Shown piece after piece: positions 1-64,000 of a DNA stretch of 64,000 nucleotides. Numbering within the stretch: position 1 is the first letter of the stretch; the number at the start of each line of letters is the position of its first letter. Below the pieces are notes generated by a model. The model ran no database searches, was not told the origin of the DNA, and was given only the letters and a program-made list of their open reading frames with translations. Made by a program: the position numbers and the translations under genes. The stretch is from Hyphococcus sp. (GTDB taxonomy: Bacteria > Pseudomonadota > Alphaproteobacteria > Caulobacterales > Parvularculaceae). The stretch covers positions 1-64,000 of the forward strand of contig JANQON010000002.1 in the NCBI GenBank assembly GCA_028289605.1. Direction: 5' to 3'.

Positions 1-109
1 TGACCTCTTCGCTGGTCGGCTGCGCGGCTTCAGGCGCCTGCGCGAAGCTGTTTCCAGCACTGAGAAGTGCGCCACACACAACTGAAATTATTGAAAAAAT
101 ACGATTCAA
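1..109 (-). CDS. surA: N-terminus of probable periplasmic chaperone SurA (partial)
   Basis: Only about 36 codons are present and the gene runs off the left edge. The product starts from a TTG codon at 109 with a short basic n-region (NRIFS), a hydrophobic core and an Ala-rich cleavage region ending near SFAQA, so it is an exported protein. In alphaproteobacteria the gene directly downstream of lptD is normally surA, the peptidyl-prolyl isomerase/chaperone that escorts outer-membrane barrels. The identity therefore rests on position and the signal peptide only; no PPIase domain is visible in the window. Confidence 0.55.
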   Translation of the reverse strand, partial: MNRIFSIISVVCGALLSAGNSFAQAPEAAQPTSEEV

Positions 110-249
110 CGTAACGCCGCCTTGTTGCTTAGTCTGTTGGGCACCCTGTTTAGCCTAGACGCCGGAAGACGAGCTTGTAGGCGAAAAGGATGTCGAAAAA
201 TAGGCGAATTTGCACCGCTTGCAAGCGTCGCCGCGGACGCCTCCGCCCG

Positions 250-2577
250 CTATTGGCTGACCAGGGATTTCAGCGTGAACGTGATCAGGAACGCCTCGTC
301 CGGCGCGAGGTTGGTGGTTCGCGTTCGGTCGCGCCGATAGGTGATCCCGAAAGTGGTGCATTCGTCTTCGTATCCGAGAGAAAAGTCCTGTCGGATCGTG
401 CTGTCGCTCTCCAGGTCCAGCCGCCAGGCCGCGCCGAGCCGCCAATTCCGCGTCAGCTTGACGCTCCCGCTCGCGGTCAGTTCTTCGCGGCGAACGAGAT
501 TGGCGTTCACATTCTCTTCATTGAGTCGAACATAGGAGACCCGTCCGTTGACCGGACCGGCGTTGAAATAGCCAAATGATTCGGCGCGGTCGAAACTGCC
601 GTCGCCGTCAAAGCGAAAGCGGTTCTCAAAACCAAAAAGACCCTTGTAACGAAAATTCAGGTTTCCAACGTAGTCCGACGCTTCGTCGCCAAGGCCGGTG
701 GAAAGGTCGAATGCGTCGGTTGGTTGAATCCTGAATTGCCTTCCGACAGCGCCTTCAAGCACAACGCCATTGTCCCACGTTGCTGACGCGGAGAGGCCGA
801 TATTCGCGCGCTGGCCGTCTTCGAACGCATCGAAGCCGGTTGCTTTGTTGTAGTCAAACAGCCCGGCGAAGTCGAACTCGATACTCTGAGAGTCCTCATT
901 CACGATCGTATCGTCGTTGATGTCCGCGGGGCTTGCGACAAGCTGCACGCGGGGCTCCAGCACAAAGCGCGCATTTCCTGCGCGCCGCGCCAGCGGGTAG
1001 GACCATTCGGCGCCGACAGTAGGGGCGAAACGCGCTTCGAACTCCACATCGTCTCCGCTGGCGAGGCCGGGGAAATCCGCAGCGCAGGACGCCAGGGGAT
1101 CGTTACAGATCTCGGTGCCTTCGTTGAGGTCCTGATAATAGTAAACGTCGCCCCGCGCTTCGGCGAAAAAGTGAAAACGATGACCGCCCGGCGTGATGAC
1201 GTCGCGGTCCCAATTAGCGGCGGCGGTAAAGCGTTGGGAGTCCGTGCCCGTTGTGCGATAAATCGATGCGATATTGGCGCCGACGGACACGTCGCCGCCG
1301 GCGACAATCTTTCCGAAATCGTGCGAGTAATCGATCAACGGCAGAATATACGGCGTTGTCTGGGAATCGTCTTGCGCGCGCAATCCCTGAAAAACGTAGG
1401 TGTCGATGGTCAGCCGAGAGTTCTCGCCGTTCCGGGCGAGTCGCGCATTAGAGCGAAGCTGATTGGTGGCGCCCCGGTCGAGGCGCTGTCGGATATCGCC
1501 TCTCCGCTGCACATTGTATCGTCTCAAATACGTGTCGTCGGACACGCGTTCGATATCGTAGCTTGCGCGCCACTTATCGCCGAATTCCTGATAGCCGCGC
1601 CCGAAATAGTGCCAACGCACGCCGGGAATGTCCTGTTCGTTGAACGGATTGCCCCCGTCGTCAAGCTGGGCGTTGTCGAAGTCGATCAGACCGCCCTGAA
1701 AGACATGATAGCCGCGCTTGAATCGGCGCCGATACTCGCCCTGCCACAAGACGCCGTCTTCGGCGGTGTATTTTGGATTGAAGGTCGCGTCTTCGGAATT
1801 GGACAGGGCGAAGTAGTAGGGAAGCTCAAAGTTGAAACCAAGGCGGCTGGACGCCCCGACGCTTGGCGTCAAGAAGCCGGACTGGCGTTCAACGGACGGA
1901 TCAGGCCCCTGGAGAAAAGGCGTATACAGGATCGGAACGCCCTTAAGTTCGAAAAACGCGTGATGGAAGCGCACGACCTTGCGCTCCAAATCGCGCGTCA
2001 CGCGTAAAGACTTGATGCGCCAGGTCGGGATTTTGGCGTCCCCGTCCCTGTCGCAGACATTGCATGCGGTGTATACGGCGCGATTGAGTTTCGTCCGAGC
2101 GCCCTGTTCCTGAACAGCGCTGGCGGCCGCCAGGCGGGCGTTGTCGACCAGGAGCGCAGAAAAGTTTTCCGCGATTCCGTCACGCAAGTCTCCCGACAGG
2201 ATGACCCGTCCCGCAAAGACGGTTTCCAAGTCCTCGTCGGTTATTGAGACATTACCCTCGGCTGTGACGACGTCCGTTTTCGGATCGTAAGTTAGTCGGT
2301 CTGCGCGCAGGTATCGTTCCCCGAAAAACGCGCGAACGTCTCCTTCGGCGATAATCGGGCCGTTTTCCTCGTCGCGATAGACGTTGTCCGCTTCGAAAAG
2401 AACTTGATCGATGGTTTCTTCTTCTGAAGCGTCTGCATCCGCGGCCTGAAACGCGTGGGCAGGGGCGAGAGACGCCGCCGCGCCGGCGAGCGCTGTGTTC
2501 AGAGCGAAGCGCGCGATGCGGGCGGGGCGGGCCAAACGTACTCCTGAATACCGAGCGAAAATGGCCTCGGCGGGCAT
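250..2577 (-). CDS. lptD: LPS-assembly protein LptD (OstA)
   Basis: A 775-residue outer-membrane barrel protein that, with LptE, inserts lipopolysaccharide into the outer leaflet. A signal peptide (hydrophobic stretch about residues 22-40) is followed by an OstA/LptA-like jelly-roll domain (about 50-165, with EGDVRAFFGE and EGNVSITDED strand repeats) and a long beta-barrel with the typical alternating pattern to the C-terminus (FTLKSLVSQ). A CNVC pair occurs at the start of the barrel domain, as in many alphaproteobacterial LptD proteins, and another Cys pair lies in a barrel loop. It follows lptG in the same direction across a gap of about 75 bp, matching the lptF-lptG-lptD-surA order. Length agrees with the family. 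The start at 2577 gives a complete signal peptide. Confidence 0.95.
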   Translation of the reverse strand: MPAEAIFARYSGVRLARPARIARFALNTALAGAAASLAPAHAFQAADADASEEETIDQVLFEADNVYRDEENGPIIAEGDVRAFFGERYLRADRLTYDPKTDVVTAEGNVSITDEDLETVFAGRVILSGDLRDGIAENFSALLVDNARLAAASAVQEQGARTKLNRAVYTACNVCDRDGDAKIPTWRIKSLRVTRDLERKVVRFHHAFFELKGVPILYTPFLQGPDPSVERQSGFLTPSVGASSRLGFNFELPYYFALSNSEDATFNPKYTAEDGVLWQGEYRRRFKRGYHVFQGGLIDFDNAQLDDGGNPFNEQDIPGVRWHYFGRGYQEFGDKWRASYDIERVSDDTYLRRYNVQRRGDIRQRLDRGATNQLRSNARLARNGENSRLTIDTYVFQGLRAQDDSQTTPYILPLIDYSHDFGKIVAGGDVSVGANIASIYRTTGTDSQRFTAAANWDRDVITPGGHRFHFFAEARGDVYYYQDLNEGTEICNDPLASCAADFPGLASGDDVEFEARFAPTVGAEWSYPLARRAGNARFVLEPRVQLVASPADINDDTIVNEDSQSIEFDFAGLFDYNKATGFDAFEDGQRANIGLSASATWDNGVVLEGAVGRQFRIQPTDAFDLSTGLGDEASDYVGNLNFRYKGLFGFENRFRFDGDGSFDRAESFGYFNAGPVNGRVSYVRLNEENVNANLVRREELTASGSVKLTRNWRLGAAWRLDLESDSTIRQDFSLGYEDECTTFGITYRRDRTRTTNLAPDEAFLITFTLKSLVSQ

Positions 2578-2652
2578 CGCCGGGGCGCGTTAACCTTCCT
2601 CGATAAATGGCATCGCCCGTCAGGTCCAGCGGCTTGGCCGGCGACCGCCGGC

Positions 2653-3750
2653 TTATCCGTCTTCAAGGTGCAGCAGCGCCGAAAGGGCGGCGAGACAGGC
2701 GATAACAGCCGGCGCCCAGGCCGCGAGCGTAACCGGAGCGATCTCCGATTCGCCCAGCGCTGTGGAGATTTCCGCCAGAATGTAGAGGGCGAAGCCGGCG
2801 GCGATGGAATAGAGAACAAGGCGCATCTGCCCGCCCATGCGGACGGGCCGCATGGAGAACGCGGCGGCGATCAGCACCATGGCAAGGAGTTTGAGCGGCG
2901 TCGCGCAGAGGTCGTGAAACCGGATCTGATATCTCACGGTGGGCAGCCCGGCCGTTTCGGCGAGTCGAATAAACTTGGGCAGGCGCCACAGCGAAACCGT
3001 TTCAGGCGCCTGCACACGCTCCTTAAGGTCGTCTGAAGAGAGCTCTGTCGGGATTGCATAGACCGGCGCCGCGCGCGGTTCATTGTCGCCGACGGACGTG
3101 ACTTGCGCATCATGGAGTTCCATGGTCTGGCCGGCGAGTATGGCCGCAGCGGCGTCGATGCGTTCGATGAAAACGTTTTCCGGCGTGAAACGCCAAACAG
3201 CGACAGTTTCCAGGGCCCCACGACTGCGGTCATGAACTTTGGCGTTGATAATGATATGCGACTGTTCGCTGCGCTGCCTCAACCAAATGCCGTCCTCGAA
3301 GACTTTGACCAGGTTGCTGGACTTGCCTTCCTGCTGCGCCTGAAGCGCCTCAGCAAAGGCGAGCATCCGCGACGAAACCGGGTCAATCACAGTGATGATG
3401 AAGACGCCGGCGACGGCGGCGAACAATGTCGGAGGCCCAATCAGGCGCCACACGGATAAACCCGCGGAGCGCATAACAGACAGCTCCGAACGCTTGTTGA
3501 GCTGATGGAACATCCAGATTGAGCCGAAGAGAAACACAAACGGAAACAGCGCCTGCGCCAGCGCCGGCGCTCGGAGCACGGTAAGCGTCACTGCAAGGCC
3601 GAACCCGGCATTTTCCGTCTTGCCGACAAATCTGAGATTTTCAATCAAATCGATCAGCAGGATAAGGCAGGCCAGGATCAGCAACAGCCCTCCCACCGCG
3701 AATACGGCGCGAAGCGCTATGTATCGAAACAAGGTTGCAGGCGGGGTCAT
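2653..3750 (-). CDS. lptG: LPS export ABC transporter permease LptG
   Basis: A 365-residue inner-membrane protein of the YjgP/YjgQ family. With LptF and the LptB ATPase it extracts lipopolysaccharide from the inner membrane. Three hydrophobic segments lie in the first 120 residues (for example FAVGGLLLILACLILLIDL) and three near the C-terminus, flanking a periplasmic jelly-roll-like domain. The sequence around residues 85-110 (NKRSELSVMRSAGLS) is the conserved cytoplasmic coupling region of LptF/LptG. The start overlaps the lptF stop by four bases (ATGA), so translational coupling is likely. LptG rather than LptF is chosen because it is the downstream member, next to lptD. Confidence 0.95.
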   Translation of the reverse strand: MTPPATLFRYIALRAVFAVGGLLLILACLILLIDLIENLRFVGKTENAGFGLAVTLTVLRAPALAQALFPFVFLFGSIWMFHQLNKRSELSVMRSAGLSVWRLIGPPTLFAAVAGVFIITVIDPVSSRMLAFAEALQAQQEGKSSNLVKVFEDGIWLRQRSEQSHIIINAKVHDRSRGALETVAVWRFTPENVFIERIDAAAAILAGQTMELHDAQVTSVGDNEPRAAPVYAIPTELSSDDLKERVQAPETVSLWRLPKFIRLAETAGLPTVRYQIRFHDLCATPLKLLAMVLIAAAFSMRPVRMGGQMRLVLYSIAAGFALYILAEISTALGESEIAPVTLAAWAPAVIACLAALSALLHLEDG

Positions 3751-4874
3751 GCGATCGCCTTTCGACGCCGACGCGACAAACGTCCAATCTGGAGCGGCGG
3801 AGCGTACAGCATGACAGTCAGTATAATGATGGCCTCCAGCGGAATGGCGTATACAAGCCAGTATCCGCCGTGTTCCGCGACAAGCCCCTGCGCCAGGAAC
3901 CCGCCGACCCGGAGCAAGAAAATCACGCCGCCCGCAGCGGCCATCCGCAAGAGATAGCCGCGGCGGCTGTAAGGCCCGCCGATCATGGCGTAGAGCCCGA
4001 TCAGGACATACGCGAAAGCATACAGCGGCCCGGCGTAGCGCGCATGCCCCTCGGCAATGAGCTTGCCGGCGTTCGCGCGGTCATAGGGTTTAGTCATGTC
4101 AGGGTTCAGAAGCTCGTGCGGATAGCGTTCGGTAAGCTCAAGCACCAGTTCCTGACGTCCGCTCTGATAGGCGGCGACGTTCAGGGCCAATTCTTCGAAC
4201 CTGACCATGTCGACCTCGCCGGTATCGCCCGAGCGACGCTGGATGTTTCCCTTGCGTAGAAACAGCATGGGCCCATTGTCCGTTTCGCGAAGAATTGCGC
4301 GCTCCGCCATATAGGTTTTGGGGTCGTCTGGATTGCGATAGTCGTTGACGAGCAAGCCGCTGAACTGGCTGCCTGGCCGCGCTTCGTCGATGTATATGGT
4401 GAAGCCGTCGACCAACGTCGTAAACTCCCCGCTGCGCAAAATTGAACTTGCAATATCGGCGCGGATGTCGGCGACCATCTCCTTCAGAACGCGGTAGCTG
4501 CGCGGCATGAGATCGACATTGACATAGAGGGTGGCCAGGGCGCCGACGGCGGTGAGCGCCAGAATTGGCGTTGAAAGGCGCCATCGGCTGACGCCGGCGG
4601 CGAACAAAACGGCAATTTCGCTGTCTGAGTGCAGTCGATACAGCGCATAGACGGCGGCGCCAAACAAGGCGAACGGGATGATGATGGCGAGCAGGCTCGG
4701 GATGATCAGGAACGAGAGTAAGGCGAAAGCCGCCAGCCCGGCTCCGTTTTCGACGACAATATCGATGCGCTGAAGGGTCTGGGTCATCCAGACAATCAAT
4801 GTCACCGACGCCAGGATGAGTATCAGCGGCGTCAGGCATTGGCGCAGGATGTACTTATCGAGGCTGTTGATCAC
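3747..4874 (-). CDS. lptF: LPS export ABC transporter permease LptF
   Basis: A 375-residue permease, partner of LptG. I chose the GTG at 4874, which gives the N-terminus VINSLDKYILRQCLTPLIL typical of the family. An upstream ATG at 5021 would add about 49 residues that look untranslated and would run through the divergent pepA promoter region. It has six predicted membrane segments, three at each end. A coupling-region motif (LHSDSEIAVLFAAGVSRWRL) lies near residue 100, and the periplasmic domain contains the DGFTIYIDEA strand. It is the first gene of the minus-strand lptF-lptG-lptD-surA run and is divergent from pepA. Confidence 0.95.
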   Translation of the reverse strand: MINSLDKYILRQCLTPLILILASVTLIVWMTQTLQRIDIVVENGAGLAAFALLSFLIIPSLLAIIIPFALFGAAVYALYRLHSDSEIAVLFAAGVSRWRLSTPILALTAVGALATLYVNVDLMPRSYRVLKEMVADIRADIASSILRSGEFTTLVDGFTIYIDEARPGSQFSGLLVNDYRNPDDPKTYMAERAILRETDNGPMLFLRKGNIQRRSGDTGEVDMVRFEELALNVAAYQSGRQELVLELTERYPHELLNPDMTKPYDRANAGKLIAEGHARYAGPLYAFAYVLIGLYAMIGGPYSRRGYLLRMAAAGGVIFLLRVGGFLAQGLVAEHGGYWLVYAIPLEAIIILTVMLYAPPLQIGRLSRRRRKAIA

Positions 4875-5015
4875 TGCAGCGCAGGGTCTTTCCTTATAGC
4901 GCGGCGACGCTAGAGTGCGGCGCAACTCCGGTCCCGCCGTAGCACAGATCGCCGGTACAAGAAATGAGTGGTCTTTGACCCGTCGGACCGACCGCAAAGA
5001 ACAACAGAGGGATTC

Positions 5016-6503
5016 ATGCAAATCACGTTCTCTTCCGCTGCGCTGCCCAAAACAGGCGCCATCGTTCTGCCGTTATTCGAAGACGGCAAGGCTACGGCCG
5101 CGTTTAACGCCGTCGACAAGGCGACCGACGGAGCGCTGTCGCGTGCTGTAAAGGCCGCGTCTTTCTCGGCGAAAACAGGCAAAGTACTTGAAATTGTGTC
5201 TCCCGGCGGATTGTCCAACGGGTATGTTTTCGTGGTGGGCGCCGGTGCGAAAAAGGACTTCAACAGTCTCGCCGCGCAGGCCCTTGGCGGCGCCGGGATG
5301 GCGCGCGTGCTGGCGACGAAAGAAAAAGCCGTTGTTTTCGCGCTGGACGGATTTGCCGGCGGCAAGATTACCGGCGGGGCAATGGCGGCCGAAATCGCCC
5401 ACGGCGCGCGGCTGCGGGCTTACCGCTTCGACAAGTATCGCACGAAGGAAGAAAAGGACGACAAGCCGACCGTCGGAAAGATTGTGGTCAACACGCCGGC
5501 GAAGGACGCTAAGTCTGAGTTTGCGTCGCGTGAGAAGCTTGGCGACGGTGTTTTCCTGACCCGCGATCTTGTTTCGGAACCGGCAAACATTCTGTATCCA
5601 GAGGAATTCGCCAGCCGCTGCAAGAAACTCGCCGAGCTGGGCCTGAAAGTAAAGGTGCTGGGCGAGGCCGAAATGACGAAGCTCGGCATGGGCTCGCTGC
5701 TCGGCGTCGGTCAGGGTTCCGTGCGGGAATCGAAACTCGTCGCAATGGAATGGATGGGCGCGAAAAAATCCGACCCCACCATCGCGCTTGTGGGAAAGGG
5801 CGTCACGTTCGATACAGGCGGGATATCGCTGAAGCCGCCCAAGGGCATGGAAGACATGAAATGGGACATGGGCGGCGCCGGCGCTGTAACCGGCGCAATG
5901 GCCGCACTTGCAGGCCGCAAGGCGAAGGCCAATGTGGTCGGCGTCGTCGGCCTGGTGGAAAACATGCCGGACGGCAACGCCCAACGACCGGGCGACGTGG
6001 TGACGTCAATGTCCGGTCAAACGATTGAGGTCCTGAACACGGACGCCGAGGGTCGGCTGGTGCTTGCCGACGCCTTGTGGTGGACGCAAGAAACCTACAA
6101 ACCCAAAACGGTTATCGACCTTGCGACTCTGACCGGCGCCATCATCATTTCTCTGGCGCATGAGTTCGGCGGCATGTTCACTCCCGACGATAAGCTGGCG
6201 AAACAACTGAACGCCGCCGCAGAAGCGTCGGGCGACAAATTGTGGCGGATGCCGTTGACCAAGGCGCATGACGACATGATCAAGTCCGACATCGCCGATA
6301 TGCAGAATATCGGCGGCCCCGGCGCCGGATCGTCGACCGCCGCCGCGTTTCTTGGCAGGTTTATCAAGGACGGCGTCGCCTGGGCGCATTTGGATATTGC
6401 GGGCATGGCCTGGAACACCAAGGACAAGCCGGTTTGCCCGAAAGGCGGCGCCGGCTTTGGCGTCGCATTGTTGGATGAGTTCGTCCGAGCGAACTACGAA
6501 TAG
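5016..6503 (+). CDS. pepA: Leucyl aminopeptidase (peptidase family M17)
   Basis: A 495-residue cytosolic metallo-aminopeptidase that removes N-terminal residues from peptides. The M17 signature NTDAEGRL is at residues 341-348, and the metal-binding and active-site region KGVTFDTGGISLKP lies about 265-280. The N-terminal macro-like domain is present. The start is the ATG at 5016, with AGAGG at 5006-5010; an upstream in-frame ATG at 4968 lacks support. It heads an operon with the DUF1499 gene (3-base gap) and holC. The pepA-holC pairing is common in proteobacteria. Multifunctional PepA proteins also bind DNA in Escherichia coli, but nothing here tests that. Confidence 0.96.
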   Translation: MQITFSSAALPKTGAIVLPLFEDGKATAAFNAVDKATDGALSRAVKAASFSAKTGKVLEIVSPGGLSNGYVFVVGAGAKKDFNSLAAQALGGAGMARVLATKEKAVVFALDGFAGGKITGGAMAAEIAHGARLRAYRFDKYRTKEEKDDKPTVGKIVVNTPAKDAKSEFASREKLGDGVFLTRDLVSEPANILYPEEFASRCKKLAELGLKVKVLGEAEMTKLGMGSLLGVGQGSVRESKLVAMEWMGAKKSDPTIALVGKGVTFDTGGISLKPPKGMEDMKWDMGGAGAVTGAMAALAGRKAKANVVGVVGLVENMPDGNAQRPGDVVTSMSGQTIEVLNTDAEGRLVLADALWWTQETYKPKTVIDLATLTGAIIISLAHEFGGMFTPDDKLAKQLNAAAEASGDKLWRMPLTKAHDDMIKSDIADMQNIGGPGAGSSTAAAFLGRFIKDGVAWAHLDIAGMAWNTKDKPVCPKGGAGFGVALLDEFVRANYE

Positions 6504-6506
6504 AAA

Positions 6507-6962
6507 ATGAAGACTGTGACCTTAATTCTCAGCGCCCTTGTCCTTCTTGCCGTGCTCGGCGCGGGCGGCTTTTTCTATCTCGCTCAGAAATCGAAAACCG
6601 GAAACGCGCCCGGTCTGGCGGATGGCGTGCTTAGTCCTTGTCCGTCTTCGCCAAACTGCGTCGTCAGCGAGACCCACGCCGACGACAAACACCGGGTCGC
6701 ACCGTTGCCTCTCAAGGCCTGGGGCGAAGCGCCGGGCGTTATCGAAGCCATGGGCGGTGTCGTGGTCGTACGAGACGAAGGCTATATTGCAGCAACTTTC
6801 GCATCGAAAGCGATGGGTTTTGTTGATGATGTTGAGCTTCGCAAAGCGGACAACGCGGTGCATATTCGATCTGCGTCGCGTGTTGGATATTCAGACGGCG
6901 GCGTTAACAGGGCGCGGGTTGAGCAGCTGCGATCGTTGCTCGACCGTTCGTCAGAAGGATGA
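6507..6962 (+). CDS. DUF1499 domain protein, membrane-anchored
   Basis: A 151-residue protein with an N-terminal membrane or signal segment (LILSALVLLAVLGAGGFFYL, residues 6-25) followed by a DUF1499 domain. The domain hallmark PCPSSPNCV appears near residues 44-52, and the later strands (GYIAATFASKAMGFVDDVE, SASRVGYSDGG) match the family. No biochemical function is established. It lies three bases after pepA and its stop overlaps the holC start by four bases (ATGA), so the three genes are translated as a unit. Because the hydrophobic segment has no clear cleavage site, I read it as an N-terminal anchor with the domain in the periplasm. Confidence 0.85.
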   Translation: MKTVTLILSALVLLAVLGAGGFFYLAQKSKTGNAPGLADGVLSPCPSSPNCVVSETHADDKHRVAPLPLKAWGEAPGVIEAMGGVVVVRDEGYIAATFASKAMGFVDDVELRKADNAVHIRSASRVGYSDGGVNRARVEQLRSLLDRSSEG

Positions 6963-7414
6963 GTGAGGTTCTGTTTTACCACCTGGAACGCGCGTCCGTC
7001 GAAGACGTGCTGCCCGGCCTTCTGGAAAAAACGTTGGCGCGAAAGTGGCGCGCCTGCGTGCAGTCGGTTTCCCGAGAGCGGGTTGAGCGCCTTGACGCCC
7101 ATTTGTGGACCTATCGGGATGAGAGCTTTCTACCGCACGCGGCCGGAGCCAGAGATGACGGTCCGGACCAACCGATATGGATCACTGACAACGAGGAAGC
7201 GCCGAATGATCCACAGGTTTTGTTCCTTATCGACGGCGCGCGGCGAGACGCTGCCGCGGTTAAAGACTTCGAACGGTGCGTCCTCATTTTCGACGGGCGC
7301 GATGACGAGGCCGTGACGGATGCGCGCGCCTTTTGGAAGGCGGCGAACACCGCCGGCCTCGCTACAACCTACTGGAAACAGTCAGCACAGGGAAAGTGGG
7401 AAAAGCAGACCTAG
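6959..7414 (+). CDS. holC: DNA polymerase III chi subunit
   Basis: A 151-residue subunit of the clamp-loader complex that links the polymerase III holoenzyme to single-strand binding protein through psi. Family features seen are the opening VLFYHLERA strand, the Lys/Arg-rich SSB-facing helix region (RKWRACVQSVSRERVERL), the LWTYRDESFLPH segment, and QPIWITD followed by PQVLFLIDGA. Length is normal. Its start overlaps the preceding DUF1499 gene. It ends three bases before the stop of the convergent mucR-type gene, so there is essentially no room for a separate terminator. Confidence 0.93.
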   Translation: MSEVLFYHLERASVEDVLPGLLEKTLARKWRACVQSVSRERVERLDAHLWTYRDESFLPHAAGARDDGPDQPIWITDNEEAPNDPQVLFLIDGARRDAAAVKDFERCVLIFDGRDDEAVTDARAFWKAANTAGLATTYWKQSAQGKWEKQT

Positions 7415-7417
7415 GCC

Positions 7418-7888
7418 TTAACGCCGCCGTGAGGCGCTTTTCTTGGCTGTTTTGCGCTTTTTCGTCGACTTGCGCTTCGTGCTCGCCGTTCCGAGGCCAA
7501 TCTGTTTTGCAACTTTGGAACGGTGCTTGGCGTAGTTAGGAGCCGTCATCGGATAATCGGCGGGCAGGCCCCATTTGCGGCGATACTCTTCCGGTGAAAG
7601 GTCGTAATGGGTGCGCAGATAGCGCTTGAGCATTTTCAGCTTCTTGCCGTCCTCAAGACAGATGACGAAATCTGGCGTGACGGATTTGTTGATGGGCACA
7701 GCCGGTTCGCGCGAGTGCGCGTATGCGGCGCCTTCTTCGGCGAGGCCGGCGACCGCGCCGTACATTTCATTTAACAGACTCGGCAGTTCGTCGGCGCTGA
7801 CTTTATTATTGCTGACATAGGCTGCGACAATTTCGCTAGCGAGGGCGATCGCTTCGCTGCGGTCTCCGCCATCTTTGCGCTCTGACAT
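7418..7888 (-). CDS. MucR/Ros-family transcriptional regulator
   Basis: A 156-residue DNA-binding protein of the Ros/MucR family, which represses exopolysaccharide, motility and cell-cycle genes in alphaproteobacteria. The C-terminal half carries the family core CLEDGKKLKMLKRYLRTHYD followed by LSPEEYRRKWGLPADYPM and a basic Lys/Arg/Ser tail. Compared with Ros (ligands Cys79, Cys82, His92, His97), the first Cys is kept. The second is Asp, the first His is Tyr, and the last HH is HY, so canonical zinc binding is probably lost. The start is the Met of MSERKDGG at 7888; the earlier ATG at 7942 adds an unconserved stretch. It is convergent with holC and divergent from glyA. Confidence 0.9.
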   Translation of the reverse strand: MSERKDGGDRSEAIALASEIVAAYVSNNKVSADELPSLLNEMYGAVAGLAEEGAAYAHSREPAVPINKSVTPDFVICLEDGKKLKMLKRYLRTHYDLSPEEYRRKWGLPADYPMTAPNYAKHRSKVAKQIGLGTASTKRKSTKKRKTAKKSASRRR

Positions 7889-8284
7889 TCTGTCTCTCTC
7901 TCCTTGCAAAACCCCAAGTATCGATTTTTTGTTCAGTAGCATTAAGCTAGTTCAACCGGGTTCGAACACTCCCCATCCATTGGACTGATTGGCGGTAGCG
8001 ATGCGACCAAGTAAAATCAACTACCGGACGCAGGAAGGGCGCGTTTTTCTCAATTGTCGGGTCATAGTTTTTTTCTTTCCCCAATATTGGGCGGACATTT
8101 CAAGAAACAACCGCTGAACTGTTATCAAGAGTATGGGAGCAGCGTCTTGGTTTTCGCCTGATTTCGCCTTTCGGCGACGCTATGGCGCTAGTACTGAAAA
8201 ACCGGTATTGACCGGCCCCGGGCTAACGCCCAGGCGTCCCGAATCGGAGTGGAACGGTCCGACCGCAAAAGGAGAAACGAAGAG
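7889..8284. promoter_or_regulatory. Divergent intergenic region between mucR-type gene and glyA
   Basis: About 400 bp without a gene. It holds a perfect 12-bp palindrome CCCAATATTGGG at 8080-8091 in an AT-rich stretch, a candidate regulator site. Near glyA there is a run of short stem-loops: CGCC/GGCG at 8165-8176, CCGGT/ACCGG at 8202-8215 and GGGC/GCCC at 8220-8231. The glyA ribosome-binding site AAAAGGAG is at 8267-8274. I see no clear sigma-70 promoter and no match that I can name to a known riboswitch. Confidence 0.5.
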
Positions 8285-9580
8285 ATGAGCGCCAGCGAGA
8301 GTTATGTGATTCCTGACGGGTTTTTTGGCGATACGCTCGCCGAGGCCGACAGCGAAGTCGCTGCAGCGGTTAGCCGCGAACGCGTCCGCCAGCAGGATCA
8401 GATTGAGCTGATCGCCTCGGAAAATATCGTTTCGCGGGCGGTGCTGGAAGCGCAGGGATCGGTGCTCACCAACAAATACGCCGAAGGATATCCCGGAAGG
8501 CGCTACTACGGCGGTTGTGAATTTGTCGACGAAGTTGAGGTTCTGGCGATTGAACGCGCCAAGCGTCTTTTTCACTGCAGCGAAGCGATCGTTCAGCCGC
8601 ATTCGGGCAGCCAGGCCAATCAAGCCGTTTTCATGGCCGTGATGAAGCCGGGAGACACGTTTCTCGGGATGGATCTCGCGGCGGGCGGCCACCTTACCCA
8701 TGGCTCGCCGGCGAATCAGTCCGGCAAGTGGTTCAACGCCGTTCACTACGGCGTTCGCGAGGACGATTGCCTGATCGATTATGATGCGGTCGCCCGCCTT
8801 GCTGACGAGCACAAGCCGAAAATCATTGTCGCCGGCGGCAGCGCCTATTCCCGCGTGATCGACTTTGCAAAATTTCGCAGCATCGCCGACGGCGTCGGGG
8901 CCAAGCTCATGGTCGACATGGCCCATTTCGCCGGCCTTGTCGCCGGCGGCGTTCATCCCAACCCGCTCGATGTCGCCGACGTGGCGACCACGACGACGCA
9001 CAAGACCCTGCGGGGCCCCCGCGGCGGGTTGGTGTTGACGAACGACGCGGACTTGGCGAAGAAGGTCCGCTCGGCGGTTTTCCCGGGTCTTCAGGGCGGA
9101 CCGCTGATGCATGTCATCGCAGCGAAGGCCGTTGCGTTCGGCGAAGCGTTGCGGCCGGAGTTTCGATCCTACGCCAGCGCCGTCGTCGAAAACGCGCGGG
9201 CGCTCGCCGGCGCGCTCGTCGAGGCGGGCTATGCGGTGGTTTCCGGCGGCACCGATACCCATCTGGCGCTCATCGACATGCGCCCGAAAGGCGTTAAAGG
9301 CAATGCTGCGGAAGAAAGCCTGGAGCGTGCGGGAATCACCTGCAACAAAAACGGCATTCCTTTTGACACGGAGAAATTCACGGTGACGTCGGGCGTGCGG
9401 GTCGGTTCGCCGGCGGGAACGACACGAGGGTTCGGCGCTGCTGAATTCCGCGACATTGGCGTTATGATGGCTGAAGTGCTCGACGGCCTCGCCAAGGGCG
9501 GTCCGGATAACGCCGAAGCCGAAACCAGCGTACGCAAGAGGGTCAGCGAGTTGACCGCGCGTTTTCCGATTTACCGTTAG
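8285..9580 (+). CDS. glyA: Serine hydroxymethyltransferase
   Basis: A 431-residue PLP enzyme that interconverts serine and glycine while charging tetrahydrofolate with a one-carbon unit. The PLP lysine is K240 in [14 protein letters not shown]. Other family segments are [42 protein letters not shown] and [17 protein letters not shown]. The start is the ATG at 8285, with AAAAGGAG at 8267-8274; an upstream in-frame ATG at 8249 adds a charged, unconserved leader. It is followed by nrdR after 29 bases, the usual alphaproteobacterial glyA-nrdR order. The leader may form several small hairpins. Confidence 0.98.
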
Positions 9581-9609
9581 CATCAGAACAGAGCCGACCG
9601 GAGCGCGCA

Positions 9610-10080
9610 ATGCGATGTCCTTTCTGCACTAGTGAAGACACGCAAGTGAAGGACTCACGATCGGCCGAAGACGGCGCGTCCGTACGTCGCCGCCGGGAGT
9701 GTTCAGCATGCGGCGGACGCTTCACAACATTCGAGCGCGTTCAGCTGCGAGAGCTGACGGTCATTAAGAGCGCCGGAAAAAAAGCGCCGTTCGACCGCGA
9801 CAAGCTTGCACGCTCCGTTTTGATCGCGACGCGTAAGCGGAATGTGGACCCGGACAGAATAGAACAGATGATTTCCGGCATCGTTCGGCGCCTGGAAGCC
9901 ATGGGCGAAGCTGAAATCGAATCCAAAACCATCGGAGAGCTGGTCATGGAAGGTCTCGCTCACCTCGATGATGTGGCCTATGTCCGCTATGCGTCGGTGT
10001 ACAAGGATTTTCGTGAGGCTAAGGACTTTGAAAAGTTTCTTGGCGGGTTAGACGACGGCGATGATGACGGCCAAGAATGA
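9610..10080 (+). CDS. nrdR: Transcriptional repressor NrdR
   Basis: A 156-residue ATP/dATP-sensing repressor of ribonucleotide reductase genes. It has an N-terminal zinc ribbon with two Cys pairs (CPFC near residue 3, CSAC near residue 31), followed by the GGRFTTFER segment and an ATP-cone domain ([14 protein letters not shown] onwards). The motif [13 protein letters not shown] near residues 118-130 is typical. Length is normal. The 3-prime end overlaps the start of nusB by about 20 bases in another frame. In many alphaproteobacteria riboflavin genes lie between nrdR and nusB; here they are absent. Confidence 0.97.
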
Positions 10081-10558
10081 CCTCAGCACTCCAGGCGCCG
10101 CCGGCGCTCCGGCCCGGTCAGCCGCGCGGTTGGCTGCGGTGCAGGCGTTATATCAGATGGAAACGACGGGTCAGGGCGTTGAAGCGACAATCCGCGAGTT
10201 CGAACAGTTTCGTCTCGGCGGTGAAGTCGACGGCGTCAAACTCCATGCGGCGGATAGAAAACTGTTCGCCGACGTTTTGCGCGGGACCGTGGAATCCCAG
10301 GATCGGCTTGATCCGTACTTGCAGACGCAACTGGCCGAAGGTTGGACGCTCAAGCGGATCGATTCAATTGCTCGGGCGATACTGCGCGCTGCGCTGTATG
10401 AACTTATTCGCCGGCCGGACATTCCTTATCGCGTCGTGATCGATGAGTATCTTGACGTCGCGAACGCGTTTTTCGAGGGCGACGAGCCGAAATTCATTAA
10501 CGCCGTTCTGGACGCCGCCGCTGAAAAAGCGCGCGCGGACGAACGATCCGGTTCATGA
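10061..10558 (+). CDS. nusB: Transcription antitermination factor NusB
   Basis: A 165-residue helical RNA-binding protein that works with NusE (S10) at boxA in rRNA transcription. Family features are the [16 protein letters not shown] helix near residues 19-34, the [17 protein letters not shown] segment around residues 105-121 and the C-terminal YLDVANAF region with PKFINAVLD. Two adjacent ATG codons at 10061 and 10064 can serve as start, both inside the end of nrdR. Its stop overlaps the thiL start by four bases (ATGA), giving a coupled nrdR-nusB-thiL unit. Confidence 0.96.
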
Positions 10559-11535
10559 ACGAGTTTGACATCATCCGCGACGTTTTTGCGCCGCTGAGCG
10601 CGGACGCCGAAGGCGCGTTTTCATTGTCGGACGATGCGGCGCTCCTGGAGGACGGACCTTACGTATTCACAAAGGACATGATGGTGGCCGGCGTCCACTT
10701 TCTCCCAAAGGACCCGCTCGATCTTGTCGCCAAGAAGCTTATGCGGGTCAATCTTTCGGATCTGGCCGCGAAAGGCGCAAAGCCCGTTGGTTATTTTCTC
10801 GGCTGCTTGTGGCCTGCGGGCGTTACGCGCGAGAAGATCGAATTGTTTGCGCGCGGATTGAAAGAAGACCAGGAGACATTCCGCGTTTCGCTTTATGGAG
10901 GCGACACAACGGCGCATCGTTTGAAGTCAGGACCGTTGACCTTGTCCGCCACATTTTTCGGTCGTCCGCCCCGCGCCGGGGTGACCCGCCGGTCCGGCGC
11001 CGGCGTCGGCGACGATCTCTACGTGACCGGCGCGATCGGAGATGCGGGACTGGGATTGAAAGCCCTGCAGCGCGAAGAGAAATTCACCACGGTTGACAAA
11101 GCGTCGCTGGCATCGCGCTACCATACGCCCGAGCCGCGGCTTTCCATGGGCGCGGCCATAACGGGCCTCGCGACTGCGGCGATCGATGTCTCAGACGGTC
11201 TCATGGCGGACGCCGGTCACTTGGCGTCAGCGTCCGGACTGCGCGCTGAAATCGACGCGGTGTCCATTCCTCGTTCCGCCGCTGCGGGCACTTGGGTCGC
11301 CCGCCAAACCAATCGGTGGAACGCGCTCGCGGCGATCGCAACATTCGGCGATGACTACGAGATTCTCTTTTCAGCGCCGCCCACAATGCGCCGTTCGGTG
11401 ACGGTGGCGGCGAACGCCGCCCGCACGCAAGTTTCGCGTATTGGTTCGCTTGTTCGCGGCAAAGGCTCGGCGTTGCTCGATGAAAACGGACGCGAGATCG
11501 CGATCCGCGCATCAGGTTTTGATCATCTGAGATAG
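10555..11535 (+). CDS. thiL: Thiamine-phosphate kinase
   Basis: A 326-residue AIRS-family enzyme that phosphorylates thiamine monophosphate to thiamine diphosphate. The N-terminal DDAALLEDG region (residues 23-31) and KDMMVAGVHF supply the Asp residues that bind magnesium-ATP. KLMRVNLSDLAAKGAKP and YGGDTT are conserved, as are the later IDVSDGLMADAGH and FGDDYEILF. The start overlaps the nusB stop. The last about 275 bases before the next gene contain GC-rich direct repeats (GGCGGGGCC twice near 11550-11575) but no clear poly-T terminator. A functional link to the thiamine-diphosphate enzyme at 40.6 kb is only general cofactor supply. Confidence 0.96.
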   Translation: MNEFDIIRDVFAPLSADAEGAFSLSDDAALLEDGPYVFTKDMMVAGVHFLPKDPLDLVAKKLMRVNLSDLAAKGAKPVGYFLGCLWPAGVTREKIELFARGLKEDQETFRVSLYGGDTTAHRLKSGPLTLSATFFGRPPRAGVTRRSGAGVGDDLYVTGAIGDAGLGLKALQREEKFTTVDKASLASRYHTPEPRLSMGAAITGLATAAIDVSDGLMADAGHLASASGLRAEIDAVSIPRSAAAGTWVARQTNRWNALAAIATFGDDYEILFSAPPTMRRSVTVAANAARTQVSRIGSLVRGKGSALLDENGREIAIRASGFDHLR

Positions 11536-11811
11536 TGTTCGGCGGGGCCGCCGCAGGCGGGGCCCATCGCCGTTCAGAAACAGCTCAACCGGGCCCGCGC
11601 CTGCATCACAGCCTCTCCCCCAGGCTATATTGCGCCGCCAACTTAACCGAGCGTCTTTGGTTTTCACGTCCGTGACGGCGCCCATTTTTGCGAAAATCGG
11701 TACCTATTTTTTGGAAATCGTCTGTTTCAACGGATCACGCGGTTTTATCGTGGGCGTTTAGCTTGCGAGCGATGGTTTGGCGCGCTTTTATGCCGTCCGG
11801 AGAGGGCTGAT

Positions 11812-14472
11812 TTGCTAATCGAGCGAGAGGATCCCCTAAAGCGACTTGCCGGTCTGGCCGCCGGCGCTGCTGGCGGACGCGGCGCCGTGGCGCTGGTAAG
11901 CGGAGAAGCGGGGGTCGGCAAGACATCGCTGATGGCTGCACTGCGCGAGCATGTGCGGCCTGACTTCGACGTGCTTTGGGGCGGATGCGACGCGCTTTTT
12001 ACGCCGCGGCCGTTGGGACCGATTCACGATATGGCTGGAGCGCTAGGCCGGGACGTGCGCGCGCTTCTTTCCGACGGCGCGCGGTCAACGGAGCTGTTCA
12101 CAGCGGTTGTCGCCCGTCTTGAGCAGATGCGCCAACCGGTTGTGCTTGTTGTCGAAGATACGCACTGGGCCGACCACGCAACGCTCGACTTCCTGAAGTT
12201 TCTGGGTCGGCGGATATCAATGCTGCGCGTATTGCTGGCGATGACCTACCGCGACGACGAGATCCAGCAGGATCATCCGTTTACGCAAGTGTTGGGCGAC
12301 CTCCCGTCAGCGTACACGACCAGAGTTCACCTAAATCCTCTGTCTGCGGATGGCGTTGCTGAGTTGGCGACGCGGTCCAACAGCGCGCTCGCTCCCGATG
12401 ACCTTTTTGAGATCACCGGCGGCAATCCGTTCTTTGTCTCCGAACTTTTGGCGAATGACGGCAGCGGCGCCGGTTCGATACCCGCTTCCATCAAGGACGC
12501 AGTTTCGGCGCGGCTGACCCGTCTCGCGCCGACTGAGCGCGACTTCCTTGAAACGATCAGCGTCGCGCCGGGACCGATACCGCCGGAAATTCTAACGCCG
12601 CTTTTTGGACCGGAGGGCGAAACCCTCGCGATGGCGGCGGTCGGCAGAAACCTGCTGGTGCGAGATGCAAAAGCGGTGTTGCGGTTCCGACATGAATTGG
12701 CCCGCCTGGCAACCCTATCGCGACTGCCCGCAACCCGTCAAAAGGAACTTCATGCGCGCGTTTTGACGGCGTTTGAAAGAGCGGAATTCAATCCGAGCTA
12801 CGACCAGCTAGTCCACCATGCGGCCGGCGCCAGCGACAGCAAGAAAGTGTTGCAGCTTGCGCCGAAAGCCGCCGCGACAGCGGCGTCGCTCGGCGCGCAC
12901 CGTGAAGCGGCGGCCCATCTTGCAACCGCCTTGCGCTTTATCGACGACGCTGAACCGGAACTCGCCGCAAGCATTTACGAAAACTGGGCCTACGAAGCGA
13001 GTCTTGCGCTCAGTATCGATGACAACGTCCTCGACGCGCGCCGGCACGCCATTACCCTTTGGCGGGCGCTTGGCCGGATGGAAAAGGTCGGGGAGAATCT
13101 GCGTTGGCTTTCAAGGTTGCACTGGTATCGGGGCGAGTCCGCGGAGGCGACGCGCTTTGCCGAAGAGGCCGTTAAAACGCTGGAATCAATACCGGCGTCG
13201 CCGGAACGCGCTATGGCGTACAGCCTTCGTTCACAGCTTCACATGCTCAACGACCAAATGGAGGAATCAATTGACTGGGGCACGCGCGCATTAAAGCTTG
13301 CCGAAGAGTTCGACGAAGTAGAAGTCAAAATCCATGCTCTGAACAACATCGGGACGGCGAGGGTTTTCCGCAACAATAAGGACGGGATACCGGAACTGGA
13401 AGAAAGCCTCGATTTGGCGCTGAAAAACGGCTTTCACGAACACGCCGCTCGCGTCTACACGAATCTGGCGGAATACGCCGTTGAGTTTCGGGACTTTGAC
13501 CTCGCTGAGCGCGTTCTCTCCGACGGCGTCGCGTTTGACACGCAGTTCGACCTTGATACGTGGACGCATTATCTCGTCGGCCGCCAGGCCCAGTTGCGCA
13601 TGGATCAGGGCCGCCTGAGGGATGCAGAAACAATTGCACAGGGCGTCTTGAAGAAAACGTCTTTGACCTTGCTGATAAAACTGCCTTCGCTCATCACTTT
13701 GGCGAAGACGAGATTGCGGATAGGCGCTCCAGACGCTGACGGCCTGCTAGCGCAAGCGTTTGACAACGCGATGGCGACGGAAGAGCTGCAGTATATCGTG
13801 CCCATGCGCCTCGCGCTGATTGAAGCCGCGTATCTCAAAAACGACTATGACCGGGCGGCGGACGAACTGGAGACGCTATTCGCGTTGGGAACTGATGCAA
13901 TGCATTCCTGGCGTGTCGGCGAGGTTGCAGCCTGGGCTCGCCGTTTCGCTCTGAAAACGCCGAACACGTTCCTTGCGCATCTGCCCGAACCATACGCAAC
14001 CGAGATCGCCGGCGACATCAACGGTGCAGCGGCGGCATGGCGCCGTATCGGCGCGCCCTTTGAAGAAGCGATGGCGTTGCTGCAGTCCCGGGGAGACAAC
14101 GCGGCAGGCGATTTTGAGAAGGCGCAAACGATCTTTCACCGCATTGAGGCCAATCTGGCGGTAAAGAAAGTCACGAGCAGGGCGCGCGAGGCCGGCGTCG
14201 CGCTTGAAACGCCGCGGGCGCGGCGCGGTCCCTACAAGGCGGCGCGCAACCACCCTTTGGGACTCACCAAACGCGAACAGACCATCCTGGCGCTGATTGT
14301 AAGCGGGGCCAGCAATGCGGAAATTGCGAATGCGCTGTCGCGCTCGCCCAGAACCGTCGAGCATCACGTTTCGTCCATACTGACCAAACTCAATGTCTCC
14401 AACCGGATGGAGGCGATGCTACGGGTTCAAAATGAACCCTGGCTGGCGCCGCAGGACGCGCCCGCCGACTGA
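11812..14472 (+). CDS. LAL-type LuxR-family transcriptional regulator (AAA ATPase-TPR-HTH)
   Basis: An 886-residue regulator of the large ATP-binding LuxR (LAL/MalT-like) class. The N-terminal ATPase has Walker A GEAGVGKTS near residues 29-37 and Walker B VVLVVEDTHWAD near residue 115. The middle is a long alpha-helical repeat region of TPR type (about 340-780). The C-terminus has a LuxR HTH with LTKREQTILALIVSGASN, NAEIANALSRSPRTVEHH and KLNVSNRMEA. The start is TTG at 11812 with GGAGAGG at 11799-11805. A six-codon frame MPSGEG begins at 11790 and ends at 11810, just before it. The ligand and target genes are not evident; the next gene, an alpha/beta hydrolase, may be a target. Confidence 0.88.
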   Translation: MLIEREDPLKRLAGLAAGAAGGRGAVALVSGEAGVGKTSLMAALREHVRPDFDVLWGGCDALFTPRPLGPIHDMAGALGRDVRALLSDGARSTELFTAVVARLEQMRQPVVLVVEDTHWADHATLDFLKFLGRRISMLRVLLAMTYRDDEIQQDHPFTQVLGDLPSAYTTRVHLNPLSADGVAELATRSNSALAPDDLFEITGGNPFFVSELLANDGSGAGSIPASIKDAVSARLTRLAPTERDFLETISVAPGPIPPEILTPLFGPEGETLAMAAVGRNLLVRDAKAVLRFRHELARLATLSRLPATRQKELHARVLTAFERAEFNPSYDQLVHHAAGASDSKKVLQLAPKAAATAASLGAHREAAAHLATALRFIDDAEPELAASIYENWAYEASLALSIDDNVLDARRHAITLWRALGRMEKVGENLRWLSRLHWYRGESAEATRFAEEAVKTLESIPASPERAMAYSLRSQLHMLNDQMEESIDWGTRALKLAEEFDEVEVKIHALNNIGTARVFRNNKDGIPELEESLDLALKNGFHEHAARVYTNLAEYAVEFRDFDLAERVLSDGVAFDTQFDLDTWTHYLVGRQAQLRMDQGRLRDAETIAQGVLKKTSLTLLIKLPSLITLAKTRLRIGAPDADGLLAQAFDNAMATEELQYIVPMRLALIEAAYLKNDYDRAADELETLFALGTDAMHSWRVGEVAAWARRFALKTPNTFLAHLPEPYATEIAGDINGAAAAWRRIGAPFEEAMALLQSRGDNAAGDFEKAQTIFHRIEANLAVKKVTSRAREAGVALETPRARRGPYKAARNHPLGLTKREQTILALIVSGASNAEIANALSRSPRTVEHHVSSILTKLNVSNRMEAMLRVQNEPWLAPQDAPAD

Positions 14473-14544
14473 CGAACGTCGTTGACGGCGATCTATGTGG
14501 AGACAATATGCGTATCCTTCACCATGAATGAGGGATTTCACGAT

Positions 14545-15270
14545 ATGGGACAGGCTTCTTATCCGGACAATTTTGCTCCGCCGGGGCCGATTGCGCTCCT
14601 GTCGGAAGCGCGGACAGCGCTGACCTGGCCGAAACTCCTGTTCGGCGCATCGGAATTGGCGCGAGCGCCGCAGGGCGACGGCCGTCCCATTCTGCTTGCG
14701 CCGGGCTATCTCGCCGGCGATTTGTCCATGAAGCCGCTGGCGCTGTTTTTGGAGCGGCTCGGATACGACGCCAGAACATGGGGCCTTGGCCGAAACGGCG
14801 GAGACGTTGACCCGTTGGTGCAGACTTTTGGCGCGCGTGTTGAAGCGGTGGCGGAAGAATTGCGAGAGCCCGTGACCCTTGTGGGGTGGAGTCTCGGCGG
14901 CGTGGTCGCCCGTGAAGCGGCGCGCTTGTTCTCAGATTCCGTGCGTGAGGTGATCACGCTGGGCACGCCCATTGTCGGCGGCCCCAAATACACCTCGGTC
15001 GGTAAGTTTTTCGCTTGGCGCCGGGGCATCGATCTCAATGAATTCGAGCTTGAAGTCCATGCGCGCAATAGCGTCGGGCTGCGCCAGCCGCTGTCGTCAA
15101 TTTACAGCAAGTCGGACGGCGTTGTTGACTGGCGCGCGTCGGTCGATACGTACAATGCTCACGCGCAGAATATTGAAGTGCAGAGTTCTCACTTCCGTCT
15201 TGGAGTCGATCCAAAGGCATGGCGCATTATCGCCAATATCCTCGCCGGCGAAGATCCGCATTCGATCTAA
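14545..15270 (+). CDS. Alpha/beta hydrolase (esterase/lipase-like)
   Basis: A 241-residue alpha/beta hydrolase. The nucleophile elbow is GWSLGG near residues 113-118. An oxyanion-type region is ILLAPGYLAGD, with a likely acid in SKSDGVVDW and the catalytic His in SSHFRLG. The opening NFAPPGPIALLSEARTALTW has no signal peptide, so it is probably cytosolic. I start at ATG 14545, with GAGGG at 14530-14534. Upstream in-frame starts (TTG 14482, ATG 14524) lack ribosome-binding sites. It begins 70 bases after the LAL regulator. The substrate is unknown. Confidence 0.78.
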   Translation: MGQASYPDNFAPPGPIALLSEARTALTWPKLLFGASELARAPQGDGRPILLAPGYLAGDLSMKPLALFLERLGYDARTWGLGRNGGDVDPLVQTFGARVEAVAEELREPVTLVGWSLGGVVAREAARLFSDSVREVITLGTPIVGGPKYTSVGKFFAWRRGIDLNEFELEVHARNSVGLRQPLSSIYSKSDGVVDWRASVDTYNAHAQNIEVQSSHFRLGVDPKAWRIIANILAGEDPHSI

Positions 15271-15295
15271 GCTGAGCAATTCGCCGTTGCGAGGC

Positions 15296-15754
15296 TTACT
15301 GGCCCGGCGTCGGTCCTTCCTGTCCGATACCGGCCGGCAGTTGGCCGACATTCCCGAGCAGTTGCTCCCAGAAGTTGAGCTCTTTGCCGCGGGTCGGCGT
15401 CACGCGCGAAACCAGATTTACTTTCGTGCCGTCGGCGAGGCTGAAGGATTCCACGTTATCGACCAGGCCTTCCTGATCAAAGTGAAAGGCGACGACAGTC
15501 CGGTTCTTGGTCTTGGTGTGGAAGAAGGCGCGCGTCGTGTCGTAGGAATTCAAGTAGTACCAGGCGTTGGTATCGAATGTGCCGATCATTGACGGCTCAC
15601 CGTACTTGGCGAGGATCGACTCTTTTGAATCAAGGCCCGGCTCTCCGGTAAGCTCCGTTTGGCCGCGCTCCAGCACATAGCCGTGATTGGTGCGGACCGA
15701 AACGCAGGCCTGCGTCGCCAACAGGGCCGTCGCCAAAAGAAACAGTCTGATCAT
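15296..15754 (-). CDS. bamE: Outer-membrane protein assembly factor BamE (SmpA/OmlA) lipoprotein
   Basis: A 152-residue lipoprotein. The signal peptide MIRLFLLATALLATQAC ends in a lipobox (ATQAC), so it is lipidated at Cys17. The SmpA/OmlA fold follows: SKESILAKYGEPSMIGTFD, WYYLNSYDTTRAFF, and the VVAFHFDQEGLVDNVESF strands. BamE supports barrel insertion by the BAM complex. ATG at 15754 has AAGGA upstream; a GTG one codon earlier is also possible. In alphaproteobacteria bamE is often divergent from the ubiquinol-cytochrome c chaperone gene, as here. Confidence 0.93.
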   Translation of the reverse strand: MIRLFLLATALLATQACVSVRTNHGYVLERGQTELTGEPGLDSKESILAKYGEPSMIGTFDTNAWYYLNSYDTTRAFFHTKTKNRTVVAFHFDQEGLVDNVESFSLADGTKVNLVSRVTPTRGKELNFWEQLLGNVGQLPAGIGQEGPTPGQ

Positions 15755-15960
15755 CACTCGTATTCCTTACGCCAAATCTGCGCCAACGCCAGTTTTCGCC
15801 CGATGCTGCGCGGGCCGGGACTTGATCCGGCGCGTCCTTGCGCCTAGGTCCGCCGGAGCCATGAAAGGCGTATGGATACCAGCGATTTCCCGCGCCCGCA
15901 AATATCGCGGCCGCAGCGTCGCGTCGCCCCGTGATAGAATAAGGCAAGCTTTGCGCATTG

Positions 15961-16491
15961 ATGTTTAGGTCGTTGTTCAAAAAGGACTCTTCCGTGGAGG
16001 CGGCCGACGCGTTGTACGCCGCGGCCGCGGAGCAGGCCCGTGCGGTCCCGTTTTACGCCCGTCTCGGCGTGCCCGACACGGTCGAGGGCCGGTTTGAGAT
16101 GGTGACGCTGCATGTTTGGTTGATCCTGCGGCGGCTGAAAAGCGATCAGCCCGAGGCGCGCAAAATCTCGCAAAAGCTTTTCGACGCGACCTTTTCGAAT
16201 TTCGACGCGGCGCTGCGCGAACTTGGCGTTGGCGATCTGGTGGTCGGCAAGAAGATCAGAAAGCTCGCCGAAAACTTCTACGGCCGCGCGCGGGCCTATG
16301 ACGCTGCTATTGCCGGAGACGGGCGCGACCTGCCGGAGGCTTTGGCGCGGAACGTCTATGAATCCGAGAATGAGGACGTGGCGGCCGATCTGGCTGGCTA
16401 TGTCAGACGGGCTGCGGCGCGTCTGGAGGACCAGCCGTCGTCTCGCATCGCCGGAGGGATCGTAGAGTTTCCGGCGGCGGTAGAGCCATGA
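15961..16491 (+). CDS. Ubiquinol-cytochrome c chaperone family protein (CBP3-like)
   Basis: A 176-residue protein of the family related to mitochondrial CBP3/UQCC1, which assists assembly of the cytochrome bc1 complex. Recognised segments are AVPFYARLGVPDTVEGRFEM (residues about 31-50), VTLHVWLILRRLKSD and LFDATFSNFDAALRELGVGD, followed by VGKKIRKLAENFYGRARAYD. No signal peptide or membrane segment is seen. ATG at 15961 is preferred; a TTG one codon earlier is possible. Its stop overlaps the DUF177 gene start (ATGA). The bamE / chaperone / DUF177 / plsX / fabH order is characteristic of alphaproteobacteria. Confidence 0.88.
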   Translation: MFRSLFKKDSSVEAADALYAAAAEQARAVPFYARLGVPDTVEGRFEMVTLHVWLILRRLKSDQPEARKISQKLFDATFSNFDAALRELGVGDLVVGKKIRKLAENFYGRARAYDAAIAGDGRDLPEALARNVYESENEDVAADLAGYVRRAAARLEDQPSSRIAGGIVEFPAAVEP

Positions 16492-17018
16492 GCGGCGAAG
16501 GAACGTCTGAATTCTCACGCGAGATTGACCTGGGCGCGCTTCCTGAAAGCGGCAAGCGGTTTTCCTTCGAAGCGACCAAAGAAGAGCGAGCCGCTGTGGC
16601 GCGGCGTCTGGGCGTTCCTGCAGTGGCGGCGCTGCGCGGCGAGGCGAGGGTTGCGGCGACACGGTCTCGTATTGACGTTGAGGGGCGGATCGACGCGACC
16701 CTCGTTCGCGAATGCGTCGCGAGCCTCGAGCATGTCGAAGAAACCGTCGCAGACGCGTTCAAGGTCGAGTTTTTGCGCCGCGAACCGGAGGCGGCTCCCG
16801 ATGCCGACGATGACGCCTGGCTGGACGCGCCGGAGGTTTGGGAACACGAGCAGCTGGATGTCGGCGAACTGCTTGTTCAACAAGTCTCCTTGGCGATGGA
16901 TCCATTTCCCCGCAAGGAGGGCGCTGCAAGCCTCGCCGATCAATTCGGCTCTGAAGAAGAGCAGACATCATTCGCATCGGTTCTTGCGAAAGCTATCAAA
17001 ACAGAAGAAAATCAATGA
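16488..17018 (+). CDS. YceD/DUF177 family protein
   Basis: A 176-residue DUF177 (YceD) protein; family members are linked to 23S rRNA accumulation and often sit beside rpmF and plsX. The hallmark region is the beta-rich segment IDVEGRIDATLVRECVASLE with VEETVADAFKVEFL, followed by acidic residues and WEHEQLDVGELLVQQVSLAMDPFPRKE. The usual E-Q-x8-P-x-P region is present as EQLDVGELL...PFPRK. rpmF is not between this gene and plsX, unlike in many proteobacteria. It overlaps the upstream chaperone gene. Confidence 0.87.
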   Translation: MSGEGTSEFSREIDLGALPESGKRFSFEATKEERAAVARRLGVPAVAALRGEARVAATRSRIDVEGRIDATLVRECVASLEHVEETVADAFKVEFLRREPEAAPDADDDAWLDAPEVWEHEQLDVGELLVQQVSLAMDPFPRKEGAASLADQFGSEEEQTSFASVLAKAIKTEENQ

Positions 17019-17122
17019 GATCCAGTAGTTTTCTTCAGCCCGGCGATATGTGATCGCGATGCGTTGCGTGCAGATTTGAGCGCTGTATTCTCCGCGTCGC
17101 ATTATGAGGAGCGCCAGAACGC

Positions 17123-18211
17123 GTGATCCGCAGGAAACCAGCATCGGACGTCACCCTCGCTGTTGACGCTATGGGCGGCGACAACGGTCCGGAAACGGTC
17201 GCCGCCGGCGCAGCCGTTGCGGTCGCTCGCGGCCTGAAGGCGAAGCTGATGTTTGTCGGCGATCGCGCTGTGCTGGAACCCGCCATCGCGCGCCATGACG
17301 CGCTGGCTCACGCCGACATTCGCCACGCCGACAGCGTCGTCTCCATGACCGACAAGCCGATGCACATCCTCAGGCGCGGCCAGGACACGTCGATGTGGCG
17401 GTCCATCGCGGCGGCGGCCGAAGGCGACGCCGACGCGGTCGTCTCCTGCGGCAATACCGGCGCTTTGATGGCGGTGGGATTGGCGCAACTCAAGAAAATC
17501 AAGGGCGTCGACCGGCCCGCCGCGACAGCCCTTTGGCCCACCAATCGCGGACGGACGGTCGTGCTTGACGTCGGCGCGAATGTGGAAGCCGACGCCAATC
17601 AGCTGGTCCAGTTTGCGATTATGGGAGAGGCGTTTTTCCGGTCGCTCATGAATGTCGAAAAGCCGACAGTGGGACTGTTGAATGTCGGTGCGGAGGATTT
17701 GAAGGGGCACGAGCTTATTCGGACCGCGGCCGGGATTTTGCGTGAGGCGGATCCGGCCATGGCGTTTAAGGGATTTGTCGAAGGAAATGACATATCCGCC
17801 GGCGTGGTCGACGTTGTGGTGACTGACGGTTTTACCGGCAATGTGGCGCTCAAGTCCGCCGAGGGGGCGGCGCGTCTTGTCGGCGGATGGGTGAGAGAAA
17901 CGCTGACAGGTACGTTGAATGCGAAACTCGGCGCGCTGTTGATGGCTCCGGGCTTGCGCAAGTTGAAGGATCGAATCGATCCGTCGTCGGTGAACGGCGG
18001 CGTTCTTCTAGGCCTCAACGGCCTTGTCGTGAAAAGTCACGGCGGGTCCGACGCACGGGGCGTCGCCAGCGCTATCCAAATGGCGGCTGATCTTGCGCGC
18101 GCGCCGTTTCACGACGAGGTGGCTCAGACCGTCGCCGCCGTCATGGCGCGATCCAGCGATCTCGCTGAAAGCCGCGACAACAACACTGATATTCCTATAG
18201 CTGCTCAGTAA
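17123..18211 (+). CDS. plsX: Phosphate acyltransferase PlsX
   Basis: A 362-residue enzyme that makes acyl-phosphate from acyl-ACP for phosphatidic acid synthesis. Hallmarks are [13 protein letters not shown] at the N-terminus, [10 protein letters not shown] near residue 112, [36 protein letters not shown] and [14 protein letters not shown]. The start is GTG 17123, with GAGGAG at 17106-17111. About 104 bp separate it from DUF177, so a promoter could lie in between. It is followed by fabH after 11 bases. Confidence 0.97.
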
Positions 18212-18222
18212 AGATTAATGTG

Positions 18223-19194
18223 ATGGCTCAAAAAGCGGTGGTTCGCGGATGCGGTTCTTTTCTGCCCGAAAAGGTGATGACGAATGCTGAGCTGGCGACA
18301 ATGGTCGACACTAGCGACGAGTGGATTCGCGAGCGCACCGGGATCAGAGAACGCCACATCGCCGGCGACGATGAGAAGACATCCGATCTTGCCGCGGCGG
18401 CGGCGCGCGCGGCGCTTGCAGCGGCGGGCATGGATGCAAACGATATCGATCTCATTGTTGTCGCCACCACCACGCCGGATCTGACGTTTCCGTCAACGGC
18501 GGCGATCGTGCAGGCCAAGCTCGGCATTGAGAGCGGCGCCGCGTTTGATATTCAGGCCGTGTGCACCGGGTTCATTTACGCCCTGTCTACGGCGGAAAAG
18601 TTCTTATCCAGCGGCCAGCACAAACGTGCGCTTGTTATCGGCGCAGAGACCTTTTCGCGCATTCTGAATTGGGAAGACCGGACGACTTGCGTTCTCTTCG
18701 GCGACGGCGCCGGCGCGTTCGTGCTGGAAGCGCAGGACGAATCCGAAGCGAACGGGCGCGGCGTCATGAACAGCTATCTGCGATGCGACGGACGTCTTGT
18801 TGATTTGCTTTATGTGGACGGCGGCGTTTCGTCGACGCAGTCGACAGGCCACGTCCGGATGCAAGGCAACAAAGTGTTCCGCGAAGCGGTTAACCGAATT
18901 TCACAGGCGATGGAGCATGTCGTTGATGAAGCCGGGATCGATGTTGGGGATATTGACTGGTTTGTGCCGCATCAGGCGAATGAGCGGATCATCAACGGCG
19001 TCGTGAAAAAGCTGGATTTGCGTCCCGATCAGGTGATCTCGACGATTGCCGGACAGGGCAACACGTCGGCCGCGTCCATTCCGCTCGCTTACTGCGCCGG
19101 GGTTGCGGATGGACGAATCAAGAACGGGGACCTCGTCCTGATCGAGGGCATGGGCGGCGGCCTGACCTGGGGCGCCGCGCTTCTCCGCGCCTGA
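18223..19194 (+). CDS. fabH: 3-oxoacyl-[ACP] synthase III (FabH)
   Basis: A 323-residue condensing enzyme that starts fatty acid synthesis from acetyl-CoA and malonyl-ACP. The catalytic Cys is C114 in [10 protein letters not shown]. The catalytic His is in VPHQANERI and the Asn in [14 protein letters not shown]. The N-terminal [19 protein letters not shown] motif is intact. ATG at 18223 is preferred; GTG at 18220 is an alternative. It is coupled to plsX and followed by ihfA after about 130 bp, the usual alphaproteobacterial order. Confidence 0.97.
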
Positions 19195-19325
19195 AAAAGC
19201 CGCAATATATTTCAATGCCTTATTGACCGGAGCGGGTCGTTAATATTAGTTAGTGCCCGGCTAGGGAGCGTCACGCAGGGAAGGCGACGATCGCCATCGA
19301 TGCACAACCTCAAGGGGAGCGGGCG

Positions 19326-19646
19326 ATGACAGGGACGACAATCACGAGAGCGGACCTGACCGATGCGGTTTATCGCGCTGTTGGGATTTCCCGCAACGAG
19401 TCCGCCGCATTTGTCGAACGCATACTGGAAGAAGTCGCATCTTCTCTTGAGAAAGGGGAGACAGTGAAGATCTCTTCTTTCGGGACCTTTTCCGTTCGGG
19501 ACAAAAAACTACGCATGGGCCGTAATCCAAAAACCGGCGAGGAAGTTCCCATTGCACCGCGTCGCGTTGTGACCTTCCGCGCTTCGCATGTATTGAAAGA
19601 CCGCATTAACGCCGGTCACCGCCAAAACCGCGACGCCGCAGAATAA
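19326..19646 (+). CDS. ihfA: Integration host factor subunit alpha
   Basis: A 106-residue HU/IHF-family DNA-bending protein. It has the dimerisation helices ([20 protein letters not shown]) and the arm motif [20 protein letters not shown] with the minor-groove Pro. [13 protein letters not shown] is the conserved core. Alpha rather than beta is assigned from its place between fabH and a MerR gene. The AAGGGGAG-like site just before the ATG (19312-19319) is a good ribosome-binding site. The upstream gap of 131 bp contains TTGACC near 19223, a possible weak promoter. Confidence 0.95.
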
Positions 19647-19674
19647 CGCATAGGCGAGAGAACGGGCATTTCAC

Positions 19675-20199
19675 GTGGCGAACAAATCCGCCGACGCATT
19701 TCGAACCATTTCCGAAGCCGCCAAAGAGCTTGACGTGCCGCAGCACGTCCTGCGCCATTGGGAAGAAGTTTTTGGTCAGGTTCGCCCCATGCGCCGGGCG
19801 GGCGGGCGGCGATACTACCGGCCTCTCGACATTGATTTGTTGCGCGGGATTCGCGTTCTTCTGTACGATCAACGCTATACCACCAAAGGCGTGCAGAAGA
19901 TCTTTAAGGACGAAGGCGTGCGTTACGTGTCCGAGCTCGGCCGCCGGGTCGCGGCCGGCGAACAGGTTGATATGCGTCCCGTTATTCCTGAGGACGGCGC
20001 CCAGGACGGCGAACACGCCAATGGGAAAGGCTCGGATGAAGACCTGCTTGAGCTTACCAGCGAGGCGCGCGCCGACGTCCAACTGCCGGCCGATGTGGAA
20101 AAGAGGCTGAGAACGCTGATGGCGCGCCTGGAGGTCGTGCAGGATGCGCTGGACGAAGCGCTTCTGGCGCTTGAAGCCATCGATAGCGCCCGCGACTAA
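19675..20199 (+). CDS. MerR-family transcriptional regulator
   Basis: A 174-residue MerR-like protein. The N-terminal winged helix [20 protein letters not shown] is followed by [20 protein letters not shown], the usual MerR recognition and wing region, and then [20 protein letters not shown]. The C-terminal part is acidic and helical, with no Cys cluster for metal binding. The GTG start at 19675 lies 28 bases after ihfA. This ihfA-merR pair is common in alphaproteobacteria; the regulator's target is not known. Confidence 0.9.
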
Positions 20200-20202
20200 G
20201 TC

Positions 20203-21909
20203 TTACCACCCGCCGCCGCCGCCGCCGCCTCCGCCGCCGCCGGAGAACCCGCCGCCCCCGGCGCCGCTTGAGCCGGAGCTTTGCGGCATGGCCGACGAGA
20301 CGCCTGACGCCATTGAGGACACGAGAGCGTTGTTTAATCCGTGCAAAGAATGATGTCCGTTGCCGCGGGCGCCGTACCAATGCGGGCGATAAGCGGCGGC
20401 TTCTTTTGGCATCAGTCGCTCGAAATGGGACGTCCACGGCTTTTCCACGCCGAGAGCGATCGCATAGGGCAAAAACTTCTCATATCGCTCGACCGTCATG
20501 AACGGCGGCGCATCGAAATCGGCCTTCGCCGCATTAAGCTGGAGTTTTTCAGCTGTCTTGAGATAGAGGCGAAATCCCTCAATGGCTGATCGCGTCTCTT
20601 GTCCAACGGATGTCGGCGCCGGCATCAAATAGGAAAAGATCAGATTGACGGAAAAGAGCGCGCCGAGCGCCGCAAAGTGCCATATCGACCACTGTGCGCT
20701 GAATTGCGCCGCGATAAGGACGATAACAATCGACAAGGCGAACGCGACAGCAAGGTACCCGCCGTTCCATTTGAAATATGGAGCGCCAAATTTCTTCGTC
20801 GCGAATTTTCGAAAATCTCCATAGGCCTTCACAAATGTCGTATCGACTTTGCCGCCGAGCGTTCGCGACGAACCTTCCGCCAGGAGATCCCGCAACAATT
20901 CCCGTTCGATGGGAAAGGGCTCTTGTTTGGCGTCGGCGCTGGCGAGTCGCGTCAGCTTCGTTTTCTTCTTTTCAGGCGTTTCGATACGAAGATGATCGTT
21001 GACTGCAAGATTTATCAGTGAAGAAATCAACGCCTGATGCCCGGCGAGGCGTCGATGATAGACATGGTGCACGCCGGCCGGCGAAAAGCCCTCCGGCGGT
21101 TCGTAGCGCGGGAATACGGGGCCCTTTAGCGGGTCGCGTCCGACCGTATTAAAGGCGGCGCCGTAGAACCCGAAAAGGCCGATCAGGCCTCCGCCCAATA
21201 CGACGAGGGCGCCGTTCAGCGTCCACCAGTCTGCGCGTTTGTCCGCGGCGGAAGGCGGGTCGATCACGCCTTTCTCAAGGCTTAAGGAAATCGTCAGACC
21301 CTCGCGGCTCCGGAACGGCCGGCTTGCGGTGAAAACATGGTCATCGCCGTCGACCGCGTACCGATACGCGCCGCCGCGCTCGCCATAGCCGCCAGTATAG
21401 GCGGACACGCTGGTGACGGCCGCGCCGTCGGGAAGGGCGACAACGACGCGCGCTCGTTCGATGGGAAACGCCCAGTACTGCCCAATCGCATTCCAATAAA
21501 GTTCATCATGGGATTCAAAATGCCGGATCTGATTCTTGACCTCGTAAACGATCTCGTAGACGTGGCGTCCATGGGGAAGGAGAACGTCGGCGTCGCCGAT
21601 GCGCCACCGGACGGCATTGTTCTCGCGTGAGGTGTCAAACGGCTCCTTGCGCCCATCGCGTTTGATCGAAATCACATCGTACCGAAAAGGCAGGCGCGCG
21701 CCATCACTCAAATAGAACCGCGGTAAATCGCGAAAGATGCCGCGCCGGATTTGATTTCCCTCCGCCGTGACGTCGATGGTTTCCGTCACGAGAATATCGC
21801 CGTCTGCGGCGACGTCGATAGCGACCTGATAAGCGTTGATCTGCTCTTTCGCGGCCGCTGTAAGCGGCGCCAGAAGCGAAATCAGCAAGGCGAGCGCAAG
21901 CCGGCGCAT
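20203..21909 (-). CDS. DUF2207 membrane protein with polyglycine tail
   Basis: A 568-residue predicted membrane protein of the DUF2207 (YciQ-like) family. It has a signal peptide, an extracytoplasmic domain (QVAIDVAADGDILVTETIDV, RRGIFRDLPRFY, WNAIGQYWAFPIERARV), and a membrane segment near residues 240-260. A cytoplasmic region follows, then two more membrane segments around residues 395-445. The C-terminus ends in a Ser/Gly stretch and an uninterrupted glycine run closed by Trp, typical of this family. The ATG at 21909 overlaps the lemA stop by one base, so lemA and this gene form a unit. Such LemA-DUF2207 pairs are widespread; no function is proven. Confidence 0.88.
   Translation of the reverse strand: MRRLALALLISLLAPLTAAAKEQINAYQVAIDVAADGDILVTETIDVTAEGNQIRRGIFRDLPRFYLSDGARLPFRYDVISIKRDGRKEPFDTSRENNAVRWRIGDADVLLPHGRHVYEIVYEVKNQIRHFESHDELYWNAIGQYWAFPIERARVVVALPDGAAVTSVSAYTGGYGERGGAYRYAVDGDDHVFTASRPFRSREGLTISLSLEKGVIDPPSAADKRADWWTLNGALVVLGGGLIGLFGFYGAAFNTVGRDPLKGPVFPRYEPPEGFSPAGVHHVYHRRLAGHQALISSLINLAVNDHLRIETPEKKKTKLTRLASADAKQEPFPIERELLRDLLAEGSSRTLGGKVDTTFVKAYGDFRKFATKKFGAPYFKWNGGYLAVAFALSIVIVLIAAQFSAQWSIWHFAALGALFSVNLIFSYLMPAPTSVGQETRSAIEGFRLYLKTAEKLQLNAAKADFDAPPFMTVERYEKFLPYAIALGVEKPWTSHFERLMPKEAAAYRPHWYGARGNGHHSLHGLNNALVSSMASGVSSAMPQSSGSSGAGGGGFSGGGGGGGGGGGW
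20207..20265. repeat. CCG/GCC-rich low-complexity run encoding polyglycine
   Basis: A short stretch of repeated ccgccg units. On the minus strand it encodes the Gly-rich tail of the DUF2207 protein, so it is coding low complexity and not a separate element. It could slip during replication and vary in length between strains. Confidence 0.8.
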
Positions 21910-22475
21910 CACGCTGACGTCCCGATGGAAACGTGAGGCGCGGCCTTGTCAGCGGTTTCAATTTCGAAATATGCGCGCTTGCTGAAACCGAAGGCGCCGG
22001 CGACGAGGTTAATCGGAACGCTGGCGGCGAGCGTGTTGAGCTCCCGCACGGCGCCGTTGTAGAAGCGGCGCGCCATTTCAATCTTGTCTTCCGTCTCCGC
22101 GAGCTGGCGCTGCAACTCTAAAAAATTCTCGTTGGCTTTGAGATCAGGATAGTCCTCTGCGACGGCGATCAGTTTCGACAACGGGGCGGAGAGTGCGCTC
22201 TCTGCGTCGCCCCGCGTGCGCGGATCATCGCCGGCGGACATCGCCAGAGTGCGGCGCTCAGCGACCTCTTCGAATAGACTGCGCTCGTGCGCGGCGTAGC
22301 CCTTTACGGATTCAACCAACGGCGGGATTAGGTCCGCGCGCCGCTTGAGCTGAACGTCGATGTCGGCCCAACCGTTGTTCACAAGCTGGCGGCGACCGAC
22401 GAGAATGTTGTAGGCGACAACGCCGCCGATCACGCCGGCGCCGGCGACGGCAAGCAAAATAAGCAAGAAATCCAA
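21909..22475 (-). CDS. lemA: LemA family protein
   Basis: A 188-residue membrane-anchored coiled-coil protein. It has an N-terminal membrane helix (DFLLILLAVAGAGVIGGVV) and the LemA core YNILVGRRQLVNNGWADIDV, with QLKRRADLIPPLVESVKGYA. ENFLELQRQLAETEDKIEMA and RRFYNGAVRELNT are conserved. I place the start at TTG 22475, behind a strong GGGAGGGG site; an upstream ATG at 22520 adds a non-conserved stretch with a Cys. The function of LemA is not established. It is cotranscribed with the DUF2207 gene. Confidence 0.92.
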   Translation of the reverse strand: MDFLLILLAVAGAGVIGGVVAYNILVGRRQLVNNGWADIDVQLKRRADLIPPLVESVKGYAAHERSLFEEVAERRTLAMSAGDDPRTRGDAESALSAPLSKLIAVAEDYPDLKANENFLELQRQLAETEDKIEMARRFYNGAVRELNTLAASVPINLVAGAFGFSKRAYFEIETADKAAPHVSIGTSA

Positions 22476-22583
22476 GGTTGAGCCCCTCCCTTCAACGCAC
22501 GCCAACGCACGCCGTTTCACCTATATGGCGTGATTTTCTAATGATTTAAGCCTTGAAAAAGGGGGTTAACCGCCCCAGGCCGC

Positions 22584-22611
22584 TTGATGCCGAAGGCGAT
22601 GCGAGTATAGT
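22584..22611 (+). promoter_or_regulatory. Sigma-70-type promoter for tRNA-Pro
   Basis: TTGATG at 22584-22589 and TATAGT at 22606-22611 are separated by 16 bases. The inferred start of transcription is near 22618, about 44 bases before the tRNA. Confidence 0.65.
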
Positions 22612-22661
22612 CCGCCGCCTTCACGCAGACCGCCTTGGAGCGATCTGTTGGAAGTCTGGGT

Positions 22662-22738
22662 CGGAGCGTAGCGCAGCCTGGTAGCGCACTTCACTGGGGG
22701 TGAAGGGGTCGTGAGTTCGAATCTCGCCGCTCCGACCA
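22662..22738 (+). tRNA. tRNA-Pro (anticodon GGG), CCA encoded
   Basis: The acceptor stem CGGAGCG (22662-22668) pairs with CGCTCCG (22728-22734), followed by A and encoded CCA. The anticodon stem CTTCA/TGAAG encloses a seven-base loop with anticodon GGG at 22696-22698. The T-arm contains GTTCGAATC, and the D-arm GCGCAGCCTGGTAGCGC is standard. A promoter lies just upstream. Confidence 0.97.
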
Positions 22739-22971
22739 TTTACATCCGGTTCTGTTGGGACGGTCGGCGCCTCAGGGTGGTCGGTCCGGACGCGCCGAGC
22801 AAAGCGGCTGCGCCACAGGTTGAGCGTCTTTTTCGTCAGCCGCGCATAAGTTGTGCGCCTTCAAGCTAAGTCGCTGATTTTCAAACAATATTGAGTGCAT
22901 TCAGTGGCCAGGATTTGCCGGCGGGAGCGTTTTCCCCTAAAACTGACGCAGCAACCGCTGTTTTTGGGGTC

Positions 22972-23334
22972 ATGAAGAAAGAGCCGAGCCTCTCTGCGCT
23001 TCCCGCCGCGGTGCCGACCGACAATTCGGACGGCCCGGGGGCGACGGGCGACAATGCGGATTTCAGCGCGCCGGACACCGCGACGCCGAATTTCGCAGGG
23101 TCCAAGACGCGGCCGCTGCCGCCGGCCGGCGCCGCTCCGGCGGATCCGTTGCAACAGTCTTCGGGACGGCGCGACCCTCTTTCCCGGGACAAGCAGAACC
23201 TCACGATCCTGATCGCCATCGTTGCGCTCGCCATGGCGCTGGCGGCGGTGTTTCGGGTCTACAATCCTAAAGAAACCATGCCGCCCTGTTCCGAGCAGCC
23301 GGAATGGAACCAGTATAACTGCCGGTCGGGTTAG
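22972..23334 (+). CDS. Hypothetical single-pass membrane protein
   Basis: A 120-residue protein of no recognised family. The first 75 residues are Pro/Ala/Asp-rich and probably disordered. A single membrane helix (LTILIAIVALAMALAAVFRV) lies near residues 82-101. A short C-terminal tail carries two Cys residues (PPCSEQPEWNQYNCRSG). The start is the ATG at 22972; an upstream TTG at 22891 is in frame but unsupported. It is convergent with the J-domain gene, the two stops being only 9 bases apart. Codon use looks like that of its neighbours. Confidence 0.55.
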   Translation: MKKEPSLSALPAAVPTDNSDGPGATGDNADFSAPDTATPNFAGSKTRPLPPAGAAPADPLQQSSGRRDPLSRDKQNLTILIAIVALAMALAAVFRVYNPKETMPPCSEQPEWNQYNCRSG

Positions 23335-23343
23335 GCGTTGCGC

Positions 23344-23886
23344 CTAAGCGGACGCCGCCTCTGACTGGCCTTCCCGTTCGCGCATGATTTTGCGATAGGC
23401 GTAATTGAGTTTTTGCGTGGTTCTGACCGCGGCGCGCGAAAGATCTTCGTCCAATCCGAGAGAAGCAATGGTGTCGGGGTGCACCGCCTTGATACGCTGC
23501 TTGTACGCGGCGCGAATGTCGTCTGTCGTGGCGTCGCTCGCAACGCGAAGCACCGCATAGGGATCAATCACTTTGCTAGCCGCTGCATCGGCGTCCGAAT
23601 GAGCGCGTTCCGATGAGTGCGCTTTCCCGTCTCCGTCATCGGCCTTTGTTTCGATGATGGAGATAATCTGCGACTTTGCGACGACAATGATCTCGCCGCT
23701 GTCCTTTATTTTCGCAGGAATGAACCCGCGTTCGTCGTTCAACAGGTCCATCAGCCGTTCCCCCAGCGCCACAAAGACCATGGCTTCGACGGGCTCCCCG
23801 CCCGTGAGGCGCATGATGACGCTCAGCTGATCCTTGTGGCGCATCTGCGCGGCGCCTTGTGAATACACGCTACCATTCCCCGTCAT
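23344..23886 (-). CDS. J-domain protein with an N-terminal domain of unknown function
   Basis: A protein of up to 180 residues. The C-terminal 70 residues form a J-domain: DPYAVLRVASDATTDDIRAA, the HPD tripeptide in RIKAVHPDTIA, and a closing helix (KLNYAYRKIMRERE). This domain stimulates an Hsp70 partner (DnaK). Unlike DnaJ, the J-domain is C-terminal. It follows a beta-rich domain (QLSVIMRLTGGEPVEAMVFV, KIKDSGEIIVVAKSQIISII) and an acidic linker. The start is uncertain: ATG 23886, an internal GTG near 23868, or ATG 23844. Confidence 0.78.
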   Translation of the reverse strand: MTGNGSVYSQGAAQMRHKDQLSVIMRLTGGEPVEAMVFVALGERLMDLLNDERGFIPAKIKDSGEIIVVAKSQIISIIETKADDGDGKAHSSERAHSDADAAASKVIDPYAVLRVASDATTDDIRAAYKQRIKAVHPDTIASLGLDEDLSRAAVRTTQKLNYAYRKIMREREGQSEAASA

Positions 23887-23928
23887 TGTCCGGCGCGAAG
23901 GCCAACCTCGTCGATCCGTAACCTGTCG

Positions 23929-24159
23929 CTAGCGCCGATTTGCGCCGTTGTCCTGTTTCGGGCCGTTTTCGGCGTTCGCCCACATGATCAGGTACCGAAC
24001 TGGCAAGGCCCAGGCCAGACCGGCCGCGATATAGTAAAGAACCTTGAGCGCCTGATGATCGGGCACCCGTTCGCCGAGTGCGGCCGCGGCGAAGAGATAG
24101 GCCAGAAGGCCGGGTAAGAGCACAAGCAGCGCAATCAACTTTTTCACACGCGGCGGCAA
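23929..24159 (-). CDS. DUF2842 family small membrane protein
   Basis: A 76-residue protein with two membrane helices (LIALLVLLPGLLAYLFAAAA and VLYYIAAGLAWALPVRYLIM) and a short polar tail. Size, topology and the W-x-L-P-x-RYLI-x-W region match DUF2842, a small alphaproteobacterial family of unknown role. It is divergent from ctaA, where such genes often occur, so a role near haem A or oxidase assembly is possible but unproven. Confidence 0.75.
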   Translation of the reverse strand: MPPRVKKLIALLVLLPGLLAYLFAAAALGERVPDHQALKVLYYIAAGLAWALPVRYLIMWANAENGPKQDNGANRR

Positions 24160-24238
24160 ACTGTTCCTCCAGGAAGCGATGGCGCGACGCGGGGTCGCAA
24201 GGGCGCCGGGGCGGGGGATCGTCTATGACGATGTCGAT

Positions 24239-25285
24239 ATGGCTACTACCAGCACTCTCGCCCCATCGCAAAACCGGTCCGCCCGATCATCGCGGCCTGT
24301 GGCCATTTGGCTTTTCTTCATGTGCGGGCTTGTCGCTGTGATGATCTTGGTCGGCGGCGCAACGCGGCTCACCGATTCCGGGCTTTCGATTATTGAATGG
24401 CGGCCGGTGACGGGCGCGGTTCCGCCCCTGAGCGAAGAGGCCTGGCTGGAGGAATTCGAGAAATACAAAACCATTCCCGAATACGCCCAGGTCAACAAGG
24501 GCATGAGCCTTGATCAGTTCAAGGAGATTTACTGGTGGGAATGGGGACACCGTTTTCTGGGCCGCTTGATCGGCGTGGCGTTCTTTGTCCCCTTTGTCTT
24601 CTTCGTGGCGACAGGGCGCGCTCGCGGCGCATTGGCCGCGAAGCTCGGCGGACTGTTCGTGCTCGGCGGATTGCAGGGCGCCCTCGGCTGGTGGATGGTG
24701 TCGTCGGGACTGGTCGACCGCGTCGATGTCAGTCAGTACCGGCTGGCGGCGCATCTGGGACTGGCCGTTTTGCTGCTCGGGGCCATGTGGTGGTTGGCGC
24801 TTGATCTTTGGCCTGAAGAAAACCCCGGCGGCCCTCGTCGTCTCCTTGCCCCTGCGCTCATCCTCACCGCCGCCGTCTACGCCCAGATGACGCTGGGCGC
24901 GTTTGTCGCCGGACTGCGCGCAGGCTCGGTGTTCAATACCTGGCCGTTGATGGATGGAAAGCTCTTTCCCGACGGCTATTTCGCAGGCGCGCCAGGTTTT
25001 AATGACCTTTTTGAAACGGCCGCAGCGGTGCAGTTCAACCATCGCATCGGCGCGTATCTTCTGGCGGCCGGCGTTGTGTGGTTTTGGCTGGCGGCGCGAA
25101 AAACGGCGTTGTCGGAGCGTGCAAGCGTCGTGTTGGCGGCGACTGCGGCGCAGATCCTTCTCGGCATATGGACCGTCATGGCGGCGACGCCGATCGGTCT
25201 CGGCCTGCTGCATCAGGGCGGCGCCATCGTTCTGTTTCTCTCAGCGCTATACGCCGCCCACGGGGCGGGCGCCGGCAAGGCATAA
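24239..25285 (+). CDS. ctaA: Haem A synthase (COX15/CtaA type 2)
   Basis: A 348-residue membrane enzyme that oxidises haem O to haem A for aa3-type cytochrome oxidases. It has eight predicted membrane helices. Hallmarks of the COX15 type are VGGATRLTDSGLSI near residue 40, EFEKYKTIPEYAQVN, WWEWGHRFLGRLIG with a haem-ligand His, VSQYRLAAHLGLA, NTWPLMDGKLFP and VQFNHRIGAYLL, then LLHQGGAIVLF. The start is uncertain. ATG 24239 gives a natural N-terminus, while ATG 24179 has a nearby AGGA but adds a basic, unconserved leader. A strong terminator follows. Confidence 0.93.
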   Translation: MATTSTLAPSQNRSARSSRPVAIWLFFMCGLVAVMILVGGATRLTDSGLSIIEWRPVTGAVPPLSEEAWLEEFEKYKTIPEYAQVNKGMSLDQFKEIYWWEWGHRFLGRLIGVAFFVPFVFFVATGRARGALAAKLGGLFVLGGLQGALGWWMVSSGLVDRVDVSQYRLAAHLGLAVLLLGAMWWLALDLWPEENPGGPRRLLAPALILTAAVYAQMTLGAFVAGLRAGSVFNTWPLMDGKLFPDGYFAGAPGFNDLFETAAAVQFNHRIGAYLLAAGVVWFWLAARKTALSERASVVLAATAAQILLGIWTVMAATPIGLGLLHQGGAIVLFLSALYAAHGAGAGKA

Positions 25286-25314
25286 AAAAGCCCGCCTTTT
25301 GGGCGGGCTTTTCG
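25285..25314. terminator. Intrinsic terminator between ctaA and the DUF1194 gene
   Basis: A hairpin with arms AGCCCGCC and GGCGGGCT around a TTTTG loop. It is preceded by an A-run and followed by TTTT, so it can work on both strands. It lies between the convergent ctaA and DUF1194 genes. Confidence 0.85.
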
Positions 25315-25342
25315 TTTAGCCGAAGCGCGGCTGTTCAGTTGG

Positions 25343-26104
25343 TCAAGCCGCCTTCTTTTTCCGTCGCCGCGCCCACAGAAGCGCGATCCCCGTCACCATC
25401 AACGGCAGAGCGCCTGGGACCGGGATAACCCCCGTGATTTCGCGACCGATTTTCTCGCGCACAGCGTCCGCGAAATCGGCAAAGTCGCTCGCGGCGACGA
25501 CGAAGGCGCCGGTTCCGCCGATAACGTTCGCCATGTACCAGTCGTCCAAGTTCGGGTCGTCTGTCAGGATCGCTAGGCCGTTGATGACGTCCACGCCCCC
25601 GGCAAGCGCCGCGTCGCGAGCGGTGGACGTGAGCGAACCGTCGTTTTGAGCGCCGTCGCCGGATACGTCGATGACGGTGCGCGTGCCTTCAAATCCATTG
25701 TCGTTAAAAAGAGGCGCGCCAAAATCCAAAGCGGAACCTGGAGCGGTGAGGTCGCCGAACGGACGCACCGTAGCGGCGATCAAGTCTGCAAACGCGTTCG
25801 CCGAAGCCGCATCGGTGATCAACGTCCAGTCGACGCCGATCGCCTGCGAGGTCGACCCTGACCAGAAAATCAGCTGGACGGCGATCGATCCAATATCGCC
25901 CGCTTCAATAGCGGCGATAATATCTGCGTCGCGAAAAGCATCTTCATACCCTTCGACCTGCAAAGCATATTCGGCGTTGTCAACCGAGCCCGAAGTGTCA
26001 ATTAGCAACTGAAGTTCCAGATCGACCGGCACTGCCATGCTTGGGGCGGCCGCAAATGCGAACAATAGGCCGGTCAGCCCGGCCAAGGCTTTTTTGAGGA
26101 TCAT
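25343..26104 (-). CDS. DUF1194 (VWA-like) exported protein with PEP-CTERM-like tail
   Basis: A 253-residue protein. After a signal peptide (LAGLTGLLFAFAAAPSMA) it has a von Willebrand A-like domain of the DUF1194 family. The metal-site motif LLIDTSGSVDNAEY (DxSxS) and TRTVIDVSGDGAQNDG are both intact. The C-terminus VIPVPGALPLMVTGIALLWA followed by RRRKK is a sorting signal of the PEP-CTERM/VPLPA-CTERM kind: a Pro-containing motif, a membrane helix and a basic tail. Exosortase would process it, but no exosortase is in the window. The start is ATG 26104, preceded by a GGGAGGGA site; the ATG at 26167 is less likely. Confidence 0.82.
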   Translation of the reverse strand: MILKKALAGLTGLLFAFAAAPSMAVPVDLELQLLIDTSGSVDNAEYALQVEGYEDAFRDADIIAAIEAGDIGSIAVQLIFWSGSTSQAIGVDWTLITDAASANAFADLIAATVRPFGDLTAPGSALDFGAPLFNDNGFEGTRTVIDVSGDGAQNDGSLTSTARDAALAGGVDVINGLAILTDDPNLDDWYMANVIGGTGAFVVAASDFADFADAVREKIGREITGVIPVPGALPLMVTGIALLWARRRKKKAA

Positions 26105-26268
26105 TCCCTCCCCCCTTTTGTCTGCTCTCTCCGTGTACGACGCTATCAAAAGATTACCGGAAAGCAACGCAATCCGTTAACTTTGTTGTTTGCGGCTATC
26201 CCAGTAGCAAATAATTGCGCCCCGGAGGACGTTTCGGGTCCGAATTGATTTTGCAGGCGAGTTCGCTG

Positions 26269-27417
26269 CTAACCGTCCTCAGCCTCGAGATTCGGCGCGA
26301 TTGGATCGATGATAAGATCAGGACCATCGCTTTCCGGCGTGGCGGCGGCGCCCCTCGGGTTGGCCGGCGGCAAGGGCGGCAGATCAAGTCCGTTGGCAAC
26401 CCCGTTTGCGGGAATGAGCCGGATCGCCGGCGTATCGCCATCGACGCCAAGCGCGACGGCGCCGTTTCGGTATAATCCGCCCAAATTGGCGCCGGACGCC
26501 CCGAACGCCGCCGCGGACGAAACCCCGTCAACTTCCGCCGAGGGGACAATCGTCACCGCGCCCAGCCTCTGGCCGTCCTGTCGGTCCACGATCGTGACGA
26601 CGCCCGTCTCATAGTCGGCTGCTGCAATAAATCCTTGTACGGATGTTTCATTAGCTTGCGGCGCCGTTGCGAGTACGGCCAGGCTATCCGCGCCGCCGGA
26701 TACAGCTCGTGAGAATGGAGACGCCAGACCGTCTTCTGAATCGAAGCGGTAGATTTCTCCAGTCTCCGCGCCGAGGATGACAACGCCGTCAACGTCGACT
26801 GCGCAGGTCGCGATGTCGTCGGGAATATCAATTGTCGTTCGCCCATTAACGGACAAACCCGCTACGCCGCCATTCATGTTTGGCGTTATATTGAAAATGT
26901 GCAGTTCGCCTTTTTGCACGGCGAACAGCGTGGGGTCGACGACGCCGATGGCGCGGCCCATGCAAAAGTCGCGAAGGGCGCCGCGGATCTCCGGCCCGCC
27001 GGACAGCGTGATGAACAACCGCGATCCGTTGTCGATTCCATAAAAACGAAAGGCGCCGTCGGTCCTGTCGAATGTCGCTGTTAAACCGGCCGCCGCTGGA
27101 CCGAAGCCGATATAGCTGACCGCAACACCGAATGAATCCACCCCGGGAATCCGGCTGACTTCGGCCCCATCCTCAATATTGTACGAAATGAGCCCCTGCG
27201 GCCCCGCCACGAGGACCAGCGAGTTGAACGCCACATTCGGATGGGTCCAAAAGTCAACGCCAGTCGGGACGGCGACGAGGTCAGGCACCGCATCGCTCGC
27301 TGGAACGCCGACGGGGGCGACGGGTTCGGGCTCAGGCTGCGGGTCGGCGCGCTCGCCGCAGGCGGTCGCAAGCAAGAAAACGCCGAGGGCGACGATGGCC
27401 TGGCCGGTCATACGCAT
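26269..27417 (-). CDS. Phytase-like beta-propeller lipoprotein
   Basis: A 382-residue lipoprotein. The signal ends in a lipobox (LLATAC, Cys20) and is followed by an acidic Pro-rich linker. The body has repeated blades with GLISYNIEDGAEVSRIPG, FRFYGIDNGSRLF, GELHIFNI, GEIYRFDSEDG and VTIVDRQDGQRLGAVTI. The opening VDFWTHPNVAFNSLVLVAGP resembles the beta-propeller phytase fold, where similar segments bind calcium. Whether it hydrolyses phytate is unknown. The C-terminal tail is Pro-rich and probably disordered. It stands alone, divergent from rplM. Confidence 0.65.
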   Translation of the reverse strand: MRMTGQAIVALGVFLLATACGERADPQPEPEPVAPVGVPASDAVPDLVAVPTGVDFWTHPNVAFNSLVLVAGPQGLISYNIEDGAEVSRIPGVDSFGVAVSYIGFGPAAAGLTATFDRTDGAFRFYGIDNGSRLFITLSGGPEIRGALRDFCMGRAIGVVDPTLFAVQKGELHIFNITPNMNGGVAGLSVNGRTTIDIPDDIATCAVDVDGVVILGAETGEIYRFDSEDGLASPFSRAVSGGADSLAVLATAPQANETSVQGFIAAADYETGVVTIVDRQDGQRLGAVTIVPSAEVDGVSSAAAFGASGANLGGLYRNGAVALGVDGDTPAIRLIPANGVANGLDLPPLPPANPRGAAATPESDGPDLIIDPIAPNLEAEDG

Positions 27418-27744
27418 GAAAAAGCTCCGTTTGATTCTCGGGTTGTCGGTTCCGTCCCGCAGGCTGCGGCGTGCTTTGTCCGGCTTCTATATCCGCCGTT
27501 TGCGGTATTCGCCAGCGCCGTCACGGGGACGGCGGCGCCCCGCGCGCATCCGCGAGGGAAGGGGGTTGATATTGGGCGGTATTATTTTACCACATAAATA
27601 CGGCTCTGTTTTCAAATAGTTTCTCGGAATATGTTGACGAGAACGAAACAGGGCGGTATTCCGCCGGCCTTTCCCGCGGCGCGTTTGCGCTGCGGTAACG
27701 GAATTTGCGGGCGCAGCCCGCTTTGAAGCCAGGAATACGAAGTC
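27418..27744 (+). promoter_or_regulatory. rplM promoter and structured leader
   Basis: This 327-bp gap contains a good sigma-70 promoter facing rplM: TTGACG at 27634-27639, a 17-base spacer, and TATTCC at 27657-27662. The predicted leader of about 75 bases folds into two hairpins. One is a 9-bp stem at 27674-27695 with loop GTTT and a single G-U pair. The other is a 6-bp stem at 27707-27721 (GCGGGC/GCCCGC, loop GCA) followed by TTT. AGGA at 27732-27735 is a likely ribosome-binding site. Nothing convincing is seen nearer the lipoprotein gene. Confidence 0.65.
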
Positions 27745-28212
27745 ATGAAAACCTACGCCATGAAACCGGCGGACGCGGACAAGGCCTGGACGCTGATCGA
27801 TGCCGAAGGCCTCGTTGTCGGTCGTCTCGCCTCGGTCATCGCAACGCGCCTGCGCGGCAAGCATCTTCCAAGTTACACGCCGCATGTCGACATGGGCGAC
27901 AACGTGGTGGTCGTCAACGCCGACAAGGTGGTCTTCACCGGCCGGAAAATGTCAGACAAAAAGTTCTATTGGCACACCGGCTATCCGGGCGGAATCAAAG
28001 AGCGCACGATGGAGAAAATCATCGGCGGCGCCCATCCGGAACGCGTCTTGATGAAAGCCGTTGAGCGCATGATGCCGAAGGACTCTCCGCTTGCGCGCAA
28101 GCAGATGACGGGTCTGAAGATTTACGCCGGGCCGGAACACCCCCACGAAGCGCAACAGCCGCAGAAGCTGGATGTCGCCGCCATGAACTCCAAGAACAAA
28201 CGGGACAGCTAA
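27745..28212 (+). CDS. rplM: 50S ribosomal protein L13
   Basis: A 155-residue ribosomal protein. It has the family pattern: [37 protein letters not shown] and [18 protein letters not shown], then [13 protein letters not shown] and [20 protein letters not shown]. Length is slightly above Escherichia coli L13, as usual in alphaproteobacteria. It is followed by rpsI after three bases. The leader carries two strong hairpins that could allow autoregulation. Confidence 0.98.
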
Positions 28213-28215
28213 CCG

Positions 28216-28707
28216 ATGAGCACAACTTCCCTAGAGGACCTGAAAGACGTCGCCGCCGAAGCCGGCGTCGTGGACGCGCCCGCCGAAGAAGCAGCGCTTC
28301 CTGAGCCGAAGATCGACGCGCAAGGACGCGCCTACGCCACCGGCAAACGCAAGACCGCAGTGGCGCGGGTTTGGATCAAGCCAGGCGCCGGTCGGATTGT
28401 CGTCAATGACAAGGACCATACGGAGTATTTTGGCCGTGCGGTTCTGCAAATGATCATCAAGCAGCCGCTCGCCGCTGCGGAGCGCAACGATCAGTATGAC
28501 GTGTTCTGCTCGGTGAAAGGGTCCGGTCCGTCGGGTCAAGCCGGCGCCGTGCGTCACGGCATTGCCCGCGCGCTGACCTATTTCGAGCCGGAACTGCGCT
28601 CGGTGCTGAAGAAAGGCGGCTTTCTCACGCGCGACAGCCGCGTGGTGGAACGTAAAAAATACGGACGCAAGAAGGCGCGCCGGAGCTTCCAGTTCTCCAA
28701 GCGCTAA
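28216..28707 (+). CDS. rpsI: 30S ribosomal protein S9
   Basis: A 163-residue protein. The first about 35 residues are an acidic extension common in alphaproteobacterial S9. The core begins at [20 protein letters not shown] and includes [33 protein letters not shown] and the C-terminal [17 protein letters not shown] tail that contacts tRNA in the P site. It is coupled to rplM and followed by a strong terminator. Confidence 0.98.
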
Positions 28708-28730
28708 TCGCTGTCCGCATGTCAATGGCA

Positions 28731-28763
28731 AAGCGCCGCCCTCTGGGGCGGCGTTTTTTTTTA
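28731..28763 (+). terminator. Intrinsic terminator after rpsI
   Basis: A GC-rich hairpin (CGCCGCCC and GGGCGGCG around a short loop) followed by a run of nine T residues, 24 bases after the rpsI stop. This is a textbook Rho-independent terminator. Confidence 0.92.
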
Positions 28764-28783
28764 AACGTATTCCCTGTTTTCGC

Positions 28784-29437
28784 TTAGTCCGTATCAACAA
28801 TGCACCGTCTGCTGGCATGTGCAAAAAAGTAAACCCAACACGTCACTCCGATGAATTTGAAGCCGTCTTCAACAAAGAAATGAAGATTGCGATCGGGAAT
28901 CATCGTCAGCACGTCTTCCGCCATCGCAATCGAAAACAGTAAGAAGGCGGCCAGCAACGCGATATACCGGTTTTCCAGGCATTCCCGCGCGAAGATCAAC
29001 ACAAAACCGGTCAATGTCATTACGTAAAAAAGAAAAACGCCCTTTTCTGGCGCGCCGAGCGCAATCAGAATCTCGTCGTGAATGAGAAACAGGTCGTCTG
29101 CTCCAAGCATTGCGGAAATGGCGCCGGCGGAAAACAAGAATGACGCTTTGCGGTTTTCGCGGCGCGTCTTCAGTATGAGTGACGAAAAGAAAAGTATGGA
29201 TGCGGCAATAATCCACATCGATGCGCTCATATTCGATATCGCGCCTGTCAGCACAAAGCAGCAGTCGTCGACCGATCGAGCAACGATGATGGGATCGCGC
29301 GTCAACTCGCCCAACGGAACAATATCTTGTGCGGCGCCGACCAGCATTACGATTAAGGGAGGGGCTATCCAAACGGCGAGGCTCTGCAAATACGACAATT
29401 GTCTGGCGCGTTCTGAATGCGTGAACGCATGCAACAT
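28784..29437 (-). CDS. Hypothetical multi-pass membrane protein
   Basis: An integral membrane protein of about 217 residues that I cannot assign to a family. It has about six hydrophobic segments (for example SLAVWIAPPLIVMLVGAA, MWIIAASILFFSSLIL, FLFYVMTLTGFVLIFA and ALLAAFLLFSIAMAEDVL). Acidic residues lie next to helices (SAMLGADDLFLIHDEI, MAEDVLTMIP, FFVEDGFKFIG). The DDLFLIHDE spacing is reminiscent of metal-dependent membrane enzymes, but this is speculative. The start is uncertain: ATG 29437 is chosen, while TTG 29536 would add 33 residues without a ribosome-binding site. It is less GC-biased than its neighbours. Confidence 0.65.
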   Translation of the reverse strand: MLHAFTHSERARQLSYLQSLAVWIAPPLIVMLVGAAQDIVPLGELTRDPIIVARSVDDCCFVLTGAISNMSASMWIIAASILFFSSLILKTRRENRKASFLFSAGAISAMLGADDLFLIHDEILIALGAPEKGVFLFYVMTLTGFVLIFARECLENRYIALLAAFLLFSIAMAEDVLTMIPDRNLHFFVEDGFKFIGVTCWVYFFAHASRRCIVDTD

Positions 29438-29592
29438 CGCATCTCGCAACTCTTTCGGAGAGAATAAGTCGAACCTCAAAATTCTAATCTCAAAATTGCG
29501 CGCAATAGGGGGGGTGGATGGCCATGTTTTCGCCAAGCAAAATCAAAGCCAATCGTCCCATATGCGCAATGCTGAAATCAGCAACGCCGCGC

Positions 29593-30237
29593 CTACAAGC
29601 TAAGCAGGGCCTGCAATTCTCGGATCGCCGGCGCGACATCGCCGATCGGCGCTTTGATGGTGGTCATTCCCATATCCCGCGCGGGTTTCAGGTTAACGCC
29701 GAGGTCATCGATGAAAATGCAGGCGGTCGGCGCGACGTCCAGCGCTTCGCACATCATTTGATAGATGCGCGGCTCCGGTTTTCTGACGCCGACTTTTGAG
29801 GATTCGATTACATGATCGAAAAACTGAAACACGTCGGCGATTTCGGCGGCGGCTGCCGGATCCGCCGCCATGGAGGTCGAATCGTGGCTCTCCATATTGT
29901 TGGTGATGCAACCGGTTTTGTATCCCGCCTGTTTGACGCGCTTCAGGGCGCTGACCATGTCCGGATAGAGGTCAAGGCTAAGCAACGACAAAAGCGTGTC
30001 GCCGCGAATTTCAAAGCCGGCGTCCCGCGTTTCCGCAGCGAACAGATTGTCGAATTCTTCGCGCGAAATCTCCGAGCGCTCATATTGCGAAAAGGCGCCG
30101 TCATGGAGTTTCGCTTTGATGACCCCGCCGATGAACTTTTCCGGAAGATTGTTCGCCGCTTCATAGACGGCGAAGTTCTGCACCGGCGATGTCGTGAACA
30201 CGCCGCCGAAATCGAAAATGACCGCCTGAAACGTCAT
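29593..30237 (-). CDS. HAD-superfamily hydrolase (epoxide hydrolase N-domain-like phosphatase)
   Basis: A 214-residue HAD hydrolase. Motif I is VIFDFGGVFTTS; the nucleophile Asp is present and the usual second Asp is Gly, as in the phosphatase domains of soluble epoxide hydrolase and ACAD10. Motif II is CITNN. Motif III/IV are VGVRKPEPRIYQ and CIFIDDLGVNLKPAR. The substrate is unknown. It is the last gene of the minus-strand rlmB-gst-gfa-sdr-had run and overlaps the SDR gene by four bases. Confidence 0.87.
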   Translation of the reverse strand: MTFQAVIFDFGGVFTTSPVQNFAVYEAANNLPEKFIGGVIKAKLHDGAFSQYERSEISREEFDNLFAAETRDAGFEIRGDTLLSLLSLDLYPDMVSALKRVKQAGYKTGCITNNMESHDSTSMAADPAAAAEIADVFQFFDHVIESSKVGVRKPEPRIYQMMCEALDVAPTACIFIDDLGVNLKPARDMGMTTIKAPIGDVAPAIRELQALLSL

Positions 30238-31112
30238 GAACGCTTCTTCCGAACCGGAATCTCAAAGCGTTTGGCGAGGACGTTGTCGATCATCCGCTTC
30301 GGCAACAATCTCGGCAGCGTCCACATGAAGAATTTGTTGCGTACGATGGCGTATCGCGTCGCCGGCTTGCGCACGGTCAGGATTTGATGGACGAGGTCCC
30401 CCACATCTTCCGGCGGCAAACCGGCTTCGCCGACTTCTTTGAACTTGTCGCGCATGCCAATCAGGATATCGTAGTATTCCGTACCCTTATATTCCTCCGC
30501 ATCGATGTCATCGGCCTTCGCCCAGATCGGCGTTTTAATGGCGCCGGGGCCGACCGTGACAACGTCTACGCCATGCAGCATCAGTTCGCGTCGGAGGCTA
30601 TCGGAAAAGGCTTCCAGCGCATGTTTCGACATGGCGTAAGGGCCGAGAATGGGCGAGGCGATCTTGCCTGCGATGGAGCTCATATTGACGATGCGGCCGG
30701 GGGCGCCGCGCAAGGAGCGATCTGCGCCGAGCAAAGGGCCAAAGGCCTGCGTAACATGCAGCGGGCCGAGAACATTGATTTCAAGTTGGCGGCGCAACTC
30801 GTCCGGATCTATGTAAAGGAGCGGTCCGCCGACAGCGACCCCTGCGTTGTTGATAAGCGCAGACAATGTATGCCCGTCAATCGCGTCGCGTACGTCATTG
30901 GCCGCTGCTTTCACAGCTTCAGGTTCTGTAACGTCAAAAATCAGGGGGCTGAACTTTTCTCCCAGCGCCGACTGCAGTTCCGCCGCGTCCTTTTCCTTTC
31001 TGACGCTGCCAAAGACGCGCCATCCCTCGACAACGAGTTTGTCTGCGATGGCGCGGCCAATGCCGGTTGATGCGCCGGTGATGACGGCGCTTTTTTCTAC
31101 CAATGCGGTCAT
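30234..31112 (-). CDS. SDR-family NAD(P)-dependent oxidoreductase
   Basis: A 292-residue short-chain dehydrogenase. The cofactor motif is TGASTGIG near residues 13-20 and NNAG near 87. The catalytic Ser lies in VNMSSIAGKI, and Tyr/Lys in YAMSKHALEAFSDSLRREL. A C-terminal helix-rich extension (ATRYAIVRNKFFMWTLPRLL) suggests membrane association, as in some retinol- or steroid-type SDRs. The substrate is unknown. It sits one base after the GFA gene and overlaps the HAD gene. Confidence 0.9.
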   Translation of the reverse strand: MTALVEKSAVITGASTGIGRAIADKLVVEGWRVFGSVRKEKDAAELQSALGEKFSPLIFDVTEPEAVKAAANDVRDAIDGHTLSALINNAGVAVGGPLLYIDPDELRRQLEINVLGPLHVTQAFGPLLGADRSLRGAPGRIVNMSSIAGKIASPILGPYAMSKHALEAFSDSLRRELMLHGVDVVTVGPGAIKTPIWAKADDIDAEEYKGTEYYDILIGMRDKFKEVGEAGLPPEDVGDLVHQILTVRKPATRYAIVRNKFFMWTLPRLLPKRMIDNVLAKRFEIPVRKKRS

Positions 31113-31502
31113 TTACGAATTCCTGCTGCGGCTGTGGGCCCAGGGAAGGGCCTCCTCGACAAATACGTCGCTGGTGGGCGCCAGATCACCTTGATCATCA
31201 AATCCGCCGACATAAAGATGCGTTTCGCCGGCCCATTTGGCGCCTTGATAGGAGAGGGGCGAGCCGCATTCGCAGCAAAAGGACCTGAAAACGCCGGGTG
31301 AGCTTTCTCTGAGCTTTCGCGCTTCGCCCGTCCATGAAACCTGTTCATCAAGAAACCCGACAAATGTTGAAAAAGGCGCGCCCGTCGCTCGCCGGCAGTC
31401 TGCGCAATGACAGTTGCCGATAAATTTCGGCGTTCCCTTTGCACTGAATCGTACAGCGCCGCACTGGCAACCGCCGCTCCTCACGGGCGCGGTCATTCCC
31501 AT
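31113..31502 (-). CDS. GFA family (glutathione-dependent formaldehyde-activating-like) protein
   Basis: A 129-residue zinc protein of the GFA/CENP-V fold. It has GGCQCGAVRF near residue 11, GNCHCADCRRATGAPFSTFV near residue 30 and SFCCECGSPLSY near residue 77, which supply the Cys ligands for two zinc sites. Family members are proposed S-hydroxymethylglutathione synthases, but the activity is disputed. It overlaps the upstream GST gene by ten bases, which fits a thiol-conjugate role. Confidence 0.9.
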   Translation of the reverse strand: MGMTAPVRSGGCQCGAVRFSAKGTPKFIGNCHCADCRRATGAPFSTFVGFLDEQVSWTGEARKLRESSPGVFRSFCCECGSPLSYQGAKWAGETHLYVGGFDDQGDLAPTSDVFVEEALPWAHSRSRNS

Positions 31503-32122
31503 CCCAATTCTTTCATAAAGGCTGCGTTTTTCTCATTGCATCGGGCGACCGCTGGTCGCGCCATCAATCGGTCAACATAAGATGTGAACGGTTCCTGCTT
31601 TTCAATCGCGCCGAACATCATCGCGAAATTGAGCGTCGACCCGAAAACGACGTCAGCTGCAGAAAACTGATCGCCCAAAATAAAGTCGCCGGCGGCCAGC
31701 GCCGTTTTGGCCGTTGCGATCACCTGATCGGCGTTGCCGTAGCCGATTGAAGCGGGATTTTCATTTTTTCGTTTGTTAAAGATATCGATCATCGCCGGTT
31801 CCACGCAGCTTGGCGCAAAGAACATCCAGCGAAAATAGGCGCCGCGTTTTGGATCCGACGGCGCCGGCGCCAGCCCTTTCTCTGCAAAGGCGTCAGCGAG
31901 ATAGGCGCAGATGGCCGCCGCCTCTGTCACCGCGACGCCGCCATGGACCAGCGCGGGCACTTTTCCCATCGGGTTGACGGCGAGATAGTCCGCTTGTTTC
32001 TGGGCGCCCTTCCGGATGTCGACGATGTTGATCTCACAAACGTCGCCCAGTTCTTCGTTCATCCAGAATGTGGTGCCGCCGCGTGTTTGCGGGCAGTGAT
32101 AGAGAACTGGTCGTTCAGCCAT
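31493..32122 (-). CDS. Glutathione S-transferase family protein
   Basis: A 209-residue GST. The thioredoxin-like N-domain has CPQTRGGTTFWMNEELG and the glutathione-binding NPMGKVPALV and TEAAAICAYLAD (cis-Pro and Glu/Ala site). The helical C-domain includes FILGDQFSAADVVFGSTL, where SAAD is the conserved N-capping box. It differs from the maleylacetoacetate isomerase pattern, so a direct link to the homogentisate dioxygenase at 42.7 kb is not supported. It lies 26 bases after rlmB. Confidence 0.9.
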   Translation of the reverse strand: MAERPVLYHCPQTRGGTTFWMNEELGDVCEINIVDIRKGAQKQADYLAVNPMGKVPALVHGGVAVTEAAAICAYLADAFAEKGLAPAPSDPKRGAYFRWMFFAPSCVEPAMIDIFNKRKNENPASIGYGNADQVIATAKTALAAGDFILGDQFSAADVVFGSTLNFAMMFGAIEKQEPFTSYVDRLMARPAVARCNEKNAAFMKELGWE

Positions 32123-32148
32123 GGTGGATCTCCCTTTGGGCGTGTGGG

Positions 32149-32937
32149 TCAGTCTTGAGCGCTGAGCGCATAAAGCGCAACCGCCGCCGCGGCTGAGACA
32201 TTGAGGCTTTCCATTTGCGAGGCAATCGGAATTCGGGCGAGGCGCGCACAGGTTTCAGCGACAAGCGGTCGAAGACCGGCGCCCTCAGCGCCCATCACCA
32301 ACGCGATCGGCAAATCGCGGGGTAGGGAGCTGATCGATTCCGGCGCTTCTCCGGCGAGCCCGACGGTTTCATAACCAAGACTGGCGAGAGCCTCGAGGCT
32401 GCGGGCGATGTTCACCACTTTAACGCAAGGAACGGTCTCGATCGCGCCGGCGGCGGCTTTGGCGAGGGCGCCGGCGAGCGGAGGCGTACGCCGCTCTTGC
32501 ACAACGATGGACTTGGCGTTGAAAGCGGCGGCGTTGCGGAATACGGCGCCGATGTTCTGCGGATCGGAGATCTGGTCGAGAACCACCACGGGCCGCCCCG
32601 CGTCGGCGGGCGCGCAGGCCTCTTTCAGGCGGTCGCGAGGCAAGTCGAAGACCTCTGCGGCGAGACCCTGATGCACGGCGCCCGGCGGCAGCAGCTTGTC
32701 GATGTCGTCGGGTTTGGCCGGTTGGTAGGTCTTGCCGAGATCGGCGAGATTCGTCCGCGGCGTCAGCCAGTCAGCCGCATTCTTGGTGGCGACAACCCGC
32801 CTGACGCGACGGTCCGGATTGGCCAGGGCCGCAGCCACCGCATGGCGCCCGTATAGCCAGAGCCGATCTGGAGCGCTCCCGCGTCGGCCAGATGATTTAG
32901 AAGATGTGTCGCCGCGATCCGGGCGTTTTGTCGCCAT
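32149..32937 (-). CDS. rlmB: 23S rRNA 2'-O-methyltransferase RlmB (TrmH/SpoU family)
   Basis: A 262-residue SPOUT methyltransferase. A basic N-terminal segment is followed by the substrate-binding domain (LWLYGRHAVAAALANPDRRV) and the knotted domain. Motif 1 is VVLDQISDPQNIGAVFRNAAAF, quoted here across its first and last halves. Motif 2 is IALVMGAEGAGLRPLV and motif 3 is RIPIASQMESLNVSAAAAVA. RlmB methylates G2251 in 23S rRNA in Escherichia coli; exact specificity is inferred. It is the first gene of a minus-strand operon and divergent from tRNA-Tyr. Confidence 0.9.
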   Translation of the reverse strand: MATKRPDRGDTSSKSSGRRGSAPDRLWLYGRHAVAAALANPDRRVRRVVATKNAADWLTPRTNLADLGKTYQPAKPDDIDKLLPPGAVHQGLAAEVFDLPRDRLKEACAPADAGRPVVVLDQISDPQNIGAVFRNAAAFNAKSIVVQERRTPPLAGALAKAAAGAIETVPCVKVVNIARSLEALASLGYETVGLAGEAPESISSLPRDLPIALVMGAEGAGLRPLVAETCARLARIPIASQMESLNVSAAAAVALYALSAQD

Positions 32938-33003
32938 CAGGACGACCTAGCGGGTATCGGCTCGCGCGACTAGGTCAGGCCTCTGTTTGGCAGGTTTAAG
33001 CGC

Positions 33004-33032
33004 TTGCGAAGATGCAGTCTCGCCGCTATAGA
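33004..33032 (+). promoter_or_regulatory. Sigma-70-type promoter for tRNA-Tyr
   Basis: TTGCGA at 33004-33009 and TATAGA at 33027-33032 with a 17-base spacer, about 80 bases upstream of the mature tRNA. Confidence 0.6.
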
Positions 33033-33119
33033 CGCCGTTCCCAAAAAAGGGCGGGGCGTCTTCCAGGCGACCTCGTCCATGCGCCGGCGCGACTAACGAC
33101 TATGCGCCCGGCTCCCCGT

Positions 33120-33205
33120 GGAGGGGTGGGAGAGTGGTTAAATCCACCAGACTGTAAATCTGGCCGCTTACGCGTACGTTGGTTCGAATCCAACCCCCTC
33201 CACCA
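33120..33205 (+). tRNA. tRNA-Tyr (anticodon GTA), CCA encoded
   Basis: A class II tRNA with a long variable arm. The acceptor stem GGAGGGG (33120-33126) pairs with CCCCTCC (33195-33201), followed by A and CCA. The anticodon arm CCAGACTGTAAATCTGG holds GTA at 33154-33156. The variable arm lies between 33164 and 33178. The T-arm is GGTTCGAATCC. Confidence 0.97.
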
Positions 33206-33569
33206 TTCGCCCTATGGAAATTGAAGTCCAGATCAGCGCGTCTTTCTATTTCGCTGCGGCGACGTGCTGTAATTCCATCAATTTTGTGCACACAGGAATC
33301 AGGACGTCGATCCAGATTGGTCGGAAGGCAAGCGCGCGCCGAAAGCAGACGTCCGCCGGTTGCGTCGCACAATCTCAACTCGCGCAACGAAGATGCAATT
33401 AGCCTCTGTGACTCTTTCATTTTTTCGCGCGGTCACAGGGCCAAGAATCGTTCCTCTAGGTACTAAATTTGGTTCCCTTGACAAAATCGCGAGCCCGTTC
33501 GGCCGGCGCTGGAAGCGCGCGCGCGCCTCGTCTAAGTTCCGGGATAAGTCCAAACCCCGAGGAGCCTTC
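33206..33569. other. Intergenic region between tRNA-Tyr and the M14 gene
   Basis: About 364 bp without a convincing gene. It contains an inverted repeat CTGTGAC (33406-33412) / GTCACAG (33432-33438) around an AT-rich loop, a possible stem-loop or operator, and a TTGACA hexamer at 33478-33483 without a good -10 partner. The M14 ribosome-binding site CGAGGAG is at 33558-33564. Confidence 0.5.
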
Positions 33570-36248
33570 ATGCTGCGCCGCGCTTTAACCACTCTTGTCG
33601 CCTTGTCGTTGTCCGCTGTCGCGGCGCCTGCCGTCGCCGAACCGGCGGCGTACTTCCAAGTTGAGGACGTGACCTATGACGAAAACGTTCCGGTCTTCGA
33701 GGACCATGCCGGCTACGAAATCGGCGAACGTCCGGTGCGCTTCAGCGATATGATCGCCTATCTGCGCGACCTCGCGGAACGCTCAGACCGGATCAGCGTA
33801 GAGACCATCGGCTACTCCCATGAGCGCCGACCGATCCTGACCTTCACGGTCACCAGCCCGAACAATCACGCGAATCTCGAAGCCATCCGCGAAACCCATT
33901 TGGAGCGCCTGGAAGGTCGCGCGGCGCCGGACGCCGCGCCAATGGTGTTGTGGATCAACTTCGGCGTGCATGGCGCGGAGACGTCGTCCATGGATGCTGC
34001 GATACCGCTGCTTTATCATTACGCAGCCGCTGAGGGCGCCGACGTCGAAAACCAGCTGGACAATGCGGTCATGATCTTCACCGTGGTGTTCAATCCCGAC
34101 GGCCACGCAAGGCGCATCGACCATGTGGAAACGTTCTGGTCCTATGGCGACAACACCGACATCAATGACGCCGCCCACAACATGTGGATCGAAGCGCGCA
34201 CCAACCATTACTGGTTCGACCTCAACCGGCAATGGCTGTTGCTTACCCAGCCGGAGAGTCAGGCGTGGATCGCCAAGTGGCATGAGTGGAAGCCCATGGT
34301 CTCTGCTGACTATCACGAGATGGGCTCGGACAGCCCGTACTATTTCCACCCCGGCGAAGAGCTGCGCCGCAATCCCCTGATCCCTGCACGCGCCCGAGAG
34401 CTGACGCTGGGCATCGCCGAGCGCCACGCGGCCTTCCTGGACAGCGAAGCGCGGCTCTATTGGACGGAAGAGGGCTTCGACAATTTCTACATCGGCAAGG
34501 GCTCGACCTATCCTCAGATCAATGGCGCACTCGGCATTCTGTTCGAGGCCGGCGCCGCGCGCGGCGGCGCGGTGGAGACCGAGCGCGGTCTTGTAGAGAC
34601 CGCCGACAACGTTCGCACCCAATTTCGCACCGCACTGACCACAATCCAGGGTTCGCTGGACCTGCGCGCCGAGATCACGGCCTATCAGCGCGAATTCTTC
34701 GTCGAGAACGCGCGCCAGGCTGAGCGCAGCGGCCGGTCCGGCTGGGTGTTCACAGCAAAAGGCGACCCTGAACGCGCCGCACGTTTCGTACGCCTGCTGC
34801 GCTTGCATGACATCGACGTGAGCCGCCTGAGCGACGATGTGACGGCGGACGGGCGCACCTATCCGGCCGGCGCGAGTTACTACGTGCCCGTTGCCCAGAC
34901 TAATAGCCGCATGATCCGCGGCGTTTTCGAGCGCTTCACCGAGTTTGAGGAGAACATCTTTTATGACGTGTCGGGCTGGACCCTGCCGCTGGCCTATGAC
35001 CTGGAATACGCGCCGGTGCGCAGTATCCCGTTCTTTCCGAAGCCGGCTGGTGAATTGGTCGACGGCGCGTTCCAGTCTGCGCCGGCGCCGGACCGCGCGC
35101 CTTACGGCTACGTGTTCGACTGGTCGCATACCTATGCGCCGCGCGCGCTGAACCGGATCCTCGCCGAGGACCTGATGGTCCGCGCGGCCATGGAAGAGAC
35201 AGCGGTGAGGACAACCTCCGGGGATGTAGAGCTGGGCCGCGGGGCGATCTTCGTGCCGCTCGACCGCCAGGAAGTCTCACGCGATGACATTCACGCGATC
35301 ATGGAGACCATCGCAGCCGAGGACGGCGTGCCGGTTTTCGCGGCGACTTCTGGCCTGACCCCTGTGACGGGTCGCGATCTGGGCGCCTCGAGCATCTTCC
35401 GCGCATTGGAAGAGCCGCACGTGGTGCTTGCCTATGACGGCGGGCTGTCTCGCTATGACGTGGGCGAGGTCTGGTGGACGCTGGACTATCGTCACCGCAT
35501 GCCCGTCACTTTGGTGCGCAAGGACAATCTGGGTTCCCTCGACTGGGACGACTACACCCATTTGGTTCTGGTTGGCGGGCTGGCGGCGCCGGGCGAGGCG
35601 CAGGAAGCGGTGTTGGATGAGGAACTGACGGACGCCGTGCTCGGATGGGTCGAGGGCGGCGGTACGTTGGTCGCCACCCGTGACGCGGCCTTGTGGGCGC
35701 AGGACGAGATCCGACGCCGGGCGGAAGTCGAGGAGCAGAAAGACGGGGCGCAGAAAGACGAGGCGCCGGAAGATGAAGCGCAGGCGGTGGCTGACCCAGA
35801 GCCCGAGCCTGAGCTGGAGCGGCTTGACTTCGGCGAGATGAGCCTGCGCGACGCCGAACACGTGATCGGCGGGGCGATCTTCGCGGCGGATGTGGACATC
35901 ACCCACCCGCTGGGCTTCGGCTTCGCCGATCGCGATCTGCCGGTCCATCGCAATGTGAGCTTCACGCTGACGCGCCCGGAGGAAAACCCTTTCGCAGTCC
36001 CCGTTCAGTATACCGATGATCCACTACTCACCGGATATGCTTCCGAACGACGGTTGGGGGAGATCGAAGGAACCCCTTCGGTAGTCGCTCAGCGCATGGG
36101 CGGCGGCGCGGTGATCCTCATGGCCGACAACCCAGTCTTCCGCGGCACCTATCCGGGTACTGAGAAGCTACTCATGAACGCCATCTTCTTCTCCGGCCTG
36201 ATCGATCGACCGCGCGGGGACTACCAGGCGGGCGCGCACGCGCCCTGA
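33570..36248 (+). CDS. Exported M14-family metallopeptidase-like protein
   Basis: An 892-residue secreted protein. The signal peptide is ALTTLVALSLSAVAAPAVAE. A zinc carboxypeptidase (M14) domain spans about residues 50-360. The zinc motif HGAE is at 134-137, NPDGHARR lies further on, and the putative catalytic Glu is in GILFEAGAARGG. The C-terminal half (about 450-890) includes an ALDTGPT-like glutamine-amidotransferase-type fold (LVLVGGLAAPGE, GWVEGGGTLVATRDAA) and an acidic Lys/Glu/Ala repeat near residues 715-745. Start is ATG 33570 with CGAGGAG upstream. By eye its codons favour GAG, CTG and GCC more than its neighbours, which may mean transfer. Confidence 0.85.
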   Translation: MLRRALTTLVALSLSAVAAPAVAEPAAYFQVEDVTYDENVPVFEDHAGYEIGERPVRFSDMIAYLRDLAERSDRISVETIGYSHERRPILTFTVTSPNNHANLEAIRETHLERLEGRAAPDAAPMVLWINFGVHGAETSSMDAAIPLLYHYAAAEGADVENQLDNAVMIFTVVFNPDGHARRIDHVETFWSYGDNTDINDAAHNMWIEARTNHYWFDLNRQWLLLTQPESQAWIAKWHEWKPMVSADYHEMGSDSPYYFHPGEELRRNPLIPARARELTLGIAERHAAFLDSEARLYWTEEGFDNFYIGKGSTYPQINGALGILFEAGAARGGAVETERGLVETADNVRTQFRTALTTIQGSLDLRAEITAYQREFFVENARQAERSGRSGWVFTAKGDPERAARFVRLLRLHDIDVSRLSDDVTADGRTYPAGASYYVPVAQTNSRMIRGVFERFTEFEENIFYDVSGWTLPLAYDLEYAPVRSIPFFPKPAGELVDGAFQSAPAPDRAPYGYVFDWSHTYAPRALNRILAEDLMVRAAMEETAVRTTSGDVELGRGAIFVPLDRQEVSRDDIHAIMETIAAEDGVPVFAATSGLTPVTGRDLGASSIFRALEEPHVVLAYDGGLSRYDVGEVWWTLDYRHRMPVTLVRKDNLGSLDWDDYTHLVLVGGLAAPGEAQEAVLDEELTDAVLGWVEGGGTLVATRDAALWAQDEIRRRAEVEEQKDGAQKDEAPEDEAQAVADPEPEPELERLDFGEMSLRDAEHVIGGAIFAADVDITHPLGFGFADRDLPVHRNVSFTLTRPEENPFAVPVQYTDDPLLTGYASERRLGEIEGTPSVVAQRMGGGAVILMADNPVFRGTYPGTEKLLMNAIFFSGLIDRPRGDYQAGAHAP

Positions 36249-36264
36249 CACCGTAATCGCCGAC

Positions 36265-36876
36265 TCAGGCCGAAGAGGCGGGCGGGTTCGCACACGCTCC
36301 TTCGATCATTGCGTCAAGCCGGGGGGAGAATGATCGCTTTAACGCTGCAACGCGCTTTTCGCCGAAGATACCGTGCAAGGTTGGCTCGGAAACGGCGTAA
36401 TAATTGACAGCGCCAAGGAGCTGGTAGATCAGCGCCAACGCTTCTGCGTCGCTCGCGCCGGCCCAGCCCGGAAGGTTTTTCGCCATATCGATCAGGTCTT
36501 GAAGCAACGGCTTCAAATACCATGCGCTCGCTTTCTCAGCGCGGTTCGGATTGTCCAGCAGTTCGCGCATCAAAAGGCGCGTGCGAACATAGTCCGCCGG
36601 CTTGGTCGGGATCATGCCCACCAAAGCCGTTTTGAGTTGCGCGATCGGCTCTGCGCCGGAAGACGCCGCCGCCGTCCGCATACCGTCGAACTCTTCCGAA
36701 ATGCGCCGCAGGACTTCCCCGTACAGTTTCTCCTTACTGGAAAAATGATGCAGCAGCGCCTGCTTCGTTAGGCCGTGTTCGTCGGCGATATTGGCGATGC
36801 TCACGCCGTAAAATCCGCGTTCGGCGAAGAGATTTCTCGCCGTTTCCAACAGTTGATCGCGTGTTGATCGCGCCAT
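36265..36876 (-). CDS. TetR-family transcriptional regulator
   Basis: A 203-residue regulator. The N-terminal HTH is RDQLLETARNLFAERGFYGV followed by SIANIADEHGLTKQALLHHF, a typical TetR DNA-binding domain. The C-terminal ligand domain contains YVRTRLLMRELLDNPNRAEK, a segment seen in TetR proteins that control oxygenase or efflux genes. The start at 36876 gives the family-like N-terminus ARSTRDQLL; longer frames upstream are unsupported. It is divergent from the Rieske oxygenase gene, with two palindromes in the shared region, so it probably represses both itself and that gene. Confidence 0.92.
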   Translation of the reverse strand: MARSTRDQLLETARNLFAERGFYGVSIANIADEHGLTKQALLHHFSSKEKLYGEVLRRISEEFDGMRTAAASSGAEPIAQLKTALVGMIPTKPADYVRTRLLMRELLDNPNRAEKASAWYLKPLLQDLIDMAKNLPGWAGASDAEALALIYQLLGAVNYYAVSEPTLHGIFGEKRVAALKRSFSPRLDAMIEGACANPPASSA

Positions 36877-36907
36877 TCTTCCTAACGTCCCTCTTGAAGA
36901 AAAGACT

Positions 36908-36955
36908 TGACACTTACCGCTTGGTAAGTCAAATTCCCTACCGACCGGTAAGGGC
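36908..36955 (+). promoter_or_regulatory. TetR operator candidates and promoter of the Rieske oxygenase gene
   Basis: Two inverted repeats share the TACCG/CGGTA-type half-site: ACTTACC-GCTT-GGTAAGT at 36913-36930 and CCCTACCG-AC-CGGTAAGGG at 36937-36955. A perfect TTGACA at 36908-36913 is followed by 17 bases and CAAATT at 36931-36936, so the first palindrome lies exactly between -35 and -10. Such placement would let the divergent TetR protein block RNA polymerase. Confidence 0.7.
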
Positions 36956-36984
36956 CGGGCCATGCCGACGAGGGAGGGTCGCAA

Positions 36985-38142
36985 ATGGATCGAGAGACTG
37001 AACTTGCGCTGATCGACGAGCTGTTGGCGCTGAAATCGACGAAATCGGCCTTTCTGGACGACGCGGTTTCGAAAAATCCCGTTGAGCATTACACCAGCTC
37101 GGAGCGGTTCGCGCTGGAGCAGGCGAAGCTCTTTCGCAGTCTGCCGAACGCTGCGGCCCATGTGAGCGAGCTGCCCGAAAACGGATCTTTTTTGCGACGA
37201 GACATCGGCGGCCGTCCCATTCTAATCACGCGCGACAAGAGCGGCGGCGTCAATGCGTTTTTAAATGTGTGCCGACATCGCGGGACGCGTCTTGTCGATG
37301 ATGAGCGCGGCTGTAAGCATCGCTTTTCCTGTCCCTATCATGCCTGGACGTATGCGAGCACCGGCGAGCTCATCGGCGCGCCGCATTTCGATGAAGGATT
37401 TCCCGGCCTGGACAAGTCGGACCTCGCGCTGACGCGCCTCAACTGCGAAGAGCGGTTCGGCTTTGTCTGGGTGTGGCCGGCATATGATCACGGCGCTGAC
37501 AGTGAGACAGACTTCGGCGCTTACTTCGACGGTTTGGCGAGCGATCTCGAAGCGCTGGGAGTCGCTGAGATGTCTATCGCTGCGGAGAATTCCGACGTGC
37601 GCCGCGCCAACTGGAAAACCCTCGTTGAGGGCGGAATTGAGGCTTACCATTTCCGCATCGCCCATCGCAGCACCATCGGTCCGCATTTTGAGGATAATCT
37701 CTCCAGCTATCGCACATTCGGAACGCATATGCGCGCCGTGCTGCCGCGTACGAGCATGCAGACGCTGACGGAACAGGCGCGCGACAGCTGGCGTCTAAGG
37801 GACCACGCTAATGTTCTTTATACGTTGTTTCCGAGTTGCCAATTGCTCGTGATGCAGGACCACATTGTCTGGATCAGGTCCGAGCCCTTGTCCGCCGGCG
37901 AGACGGAAATCCGTCTCGTCACCCTGGCGCCCGCATCAGGGGCGGACGCCGAGGGTAAAGATCAGGCCCATTGGAAACGCAATCATCAGATCACGACCAT
38001 GACGCTCGATGAAGATTTCGCCATTGGCGAAAGCGTTCAAGCGAGCGCGTCGTCCGGCGCCAATACCCATATGCTGTTCGGTCGTTTCGAAGGGGCGCTC
38101 CATCAGTTCAACCGCGCCATTGAACGCGCGCTTGACGGCTAG
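36985..38142 (+). CDS. Rieske non-haem iron oxygenase, alpha subunit
   Basis: A 385-residue oxygenase. The Rieske centre uses C96-x-H98 (CRHRGTRL) and C116-x2-H119 (CPYHAWTY). The mononuclear iron site is seen in NWKTLVEGGIEAYHFRIAH, with Tyr-His-x4-His; an acidic residue in LDEDFAIGESVQ near the C-terminus is the probable third ligand. The pattern E-A-Y-H resembles the GbcA/CntA-type oxygenases that act on small or quaternary amine substrates as well as aromatic ring hydroxylases, so the substrate is open. No beta subunit or dedicated reductase gene is adjacent. It is divergent from TetR behind two palindromes. Confidence 0.92.
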   Translation: MDRETELALIDELLALKSTKSAFLDDAVSKNPVEHYTSSERFALEQAKLFRSLPNAAAHVSELPENGSFLRRDIGGRPILITRDKSGGVNAFLNVCRHRGTRLVDDERGCKHRFSCPYHAWTYASTGELIGAPHFDEGFPGLDKSDLALTRLNCEERFGFVWVWPAYDHGADSETDFGAYFDGLASDLEALGVAEMSIAAENSDVRRANWKTLVEGGIEAYHFRIAHRSTIGPHFEDNLSSYRTFGTHMRAVLPRTSMQTLTEQARDSWRLRDHANVLYTLFPSCQLLVMQDHIVWIRSEPLSAGETEIRLVTLAPASGADAEGKDQAHWKRNHQITTMTLDEDFAIGESVQASASSGANTHMLFGRFEGALHQFNRAIERALDG

Positions 38143-38195
38143 CTGCGCAGCGGGCAGCGCGACGGAGGCGAGCGCCAGGCTGGGCGTTATGAAGG

Positions 38196-38996
38196 CTATG
38201 TGCGTCTGATATCGCTGACGTCGGCTCTAAACTGCAGAATGTCGCCGACGCGAACAATGGCGCCTTCAGCTTCGACGGGATCGGCGACGAACGGCAGGAT
38301 ATCTTCGCCAAACGCGTTGCCGTCCGCGTCCGTCATCAGCATGACGACTTCGCGGCCGGAATCGGTGCGCGCCCAGAAGCTCGGGGGAATCCCGCCGCGA
38401 ATGCACAGACTTGCGCAGGCTTTGTGCGTCTTGCCGCGCCCCGGGCGCATGACGCCAAAAAAGCACTTTGAGTCCATGATGTTGCCGGCGAGGCGCGCCG
38501 TCCCGAGAGGTTCCTCCTGCGGAATGGCGACGGCTGTCTCTCCGGCGGCGCCATCTGCGTCAAACAGCCATTCATCCACGAACAACGGCACTTCCAGCAT
38601 CTGACGCTCTTTACGCTGAATAAGCACCCCTTCGGCGCGTACGGGGCGCCCGGTCGCGCCGGCGAGGTCGAGCCCGCTGGTGCATTTGCCTTGCGCGACA
38701 ACGAGTACTGTTCTGACGCCGTCAGGCGCGGCCGGGTCGGCCGTATAGATCATGGGATAGGGCCGGTTCACCAAGACGCCCGTAACGCTGTGCGTTGCAT
38801 TCGTGAGCCAGGCGCCGGCCCCGGGGTCGGAGAGGTTCGAGGCGACGGCGTAGGCCGCGCCTGTCGTTACGGCCAGCGATGCCGGCAGCGCGACGAGCAA
38901 AAAACGGCGATCGACGGCGGGCGCGCCGGCCCAGCCGATGAACATGTCTTCCTTGTCTTTCGCGGCGGGATTGAGCACGCCTTTTTCCAAGGTCAT
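38196..38996 (-). CDS. Membrane-anchored protein with Cys/His motif, unknown function
   Basis: A 266-residue protein. A membrane helix (FLLVALPASLAVTTGAAYAV) lies near residues 32-51. The rest is probably periplasmic and has a conserved-looking motif: NIMDSKCFFGVMRPGRGKTH, then KACASLCIRGGIPPSFW. Similar Cys-x-G...His-x2-Cys-Ala-x2-Cys-x3-G-x-P motifs occur in putative metal- or haem-binding periplasmic proteins, so cofactor binding is possible. It is the last of four overlapping minus-strand genes; its start overlaps the Rieske/ferric-reductase gene by four bases. Confidence 0.7.
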   Translation of the reverse strand: MTLEKGVLNPAAKDKEDMFIGWAGAPAVDRRFLLVALPASLAVTTGAAYAVASNLSDPGAGAWLTNATHSVTGVLVNRPYPMIYTADPAAPDGVRTVLVVAQGKCTSGLDLAGATGRPVRAEGVLIQRKERQMLEVPLFVDEWLFDADGAAGETAVAIPQEEPLGTARLAGNIMDSKCFFGVMRPGRGKTHKACASLCIRGGIPPSFWARTDSGREVVMLMTDADGNAFGEDILPFVADPVEAEGAIVRVGDILQFRADVSDIRRT

Positions 38997-40054
38997 GAGG
39001 CGCCTCCTTCCGGCAGCAGAATGGGTTCGGCGCGCTCTCCGGGCTTGTTCGCGCGCGGATCGACCATGACCATCCCATTTTCTAAACGGGCATTGTACGT
39101 AGCGACTTTTTCCGTGAATGGCGGCGGCGAGACCCCGTCCTCAGGCCGATATTGCCAGCCGTGCCACGGGCAGGTCACGCAACCGTCGACGATGCGGCCT
39201 TCGCCGAGCGGCCCGTTCTGATGTCGGCAGACATTGGTGATCGCGGAAATCTTGTTGTCGTAACGAAACACCGCCACCCGCTCGCCATTGGGCAAGGGCG
39301 CAATCACGGCCCGGTCGAGCGGAATGTCGCCCGGCGCCGCGACCGCAATCCACCCTTGTTTCTTCAGGCGGCGCATGCCGCTGTCGGCGGCCCATTCGCG
39401 CAATCCCGTATACAGATGAAGCCCCGACACAAGCGCAAAGGCGCCAAAGGTCATCACCGGATAGAGCGCTGCTTTTTCCGTATATAGGGCGCCCAGCACG
39501 ATATGCAGCACGAGCAGCGCATAAGCCGGGTAGACCATCATGTGCAGCGCCTTCCAAACCGGCGCGGAAAGGTTGTTCAGCCAGAAATCATGACTTGTCG
39601 CCGCCATCAGAAAGAGAACAACAAACGCAACGAGGCCAAAAATCTCAAATGGAAAGCCTGGAATGGAGTCGTATTCAGCGTTGCTGACGAAGAGAGAGAC
39701 GAGCGGATTGATCGGGCCGCCGCCGTGATACCAAAGGAGCGCAAGACCGAAATGCGCCGTCGCAACAAAAAACGTGATCACGCCCAGATGGCGACGGTTA
39801 TAGAGCAGCGGGTTAAACCGTTTCGACATCCGGGCGAGGGGCCCGATCATCAAAATAATCGTCAGCATCGTAAAGGCGGCGACGCCGAGCGCCCGGATCA
39901 TCAACACGACCGGGTCCGCCGTGTGACCAGCATCTGTCGGCATGAGGCCGACAACCATAAAAACGACAAGGAATACAGCGAGCGCGGCCAGGATATAAAG
40001 ATCGTATACGACCTTGTTCCCGTTCCACTGGATGGCCTGATATTGATGTCCCAT
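38993..40054 (-). CDS. Ferric-reductase-like membrane domain fused to a Rieske domain
   Basis: A 353-residue membrane protein. Six or so helices lie in residues 15-220, with four candidate haem-b ligands (H89, H101, H171, H184) in the paired arrangement of ferric reductase-like domains. The C-terminal part is a Rieske [2Fe-2S] domain with C276-x-H278 and C295-x2-H298 (CRHQNGPLGEG, CPWHGWQY). Electrons probably pass between membrane haem and a cytoplasmic Rieske centre. It is coupled to a 47-residue protein upstream (TAATG overlap) and to a 266-residue protein downstream. Confidence 0.85.
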   Translation of the reverse strand: MGHQYQAIQWNGNKVVYDLYILAALAVFLVVFMVVGLMPTDAGHTADPVVLMIRALGVAAFTMLTIILMIGPLARMSKRFNPLLYNRRHLGVITFFVATAHFGLALLWYHGGGPINPLVSLFVSNAEYDSIPGFPFEIFGLVAFVVLFLMAATSHDFWLNNLSAPVWKALHMMVYPAYALLVLHIVLGALYTEKAALYPVMTFGAFALVSGLHLYTGLREWAADSGMRRLKKQGWIAVAAPGDIPLDRAVIAPLPNGERVAVFRYDNKISAITNVCRHQNGPLGEGRIVDGCVTCPWHGWQYRPEDGVSPPPFTEKVATYNARLENGMVMVDPRANKPGERAEPILLPEGGAS

Positions 40055-40197
40055 TACTCGCCCTGTTCAATGAAGTCCGGAAACGTTGTCGATTGGTCCT
40101 GCGGCGCAAGACTCAGTGCGTAGATTGCGGCGGCTGCAGTGAGCGGCGCCAACAAGAACCAAAGCAACAGATGCGTGCGTCTGTGAGCGCGTCTCAT
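40054..40197 (-). CDS. Small single-pass membrane protein in the Rieske operon
   Basis: A 47-residue protein with one membrane helix (LLLWFLLAPLTAAAAIYALS) after a basic N-terminus (MRRAHRRTH), and a polar tail. The start at 40197 overlaps the upstream gene (ATGA), and its stop overlaps the downstream Rieske gene. A coding region is supported by these overlaps and by its hydrophobic pattern. No family is recognised. It may be a small subunit of the haem/Rieske complex. Confidence 0.65.
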   Translation of the reverse strand: MRRAHRRTHLLLWFLLAPLTAAAAIYALSLAPQDQSTTFPDFIEQGE

Positions 40198-40445
40198 GCG
40201 GCGTCTCCACTGTTGGACTCGATCGGCGCATTGATTTTGCGGAAGGACAAGAACCGGATCAGCATGATCGGCCACAGCCCGATCACGCCCGGCAGAATAA
40301 TAAGTCGGAAGCGCCAGGATGCGCCCTCGGCGGCATGGTCAATGCGCGCGACAGCAAAAAACGCATAAGCAAGCCCGACAAGAACGCCGATGGCGAGATA
40401 CGCCCCAACCCCTGTCCAAATCGCCTGAGCCAGATCAATCGTCAC
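40194..40445 (-). CDS. Small two-helix membrane protein, first gene of the Rieske operon
   Basis: An 83-residue protein starting at GTG 40445 behind a strong GGAGGGG site. It has two membrane helices (TGVGAYLAIGVLVGLAYAFF and FRLIILPGVIGLWPIMLIRF) and a polar tail. No family is recognised. It begins the minus-strand operon of four overlapping genes and is divergent from the Rieske-thiamine-diphosphate fusion gene. A longer frame starting at 40502 is unlikely because it lacks a ribosome-binding site. Confidence 0.7.
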   Translation of the reverse strand: MTIDLAQAIWTGVGAYLAIGVLVGLAYAFFAVARIDHAAEGASWRFRLIILPGVIGLWPIMLIRFLSFRKINAPIESNSGDAA

Positions 40446-40628
40446 GTCGCCCCTCCGTTCGCCCGAGTTTTGGATTGTGATTTGCCTTCTCGCAAATTGC
40501 AAAACACGATGCGATCACATTTCGATTCGGCGGGAAAATACCTTATGTTGAAGCGGTTTTTGAGCCTATTTTCGGGCGAGCGCGGCGGTGCGGTCGAACG
40601 CCGGGATGCAACGGGAGAAAGCAGTCTG
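40446..40628. promoter_or_regulatory. Divergent region with nested inverted repeats
   Basis: Between the small membrane-protein operon and the Rieske-ThDP gene. It holds a perfect repeat ATTTGC-CTTCTC-GCAAAT at 40480-40497, and an outer pair TGTGAT (40476-40481) / ATCACA (40514-40519). These are candidate operator sites that could control both directions. Confidence 0.5.
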
Positions 40629-42626
40629 ATGAATAATCAAGCGCAGCCGGGCGACGCCGATCTGGAATGGCATCGGGTCGCAGACCGGGATCAGCTTCCC
40701 GAGGGCCGGGTGATTTCGGTCACGGCCGGAACGAAGACATTGGCGCTTGTTCATTTCGACAACCAATATGCTGCGATGGACAACCGCTGCCCGCATCAGG
40801 GCGGCCCGTTGGGCGAGGGCTCGATTGAGAAGGGCGTCGACGGCAAATGCTGGCTTCGATGTCCGTGGCACGGCTGGGACTTCGATCCGCTGACCGGTAA
40901 ACCGCCTGGCGGACACGAGGACAGCGGCCAGGAGACTTATCCAGTTGAGTTGCGCGATGATGGGATTTATGTCGGCGTCCCGCCGCAGCCCGCCCATATT
41001 CAGGACGTGTCCGACGTCATGGTCGGAACCATGGTCAATTGGGGCCTAAAGCGTGTCTTTGGGATGGTTGGGCACTCCAACCTCGGGCTCGCGGAGGCGT
41101 TCAGGAAGCGCGAAGCGCAGGGCGACATCAGCTATGTCGGCATTCGCCACGAGGGCGCGGCGTCTTTCGCGTGTTCAGGTTACGCAAAATTGTCGGGGCG
41201 GCCGGCGGCGTGTCTGTCCATCGCCGGTCCCGGCGCAACCAATCTCCTGACCGGGTTGTGGGATGCAAAGGTTGACCGGGCGCCGGTGATCGCCTGCACC
41301 GGGCAAGTGCAAACGCAGGTGTTCTCGCCCTTTGCTTTCCAGGACATTGACCTTCTTGCAGCGTTCAAGCCTGTCGCCGCGTTCAGCCACATGGCGTTGC
41401 CGGATTCCAACCCCGGCGAGCTCGCTACCCTCGCCATGAAAACCGCGCTTGTAGAGCGCGACGTCGCCCATCTCGTGTTCCCTGATGACGTCCAGACCAT
41501 CAAAAAACCGGATGCGAAACCGGGCTCGCCGGAAGGGCGCATCGGCAGCGTGAAAATGGCGCCTGACCCGTCAAGCGTCGCTGAAGCCGTCAAGGAAATA
41601 GCAAGCGCGCGGCGGCCGCTGATCATTGTTGGCTATGGAGCGCGCCAGTCGATGCCGCAGGTTATTGCTCTGGCGGAGACGCTGAGGTGTCCGGTGGTGA
41701 CGACCTTCAAGGGCAAGGGACAGATCCCTGACACGCATCCAAACGCGGGCGGCGTTTTGGGTCGGTCCGGCACGCCCATCGCCAGCTGGTTTATGAATGA
41801 ATGCGACCTTATCATCGCTCTCGGCGCGTCGTTCTCCCATCACACGGGCATCGAGCCGAAAAAGAAAATCGTCCAGGTCGATTTCGATCGGATGCATCTG
41901 GGCAAGGGTCATCCCGTCGCCGTTCCGGTATGGGGCGAACTCAGCGTGACGCTGGAGGCGATGATGCGCGACCTTAGTCGCGGCGTCGCCGCCGAAAACC
42001 AAATGGAAGAAATCAAAGACCGTTGGGCGATCTGGCGGCGGGAAAAGGAAAGTCGGTTGAGCGACGACCGGGGCCACGGCGTTTCTGCGGCCTCGCTTTT
42101 CTCGGCGATGACGAAAATTGTGCCGGGGAATGCGGTGATGCCGGTCGATGTGGGCAACAACACGTATTCTTTCGGTCGTTACTTTGAGCCCTGCGGACAA
42201 TCGGTGCTCATGTCCGGGTATCTGGGGTCTATTGGCTTCGGCTTCCCGGCCGCGATGGGCGCCTGGGCGGCGACGCAGGACTTTCCGGAGTATCGCGGCC
42301 GCAAGGTTGTTTCCATTTCCGGGGACGGCGGGTTTGGTCAGTATGCGATGGAATTTACGACCGCCGTGCACTACAACATGGATATCACGCATATTCTGAT
42401 GAACAACGGCGAACTGGGAAAAATCTCCAAGGAACAGCGCTCAGGCGAATGGCGGGTATGGCAAACGGATCTCACCAATCCGAGTTTCGCCGCTTTCGCG
42501 GAAAGCTGCGGCGGTCTTGGGATCCGCGTTGAAAAAGCGGCTGATCTTGAGCGTGAGATCGCGCGCGCAATCGCCCATGACGGCCCGGCCTTGGTCGAAG
42601 TCCTCACCGACGCCGAGCTGATCTAG
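40629..42626 (+). CDS. Rieske domain fused to thiamine-diphosphate enzyme
   Basis: A 665-residue fusion. Residues about 15-115 form a Rieske ferredoxin-like domain with C54-P-H56 and C78-P-W-H81. Residues about 125-660 form a three-domain ThDP enzyme of the acetolactate synthase/pyruvate oxidase superfamily. The cofactor-activating Glu is E175 (RHEGAASFA). The central domain has GRSGTPIASWF. The ThDP-binding motif runs from G565-D-G to N592-N593 (SGDGGFGQYAME, MNNGELGKI). ATG 40629 is chosen because GGGAGA lies upstream; ATG 40545 would add 28 residues. The substrate is unknown, but a 2-oxo acid is likely from the superfamily. Confidence 0.87.
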   Translation: MNNQAQPGDADLEWHRVADRDQLPEGRVISVTAGTKTLALVHFDNQYAAMDNRCPHQGGPLGEGSIEKGVDGKCWLRCPWHGWDFDPLTGKPPGGHEDSGQETYPVELRDDGIYVGVPPQPAHIQDVSDVMVGTMVNWGLKRVFGMVGHSNLGLAEAFRKREAQGDISYVGIRHEGAASFACSGYAKLSGRPAACLSIAGPGATNLLTGLWDAKVDRAPVIACTGQVQTQVFSPFAFQDIDLLAAFKPVAAFSHMALPDSNPGELATLAMKTALVERDVAHLVFPDDVQTIKKPDAKPGSPEGRIGSVKMAPDPSSVAEAVKEIASARRPLIIVGYGARQSMPQVIALAETLRCPVVTTFKGKGQIPDTHPNAGGVLGRSGTPIASWFMNECDLIIALGASFSHHTGIEPKKKIVQVDFDRMHLGKGHPVAVPVWGELSVTLEAMMRDLSRGVAAENQMEEIKDRWAIWRREKESRLSDDRGHGVSAASLFSAMTKIVPGNAVMPVDVGNNTYSFGRYFEPCGQSVLMSGYLGSIGFGFPAAMGAWAATQDFPEYRGRKVVSISGDGGFGQYAMEFTTAVHYNMDITHILMNNGELGKISKEQRSGEWRVWQTDLTNPSFAAFAESCGGLGIRVEKAADLEREIARAIAHDGPALVEVLTDAELI

Positions 42627-42744
42627 GCGCAGGACGAGCGGGCCCCGGCGGCTGAATTTCCAACGGTTCGCCGGGCCGTCCGCAGCCCCCTTGAAATTGA
42701 CTCCACTTTTGCGTCATTGAAGCGCTAAAGAGGAGACAGATCCT

Positions 42745-44091
42745 ATGAAAATCGAAGAACGCTTTGTCCCGGGAGGACGGGTTGAAACGTGCGATACCGA
42801 TTTCGGCTACATGCCGGGATTTGAAAACACGCATTCTACGGAAGCGGAACAGGGCGCGCTGCCCATCGGCCGAAACTCGCCGCAGAATCCCCCGCTGGGT
42901 CTTTACGCCGAACAGTTGAGCGGCACGGCTTTTACGGCGCCGCGTGCTTCGAACAAGCGCTCATGGCTCTACCGCATTCTGCCCTCGGTCAAGCATGGGA
43001 CAAGCTTCGAGCCCACGACGCACCCGTTTTGGCGCACCGCGCCTTGCCGCGATGAAAGCAATCTGCCTGAAACGCAACTGCGTTGGGCGCCGGTCGACAT
43101 TCCAAGTGATCCGACTGACTTTATCGACGGCGTACGCACCATGACCACTTGCGGCGACGCCTGGTCGCAAGCCGGAATCGCATCGCACGTATATGTCGCC
43201 AACAAGTCGATGGAGCGCCGTTACTTTTTTAACGCCGACGGCGAAATGCTCGTCTTGCCGCAACAAGGCGCTGTTCGTTTTATCACCGAGCTCGGCTTGA
43301 TTATCGCTGAACCGGGGGAGGCCGTTGTCATCCCGCGCGGCGTCAAATTTCGCGTTGAACTTGTCGACGGTCCGGTCCGCGGATACATCTGTGAGAATTA
43401 CGGCAGTATTTTATCGCTTCCCGAGCGCGGCCCAATTGGCGCCAACAGCCTCGCCGAATCGCGCGATTTTTTGTTTCCTCCTGCCGCCTATGAAGACTTT
43501 GAAGGCCCGTGCGAGTTGCACCGCAAATCGCTCGGCGCCTTCGGCAAGACCGAACTTGATCATTCGCCGCTCGATGTCGTCGCCTGGCGCGGCAACTATG
43601 CGCCGTACAAATACGACCTCCGGCGTTTTGCAACAATCGGGTCTATCAGTTTCGACCACCCCGACCCGTCGATTTTCACGGTGCTGACGTCTCAATCCGA
43701 CACGCAAGGCGTCGCGAATGTGGACTTCGTGATCTTCCCCGAACGCTGGTTGGTAATGGAAGATACGTTTCGCCCGCCATGGTATCACATGAACATCATG
43801 AGCGAATTCATGGGCCTGATTTACGGCGTTTACGACGCCAAGCCAGGCGGATTTGCACCCGGCGCGATGAGCCTGCACAACGCCATGTTGCCCCACGGTC
43901 CCGACTCAGAGGCGTTTCGGGACGCCAGCGAAAAGCAGCTCACGCCCGAAAAGCTTTCCGGCACAATGGCGTTTATGCTCGAGACTCGCTTTGTGCAAAA
44001 CCCGACGGCTTTTGCATCCGACCGCGGAATCATCGACCAGGACTACGAAAAGTGCTGGGAGACTCTGCCAAGGCGCTTTCGTAAGCCTTGA
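42745..44091 (+). CDS. hmgA: Homogentisate 1,2-dioxygenase family protein
   Basis: A 448-residue cupin-fold iron dioxygenase. The iron ligands of the family are present: H348 and E354 in [15 protein letters not shown] and H384 in [13 protein letters not shown]. The N-terminus also matches ([39 protein letters not shown]). The known reaction opens homogentisate to maleylacetoacetate in tyrosine breakdown. Genes for the next steps (fumarylacetoacetase, maleylacetoacetate isomerase) and for 4-hydroxyphenylpyruvate dioxygenase are not in the window. A GAGGAG site lies about ten bases before ATG 42745. It follows the Rieske-ThDP gene by 118 bp and may share its transcript. Confidence 0.93.
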
Positions 44092-44579
44092 GCCTGTGTG
44101 GCGCTTCAACGGACCTCATGGTTAGGCGCGTCTTTCGCGGCCGGCGCCGATTTGAAGAAAATGCAACACAATTCGGTAACGCGCCGTTTTCGATCGGTGC
44201 GTCGCCTGAGCGCGATGTTTACCTTGACGCCTAACACGATTTGCGGACGGCGCACACGGCGCAAAAGCGCGCCGGATTTTTGAGAGAGCAACAATACCGT
44301 GTACTTACAATGCGCTGACGTGAACCGCAGGCGCGTTTGGCTTTAAGGCTGACCGCATTTGCCGCCTCATCTCGCAAAGCCAGATGCTGAGTTTTTATCT
44401 TTTGGGTTCAACCCCCATTAACCGTAACGAACCTAACCAATGGCGCGATAAGACATTGTAAAATTTGGCGGAATTTGGGCGCTTCTTTATCAACAGTTCA
44501 GACTTTCATTTTATCCATGTTGTGTGTCGCGGGCGATGGAAGGCGCGCGGTTTGTTCCGTAGGGGGCCGAACAACAGCG
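44092..44579. other. Intergenic region between hmgA and the CHASE8 kinase gene
   Basis: About 490 bp. Short reading frames exist but lack ribosome-binding sites and recognisable products. The 3-prime half is AT-richer and contains GGGTTCAACCC (a short palindrome), TTAACC near 44418 and AT-rich sequence near 44455-44465, so the promoter of the signalling operon probably lies here. I see no clear terminator for hmgA. Confidence 0.45.
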
Positions 44580-46892
44580 ATGAACTGGGCGCGGAAAATA
44601 TCCGAACGCATTGAGCGACTCTCGTTCCGCACCAAGATCGGACTCGCGACAATCGCCGCCTGCGCGGCGACGGCGCTGATCGCCTGTATCGCTTTCATCA
44701 TAAACGAGTCGCTGACCTATCGTCTTCGGTTTGACCGTGAACAGGAAACGCTTTCTGAGTTGTTGGCCGCGAATGTAACCGCGGCTGTTTTATTCGGGGA
44801 CAATGTTTCCGCAACGGACATCCTTAGCGCCACGAGGTTGACGCCTCAGGTCGACGCTGTCGTGGTGAATACGCCCGACGGAGAAGTCTTTGCGTCTTAC
44901 GGCGATCTTGGATCGATACAAGTCGGCGCGGAAGGACGGTACAGCCAGGTCACGCCCCACAACGGTCCGGTCTATGTCAGCGCAATCGACATCGACAACG
45001 AGGTCATCGGTCACCTCATACTGTTCACCAATTTGAGCGATCTCGAAAAAACGATCTGGCGCTACAGCCTGATCGCGTTCTTCGTTTTCCTGGGCTCCAC
45101 CTTATTCGCAATCCTGTTTGCGCGTTGGGAATCCAGAGCGATGACGACGCCGATGTTGCAGTTGCGGCGGACAATTCAGGCTATTCGCGGCACCCGAGAT
45201 TACTCTTCCCGCGTTCCGCCGTCCCTGGACCGGGATTTCGGCCGCCTCATCGACAGTTTCAATGCCATGCTCGTTGAGATTGAAAGCCGCGACGAAAGAC
45301 TGGAGTCCCTGGTTGGCGACCTCATCACGGCGCGGGACGCAGCGCAGTCCGCCAACACGGCTAAATCACAGTTCTTGGCCAATATGAGCCATGAACTGCG
45401 CACCCCGTTAAACGCGATTATCAATTATGCTGAGATCATCCAGGAAGATCTGGAAGAAGGCGGCGACGAGCAAACGCTTTCGGATGTTTCAAAGATACAG
45501 GGCGCCGGCCTCCACCTTCTGGAACTGATCAACGGCATTCTGGACCTTTCCAAGATCGAAGCCGGCAAAATGGACGTCGAAGCGCATCCATTCGACGTCG
45601 GATCCATCATCCGCGAAGCGGCGGATACCGTTCGTCCCGCTGCTGAACGCAACGGCAACCAGCTTGTTGTTGAAATCGCGCCAGACGTCGGCGCCGCCGT
45701 TACGGACTCGTTCAAGCTGCGTCAATGCGTGCTGAACATTCTGAGCAACGCATGCAAGTTCACCAGCAATGGCGACGTAAAGCTTGCACTGCGATTGGAC
45801 GAAGCAACGGACTCGATCGTCATTGCCGTCTCAGACACGGGAATTGGCATGAACGATTCCCAAATGAAGTCATTGTTTCAGGCGTTCGTTCAGGCGGACA
45901 CCTCTACAACGCGAAAATACGGCGGGACCGGCCTCGGCCTTACCATCACGCAACGACTGATATCGCTTCTCGGCGGGCGCATTGAGGTCACAAGCACAAT
46001 GGGCGAGGGAAGCTGCTTTACGCTGATCGTCCCACGTGAGTTTTCCTCGTCAGAAAACGATCAGGCGGCGCCCCGTGAAAGCTCTGCAACGCTTCAGCAG
46101 CCCGCGGGCGCGGGCCGCACTGCGCTCATTGTCGACGATGATCCGAGTGCGCGGGAATTAATGGGACGCCTGGCGTCCCGTCTGAATTATTCGACGGTGC
46201 TCGCCGAAGACGGCGAGCAGGCTTTGCGTCTTGCGCGCAGCGAAAAACCGTCCGTCGTTCTTTTGGATCTGCACATGCCGGTTGTCGACGGTTGGACGGT
46301 GCTGCAGCGCATGCGCGCCGACCCGGAACTGCGGTCAATCCCAACGATTGTCGTGAGTGTCGATGACGACGCCCAAGCCTGTTATCGGCTGGGAGCCGAA
46401 GACTATCTGACGAAACCGGTCAACCGGGTCGAGCTTGAGCGGGCGCTGCTTTCTTACAGCAAGCTCGCCAGCGGCGATATTTTGATCGTTGAAGACAATG
46501 AAGCGGCTGCTGACCTGGTCGCGCGCGCCGCAAAAAATGTCGGTTTCGAGCCGGTCATAGCGAAAAACGCCGAGGAAGCGCTCTCGCTGCTCAACGAATC
46601 GAAAGTTGTAGGCATCATCCTCGACCTCGGCCTTCCCGGCATGAGCGGCTTTGAATTACTCGATAACCTGCGTGCGATTGAGCAACGAAAAGACATTCCT
46701 GTCATCGTTTTCTCCGCACAGGAACTGACGGCCGACGAGCTCGCATCAATTGAGCAAAAAGCCCAAGGCTATCACGTCAAATCCATGACGTCGCCGCGCA
46801 AGGTGATTTCCGAACTGATGAGTAAATCCGCAGTTTCGACGGCCGCACGGCCCGATGACGCTGAGGAAGGGGAGGAACGATGCGCATCCTAG
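44580..46892 (+). CDS. CHASE8-HAMP hybrid sensor histidine kinase with two REC domains
   Basis: A 770-residue inner-membrane kinase. Helix 1 spans residues 20-42. A periplasmic CHASE8 domain follows (about 48-155; LLAANVTAAVLFGDNVSATD). Helix 2 spans 160-182, and a HAMP linker runs to about 240. The HisKA phospho-His is H271 (SHELRTPLN). The ATPase has N390 and GGTGLGL near 448-454. REC1 has D563 and K612; REC2 has D682. CHASE8 is the domain of YfiN that is held by YfiR, and a YfiR gene lies in this operon. ATG 44580 has AGGGGG upstream. It overlaps the next gene by 13 bases. Confidence 0.92.
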   Translation: MNWARKISERIERLSFRTKIGLATIAACAATALIACIAFIINESLTYRLRFDREQETLSELLAANVTAAVLFGDNVSATDILSATRLTPQVDAVVVNTPDGEVFASYGDLGSIQVGAEGRYSQVTPHNGPVYVSAIDIDNEVIGHLILFTNLSDLEKTIWRYSLIAFFVFLGSTLFAILFARWESRAMTTPMLQLRRTIQAIRGTRDYSSRVPPSLDRDFGRLIDSFNAMLVEIESRDERLESLVGDLITARDAAQSANTAKSQFLANMSHELRTPLNAIINYAEIIQEDLEEGGDEQTLSDVSKIQGAGLHLLELINGILDLSKIEAGKMDVEAHPFDVGSIIREAADTVRPAAERNGNQLVVEIAPDVGAAVTDSFKLRQCVLNILSNACKFTSNGDVKLALRLDEATDSIVIAVSDTGIGMNDSQMKSLFQAFVQADTSTTRKYGGTGLGLTITQRLISLLGGRIEVTSTMGEGSCFTLIVPREFSSSENDQAAPRESSATLQQPAGAGRTALIVDDDPSARELMGRLASRLNYSTVLAEDGEQALRLARSEKPSVVLLDLHMPVVDGWTVLQRMRADPELRSIPTIVVSVDDDAQACYRLGAEDYLTKPVNRVELERALLSYSKLASGDILIVEDNEAAADLVARAAKNVGFEPVIAKNAEEALSLLNESKVVGIILDLGLPGMSGFELLDNLRAIEQRKDIPVIVFSAQELTADELASIEQKAQGYHVKSMTSPRKVISELMSKSAVSTAARPDDAEEGEERCAS

Positions 46893-47278
46893 TCGCCGAA
46901 GACAATCCGGAAAACCAGGAAATCATACGACGTCGCCTTGAGCGCGCCGGTCATGAAGTCGTGATCGCCGCAAACGGACGTGAAGCGGTTGAGATGGCTC
47001 AATCGCAAGATCCTGCGCTCGTCCTCATGGATGTCAGTATGCCTATTTTGTCCGGTCTCGAGGCCACCCAGGAAATCCGGCAGATCGACGATGTCTGCAA
47101 AAAGCCGATTATTGCGCTGACGGCGCATGCGATGGAAGGCGACGAAGCCAAGTGTCTCGCCGCAGGATGCAATGCGTTCGCTACGAAGCCCATTCGCTTC
47201 GCTGAGCTGAACGCGCTCATTGAACGAGTGATTGGCCAGGAGTCAGGCCGCCAATCCACAGCCGGGGGGGACTCCTGA
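46880..47278 (+). CDS. Single-domain response regulator
   Basis: A 132-residue CheY-like receiver with no output domain. The acidic pair is in VAEDNPENQ, the phospho-Asp is D51 (LVLMDVSMP), and the Thr/Lys positions are IALTAHAME and FATKPIRF. It starts inside the end of the hybrid kinase gene, and its stop overlaps the next start (TGATG). It probably shuttles phosphate between the two kinases or to a histidine phosphotransfer protein that is not in this window. Confidence 0.93.
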   Translation: MRILVAEDNPENQEIIRRRLERAGHEVVIAANGREAVEMAQSQDPALVLMDVSMPILSGLEATQEIRQIDDVCKKPIIALTAHAMEGDEAKCLAAGCNAFATKPIRFAELNALIERVIGQESGRQSTAGGDS

Positions 47279-48573
47279 TGCCGCTGAACAACAAAAAGGA
47301 TGTCGATCCGCCGACAGTCTTTATTGTCGACGACGAAGCCTACAATCGCGACATCGCCGCACGGTATGTGAGCAAGCTTGGAATGCGAACCAAGGAGTTC
47401 GAAAGCGGGGCGGCTGTTGTTGACGCGCTGTCTGAGCGTATTCCCGACCTGATGTTGCTTGACATTCATATGCCCGGCATGAACGGGCTGGAGGTGTTGG
47501 AAAAAGCGCGGGAGCTGGGCCCTAAGACGGACTTTCCGATTCTGATGGTGACGGCGGACTCCGATCCGGATTCGGTTGTCGAAGCGTTTGAGCTCGGCGC
47601 CAATGACTATGTCACCAAGCCGATCGAATCGCGCACACTGCGCGCCCGTCTCGAAGCGCATCTTTATCTGAGCATTGCAAACCGCCAGAATCGAGAGTTT
47701 GCAGAGGGCGCGGAGCGCCTGATCGCAGATCGGGAACTCGATATCCAAAAACGCAATGAGGACCTCGTCCGTGAAGTGACATTGCGGATGACGACCGAAG
47801 AGGAATTGCGGGAAGCCAAACGGCTGGTCGAAGGCGAGAACCGCGCAAAGTCAGAATTCCTCGCCCTGCTGAGTCACGAACTCATCACGCCGCTTCATGT
47901 GGCCTTGGGCTTCGCAGATCTGATTGGATCCGACGCCAACGACCCGGTCTCACTCGAGCAAAGCCAGGAATATGCGCGTCATATCTCCTCCAGCATGCGT
48001 CAGCTGCTGGCGACAATGAAGGACATGCTGACACTCGCGCGACATGACGTTGGCAAGCTGAACATCAGCGAAGCGGAAATCGCGCTTTCAACATTGCTGG
48101 AACAGGCCGTTGACGGCGCATCTGAAATTCAGCCGGATGCGGGCGTAAAAGTGGAGGTCGATTGCGAGCCGGGAGTCGAACTTCTGGGCGACCGCGTTTT
48201 GCTATTGCGCGGCGTAACCGGGATCGTCTCCAACGCCATTAAGTTTTCGCACAAAGGCGCGGTTTGCCAAGTCTCGGCGAGCGTGCGGGGCGACGGCGGC
48301 GTGTCGCTGGTCGTCCGCGACCAAGGGGTCGGCTTCGATACAGACAAGATAGATGACCTTCTCAAACCGTTTCGACAGTCGTCGAGCGGTCTGGATCGCC
48401 GGCATCAAGGCATCGGCGTCGGTCTTCCGTTAGCCAAAGCCGTTCTGGAGAAGCACGGCGCCACAATGAAGTTCACCAGCAAACCGGGCGTCGGCACCGA
48501 AGTCACGCTCGCCTTTCCGGCCTACAGAACGCTTTCTGTCGGTCGTTCACATGTTCAACAAGCCGCAGGATGA
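47278..48573 (+). CDS. Receiver-histidine kinase hybrid (soluble)
   Basis: A 431-residue cytosolic protein with an N-terminal receiver (D62 in LLDIHMPGMNG, K114 in VTKPIE), a coiled-coil linker (about 130-190), a HisKA domain and an ATPase domain. The phospho-His is H200 in LLSHELITPLHVAL; the usual R-T-P-L is I-T-P-L. The ATPase has VRDQGVGFD and HQGIGVGLPLAK. With no membrane or PAS sensor, its input is likely phosphorylation of its own receiver. It is coupled on both sides: its start overlaps the response regulator stop, and its stop overlaps an ATG upstream of the TonB receptor signal peptide. Confidence 0.9.
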   Translation: MPLNNKKDVDPPTVFIVDDEAYNRDIAARYVSKLGMRTKEFESGAAVVDALSERIPDLMLLDIHMPGMNGLEVLEKARELGPKTDFPILMVTADSDPDSVVEAFELGANDYVTKPIESRTLRARLEAHLYLSIANRQNREFAEGAERLIADRELDIQKRNEDLVREVTLRMTTEEELREAKRLVEGENRAKSEFLALLSHELITPLHVALGFADLIGSDANDPVSLEQSQEYARHISSSMRQLLATMKDMLTLARHDVGKLNISEAEIALSTLLEQAVDGASEIQPDAGVKVEVDCEPGVELLGDRVLLLRGVTGIVSNAIKFSHKGAVCQVSASVRGDGGVSLVVRDQGVGFDTDKIDDLLKPFRQSSSGLDRRHQGIGVGLPLAKAVLEKHGATMKFTSKPGVGTEVTLAFPAYRTLSVGRSHVQQAAG

Positions 48574-48611
48574 AGCCTGCCAGCAAGGTCTCCGTCAAAG
48601 GGGAAAAAGCA

Positions 48612-50645
48612 ATGCGTAACGAAACAAAACTGAATCATTGGATGTGCGGCGGGTCGCTGATTGCGATCGGCTGCCTGTTGTCCGGAGCGGCCAGCGCGCA
48701 GACCGACGAAAAAGACTTCACAAGCATGTCGCTTGAGGATCTGATGGCGGTCGAAGTGACAACGGCGTCCAAGCGGCCAGAGCTGGCGAGCGAAGCAGCG
48801 GCGGCTGTTTTCGTTCTGACCCGGGAAGATATCTCCCGGTCCGGTGCGGTGACCATCGCCGACGCGCTCAGGCTGGTGCCCGGCGTCAATGTCGCCCGCA
48901 TCAACTCGAATTCCTACGCGGTCACGGTAAGGGGATTCAACAGTCGCTTCGCCAACAAGCTGCTGGTGATGATCGACGGGCGGACTGTGTTTACGCCGCT
49001 GTTTTCGGGCGTCTTCTGGGATCAGCACAATGTTATCCTTGAAGATATCGAACGCATAGAAGTGGTGCGCGGTCCGGGCGGCACGCTTTGGGGCGCCAAC
49101 GCCGTCAACGGCGTTATCAACATCATCACCCGTTCCAGCGAAGACACCAAAGGCCTGCTGCTGCAGGCGTCTGGCGGCAATGAGTTTCAGTCGCAGGCGG
49201 TGTTTCGCTATGGCGGCGAGATGGGCGACAACGGCGCCTTCAGAATTTTTGGAAAATACGAAGCGTTTGATGAAGGTGAAACGGCGCTTGGAGCGCAGGC
49301 AAACGACGACTGGCGCAATTTCCGCGGCGGATTTCGAACCGATCATCAGCTGAGCGAGCGCGACTCGCTTATTGTCACCAGCGAAGTGTCCTTCATCGAT
49401 TCCGGCGAAACGGTCGATACGCCGTTATTTACAGCGCCGTTCCTGGAACGCCGCGATGAGGATATTGAACGCGTTGGCGCCCATATTCTCGGCCGGTGGA
49501 CCAGGGCCATCGACGCACAGTCCGAACTGTCCGTACAGGGCTACATTGACTACTCCCAGATCGAGATCCCGCAGGGCGAGGAAAAGCGGCTTACATTCGA
49601 TCTGGCGGTTCAGCACTCGTTTCCCATCGGCGATAACCACGATTTCCTTTGGGGAGCGGGGTTCCGCAATATCAGCGATGATATCACAGACAGCGAACTC
49701 GTCAGTTTTCCGGACTCGTCGCTGTCTGTCCAAATCTACAATGGTTTCGTTCAGGACACGATCAGCGTCGCAGACAATCTCGATGTGACGCTGGGCGCCA
49801 AGTTTGAGCACAATGACTACACTGGGTTTGAAATTCAGCCGTCGGCGCGGTTCCTTTGGCGGCCGGAAAAGAACGTAACGCTGTGGGGCGCTGTTTCGCG
49901 CTCGGTGCGGATACCCTCCCGTGCGGAAGACGGCGTTCGCACCATCGCATCGGTTGTGCCTCCGGGCGTTCCGGGCAATCCCAGCCCGCTTCCCTTGGCG
50001 ATTGAGTTCACCGGAGATCCGACCATCGAGTCGGAGTCGTTGATCTCTTATGAAGCCGGGGCGCGGTTGCGGCTGCAGCCAAACGTGTCACTGGACATCG
50101 CCGCCTTCTACAACGACTACGACAACCTCCGCGGTTCTCGCATAGGCGCTGTGACGATTTCTCCGACAACGCCCCCGTTTGCGATCTTGCCGCTGACCGT
50201 CGACGAATTGGTCGAGGCGAACACCCACGGCGTTGAGACGGTGCTGGACTGGCAGGTAAAACCGCAATGGCGGCTTCAGGCGACATACTCTTACCTGGGC
50301 GTAGACGGCGACGTTCCGGTCGCGCCGGATATATCGGCGTCGGCGCCGGGCGGGTCTGATCCGACTCATTCCGCGACGCTTCGGTCGCTGTTGGAGTTGA
50401 ACAAACGCGTGCGTTTCGACACGACGGCGCGGTTTGTGGATGACCTGGACGGCGCCGGCATCGACTCCTATGTCGCCTTTGATGCGCGTCTTGCATGGCG
50501 CGCGACGGAGACATTGGAAATTTCCGTTACCGGTCGAAACCTGACCAACAACGATCACTTCGAATTTGGCGTCGACCAGTCTTTTGCGACGGTGCCGACC
50601 GCCATCGAACGCAGCGTATTCGCAACCATTAGCGCGAAGTTCTAA
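48612..50645 (+). CDS. TonB-dependent outer-membrane receptor
   Basis: A 677-residue receptor. After a signal peptide (LIAIGCLLSGAASAQ) comes SLEDLMAVEVTTASKRPE, a segment common in receptors that sit beside YfiR and kinase genes. The plug domain follows (ADALRLVPGVNVARI, VTVRGFNSRFANKLLVMIDG, IERIEVVRGPGGTLWGANAV, NGVINIITR), then a 22-strand-type barrel ending in FATISAKF with a terminal aromatic. Start is ATG 48612 with AAAGGGG upstream; ATG 48570 overlaps the kinase stop. Its place in a signalling operon suggests a sensing or gating role. The ligand is unknown. Confidence 0.93.
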   Translation: MRNETKLNHWMCGGSLIAIGCLLSGAASAQTDEKDFTSMSLEDLMAVEVTTASKRPELASEAAAAVFVLTREDISRSGAVTIADALRLVPGVNVARINSNSYAVTVRGFNSRFANKLLVMIDGRTVFTPLFSGVFWDQHNVILEDIERIEVVRGPGGTLWGANAVNGVINIITRSSEDTKGLLLQASGGNEFQSQAVFRYGGEMGDNGAFRIFGKYEAFDEGETALGAQANDDWRNFRGGFRTDHQLSERDSLIVTSEVSFIDSGETVDTPLFTAPFLERRDEDIERVGAHILGRWTRAIDAQSELSVQGYIDYSQIEIPQGEEKRLTFDLAVQHSFPIGDNHDFLWGAGFRNISDDITDSELVSFPDSSLSVQIYNGFVQDTISVADNLDVTLGAKFEHNDYTGFEIQPSARFLWRPEKNVTLWGAVSRSVRIPSRAEDGVRTIASVVPPGVPGNPSPLPLAIEFTGDPTIESESLISYEAGARLRLQPNVSLDIAAFYNDYDNLRGSRIGAVTISPTTPPFAILPLTVDELVEANTHGVETVLDWQVKPQWRLQATYSYLGVDGDVPVAPDISASAPGGSDPTHSATLRSLLELNKRVRFDTTARFVDDLDGAGIDSYVAFDARLAWRATETLEISVTGRNLTNNDHFEFGVDQSFATVPTAIERSVFATISAKF

Positions 50646-50647
50646 GG

Positions 50648-51259
50648 ATGGGGCGAATGCCGCAGATAAGAGTAGCATCACTGCTGCGAAGCGTCCGATC
50701 GGCCTGGCGCGCCTTGGCGCCGTTGGCCGGCGCAGCCCTTGCGCTTGGATCGCCCGTTTCGCACGCGCAGACGAATGCCGCGGATAATCCGGGCGCCGTA
50801 GAAGCGGCGTTCCTGTTCAATTTCGCGAAGTTCACAACCTGGCCCACCATTAATGACCTCGATACCTCAATCACATTCTGTATCCAAAGCGGAACGATTG
50901 ATCCGGAAGTATTCGCGGGGTGGGGCAACAAGCGTGTTCAAAACAGACCCGTGCGCGTCATCTTCTTCGGTGAAGCGAACGACGTGCAACAAGCGGACTG
51001 TTCGATCATGTTCATCGGAAAATCGATGCAGGACGTCGATCTTTCTCGGCTTCTGTACAGCGCCCAGTCACACTCGACCTTGCTGGTGTCCAATATTAAC
51101 GGCTTCAGCGACTATGGCGGGCATATCGAACTGTATATCGCAAATCGCAGGCTTCGCTTCAAAGTAAATTTGCAGGAATTGCTGTCGGCGGATCTGGCGC
51201 TCGGCGCCGGCGTGCTGAGCCTTGCCGAAATTGTCGAAACGACGGGGCGCTCGCAATGA
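50648..51259 (+). CDS. YfiR family (DUF4154) periplasmic protein
   Basis: A 203-residue exported protein. A long signal peptide ends near SPVSHAQ. The YfiR fold follows with the family hallmarks AAFLFNFAKFTTWP (residues about 53-66), FCIQSG, RPVRVIFFGEAND, CSIMFIGKS, STLLVSNINGFSDYGGHI and IANRRLRFKVNLQ. In Pseudomonas YfiR is a periplasmic repressor of the CHASE8 diguanylate cyclase YfiN. Here the only CHASE8 protein in the operon is a histidine kinase, so this is its likely target. It begins two bases after the TonB receptor stop and overlaps the acyltransferase gene (ATGA). Confidence 0.92.
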   Translation: MGRMPQIRVASLLRSVRSAWRALAPLAGAALALGSPVSHAQTNAADNPGAVEAAFLFNFAKFTTWPTINDLDTSITFCIQSGTIDPEVFAGWGNKRVQNRPVRVIFFGEANDVQQADCSIMFIGKSMQDVDLSRLLYSAQSHSTLLVSNINGFSDYGGHIELYIANRRLRFKVNLQELLSADLALGAGVLSLAEIVETTGRSQ

Positions 51260-51957
51260 CGAATGCAGCCCCCAGTATTGAATCGTTCGAGGACAAGAAC
51301 CTCTCGCTTCAAATCTCCCGAAGTCCGGATCATGTGGGCCGTTGTCAGCGGCTCCGCTACAAAGTCTACTGCGTCGAGCGCGGCTGGTATGATGAGGTTC
51401 GGATCTCAAAAGGCCATGAGCTCGACGCATACGACAATCGCGCCCACCATGCGCTTCTCATTCGAAATGACAATGGCGAGGGGATCGGCGTGGTTCGCTT
51501 GGTTATTCCAAGCCGCGACGACGATGGTCCGGATCTGCCGATCCAGGAGATCACCCCAGATCCGCTGACCCTGATCAAAGAGCCTCTCGACTGGAACCGC
51601 GTTGCGGAGGTGTCCCGGTTTGCAGTGACGCGCGAAGCGCGCAACTGGATGCCGGCAGCGGCCTACATGAACGGCGCCGATCGGTCATCGTCCGTACCGC
51701 GATCGTCGATTTTTTCGATCTTTCTCATGCGTGCGATTGTGCTGATGGCGCGGGCAAACAACATAGAGTATCTATGCGCGACGATGGAGCCGTCGCTGAT
51801 TCTCCATCTCGGACGAATGGGCATACGCTTTGATCCGCTTGGCGAGCCAAAAGAGTATCACGGATTGCGCCAACCCTGTTACGCGAGTCTGGCGCGCATC
51901 GAATCGGATATGCGCCGCGACCGTCCGGACGTGCACCCGATGGTGTTTCCGGACTGA
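51256..51957 (+). CDS. LuxI/PEP-CTERM-type acyltransferase (GNAT fold)
   Basis: A 233-residue acyltransferase related to autoinducer synthases and to the PEP-CTERM/exosortase-associated acyltransferases. Seen are the N-terminal RLRYKVYCVERGWYDE (like the R-x2-Y-x-V-x-V/C-E region of these families), GIGVVRLVIPS, and WNRVAEVSRFAVTREARNW. The last matches the E-x-S-R-F-x-V region of LuxI-like enzymes. The C-terminus contains HLGRMGIRFDPLGEPKEYHG. The product is unknown; an acylated small molecule is inferred. It is the last gene of the six-gene signalling operon. No cognate LuxR solo is adjacent. Confidence 0.82.
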   Translation: MTNAAPSIESFEDKNLSLQISRSPDHVGRCQRLRYKVYCVERGWYDEVRISKGHELDAYDNRAHHALLIRNDNGEGIGVVRLVIPSRDDDGPDLPIQEITPDPLTLIKEPLDWNRVAEVSRFAVTREARNWMPAAAYMNGADRSSSVPRSSIFSIFLMRAIVLMARANNIEYLCATMEPSLILHLGRMGIRFDPLGEPKEYHGLRQPCYASLARIESDMRRDRPDVHPMVFPD

Positions 51958-51964
51958 GACAACG

Positions 51965-51989
51965 CCCGTTCTGTAGAACAGGGAACGGG
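51965..51989. terminator. Stem-loop between convergent acyltransferase and exporter genes
   Basis: A 7-bp perfect stem (CCCGTTC / GAACGGG) with an 11-base loop lies between the two stops. No T-run follows, so it may be a weak or factor-dependent terminator, or a symmetric stabilising hairpin. Confidence 0.45.
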
Positions 51990-52007
51990 TTGCGCCGAAT
52001 TGTCAGC

Positions 52008-53162
52008 CTAAGGCCTGATATCGAGGGGTTCGCGTTGTGCGGGCGTCTGCGCTGCGACGCCTTGGGCGCTCAGGCGCGGCGGATCGCGTCGTGACCGCAG
52101 TTTCCAGTCGCTTTTTTGATTTGATTGACCGGCGGTAGGGTCGGTAATGAAAATGTCGAGCATCTGCCCCACATAGAGCGGCTGTCTGTTTCCCGTTCGG
52201 TCGATGCGATATCGCGCTTCAAGCACCCTTGCGTCGGCGTACTCAACGGCGCCGTCCCGAAATGCGGACTTCGGCTTTAACTGCGGCTCCATGGAAACAA
52301 AGACAAGCGGGATCGCTTCGCCGTTTCCGCCGCGCAGATAGGCTGAGGCGCTTGCGTTCGGATGGAAGCGATGGGTTTGCGTCTCATCGATTTCGACGCG
52401 CGCATGAAGCGTATCGATATCGCCGATGGAAACAAATGGGACCGCGCGATCCGCCGGCCGAACGGCTTCGCCGATTCTGGCGTCGACGCCTAATACGGTC
52501 GCATCAATGGGCGCTCGCATGACCGTTCGTTCCAAGTCAACCTGAGCCGCCGCCAGCGCCGCCTGCGCCAGCGCCGCGTCTTCCTTAGCCGCCGCCGCGG
52601 CGGCGTCCGCCGCATCCGCGGCGTGAAGCGCCTGGCGAAAGGCGAACGCCGCAGCCTCCGCATCGGAAACAAGCTTGTCGAAATCCTCCGCGCTCATGGC
52701 TTCCGATGCAATCGGTCGATAGCGCTCTACGGTCGTCTGCAAATGAGAAGCCCGGCTGCGCGCCGCTTCCGCCGCGGCCGCGGCGGCGCGCGCATCGGCC
52801 TGGCGCACGTCAATCTCTGCGAGCGCTCTGGCCGCCGCAGCCATGGCCTGCTCTACGGCGGCGCGATGGAGCCGGTCGTCGAGCGAGAAAAGCGCTGCGC
52901 CGGCTGTCACTTTCTGGCCGGGCTCCACCATGATGGCGTTAATTATCCCGTCCGTGTCTGGTGTAATCGTCAGCGTTCGGGACGACGGTTCTATGACGCC
53001 GGAGGCGGCGATAGCGGAATCGTATGGCGAAACCACCATGTCGCCGGGCGGCGTGCGGCGTTCGTTCTGAGGCTGAGACTGCGTTACCGCCGCCACTGAG
53101 AATGTCAGCGCCGCAGCTGCTGCGCTATAGTAAAACCACTCTATGCGAAACCGGACCTTCAT
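52008..53162 (-). CDS. Membrane fusion protein of a DevB/HlyD-type ABC exporter
   Basis: A 384-residue periplasmic adaptor with an N-terminal membrane anchor ([17 protein letters not shown]). The lipoyl/barrel-sandwich halves are [20 protein letters not shown] with [19 protein letters not shown], and [20 protein letters not shown]. Between them is a long Ala-rich coiled coil (about 110-215). A C-terminal beta domain ends in [11 protein letters not shown]. The tail is basic and disordered. It is the last gene of a minus-strand permease-ATPase-adaptor operon, the DevBCA arrangement; its start overlaps the ATPase stop by one base. Confidence 0.86.
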
Positions 53163-53890
53163 CAGGCGGCCCTCTGCCCCGCCGAATCGGCGCCCTTGTT
53201 GCGGGTTAAGTTATGGTCCGCGATGACAAGTCCGTCTTCCAGCTCGATGAGCCTGTCTGCGAACGAAAAAACCCGTTGGTCGTGGGTGACGACGATGACA
53301 GCGCGACTTTCCTGCGCGGCGATCTCCTTCAGAATCTCCATGACCGTTTCGCCCGCTCGCGAGTCGAGAGCGGCCGTCGGCTCATCGCAAAGAATAAGCT
53401 CAGGCCTGTGGACGAGCGCCCGGGCGATGGCGACGCGCTGCTGTTGCCCGCCGGACAGCCGCTTGGGTAGTCGGTCCGCGATGTGGCCAATATCCAGGCG
53501 TTCGAACTCGCGGCGCGCGGCGGCGCAGGCTTTCGCCGCCGGCGTCCCGGCAATGATTAGCGGCATGGCGGCATTTTCAACCGCGGTGAGCGCCGGCACC
53601 AAGTGATAGTGCTGAAAAATGAAACCGATATGGCGTCGGCGAAATCCGGCCATTTGCGAGGGGCGCATGGACGACAGTCGTCGCCCAAAAACGTCGAGCG
53701 TACCACCGGTATGCGCCAGGGCGCCGCCCAGAATGGACAGGAGCGTCGTCTTTCCGCAACCGCTCGGCCCGGCAATGATAGTCAGCTCGCCGCTTCGGAT
53801 TTGAAGGTTTACGCCGCGCAATACGTTGCGCCACCCTTCGCCTTCGCGAAAACGCATCTGGATATCCCGACATTCGACAGCATAGTCCAT
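53162..53890 (-). CDS. ABC exporter ATP-binding protein (DevA/MacB-like)
   Basis: A 242-residue ATPase. Walker A is GPSGCGKTT near residue 39, the Q-loop [12 protein letters not shown], the signature [15 protein letters not shown] near 145, Walker [13 protein letters not shown] and the switch His in [19 protein letters not shown] 53890 gives the usual N-terminus [13 protein letters not shown]; a much longer frame from 54118 is not supported. It sits between the permease and the adaptor gene, with 5 bases after the permease stop. Confidence 0.92.
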
Positions 53891-53895
53891 AGCGG

Positions 53896-55029
53896 TCACC
53901 CTTGAAGAACTCTTGCGGGTGCGTATCGAACAGCGCGTTGTATACTGAGTAATCCAGACGCTAACGAAATCGCGAAGACGGCGAGCGCAGTTTTCAGGAA
54001 AACGCCGGACGGCAAATAAAACCCTTTGAACGCTGCGACTTTGTCGGGAACGGTTTCGAAAAACCAGGCGGCGCCGGCGATTCCGAGGCTGAAGCCGATG
54101 GCGGCGATGACGATGCACTGAGCGGCTGTCATCGAAATGAGTTGACCGGCCTTGGCTCCCATCGCTTTGAACACAGCGAGATACCGAAGGTTCTCCGACA
54201 CAAATAAATAGAACGTCTGAGCCACAATGGCCGTTCCGACGATAAAGCCGAGCGTGATGGTGATCGCAAAATTAATCGGGATGCCGGTATTCGTAAGGTA
54301 GTAATCGATGGTGATTTCACTGAACGCTTCTTTTTCAAACGCGCCGTATCCGGTGCGTTCCGCGATCGCCGCGGCGACGTCTGCGGCGGCTGCCGGGTCG
54401 TTCGCGCGCGCCAGGATGAATCCCGGCGCAATTGACGGCCGAATGAGTTTCGCGGTTTCCGTACTGGTATAGATGAGGGGCATCGAAATGAATGGCGACG
54501 GCGGATCCGCGATTCCAACCAGGTGAAGCAGTCTGCCGTCGACTTCCAATCTGCGGCCGAGTTCGATGTCGTCTCCTGGCCATATGTCGTTATAGCCGCG
54601 CCGGTCGACGATGAATGCGTCGCTCGCCCGCAGCGACCGGAACGATCCGGCGACCAGTTTCTGAGGGGCGCCCATCAATGAATAGGGATCGAGTCCAATC
54701 AGGATTCCCTGCTCAACCATTGTTGTTGAATCGATGACGACGCTTGAGCGCATATAGGGCGCCGCCGCGGCGACGCCGGGGACGCTCTTCACTCTTTCCA
54801 CCAATGCTTCGGGAAGCGCGCCGGGATCGTCGAAGTAATCGGCACGCATGTCGGCGACCCAGATATCAACGTCCTGCGCCGCTGCGATATGCGACGCAGA
54901 GTTTGCCATCAGGCAAACGAATATCGCAGCCTGCTGCGCCATCAGGAGCGTTGAGAAGGCGACGCCAAGGACCATCGCCGCAGATTTGCCTGCGTCGGCC
55001 CACAAAATCTTAAGGGCAATGGAAAGCAT
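53896..55029 (-). CDS. ABC exporter permease (FtsX/DevC-like)
   Basis: A 377-residue permease. Helix 1 (SAAMVLGVAFSTLLMAQQAA) is near the N-terminus, followed by a periplasmic domain of about 220 residues (DVDIWVADMRADYFDDPG, ALPEALVERVKSVPGVAAAA) and three helices near 250-370 (FAITITLGFIVGTAIVAQTF, CIVIAAIGFSLGIAGAAWFF, ALAVFAISLASGLLSIQRAV). This is the FtsX/MacB layout, and the W-V-A-D-M-R segment is typical of DevC-type permeases. Likely cargo is a lipid or glycolipid by family analogy only. A CtrA-like box lies upstream. Confidence 0.86.
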   Translation of the reverse strand: MLSIALKILWADAGKSAAMVLGVAFSTLLMAQQAAIFVCLMANSASHIAAAQDVDIWVADMRADYFDDPGALPEALVERVKSVPGVAAAAPYMRSSVVIDSTTMVEQGILIGLDPYSLMGAPQKLVAGSFRSLRASDAFIVDRRGYNDIWPGDDIELGRRLEVDGRLLHLVGIADPPSPFISMPLIYTSTETAKLIRPSIAPGFILARANDPAAAADVAAAIAERTGYGAFEKEAFSEITIDYYLTNTGIPINFAITITLGFIVGTAIVAQTFYLFVSENLRYLAVFKAMGAKAGQLISMTAAQCIVIAAIGFSLGIAGAAWFFETVPDKVAAFKGFYLPSGVFLKTALAVFAISLASGLLSIQRAVRYAPARVLQG

Positions 55030-55163
55030 GCGCCCACCTGTTAATCCGTTAATGATTTAAAGGGCGCGACGTTAAAACCGGTTTAAGAATAACCGATTTA
55101 AGGTGTTCAGTTTACGATCTATTAACCAGGCAACCTGTTGAAATCACAAGGCGGTTGCAGTCG
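55030..55163 (-). promoter_or_regulatory. CtrA-like box and TTAA cluster upstream of the exporter operon
   Basis: TTAA (55072-55075), seven bases, TTAA (55083-55086) is an exact TTAA-N7-TTAA site, the consensus of the alphaproteobacterial cell-cycle regulator CtrA. Its centre AAACCGGTTT is a 10-bp palindrome. Three more TTAA tetramers repeat every eight bases at 55041, 55049 and 55057, and others occur at 55098 and 55122. The exporter promoter must lie here because the upstream kinase gene ends at 55164. Confidence 0.6.
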
Positions 55164-57005
55164 TCAGGACGCAATTTGGGAAAGATTTCGCCCGCCTCGC
55201 CACTTCCTGACCATCTCCTCAATTTCGTCCTGAGAAAACGGTTTCGTCATGAAGTCGTCCATGCCGGCCTCAATGCACTTTTGGCGATGACTGAGATCGT
55301 GGTTCGCCGTCAGTGCGATGATGGGCGTCATCGACACCGGACCGCGCAGCTGACGGATTTTTGTCGTCGCCTCAAGGCCGTCCATCGTGGGCATATTCAT
55401 ATCCATGAGGATCAGATCGAATGCGTTGTCGGATATCGCCTTGATCACCTCAGCGCCGTTCTCGGCGACGATCACGCTGTGACCGGCGCGTTCAAGCAGC
55501 GTCCTCGAAAGCAGCGCGTTGACTTTGTCATCTTCCGCCAGCAACACGCGCAGAGAATGCGAGCCCTCATCTGCCTCGGGTGTTGATTGCGTCACGTCGC
55601 GGTCGCCCGATCGCCGGCGGGGCTGGGACGGGGAGGAGTTGTTTAGGATGCTGACGAGCGTGCCCGTGCGGATCGGTTTGATGAGATAGCCGTCAAACCC
55701 GATGCGCCGGAAGCTCTCGATGCGTCCGCGCGTCGCGGGCGTCAGCATCACGTAGGCCGCATAGGCGTCCCGGGTGATTTTCGGCCCAGCTTCAAACGCC
55801 AGGTCATAATCGCACATAAGAACCGGGGAGAATGCGTTCTCCAGCGCGCTGATGGCCTGGGAGGCCGATTTGCAAAGCACTACATTGTCCGCCCCGGCGG
55901 CTTTGAGCTGCATGTTCAGATAGCGGCTGACGATGGGCGAACGTGACGCAATAATATAGGGCGCGGTGGGATTATCGAGGCGCGGCTGGTCTTCGCAGTG
56001 CGCGTCTTCCACCTCCAGGGAAAGATAAACGGAGAAGACGCTTCCGGCGCCGAGCGCGCTCTCGACGCGAATCTCGCCGTTCATCGCGTCAACAATCTTC
56101 TTGACGATCGCAAGGCCGAGACCGGTGCCCTCGCTGCGCCGCGCGCGACCGGAATCAGCCTGGGCGAATTCCTCGAAAATCCGGTTTTTGTCGTCATCTG
56201 CGAGACCGACGCCGGTGTCGCGAACGTCAATACGCAACGCGCAAGCATCTTTCGGTTGCGTCTTCCGGACATGAATTTCAATCGTCAAGCCGCCATGTTC
56301 GGTGAACTTCACCGCGTTGCCGGCGAGATTGAACAGAAGCTGCTTTAGCCGCAATTCGTCTCCCCGCAGCAGTTTGGGCGTCTTGGGGTCGATGAACGCC
56401 GCGATCTCAATATTCTTGTGCGCGGCGCGCGGGGACAGGAGTTCGGTAACGCTCTGCACTACCGCTCGCAGGTCCACGGGTGCATTTTCTAATTCCATTT
56501 CTCCGGCGGCGAACTTGGAATAGTCGAGAATATCGTTAACGAGCGTCAACAGAGTCGACCCGGAATCGTGAATGGCGTCGACATAAGTTCGTTGCGACGC
56601 TTCCAGACGGGTGTCGAGCAGCAGTCCGCTCATGCCGAGAATGCCGTTCAGCGGCGTGCGCATCTCGTGGCTCATGGACGCAAAAAACCGCATCTCGTCC
56701 GCCGCCGCATGAGACTTGCGATCGCGCGAGTCATCGCCGCATATGGTGCGGCCGAAAAACAGGGTTACATCGTCCGCGATCGTGTTCGCGAGCCACTCAT
56801 AGGAAAAGCCGGTTGTTTCATCGCGAACGACGCCGCAACCGGCGTCCGGAAGTCCTTTGAGCTGAAATTCCTTGCCGACCCAGTCTTCATGGCCGCCGCT
56901 GAAAAGCGTGCAGAAGGCTTCGTTGACATAGAGTGCGGTCTTGTCCGCCGAAACGGCGACTACGGCGCACGCCAGTTTATCGAATATGGAGAATTGTTCT
57001 GACAT
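55164..57005 (-). CDS. Hybrid sensor histidine kinase (PAS-HisKA-ATPase-REC-like-REC)
   Basis: A 613-residue soluble kinase. An N-terminal PAS-like domain (about 5-90) is followed by HisKA with phospho-His H113 ([15 protein letters not shown]). The ATPase has N230 and GTGLGL at 293-298. A degenerate receiver-like domain (about 350-455) keeps an Asp in MCDYDLA and a Lys in LIKPIR. A full C-terminal receiver has D535 (LILMDMNMP) and K588. Start is ATG 57005 with GAGGG upstream. It lies upstream of the exporter operon on the same strand but has its own gap on each side. The sensory ligand is unknown. Confidence 0.92.
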
Positions 57006-57103
57006 CCGCCCTCGCTGCCCCAAGCCTATGGCCGATTATTTGAGAATTCGTGTCGCGGGATAGTTAACGGACGGTTTCCAAGAAGCGTGAAACGCGACGT
57101 AGT

Positions 57104-58327
57104 TTACCCGAGCGCGAGGTCCTTGAGCGCGACGTCTGGATTGACAAGATCGTCCGGCGACGGCGTCGCGCCTTTCATAACCAGCAGGCGCCCGGCGGCG
57201 TAGTCCTGCGGAGCATTGACGCAATCAAGCGCAAGGACGCGACCTTCTTTCAGATAGATAACTGCAAAGCTGCGATCATCGGGCTCGCCGCGCACCAACG
57301 TTTGATCATATCCGTGACACAAGCCGATTGTCTGTAAGCGCAGGTCGTACTGGTTCGACCAGAACCATGGAACGGCGTTGTAGGGCGCCGGTTTACCGCA
57401 TATCGATCTTGCGGCCGTTCGCGCCTGATCATTGGCGTTTTGAACGGACTCCAGGCGAATGACGGCGCCGTCCGCAAACCGATTGGCGTGCGCAGCGCAG
57501 TCGCCGACGGCGTAAACGTCAGGCAGGTTGGTGCGGCAAAACGCGTCCACCAGCACGCCATTGTCGCCTTCGGCCCCGGCGGCTTTCAGCGGCGCAGTCG
57601 CCGGTTCGATGCCGACGCCGATGACAATAAAATCGGCGTCGATCTCGGTATCGTCGTTCAGCCGAACCCCCTCGGCGCGCATATCGCCGATGATGGCGTC
57701 GACCTTCGCCTCAAGCCGTATGTCGACGCCGCGGGCGCGATGCTCTTTTTCGTAAAAGCGCGACAGAGGCTCGCCGGCGACTCGCGCGAGGACGCGGTCG
57801 CAGACCTCGATTACGGTGACGTCTTTTCCGAAGCCGGCCAATACGGCGGCCGCCTCAAGGCCGATATAGCCGCCGCCGATGATCACGGCTTTCTGCGATT
57901 TGTCGGCTTCGCGCTTCATTGCGTCCGCGTCCGCCTTGGTGCGCACGCCAAAGACGTTCGGCGCTTCGCATCCCTTCAGCGGAAGCATTCTGGGCTCGCC
58001 CCCCGCAGCCCAAACGAGGTGATGATACGCCAGTCGTCGGCCGGCGCTGGTGCGCACTTCCTTTGAAGCGGGATCGATTTTCGTCACCCGCTCGCCGAGG
58101 AACATGGCGATGTTCTGCTCGTCCCAGAATTGCGGCGGCCGCAAGAGAATACGTTCGAAAGACTTGTCTCCGGCAAAGTATTCCTTTGACAGGGGCGGCC
58201 GCTCGTAGGGAAGTTCCGGCTCCTCCCCGATCAGGGCGACGGCGCCGTCGAACTTCAGTTGTCGCAGCGTCGCCGCCGTTTGAGCGCCGCCATGTCCTGC
58301 GCCGACGATGATGACGTCAAATTTCAT
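57104..58327 (-). CDS. FAD-dependent ferredoxin reductase family protein
   Basis: A 407-residue flavoprotein of the ferredoxin/rubredoxin reductase type (BphA4, PdR). The FAD-binding Rossmann motif is VGAGHGGAQTAATLR at the N-terminus. The NAD(P)H motif is IIGGGYIGLEAAAVLAGFG near residue 148, and the second FAD motif is DVYAVGDCAAH near residue 285. ELPYERPPLSKEYF is typical of the family. The C-terminal domain has NAVPWFWSNQYDLRLQTIG. It could pass electrons to a Rieske ferredoxin or oxygenase, such as those at 37-42 kb, but the distance makes this only a suggestion. Confidence 0.93.
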   Translation of the reverse strand: MKFDVIIVGAGHGGAQTAATLRQLKFDGAVALIGEEPELPYERPPLSKEYFAGDKSFERILLRPPQFWDEQNIAMFLGERVTKIDPASKEVRTSAGRRLAYHHLVWAAGGEPRMLPLKGCEAPNVFGVRTKADADAMKREADKSQKAVIIGGGYIGLEAAAVLAGFGKDVTVIEVCDRVLARVAGEPLSRFYEKEHRARGVDIRLEAKVDAIIGDMRAEGVRLNDDTEIDADFIVIGVGIEPATAPLKAAGAEGDNGVLVDAFCRTNLPDVYAVGDCAAHANRFADGAVIRLESVQNANDQARTAARSICGKPAPYNAVPWFWSNQYDLRLQTIGLCHGYDQTLVRGEPDDRSFAVIYLKEGRVLALDCVNAPQDYAAGRLLVMKGATPSPDDLVNPDVALKDLALG

Positions 58328-58853
58328 TTGGACAGCGTAGTGATCCCGTTCGAAGCCGAAACACGAAGACGTGCGACCGCAATGTCATCCTGGCTCTTTG
58401 GCTAGTCAAGCTGTCGGCGCGGCCGGCGCGTGACAGGGAATGAGCGCCCCGAGGCAGGCGCAGTTTGGCGTGAGCCCGATAGTGGACGTCGTCCATTCCT
58501 TCACTGAACGCCTTGCCGCAACGGCCTCGCCTTCGCCGACTTGGAGAACGGCGGGCCGCCAAAACGATGCGGCGGTCGTTCGCCGAATTGTTCGCAAAGC
58601 GCCGCGCCGCCGCCGTGATTTCCGCCCACGCCGGGCGGCTGCGCCAGCGTTTGCGCATTTGATTGCAAAGAGAGGCGTTGTTGACACCGGCGAGGCGACG
58701 CTGCCGGCGAGGTGCGAAGTCAGAAAAACATATATGTTACAATAAATTACCGGAGTTCCCTAGGGGTCTCCCAGCCTGGGCCAAGATCCACGCTCGACAG
58801 GTTTGCAAAAATGGGCAATATTTTTCAAAAAATTACATCAAGGGAGGCGCGCC
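58328..58853. promoter_or_regulatory. Large intergenic region upstream of the sugar transporter
   Basis: About 525 bp with no convincing gene. It holds a perfect 12-bp palindrome AACATATATGTT at 58727-58738, in an AT-rich island, and a looser inverted repeat TTTGCAAAAAT...ATTTTTCAAA at about 58801-58829. Either could be the operator for the LacI protein encoded downstream. The transporter ribosome-binding site AGGGAGG is at 58841-58847. The rest is GC-rich and unremarkable. Confidence 0.5.
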
Positions 58854-60407
58854 GTGCAAAAACCGACGCTGAGTTTCTGGCAGATCTGGAACATGTGTTT
58901 CGGCTTTTTTGGCATTCAGATCGGCTTCGGTCTCCAAAACGCCAATGTCAGCCGCATCTTCCAGACGCTCGGGGCGGACATCGACGCCATTCCCATTCTG
59001 TGGATCGCCGCGCCGATCACCGGCCTCCTGGTGCAGCCGATCATCGGCTATATGAGCGATCGCACATGGGGCCGTCTCGGGCGGCGACGCCCGTATTTTT
59101 TCTACGGCGCCATCGCGACCACGGCGGCGCTCGTCGTCATGCCGAACTCCCCATATCTGTGGATCGCCGCGGGCATGCTCTGGATCATGGATGCGTCGAT
59201 CAATGTGACCATGGAGCCGTTTCGCGCCTTTGTCGGCGATATGCTGCCGCACCGTCAGCGTACGACGGGTTTTGCGATGCAGAGCTTTTTCATCGGCGTC
59301 GGCGCCGTCCTCGCCTCGATGGCGCCCTGGATCCTGACGAACGGGTTTGACGTCAGCAATATCGCAGAAGCAGGCGTTGTTCCGCCTTCGGTCAAGTACG
59401 CCTTTTACATTGGCGCGGTTTTCCTGTTCGCATCAGTGATGTGGACCGTTTTCTCGACGCGTGAATACAGCCCCGAACAACTTAAGGCGTTTGAGGAAGG
59501 CGAAGACGGCGCTGTGCAAGACGCACCGGCGGCGTCCGCGCCCGAAGAAACGAAACGGTCCGGGCGTTTTTTCATGAATGGCGGCCTATGGCTGCTCGTC
59601 AGCGGTGTAGCGACCATTATCATTGCGCAATTCGCGCTGGAGAAAGAGTTGTTCATCCTCAGCGTCGGCGGGGTCGTGTTCGGCCTGATGCAGATCGGCG
59701 CCGGCTTGCTGCAGCAACGCGGCGCCACCGACAACGCCTTTTCGGAAATCATCACTGATCTGTTCGACATGCCGCGGACGATGAAACAGTTGGCTGTCGT
59801 CCAGTTCTTCTCATGGTTCGCTCTTTTTTCCATGTGGATCTACACGACGGCGGCCGTTACCGGCCACCATTACGGCACGGACGACCCCACGTCTGTCCTC
59901 TACAACAAGGGCGCGGATTGGGTCGGGGTGTTGTTCGGCGTCTACAACGGCGTGGCCGCGCTCGCCGCGTTCGGCATCGCCGCGCTCGCCAACGCGACCA
60001 GCCGGAAAGCGGCGCACATTGTTTGCCTTTTGTGTGGCGGCGCGGGTCTTGGTTCTATACTACTGATCTCTGATCCAAACTTGCTTTGGATATCAATGGT
60101 CGGCGTCGGCATCGCTTGGGCGGCGATATTGTCGATTCCCTATGCGATTCTATCCGGTGCGCTGCCGGGCCACAAAATGGGCGTCTATATGGGCATCTTC
60201 AATTTCTTCATCGTCATTCCGCAATTGACCGCCGCCAGTATTCTGGGCGTGTTGGTGAGAGGCGTGTTCGGCGGTGAAGCGATCTACGCCCTGGCCGCCG
60301 GCGGCGTAAGCTTGTTGCTCGCCGCGGTTGCGACCTTTTTTGTCAGCGACGTGGTGGGCGATCGGCTTGAAAAGGGAGCCGGCGCACCCATGCCGGCGGG
60401 CCACTGA
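58854..60407 (+). CDS. MFS sugar transporter (SLC45/GPH-like)
   Basis: A 517-residue transporter with about twelve membrane helices. The N-terminal SFWQIWNMCFGFFGIQIGFG with LQNANVSRIFQTLGAD and the loop motif SDRTWGRLGRRRPY are typical of SLC45-type sucrose/maltose transporters. The central loop (about 215-245) is acidic and Ala/Pro-rich. The start is GTG 58854 with AGGGAGG; an ATG at 58803 is less likely. It overlaps the LacI gene by one base (TGATG). It probably imports a disaccharide or glucoside by proton symport; the exact sugar is unknown. Confidence 0.88.
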   Translation: MQKPTLSFWQIWNMCFGFFGIQIGFGLQNANVSRIFQTLGADIDAIPILWIAAPITGLLVQPIIGYMSDRTWGRLGRRRPYFFYGAIATTAALVVMPNSPYLWIAAGMLWIMDASINVTMEPFRAFVGDMLPHRQRTTGFAMQSFFIGVGAVLASMAPWILTNGFDVSNIAEAGVVPPSVKYAFYIGAVFLFASVMWTVFSTREYSPEQLKAFEEGEDGAVQDAPAASAPEETKRSGRFFMNGGLWLLVSGVATIIIAQFALEKELFILSVGGVVFGLMQIGAGLLQQRGATDNAFSEIITDLFDMPRTMKQLAVVQFFSWFALFSMWIYTTAAVTGHHYGTDDPTSVLYNKGADWVGVLFGVYNGVAALAAFGIAALANATSRKAAHIVCLLCGGAGLGSILLISDPNLLWISMVGVGIAWAAILSIPYAILSGALPGHKMGVYMGIFNFFIVIPQLTAASILGVLVRGVFGGEAIYALAAGGVSLLLAAVATFFVSDVVGDRLEKGAGAPMPAGH

Positions 60408-61435
60408 TGACAGACGTCGGCGGCGCAAAGCGCGGCGTGCGCCTAGAAGACCTGGCGAGCCTGGCGCGCGTGTCAACGGCGACAGTATCGCGTGCGTTAA
60501 ATGACAGCCCGTTGGTGCGCGACGAAACCAAGCGTCGGATCTGGAAGCTGGCGCGCGAGCATCATTATCCGTTCAAGCCGCAAATGCCCGCGATGCTCAC
60601 CGGCGCCTCGTCGACCATCGCCATCGCGATCCCGACCCCGCTCGGCAAGGCCGGCAGTCTTGCGGACCCGTTCTACATGGAACTGATCGGCGGCGTCGGC
60701 GAGGCGGCGCGCGAGGCGGAATGCGATATTTTTGTTTCCCACGTAGCGCCGCGGAATTTTGACGATCTTTCGGAGCTCGTCGCCGCCACGCGGGCGGAAG
60801 GGGTAATTTTTCTCGGTCAGAGTTTTCTCCACGAGCGATTCAATCGTCTTTCGGAAACGCAGAGCCGGTTTGTCGTTTGGGGCGCAGAACTCTCCGGTCA
60901 ACGATACTGTTCCATCGGCAGCGACAACCTGAAAGGCGGCCGACGAGCGACGTTGCATCTGGCAAGGCTCGGTCGCAAGCATATCGCCTTTTTTGGGGAC
61001 ACCGAGGCGCCGGAAATCATGCAGCGCTACACGGGCTATGCGACCGCTCTTGAAGAGGTCGGCGCGTCCGTGGATTCGCGGCTGGTTTTGCCGGTCCATT
61101 TCGCTGTTGAGTCCGCTGAAGAAGGCGTTGAAAGACTGATGGCGGAAGGGGTGACGTTCGACGCAATCTTCGCTTCAAGCGACCTCATTGCGCTCGGCGC
61201 CATTCGCGCGCTGCGCCGACACGGGCTCAGCGTTCCGGAAGACGTCTCGATCGTCGGTTATGACGACATCATGATCGCCCGCTACAGTCACCCGGCGTTG
61301 ACTACCATTTCTCAGGATATGGCGAAGGCTGGCCGGCTGCTCGTGTCAAAGCTCATGAATTCCAAAAGCAATCAGGACATTCGCTCCGAGCGCGTGCCCA
61401 CGGATCTTATTGTGCGCGAATCGTGCGGCGCGTAA
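60407..61435 (+). CDS. LacI-family transcriptional regulator
   Basis: A 342-residue repressor. The HTH is RLEDLASLARVSTATVSRAL with the hinge helix region NDSPLVRDETKRRIWKLA. The periplasmic-binding-protein-like sugar domain includes GVIFLGQSF, SIGSDNLKGGRRATLHLARL, FASSDLIALGAIRALRRHGL and DVSIVGYDDI. It is translationally coupled to the sugar transporter gene and probably represses it, through one of the inverted repeats upstream. The inducer is unknown. Confidence 0.94.
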   Translation: MTDVGGAKRGVRLEDLASLARVSTATVSRALNDSPLVRDETKRRIWKLAREHHYPFKPQMPAMLTGASSTIAIAIPTPLGKAGSLADPFYMELIGGVGEAAREAECDIFVSHVAPRNFDDLSELVAATRAEGVIFLGQSFLHERFNRLSETQSRFVVWGAELSGQRYCSIGSDNLKGGRRATLHLARLGRKHIAFFGDTEAPEIMQRYTGYATALEEVGASVDSRLVLPVHFAVESAEEGVERLMAEGVTFDAIFASSDLIALGAIRALRRHGLSVPEDVSIVGYDDIMIARYSHPALTTISQDMAKAGRLLVSKLMNSKSNQDIRSERVPTDLIVRESCGA

Positions 61436-61605
61436 GGCCAGGCAGGGAAACCAAATCAGTTGCCATTTTTGTTCAAACTGGCGAAGTTGCGGCGAACCAC
61501 GAATTCGTCCGAGACTGCTTGCCGAAATCGGAGGATTTCGCCCGCAATTGAAGCTGCGACTGAAGGAACAATGCTTGTGCGGCCCGACTTTGAAGGAACG
61601 TTTTC

Positions 61606-63096
61606 ATGACCGATGCTGCTTCCGCGCCGCAATTCATTCCGGTTTCCGCGTTCGATCTCGTTGTGTTCGGCGCCGCCGGCGACCTTTCTCTACGCAAACT
61701 CATCCCGTCGCTGTTTCATCGCTGGCGCGACGGTCAGATTCCGGCGGAATCAAAAATTGTCGGGGTTTCGCGCAGTGAAATGAGCGACGAGGCGTTCCGC
61801 ACGCTGGCGCTGGAAAGCTTTCACAAGTTTCGGCCCGGAGAAACCGTCGACGATAGCGAGTGGTCGGCGTTTGCGTCACAACTCTTTTATGTGGAGTTGG
61901 ATGCGGTCTCCGCGGATGCGGATTGGTCCGGGCTGGCCGCGCATCTCAGCGGTCGCCAGGACAAACAGCGCGTTTTTTATCTCGCCCTGGCGCCCGGTCT
62001 CTATGGCGCCGTCAGCGCCAATATCGATCGCGCCGGATTGAAAACGCCCGGCTCCAGGATCGTCCTTGAAAAACCGATCGGCAAAGACCTCGCGTCCGCG
62101 CGCGATATCAACGACGCCGTCGGATCAGTGTTTGAAGAAGAGGCAATCTTCCGGATCGATCACTATCTCGGCAAAGAGACGGTGCAGAACCTGACCGTCT
62201 TGCGGTTTATGAATTCTCTGTTCGAACCGGTCTGGAACGCCAACGCGATCGACCATGTTGAGATTACGGTTGCTGAATCGATCGGCGCCGGCAATCGTGC
62301 TGACTATTACGATACATCCGGCGCCTTGCGCGATATGGTGCAGAACCACATGCTGCAGCTGTTGTGTCTGGTTGCGATGGAGCCGCCTTTTGATCTGGAG
62401 CCTGACACCGTCCGCGACGAGAAAATAAAGGTCCTTCGCGCGTTGCGTCCAATTACGGAGCAAAATGTTCGAAACGTTACAGTGCGCGGACAATATGGCG
62501 AGGGCGCTGTTTCGGGCGAACCGGCGCCGGGCTATGCCGACGAGCTTGGTCGGGCAAGCGAGACGGAAACCTTTGTGGCGATCAAGGCCAGTATTGATAA
62601 TTGGCGCTGGAAAGGAGCGCCGTTTTATCTGCGGACAGGAAAGCGCATGCGCGCGCGCTATTCCGAGATAATCATACAGTTTAAGGACATCGCTCATTCG
62701 CTGGTCAAGACCGGCAAAGGAGGCTTGCCGCCGACGCGCATGGTGATCCGACTTCAGCCGGATGAGAGCGTCAAGCTGCTGCTGGTCACGAAAGATCCCG
62801 GGCCTGGCGGAATGCGCCTTCGATATGTCCCGTTAAATCTTGCGTATGCAGAGCATTTTGAGGCGCGATATCCGGACGCCTATGAGCGCCTGTTGATGGC
62901 GGTCGTGCGCGGCGACCTCGGCTTGTTTATGCGCCGTGACGAAGTGGAAGCGGCGTGGCGTTGGGTGGACGGCATTCTCGCCGCGTGGAAAGCCGACGAG
63001 ACCCCTGCCTATTCCTACCCCGCCGGTTCCGACGGCCCCGCGCAGTCCGCCATGCTTCTCGATCGCGACGGCCGCGAATGGTACGATGGGCAATAG
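61606..63096 (+). CDS. zwf: Glucose-6-phosphate 1-dehydrogenase
   Basis: A 496-residue NAD(P)-dependent enzyme that oxidises glucose 6-phosphate to 6-phosphogluconolactone. The cofactor motif is VFGAAGDLSLRKLIP near residues 22-36. The substrate motif R183-IDHYLGKETVQN carries the conserved DHYLGK with H186. Further motifs include IVLEKPIGKDLASA, RADYYDTSGALRDMVQNHML and FYLRTGKRM. It overlaps the aldo/keto reductase gene by 11 bases and starts 170 bp after lacI. The route feeds the Entner-Doudoroff or pentose phosphate pathway. Confidence 0.97.
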   Translation: MTDAASAPQFIPVSAFDLVVFGAAGDLSLRKLIPSLFHRWRDGQIPAESKIVGVSRSEMSDEAFRTLALESFHKFRPGETVDDSEWSAFASQLFYVELDAVSADADWSGLAAHLSGRQDKQRVFYLALAPGLYGAVSANIDRAGLKTPGSRIVLEKPIGKDLASARDINDAVGSVFEEEAIFRIDHYLGKETVQNLTVLRFMNSLFEPVWNANAIDHVEITVAESIGAGNRADYYDTSGALRDMVQNHMLQLLCLVAMEPPFDLEPDTVRDEKIKVLRALRPITEQNVRNVTVRGQYGEGAVSGEPAPGYADELGRASETETFVAIKASIDNWRWKGAPFYLRTGKRMRARYSEIIIQFKDIAHSLVKTGKGGLPPTRMVIRLQPDESVKLLLVTKDPGPGGMRLRYVPLNLAYAEHFEARYPDAYERLLMAVVRGDLGLFMRRDEVEAAWRWVDGILAAWKADETPAYSYPAGSDGPAQSAMLLDRDGREWYDGQ

Positions 63097-63937
63097 CGCG
63101 CGTCTGGCCTACGGATTCTGGCGCTTCTCGCGGGAAGACCACGACGCCGCCGTCGTCGCCATGGAAGCGGCGCGCGACGTCGGCATAGACCATTTCGACA
63201 CGGCCGATTGCTACGGAACGGACGAATTCGGCGACGCTGAGCGCCTGTTGGGTGAAATCCGCCGCGATGCGCCGTCGCTTTTTGACGGCGCTGCGCTGGC
63301 CACCAAGGCCGGCGTCGAATTCGGAACGCCGTATCGAACCTCGAAAGCGTATCTGGCGGAGGCGCTCGACGCATCTCTGCAGCGGTTGGGGGTTGAACAG
63401 GTGGATCTCTTTTATATTCACCGGCCGGATGTGCTGGCCCATCCGCAGGAAGTAGCCGAAGCGCTGGACGGGCTCATTGCGGCCGGCAAGACGGCGGCGG
63501 TCGGCGTCTCCAACCATTCACCGGCGCAGGTTGATGCGCTGCGGGCCTATCTCAAAGCGCCGCTGCGCGCTCATCAGGTTGAATTCTCCGCACTCTGCGT
63601 GGAGCCGGTATTCGACGGGGTGTTTGATCAGGCCATGGCCCTCCGCGTGCCGGTTTATGCATGGTCGCCCCTCGGGGGCGGCGCGCTGGCGACGGGAGAA
63701 GGAACCGCCGCGTCCCGGGTCCGCCCCGCGTTACAGACAGTCGCCGAGAACCACGGCGTCAGCCTGACCGCAGCTGCTTTCGCCTTTGTCATGGCGCACC
63801 CGTCCGCGCCGAGTCCCATTTTGGGTACGAAGAACCCTGACCGCGTTCGGGAGGCGGCGACGGCGCTGGGCGTTCGCATGGAGCGAAAGGAGTGGTACGA
63901 CGTGCTTCAAGCCGCGCTTGGAGAAAAGCTTCCGTGA
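63086..63937 (+). CDS. Aldo/keto reductase
   Basis: A 283-residue NAD(P)H-dependent oxidoreductase. The catalytic tetrad is D38, Y43 (HFDTADCYG), K74 (ATKAG) and H112 (LFYIHRPD). Cofactor-binding segments are VGVSNHSPAQ, AWSPLGGGAL and ILGTKNPDRVREAATAL. ATG 63086 lies inside the end of zwf, so translation is coupled. A longer frame from 62936 duplicates zwf sequence in another frame and is not used. An aldo/keto reductase between zwf and pgl is unusual; a sugar or sugar-lactone substrate is a reasonable guess. Confidence 0.9.
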   Translation: MGNSARLAYGFWRFSREDHDAAVVAMEAARDVGIDHFDTADCYGTDEFGDAERLLGEIRRDAPSLFDGAALATKAGVEFGTPYRTSKAYLAEALDASLQRLGVEQVDLFYIHRPDVLAHPQEVAEALDGLIAAGKTAAVGVSNHSPAQVDALRAYLKAPLRAHQVEFSALCVEPVFDGVFDQAMALRVPVYAWSPLGGGALATGEGTAASRVRPALQTVAENHGVSLTAAAFAFVMAHPSAPSPILGTKNPDRVREAATALGVRMERKEWYDVLQAALGEKLP

Positions 63938-64000
63938 CCGTTCCGCAACGCAAACCCTCCATCATGTCTTTCGACAGTCGCGACGCCATGGCGGCGCATA
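63934..64000 (+). CDS. pgl: Start of probable 6-phosphogluconolactonase (partial)
   Basis: A frame opening with GTG 63934 that overlaps the aldo/keto reductase stop (GTGA) and runs off the right edge after 22 codons (VTVPQRKPSIMSFDSRDAMA). The F-D-S-R-D-A-M-A segment resembles the N-terminus of DevB-type 6-phosphogluconolactonases (strand, then a helix beginning after F-x-S-x-E/D), and pgl usually follows zwf. This is an inference from position and a short match. Confidence 0.5.
   Translation, partial: MTVPQRKPSIMSFDSRDAMAAH

Follow-up and report, generated by a model that had tools for sequence, protein, structure and literature searches.

A putative YfiR-gated phosphorelay with a TonB-dependent receptor and a linked acyltransferase gene in Hyphococcus

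What does a YfiR-family periplasmic protein control when its operon encodes a hybrid histidine kinase and not the GGDEF protein of the Pseudomonas YfiBNR system? The question is raised by a six-gene operon of Hyphococcus sp. (GCA_028289605.1, contig JANQON010000002.1), located at 44580-51957 on the + strand of the window, i.e., of the 64,000-nucleotide stretch of DNA that was analysed. Open reading frames and domain profiles agree with the coordinates of the initial annotation, which had described six parts on one strand, mostly overlapping. The first gene (44580..46892) encodes a hybrid histidine kinase of CHASE8-HAMP-HisKA-HATPase-REC-REC architecture, the CHASE8 domain of which (55.4-56.5 bits, cut-off 27) carries an AAVLF motif. 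It is followed by genes for a stand-alone receiver domain protein (46880..47278), a receiver-HisKA-HATPase protein, or receiver-kinase (47278..48573), a TonB-dependent receptor (TBDR; 48570..50645) with plug and barrel, for which the nearest NCBIfam model is the TOL_0244 family (630.7 bits, cut-off 645), a YfiR-like periplasmic protein (50648..51259; DUF4154/YfiR, 108.6 bits, cut-off 24.9), and a LuxI/FeeM-like exosortase-system-associated acyltransferase (51256..51957) with FeeM/Acetyltransf_5 domains, which scores 168 bits against TIGR03694 (cut-off 111.95). The junctions comprise four overlaps (13, 1, 4, and 4 bases) and one gap of 2 bases. The same gene order, which the initial annotation had thought worth seeking in other genomes, recurs unchanged in three more members of the order (L055, L067, and L068), and the last three genes are present at the cut contig end of a Parvularcula draft genome (L006). 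Chance adjacency of the six genes is ruled out by the common order in four genomes and by the strong co-occurrence of YfiR and CHASE8. A scan for promoters and terminators gave hits not above those in shuffled sequence.

The identity of the fifth gene product is supported at the level of both family and fold. It is the sole YfiR match in the genome, and a profile built from 20 relatives matches the solved YfiR at E 5.6e-33; searched against the PDB as a single sequence, it found no relative. The predicted structure (pLDDT 79) retrieves YfiR chains as its 15 best fold matches. For the CHASE8 region, a single-sequence search of the PDB likewise found no relative, a profile search gave marginal matches only, and a fold search with the model retrieved Cache/PAS-type sensors (WalK, a LapD ortholog, and CitA) with modest scores.

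Several lines of evidence connect these two proteins. Thus, a CHASE8 gene lies on the same strand within 7.5 kb of YfiR in 137 of the 158 YfiR genes examined. In the class sample, 18 genomes exceed both cut-offs, 2 that of YfiR only, 6 that of CHASE8 only, and 359 neither (p 7e-24); in the order sample, CHASE8 is present in 23/24 genomes with YfiR versus 24/126 others (p 4e-13). It should be noted that CHASE8 frequently occurs without YfiR (24/47 CHASE8 genomes in the order, 6/24 in the class) and is therefore by itself no sign of YfiR control. Comparison with the interface residues described in PMC3375315 shows that the operon's AAVLF aligns with the AAVVF of YfiN, retaining A66, A67, V68, and F70, and that L169, F171, and L192 of the operon YfiR align with V160, F162, and L183 of Pseudomonas YfiR. 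The column of YfiN F70 is occupied by F in 103/105 kinase-type and 26/26 GGDEF-type CHASE8 domains. Over 71 trios, the divergence of YfiR correlates with that of CHASE8 at r 0.84, with that of the kinase core at 0.54, and with that of the TBDR at 0.62, values which are a sign of pairing rather than of contact and which come from related, hence non-independent, sequences. The link between YfiR and CHASE8 put forward in the initial annotation is thus backed by linkage, conserved interface residues, and co-divergence, and the periplasmic CHASE8 domain of the operon kinase is the most likely target of YfiR.

The output of this pair is of a common kind. The initial annotation had regarded the coupling of YfiR to a kinase as a possible rewiring of YfiBNR; that such a rewiring would be unusual is not supported: among 100 YfiR genes of the phylum sample, 59 have a kinase partner, 26 a GGDEF partner, 4 a cut one, and 11 no CHASE8, although kinases may be over-represented in the 59:26 ratio, as the 16 low-scoring places left out (at most about 87 bits) may include GGDEF-type loci. 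These genes come from 124 YfiR places, of which 100 were taken and 8 were already in the set. Another search gave 30 places, namely the Hyphococcus locus, 28 taken, and one weak match (G126) left out, and a further one gave 27 (22 taken, 2 already in the set, 3 weak and left out); five CHASE8 genes were cut or had no assignable output. Moreover, Malone et al. (2012; PMC3375315) reported YfiR/YfiN modules that lack YfiB and have a histidine kinase as output, and NCBIfam has models for all three partners: the TOL_0244 TBDR (NF053590), the TOL_0243 YfiR-like protein (NF053591), and HK_near_YfiR_like (NF053592). Signalling lines composed of receptor, YfiR, and kinase are therefore common, and no rare rewiring is involved. 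In the operon, HisKA, HATPase, and two receivers stand where YfiN has its GGDEF domain. That the output is a phosphorelay to the exclusion of c-di-GMP is an unproven claim, since 8/106 kinase-type loci have a separate receiver-GGDEF gene nearby.

A similar substitution is apparent at the outer membrane. Domain profiles detected no OmpA domain in any of the six operon proteins, and no YfiB lipoprotein was found in synteny; the lone OmpA motif match near the operon lies in a reading frame on the opposite strand of the HlyD gene of the downstream block, and the matches outside the phylum set (L121, L068, and the Hyphococcus locus) depart from the canonical motif and were taken as chance. Among the 85 phylum-sample loci with known output, in which GGDEF and OmpA neighbours were assigned by motif only, a TBDR is present in 52, a YfiB-like motif in 14, and both in none. 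The TBDR accompanies 46/59 kinase-type versus 6/26 GGDEF-type loci (p 2.6e-6), while the YfiB-like OmpA motif is found in 14/26 GGDEF-type and 0/59 kinase-type loci. This mutual exclusion supports the suggestion, made in the initial annotation, that the TBDR occupies the place that YfiB has in Pseudomonas-type loci. The receptor is perhaps not obligatory, since 13/59 kinase-type loci, some of them on short contigs, have no TBDR nearby. A motif preceding the plug is only a lead: its first regular expression matches 22/101 linked and 2/17 unlinked receptors, and a looser version, written after the sequences had been viewed, matches 82/97 full-length linked receptors versus 16% of shuffled prefixes. 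Among titles and abstract openings in the open PMC literature, we recognised no paper with a TBDR as the outer-membrane partner of YfiR.

What is new at the YfiR locus is the sixth gene, the acyltransferase, the membership of which in TIGR03694 had escaped the initial annotation. Matches over the cut-off occur in 4/150 genomes of the order, with 9 more matching weakly below it. In all four carriers and in the Parvularcula draft genome (5/5 in the lineage) the gene directly follows yfiR. Elsewhere it does so in 0/22 over-cut-off loci, and none of these 22 has YfiR, a TBDR, CHASE8, or a kinase within 1.5 kb; they were counted one per genome, one being short at a contig end, and 7 further over-cut-off places in the same genomes lie outside the count. 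The Hyphococcus genome has three exosortase matches. Exosortase presence was rejected as the reason for the acyltransferase, exosortases being found in 29 of the 30 family genomes tested, as against the 4/150 genomes of the order with TIGR03694 over the cut-off. The protein falls short of the NCBIfam cut-offs for AHL synthases (22.5/292 and 17.3/250) and just exceeds that of Pfam Autoind_synth (26.6/24); it is likely an N-acyl amino acid synthase.

Convergent with the operon lies a block on the - strand (52008-57023), absent from the initial annotation and conserved together with the operon. It encodes an HlyD/DevB-like membrane fusion protein (52008..53162), a DevA/MacB-like ABC ATPase (53162..53893), a DevC/FtsX-like ABC permease (53896..55029), and a HisKA-HATPase-receiver hybrid kinase (55164..57023), which is kept downstream of the cassette in the three other full loci. 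All three NCBIfam cut-offs are missed (DevB 59.4/129, DevA 221.2/295.8, DevC 47.5/290.35), and the exporter is thus DevBCA-like only; exporter and hybrid kinase together are downstream of the cassette in 3/4 full loci.

In our opinion, with a probability of roughly 0.7, the operon encodes a YfiR-gated phosphorelay in which the TBDR replaces YfiB and the product of the acyl synthase is a candidate ligand. As to binding and the direction of control, we infer that periplasmic YfiR would, in the resting state, sit directly on CHASE8 through its C-terminal hydrophobic patch, locking the kinase in one state. A ligand arriving at the TBDR in the outer membrane would lead the receptor to take up YfiR or to hand the ligand to it; removal or loading of YfiR would free CHASE8 and switch the kinase, and the lone receiver and the receiver-kinase would presumably obtain phosphoryl groups by way of the receivers of that kinase. 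In this lineage the operon has acquired an acyl-amino-acid-synthase-like gene, a lipid-like product of which could be the operon's signal. That the whole serves cell-to-cell signalling or self-monitoring, with the TBDR as receptor and YfiR as periplasmic switch, is an improbable extension of this reading.

The TBDR might instead import a small hydrophobic molecule that YfiR, acting as a periplasmic binding protein, takes up, loaded YfiR then signalling to CHASE8 with no sequestration by the receptor. We rate this as possible, at less than even odds. It is consistent with the substrate-binding proteins that follow the YfiR chains in the fold search (ranks 16-19), with the retention of a same-strand TBDR in 16/21 YfiR genes lacking a same-strand CHASE8, with the weak binding of L-Trp and vitamin B6 by P. 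aeruginosa YfiR in the pocket used by YfiB (PMC4887326), and with the sevenfold increase of TOL_0244, after which the nearest receptor family is named, on C28 alkane versus Tween 80 (PMC6304351). The published YfiR affinities, however, are in the tens of millimolar (PMC4887326), and the mutual exclusion of TBDR and YfiB is equally compatible with a sequestering role.

It is unlikely that YfiR alone controls the kinase, in response to envelope or redox stress, the TBDR and acyltransferase being merely co-transcribed uptake and lipid genes. Oxidised YfiR structures do exist in the PDB, and cysteine fills the columns of C78 and C118 of the operon YfiR in 75 and 77, respectively, of the 106 kinase-type YfiR proteins; the kinase-type loci without a TBDR and the weaker co-divergence of YfiR with the receptor than with CHASE8 point the same way. 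However, TBDR presence tracks output type and excludes the YfiB motif, and the acyltransferase is linked in every lineage case. The partner of YfiR might also be encoded elsewhere. A CHASE8 diguanylate cyclase, which the initial annotation had named as a possible true partner, was looked for in the genome and not found; this candidate is rejected, the sole other CHASE8 match being a second, unlinked hybrid kinase, which is encoded on contig C17 and is absent from the initial annotation. The C17 protein scores higher for CHASE8 than the operon kinase (63.0 versus 56.5 bits), carries an AAVVF motif, and has no YfiR nearby, in a genome with one YfiR match; yet the linked YfiR-CHASE8 pair is conserved across genera, and we think it improbable that the main partner is the C17 kinase or both kinases together.

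FecA-type receptors signal through an N-terminal signalling domain and an anti-sigma factor. The YfiR module suggests, in a form open to direct test, how a receptor in the outer membrane may reach an inner-membrane kinase without either, and in the phylum sample its kinase form, mostly beside a TBDR, outnumbers the GGDEF form, TBDR and YfiB motif being mutually exclusive. The purpose of exosortase-linked acyltransferases is, to our knowledge, unsettled; the acyl synthase of this lineage is a candidate ligand source for such TBDRs, which suggests a possible role for these enzymes.

Among known systems, the operon shares with YfiBNR of Pseudomonas aeruginosa the YfiR fold and interface residues, a CHASE8/PAS-like periplasmic domain with AAxxF, and HAMP, but it lacks YfiB, has a hybrid kinase as output, and is extended by a TBDR, a further pair of phosphorelay proteins, and the acyltransferase. 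Its exosortase-containing genome and over-cut-off score relate the latter to TIGR03694 acyltransferases and FeeM N-acyl amino acid synthases, whereas among the TIGR03694 loci examined only those of this lineage adjoin YfiR. The HmrA pathway of Caulobacter crescentus also relies on a hybrid kinase. The periplasmic domain of that kinase resembles LapD, which recalls the match of the CHASE8 model to a LapD ortholog; HmrA is proposed to feed a phosphorelay affecting c-di-GMP, with the small membrane protein HmrC as proposed sensor, but its cluster, as described in PMC11481889, has no named YfiR or TBDR member. In the YfiR-YfiN[PAS] kinase modules of PMC3375315, YfiR is likewise linked to a transmembrane kinase, with interface residues kept and YfiB absent; unlike these, the operon adds a lone receiver, a receiver-kinase, and the acyl synthase, and the main text of that paper does not contain the word TonB. 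The NCBIfam trio has the same three partners, each matched by an operon protein, but below the curated cut-offs (TBDR 630.7/645, YfiR 74/125, kinase 130.3/194) and with the acyltransferase as an addition in the operon. The operon is thus a variant form of an established module, in which a probable synthase is coupled to a proposed relay.

The six genes at 44580-51957 lie on the + strand, and ORF and Pfam checks bear out both the position and the content given to them in the initial annotation. Pfam assigns CHASE8 (55.4 bits, cut-off 27), HAMP, HisKA, HATPase and receiver domains to the first protein, a receiver to the second, receiver-HisKA-HATPase to the third, the plug and barrel of a TonB-dependent receptor (TBDR) to the fourth (48570-50645), DUF4154 (YfiR/HmsC-like; 108.6 bits, cut-off 24.9) to the fifth, and FeeM/Acetyltransf_5 to the sixth. 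Translation of the cassette is probably coupled, because its genes overlap (by 13, 1, 4 and 4 bases) or, ahead of yfiR, are separated by a gap of only 2 bases.

The association of YfiR with CHASE8 extends well beyond this genome. YfiR was searched for at three levels (150 genomes from the order, 385 from the class, 398 from the phylum), and CHASE8 in the identical order and class samples; the co-occurrence p values rest on genome counts compiled by hand from match listings. Over the cut-offs, 18 class genomes carried both, 2 YfiR only, 6 CHASE8 only, and 359 neither (p = 7e-24). In the order, CHASE8 was found in 23 of 24 YfiR genomes versus 24 of 126 others (p = 4e-13); thus, CHASE8 without YfiR is also frequent, accounting for 24 of the 47 CHASE8 genomes. 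The surroundings of most YfiR genes were fetched (loci with L-numbers) and annotated using profiles from the window domains and a motif for GGDEF. The 158 YfiR genes comprised that of the window, 28 from the order sample, 22 from the class, 100 from the phylum and 7 from titled genome contigs; 137 of them had a CHASE8 gene on the same strand no more than 7.5 kb away. Of these CHASE8 genes, 106 have a kinase as output, 26 have GGDEF, and 5 are cut or of unknown output. The GGDEF-type cases all belong to the phylum set, which thus holds 59 kinase-type and 26 GGDEF-type loci. The output of the kinase-type module is not necessarily free of c-di-GMP, since a separate receiver-GGDEF gene lies close by in 8/106 such loci (L010, L012, L119, L146, L154, L157, L191 and L200). 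At three loci (L054, L124 and L127), a TBDR and YfiR are followed by a kinase with no recognised CHASE8, and YfiR may therefore act on other sensor domains as well. In L071 (7874-13547), from the same family as the window genome, yfiR is divergent from a CHASE8 hybrid kinase, a lone receiver and a receiver-kinase, and no TBDR or acyltransferase match was found within the 16 kb fetched.

The residues implicated in YfiR-YfiN contact are largely retained. The site on YfiN that binds YfiR has been mapped to AAVVF (A66, A67, V68, F70), and V160, F162 and L183 were proposed to form a hydrophobic patch on YfiR (Malone et al. 2012; PMC3375315). At the aligned position the window kinase reads AAVLF, and L169, F171 and L192 of the window YfiR align with the patch. 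The F70 column is phenylalanine in 103/105 kinase-type and 26/26 GGDEF-type CHASE8 domains, and the F162 column in 84/106 and 24/26, respectively. Among nine full-length CHASE8-like proteins unlinked to or divergent from YfiR, AA(V/I)xF occurs in four (L051, L071, L081, L082), all from YfiR-bearing genomes; it is absent from L083-L086, of which L083 comes from a YfiR genome, and the remaining one, L087, reads PVVF and belongs to a genome lacking YfiR. By sequence, YfiR and CHASE8 behave as a single unit to which different kinase cores are joined by exchange, because in 71 TBDR-YfiR-kinase trios pairwise identities correlate with those of YfiR more strongly for CHASE8 (r = 0.84) than for the kinase core that CHASE8 is fused to (0.54) or the TBDR (0.62). 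Among distant pairs only, these correlations are 0.35, 0.05 and 0.11; by bootstrap, the CHASE8 value exceeds that of the kinase core by 0.22-0.37 and that of the TBDR by 0.16-0.28. Solved YfiR chains make up the top 15 PDB matches (TM-score by target length 0.71-0.79) of an AlphaFold model of YfiR built from 8 sequences (mean pLDDT 79). The CHASE8 model (pLDDT 81.5, pTM 0.54) resembles Cache/PAS sensors.

The true partner of YfiR might have been an unlinked CHASE8 diguanylate cyclase, a possibility raised in the initial annotation. The 4.29 Mb host assembly argues against it: a genome-wide search gave one YfiR match, two CHASE8 matches and no CHASE8 diguanylate cyclase. The second CHASE8 protein (L051:6397-8823, contig C17 of the host) is likewise a hybrid kinase (CHASE8-HAMP-HisKA-HATPase-receiver); its gene sits between a calcineurin-like phosphoesterase gene and RND-type efflux genes, with no YfiR found nearby. 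Since its CHASE8 domain also has AAVVF, the single YfiR may serve both kinases.

The proposal that the TBDR fills the place of YfiB is supported by neighbourhood evidence, as distinct from binding. Within the phylum set, 46/59 kinase-type versus 6/26 GGDEF-type loci have a TBDR close to YfiR (p = 2.6e-6), 14/26 GGDEF-type versus 0/59 kinase-type loci have a YfiB-like OmpA motif there, and no locus has both. A same-strand TBDR is kept in 16/21 YfiR genes without a same-strand CHASE8. A pre-plug stretch resembling SLEDLMNxEVTSxSK recurs in YfiR-linked TBDRs, that of the window included; a loose pattern matches 82/97 full-length linked receptors versus 16% of shuffled prefixes, and some unlinked receptors too. 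This stretch is a possible contact for YfiR or TonB.

In the mechanism we favour, YfiR would gate a phosphorelay and the TBDR would act in the role of YfiB, either sequestering YfiR or passing a ligand to it. In P. aeruginosa, the YfiR pocket to which YfiB binds is reported also to bind L-Trp and vitamin B6, though weakly (PMC4887326). The nearest TBDR family is named after TOL_0244, which is reported to rise sevenfold on a C28 alkane (PMC6304351) and is 40.3% similar to OmpS, which has a reported role in alkane detection (PMC6304351, PMC5174103). For a receptor encoded beside an acyl synthase, a hydrophobic ligand would be fitting.

The sixth protein (ACYLTRANSFERASE) matches TIGR03694, the PEP-CTERM/exosortase-associated acyltransferase family (168 bits, cut-off 111.95), and is weakly similar to solved AHL synthases. 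The six-gene order does recur: TIGR03694 exceeds its cut-off in 4/150 order genomes, and in all four the gene directly follows yfiR in a full cassette. A fifth case with yfiR is the Parvularcula draft contig L006, where the first three cassette genes are not seen because the contig begins inside the TBDR. A sample of 344 phylum genomes has TIGR03694 over its cut-off in 22 besides the window genome; at the one locus examined in each of these 22, no gene for YfiR, a TBDR, CHASE8 or a kinase lies within 1.5 kb. Exosortase alone does not account for the acyltransferase, being present in 29/30 family genomes tested, all four carriers included.

Convergent to the operon, 52008-57023 encodes an HlyD/DevB-like protein, an ABC ATPase, a DevC/FtsX-like permease and a hybrid kinase. 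At a match threshold of E up to 1e-20, all four genes are kept beside two other full cassettes (L067 and L068), a third (L055) retains only the kinase, and the partly masked L006 contig gave no match. The exporter, whose proteins score below the DevB, DevA and DevC cut-offs, is best called DevBCA-like. Elsewhere in the window, 40335-42626 appears by eye to be one ORF with an unusual fusion of a Rieske domain and a thiamine-diphosphate-enzyme-like region, and 38993-40054 (- strand) a membrane ferric-reductase-like region fused to a Rieske domain.

The cassette is a variant rather than a new module, since YfiR modules that lack YfiB and signal through a kinase were described in 2012 (PMC3375315) and NCBIfam covers the trio with one model each for the TBDR (TOL_0244), the YfiR-like protein (TOL_0243) and the kinase ('sensor histidine kinase, YfiR-like protein-associated'). 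The window proteins match all three models, each below its cut-off. Searches of open PMC papers brought up none treating a TBDR as the partner of YfiR. Relative to the known modules, the new features are a kinase-first gene order, two additional phosphorelay proteins and linkage to an acyl synthase.
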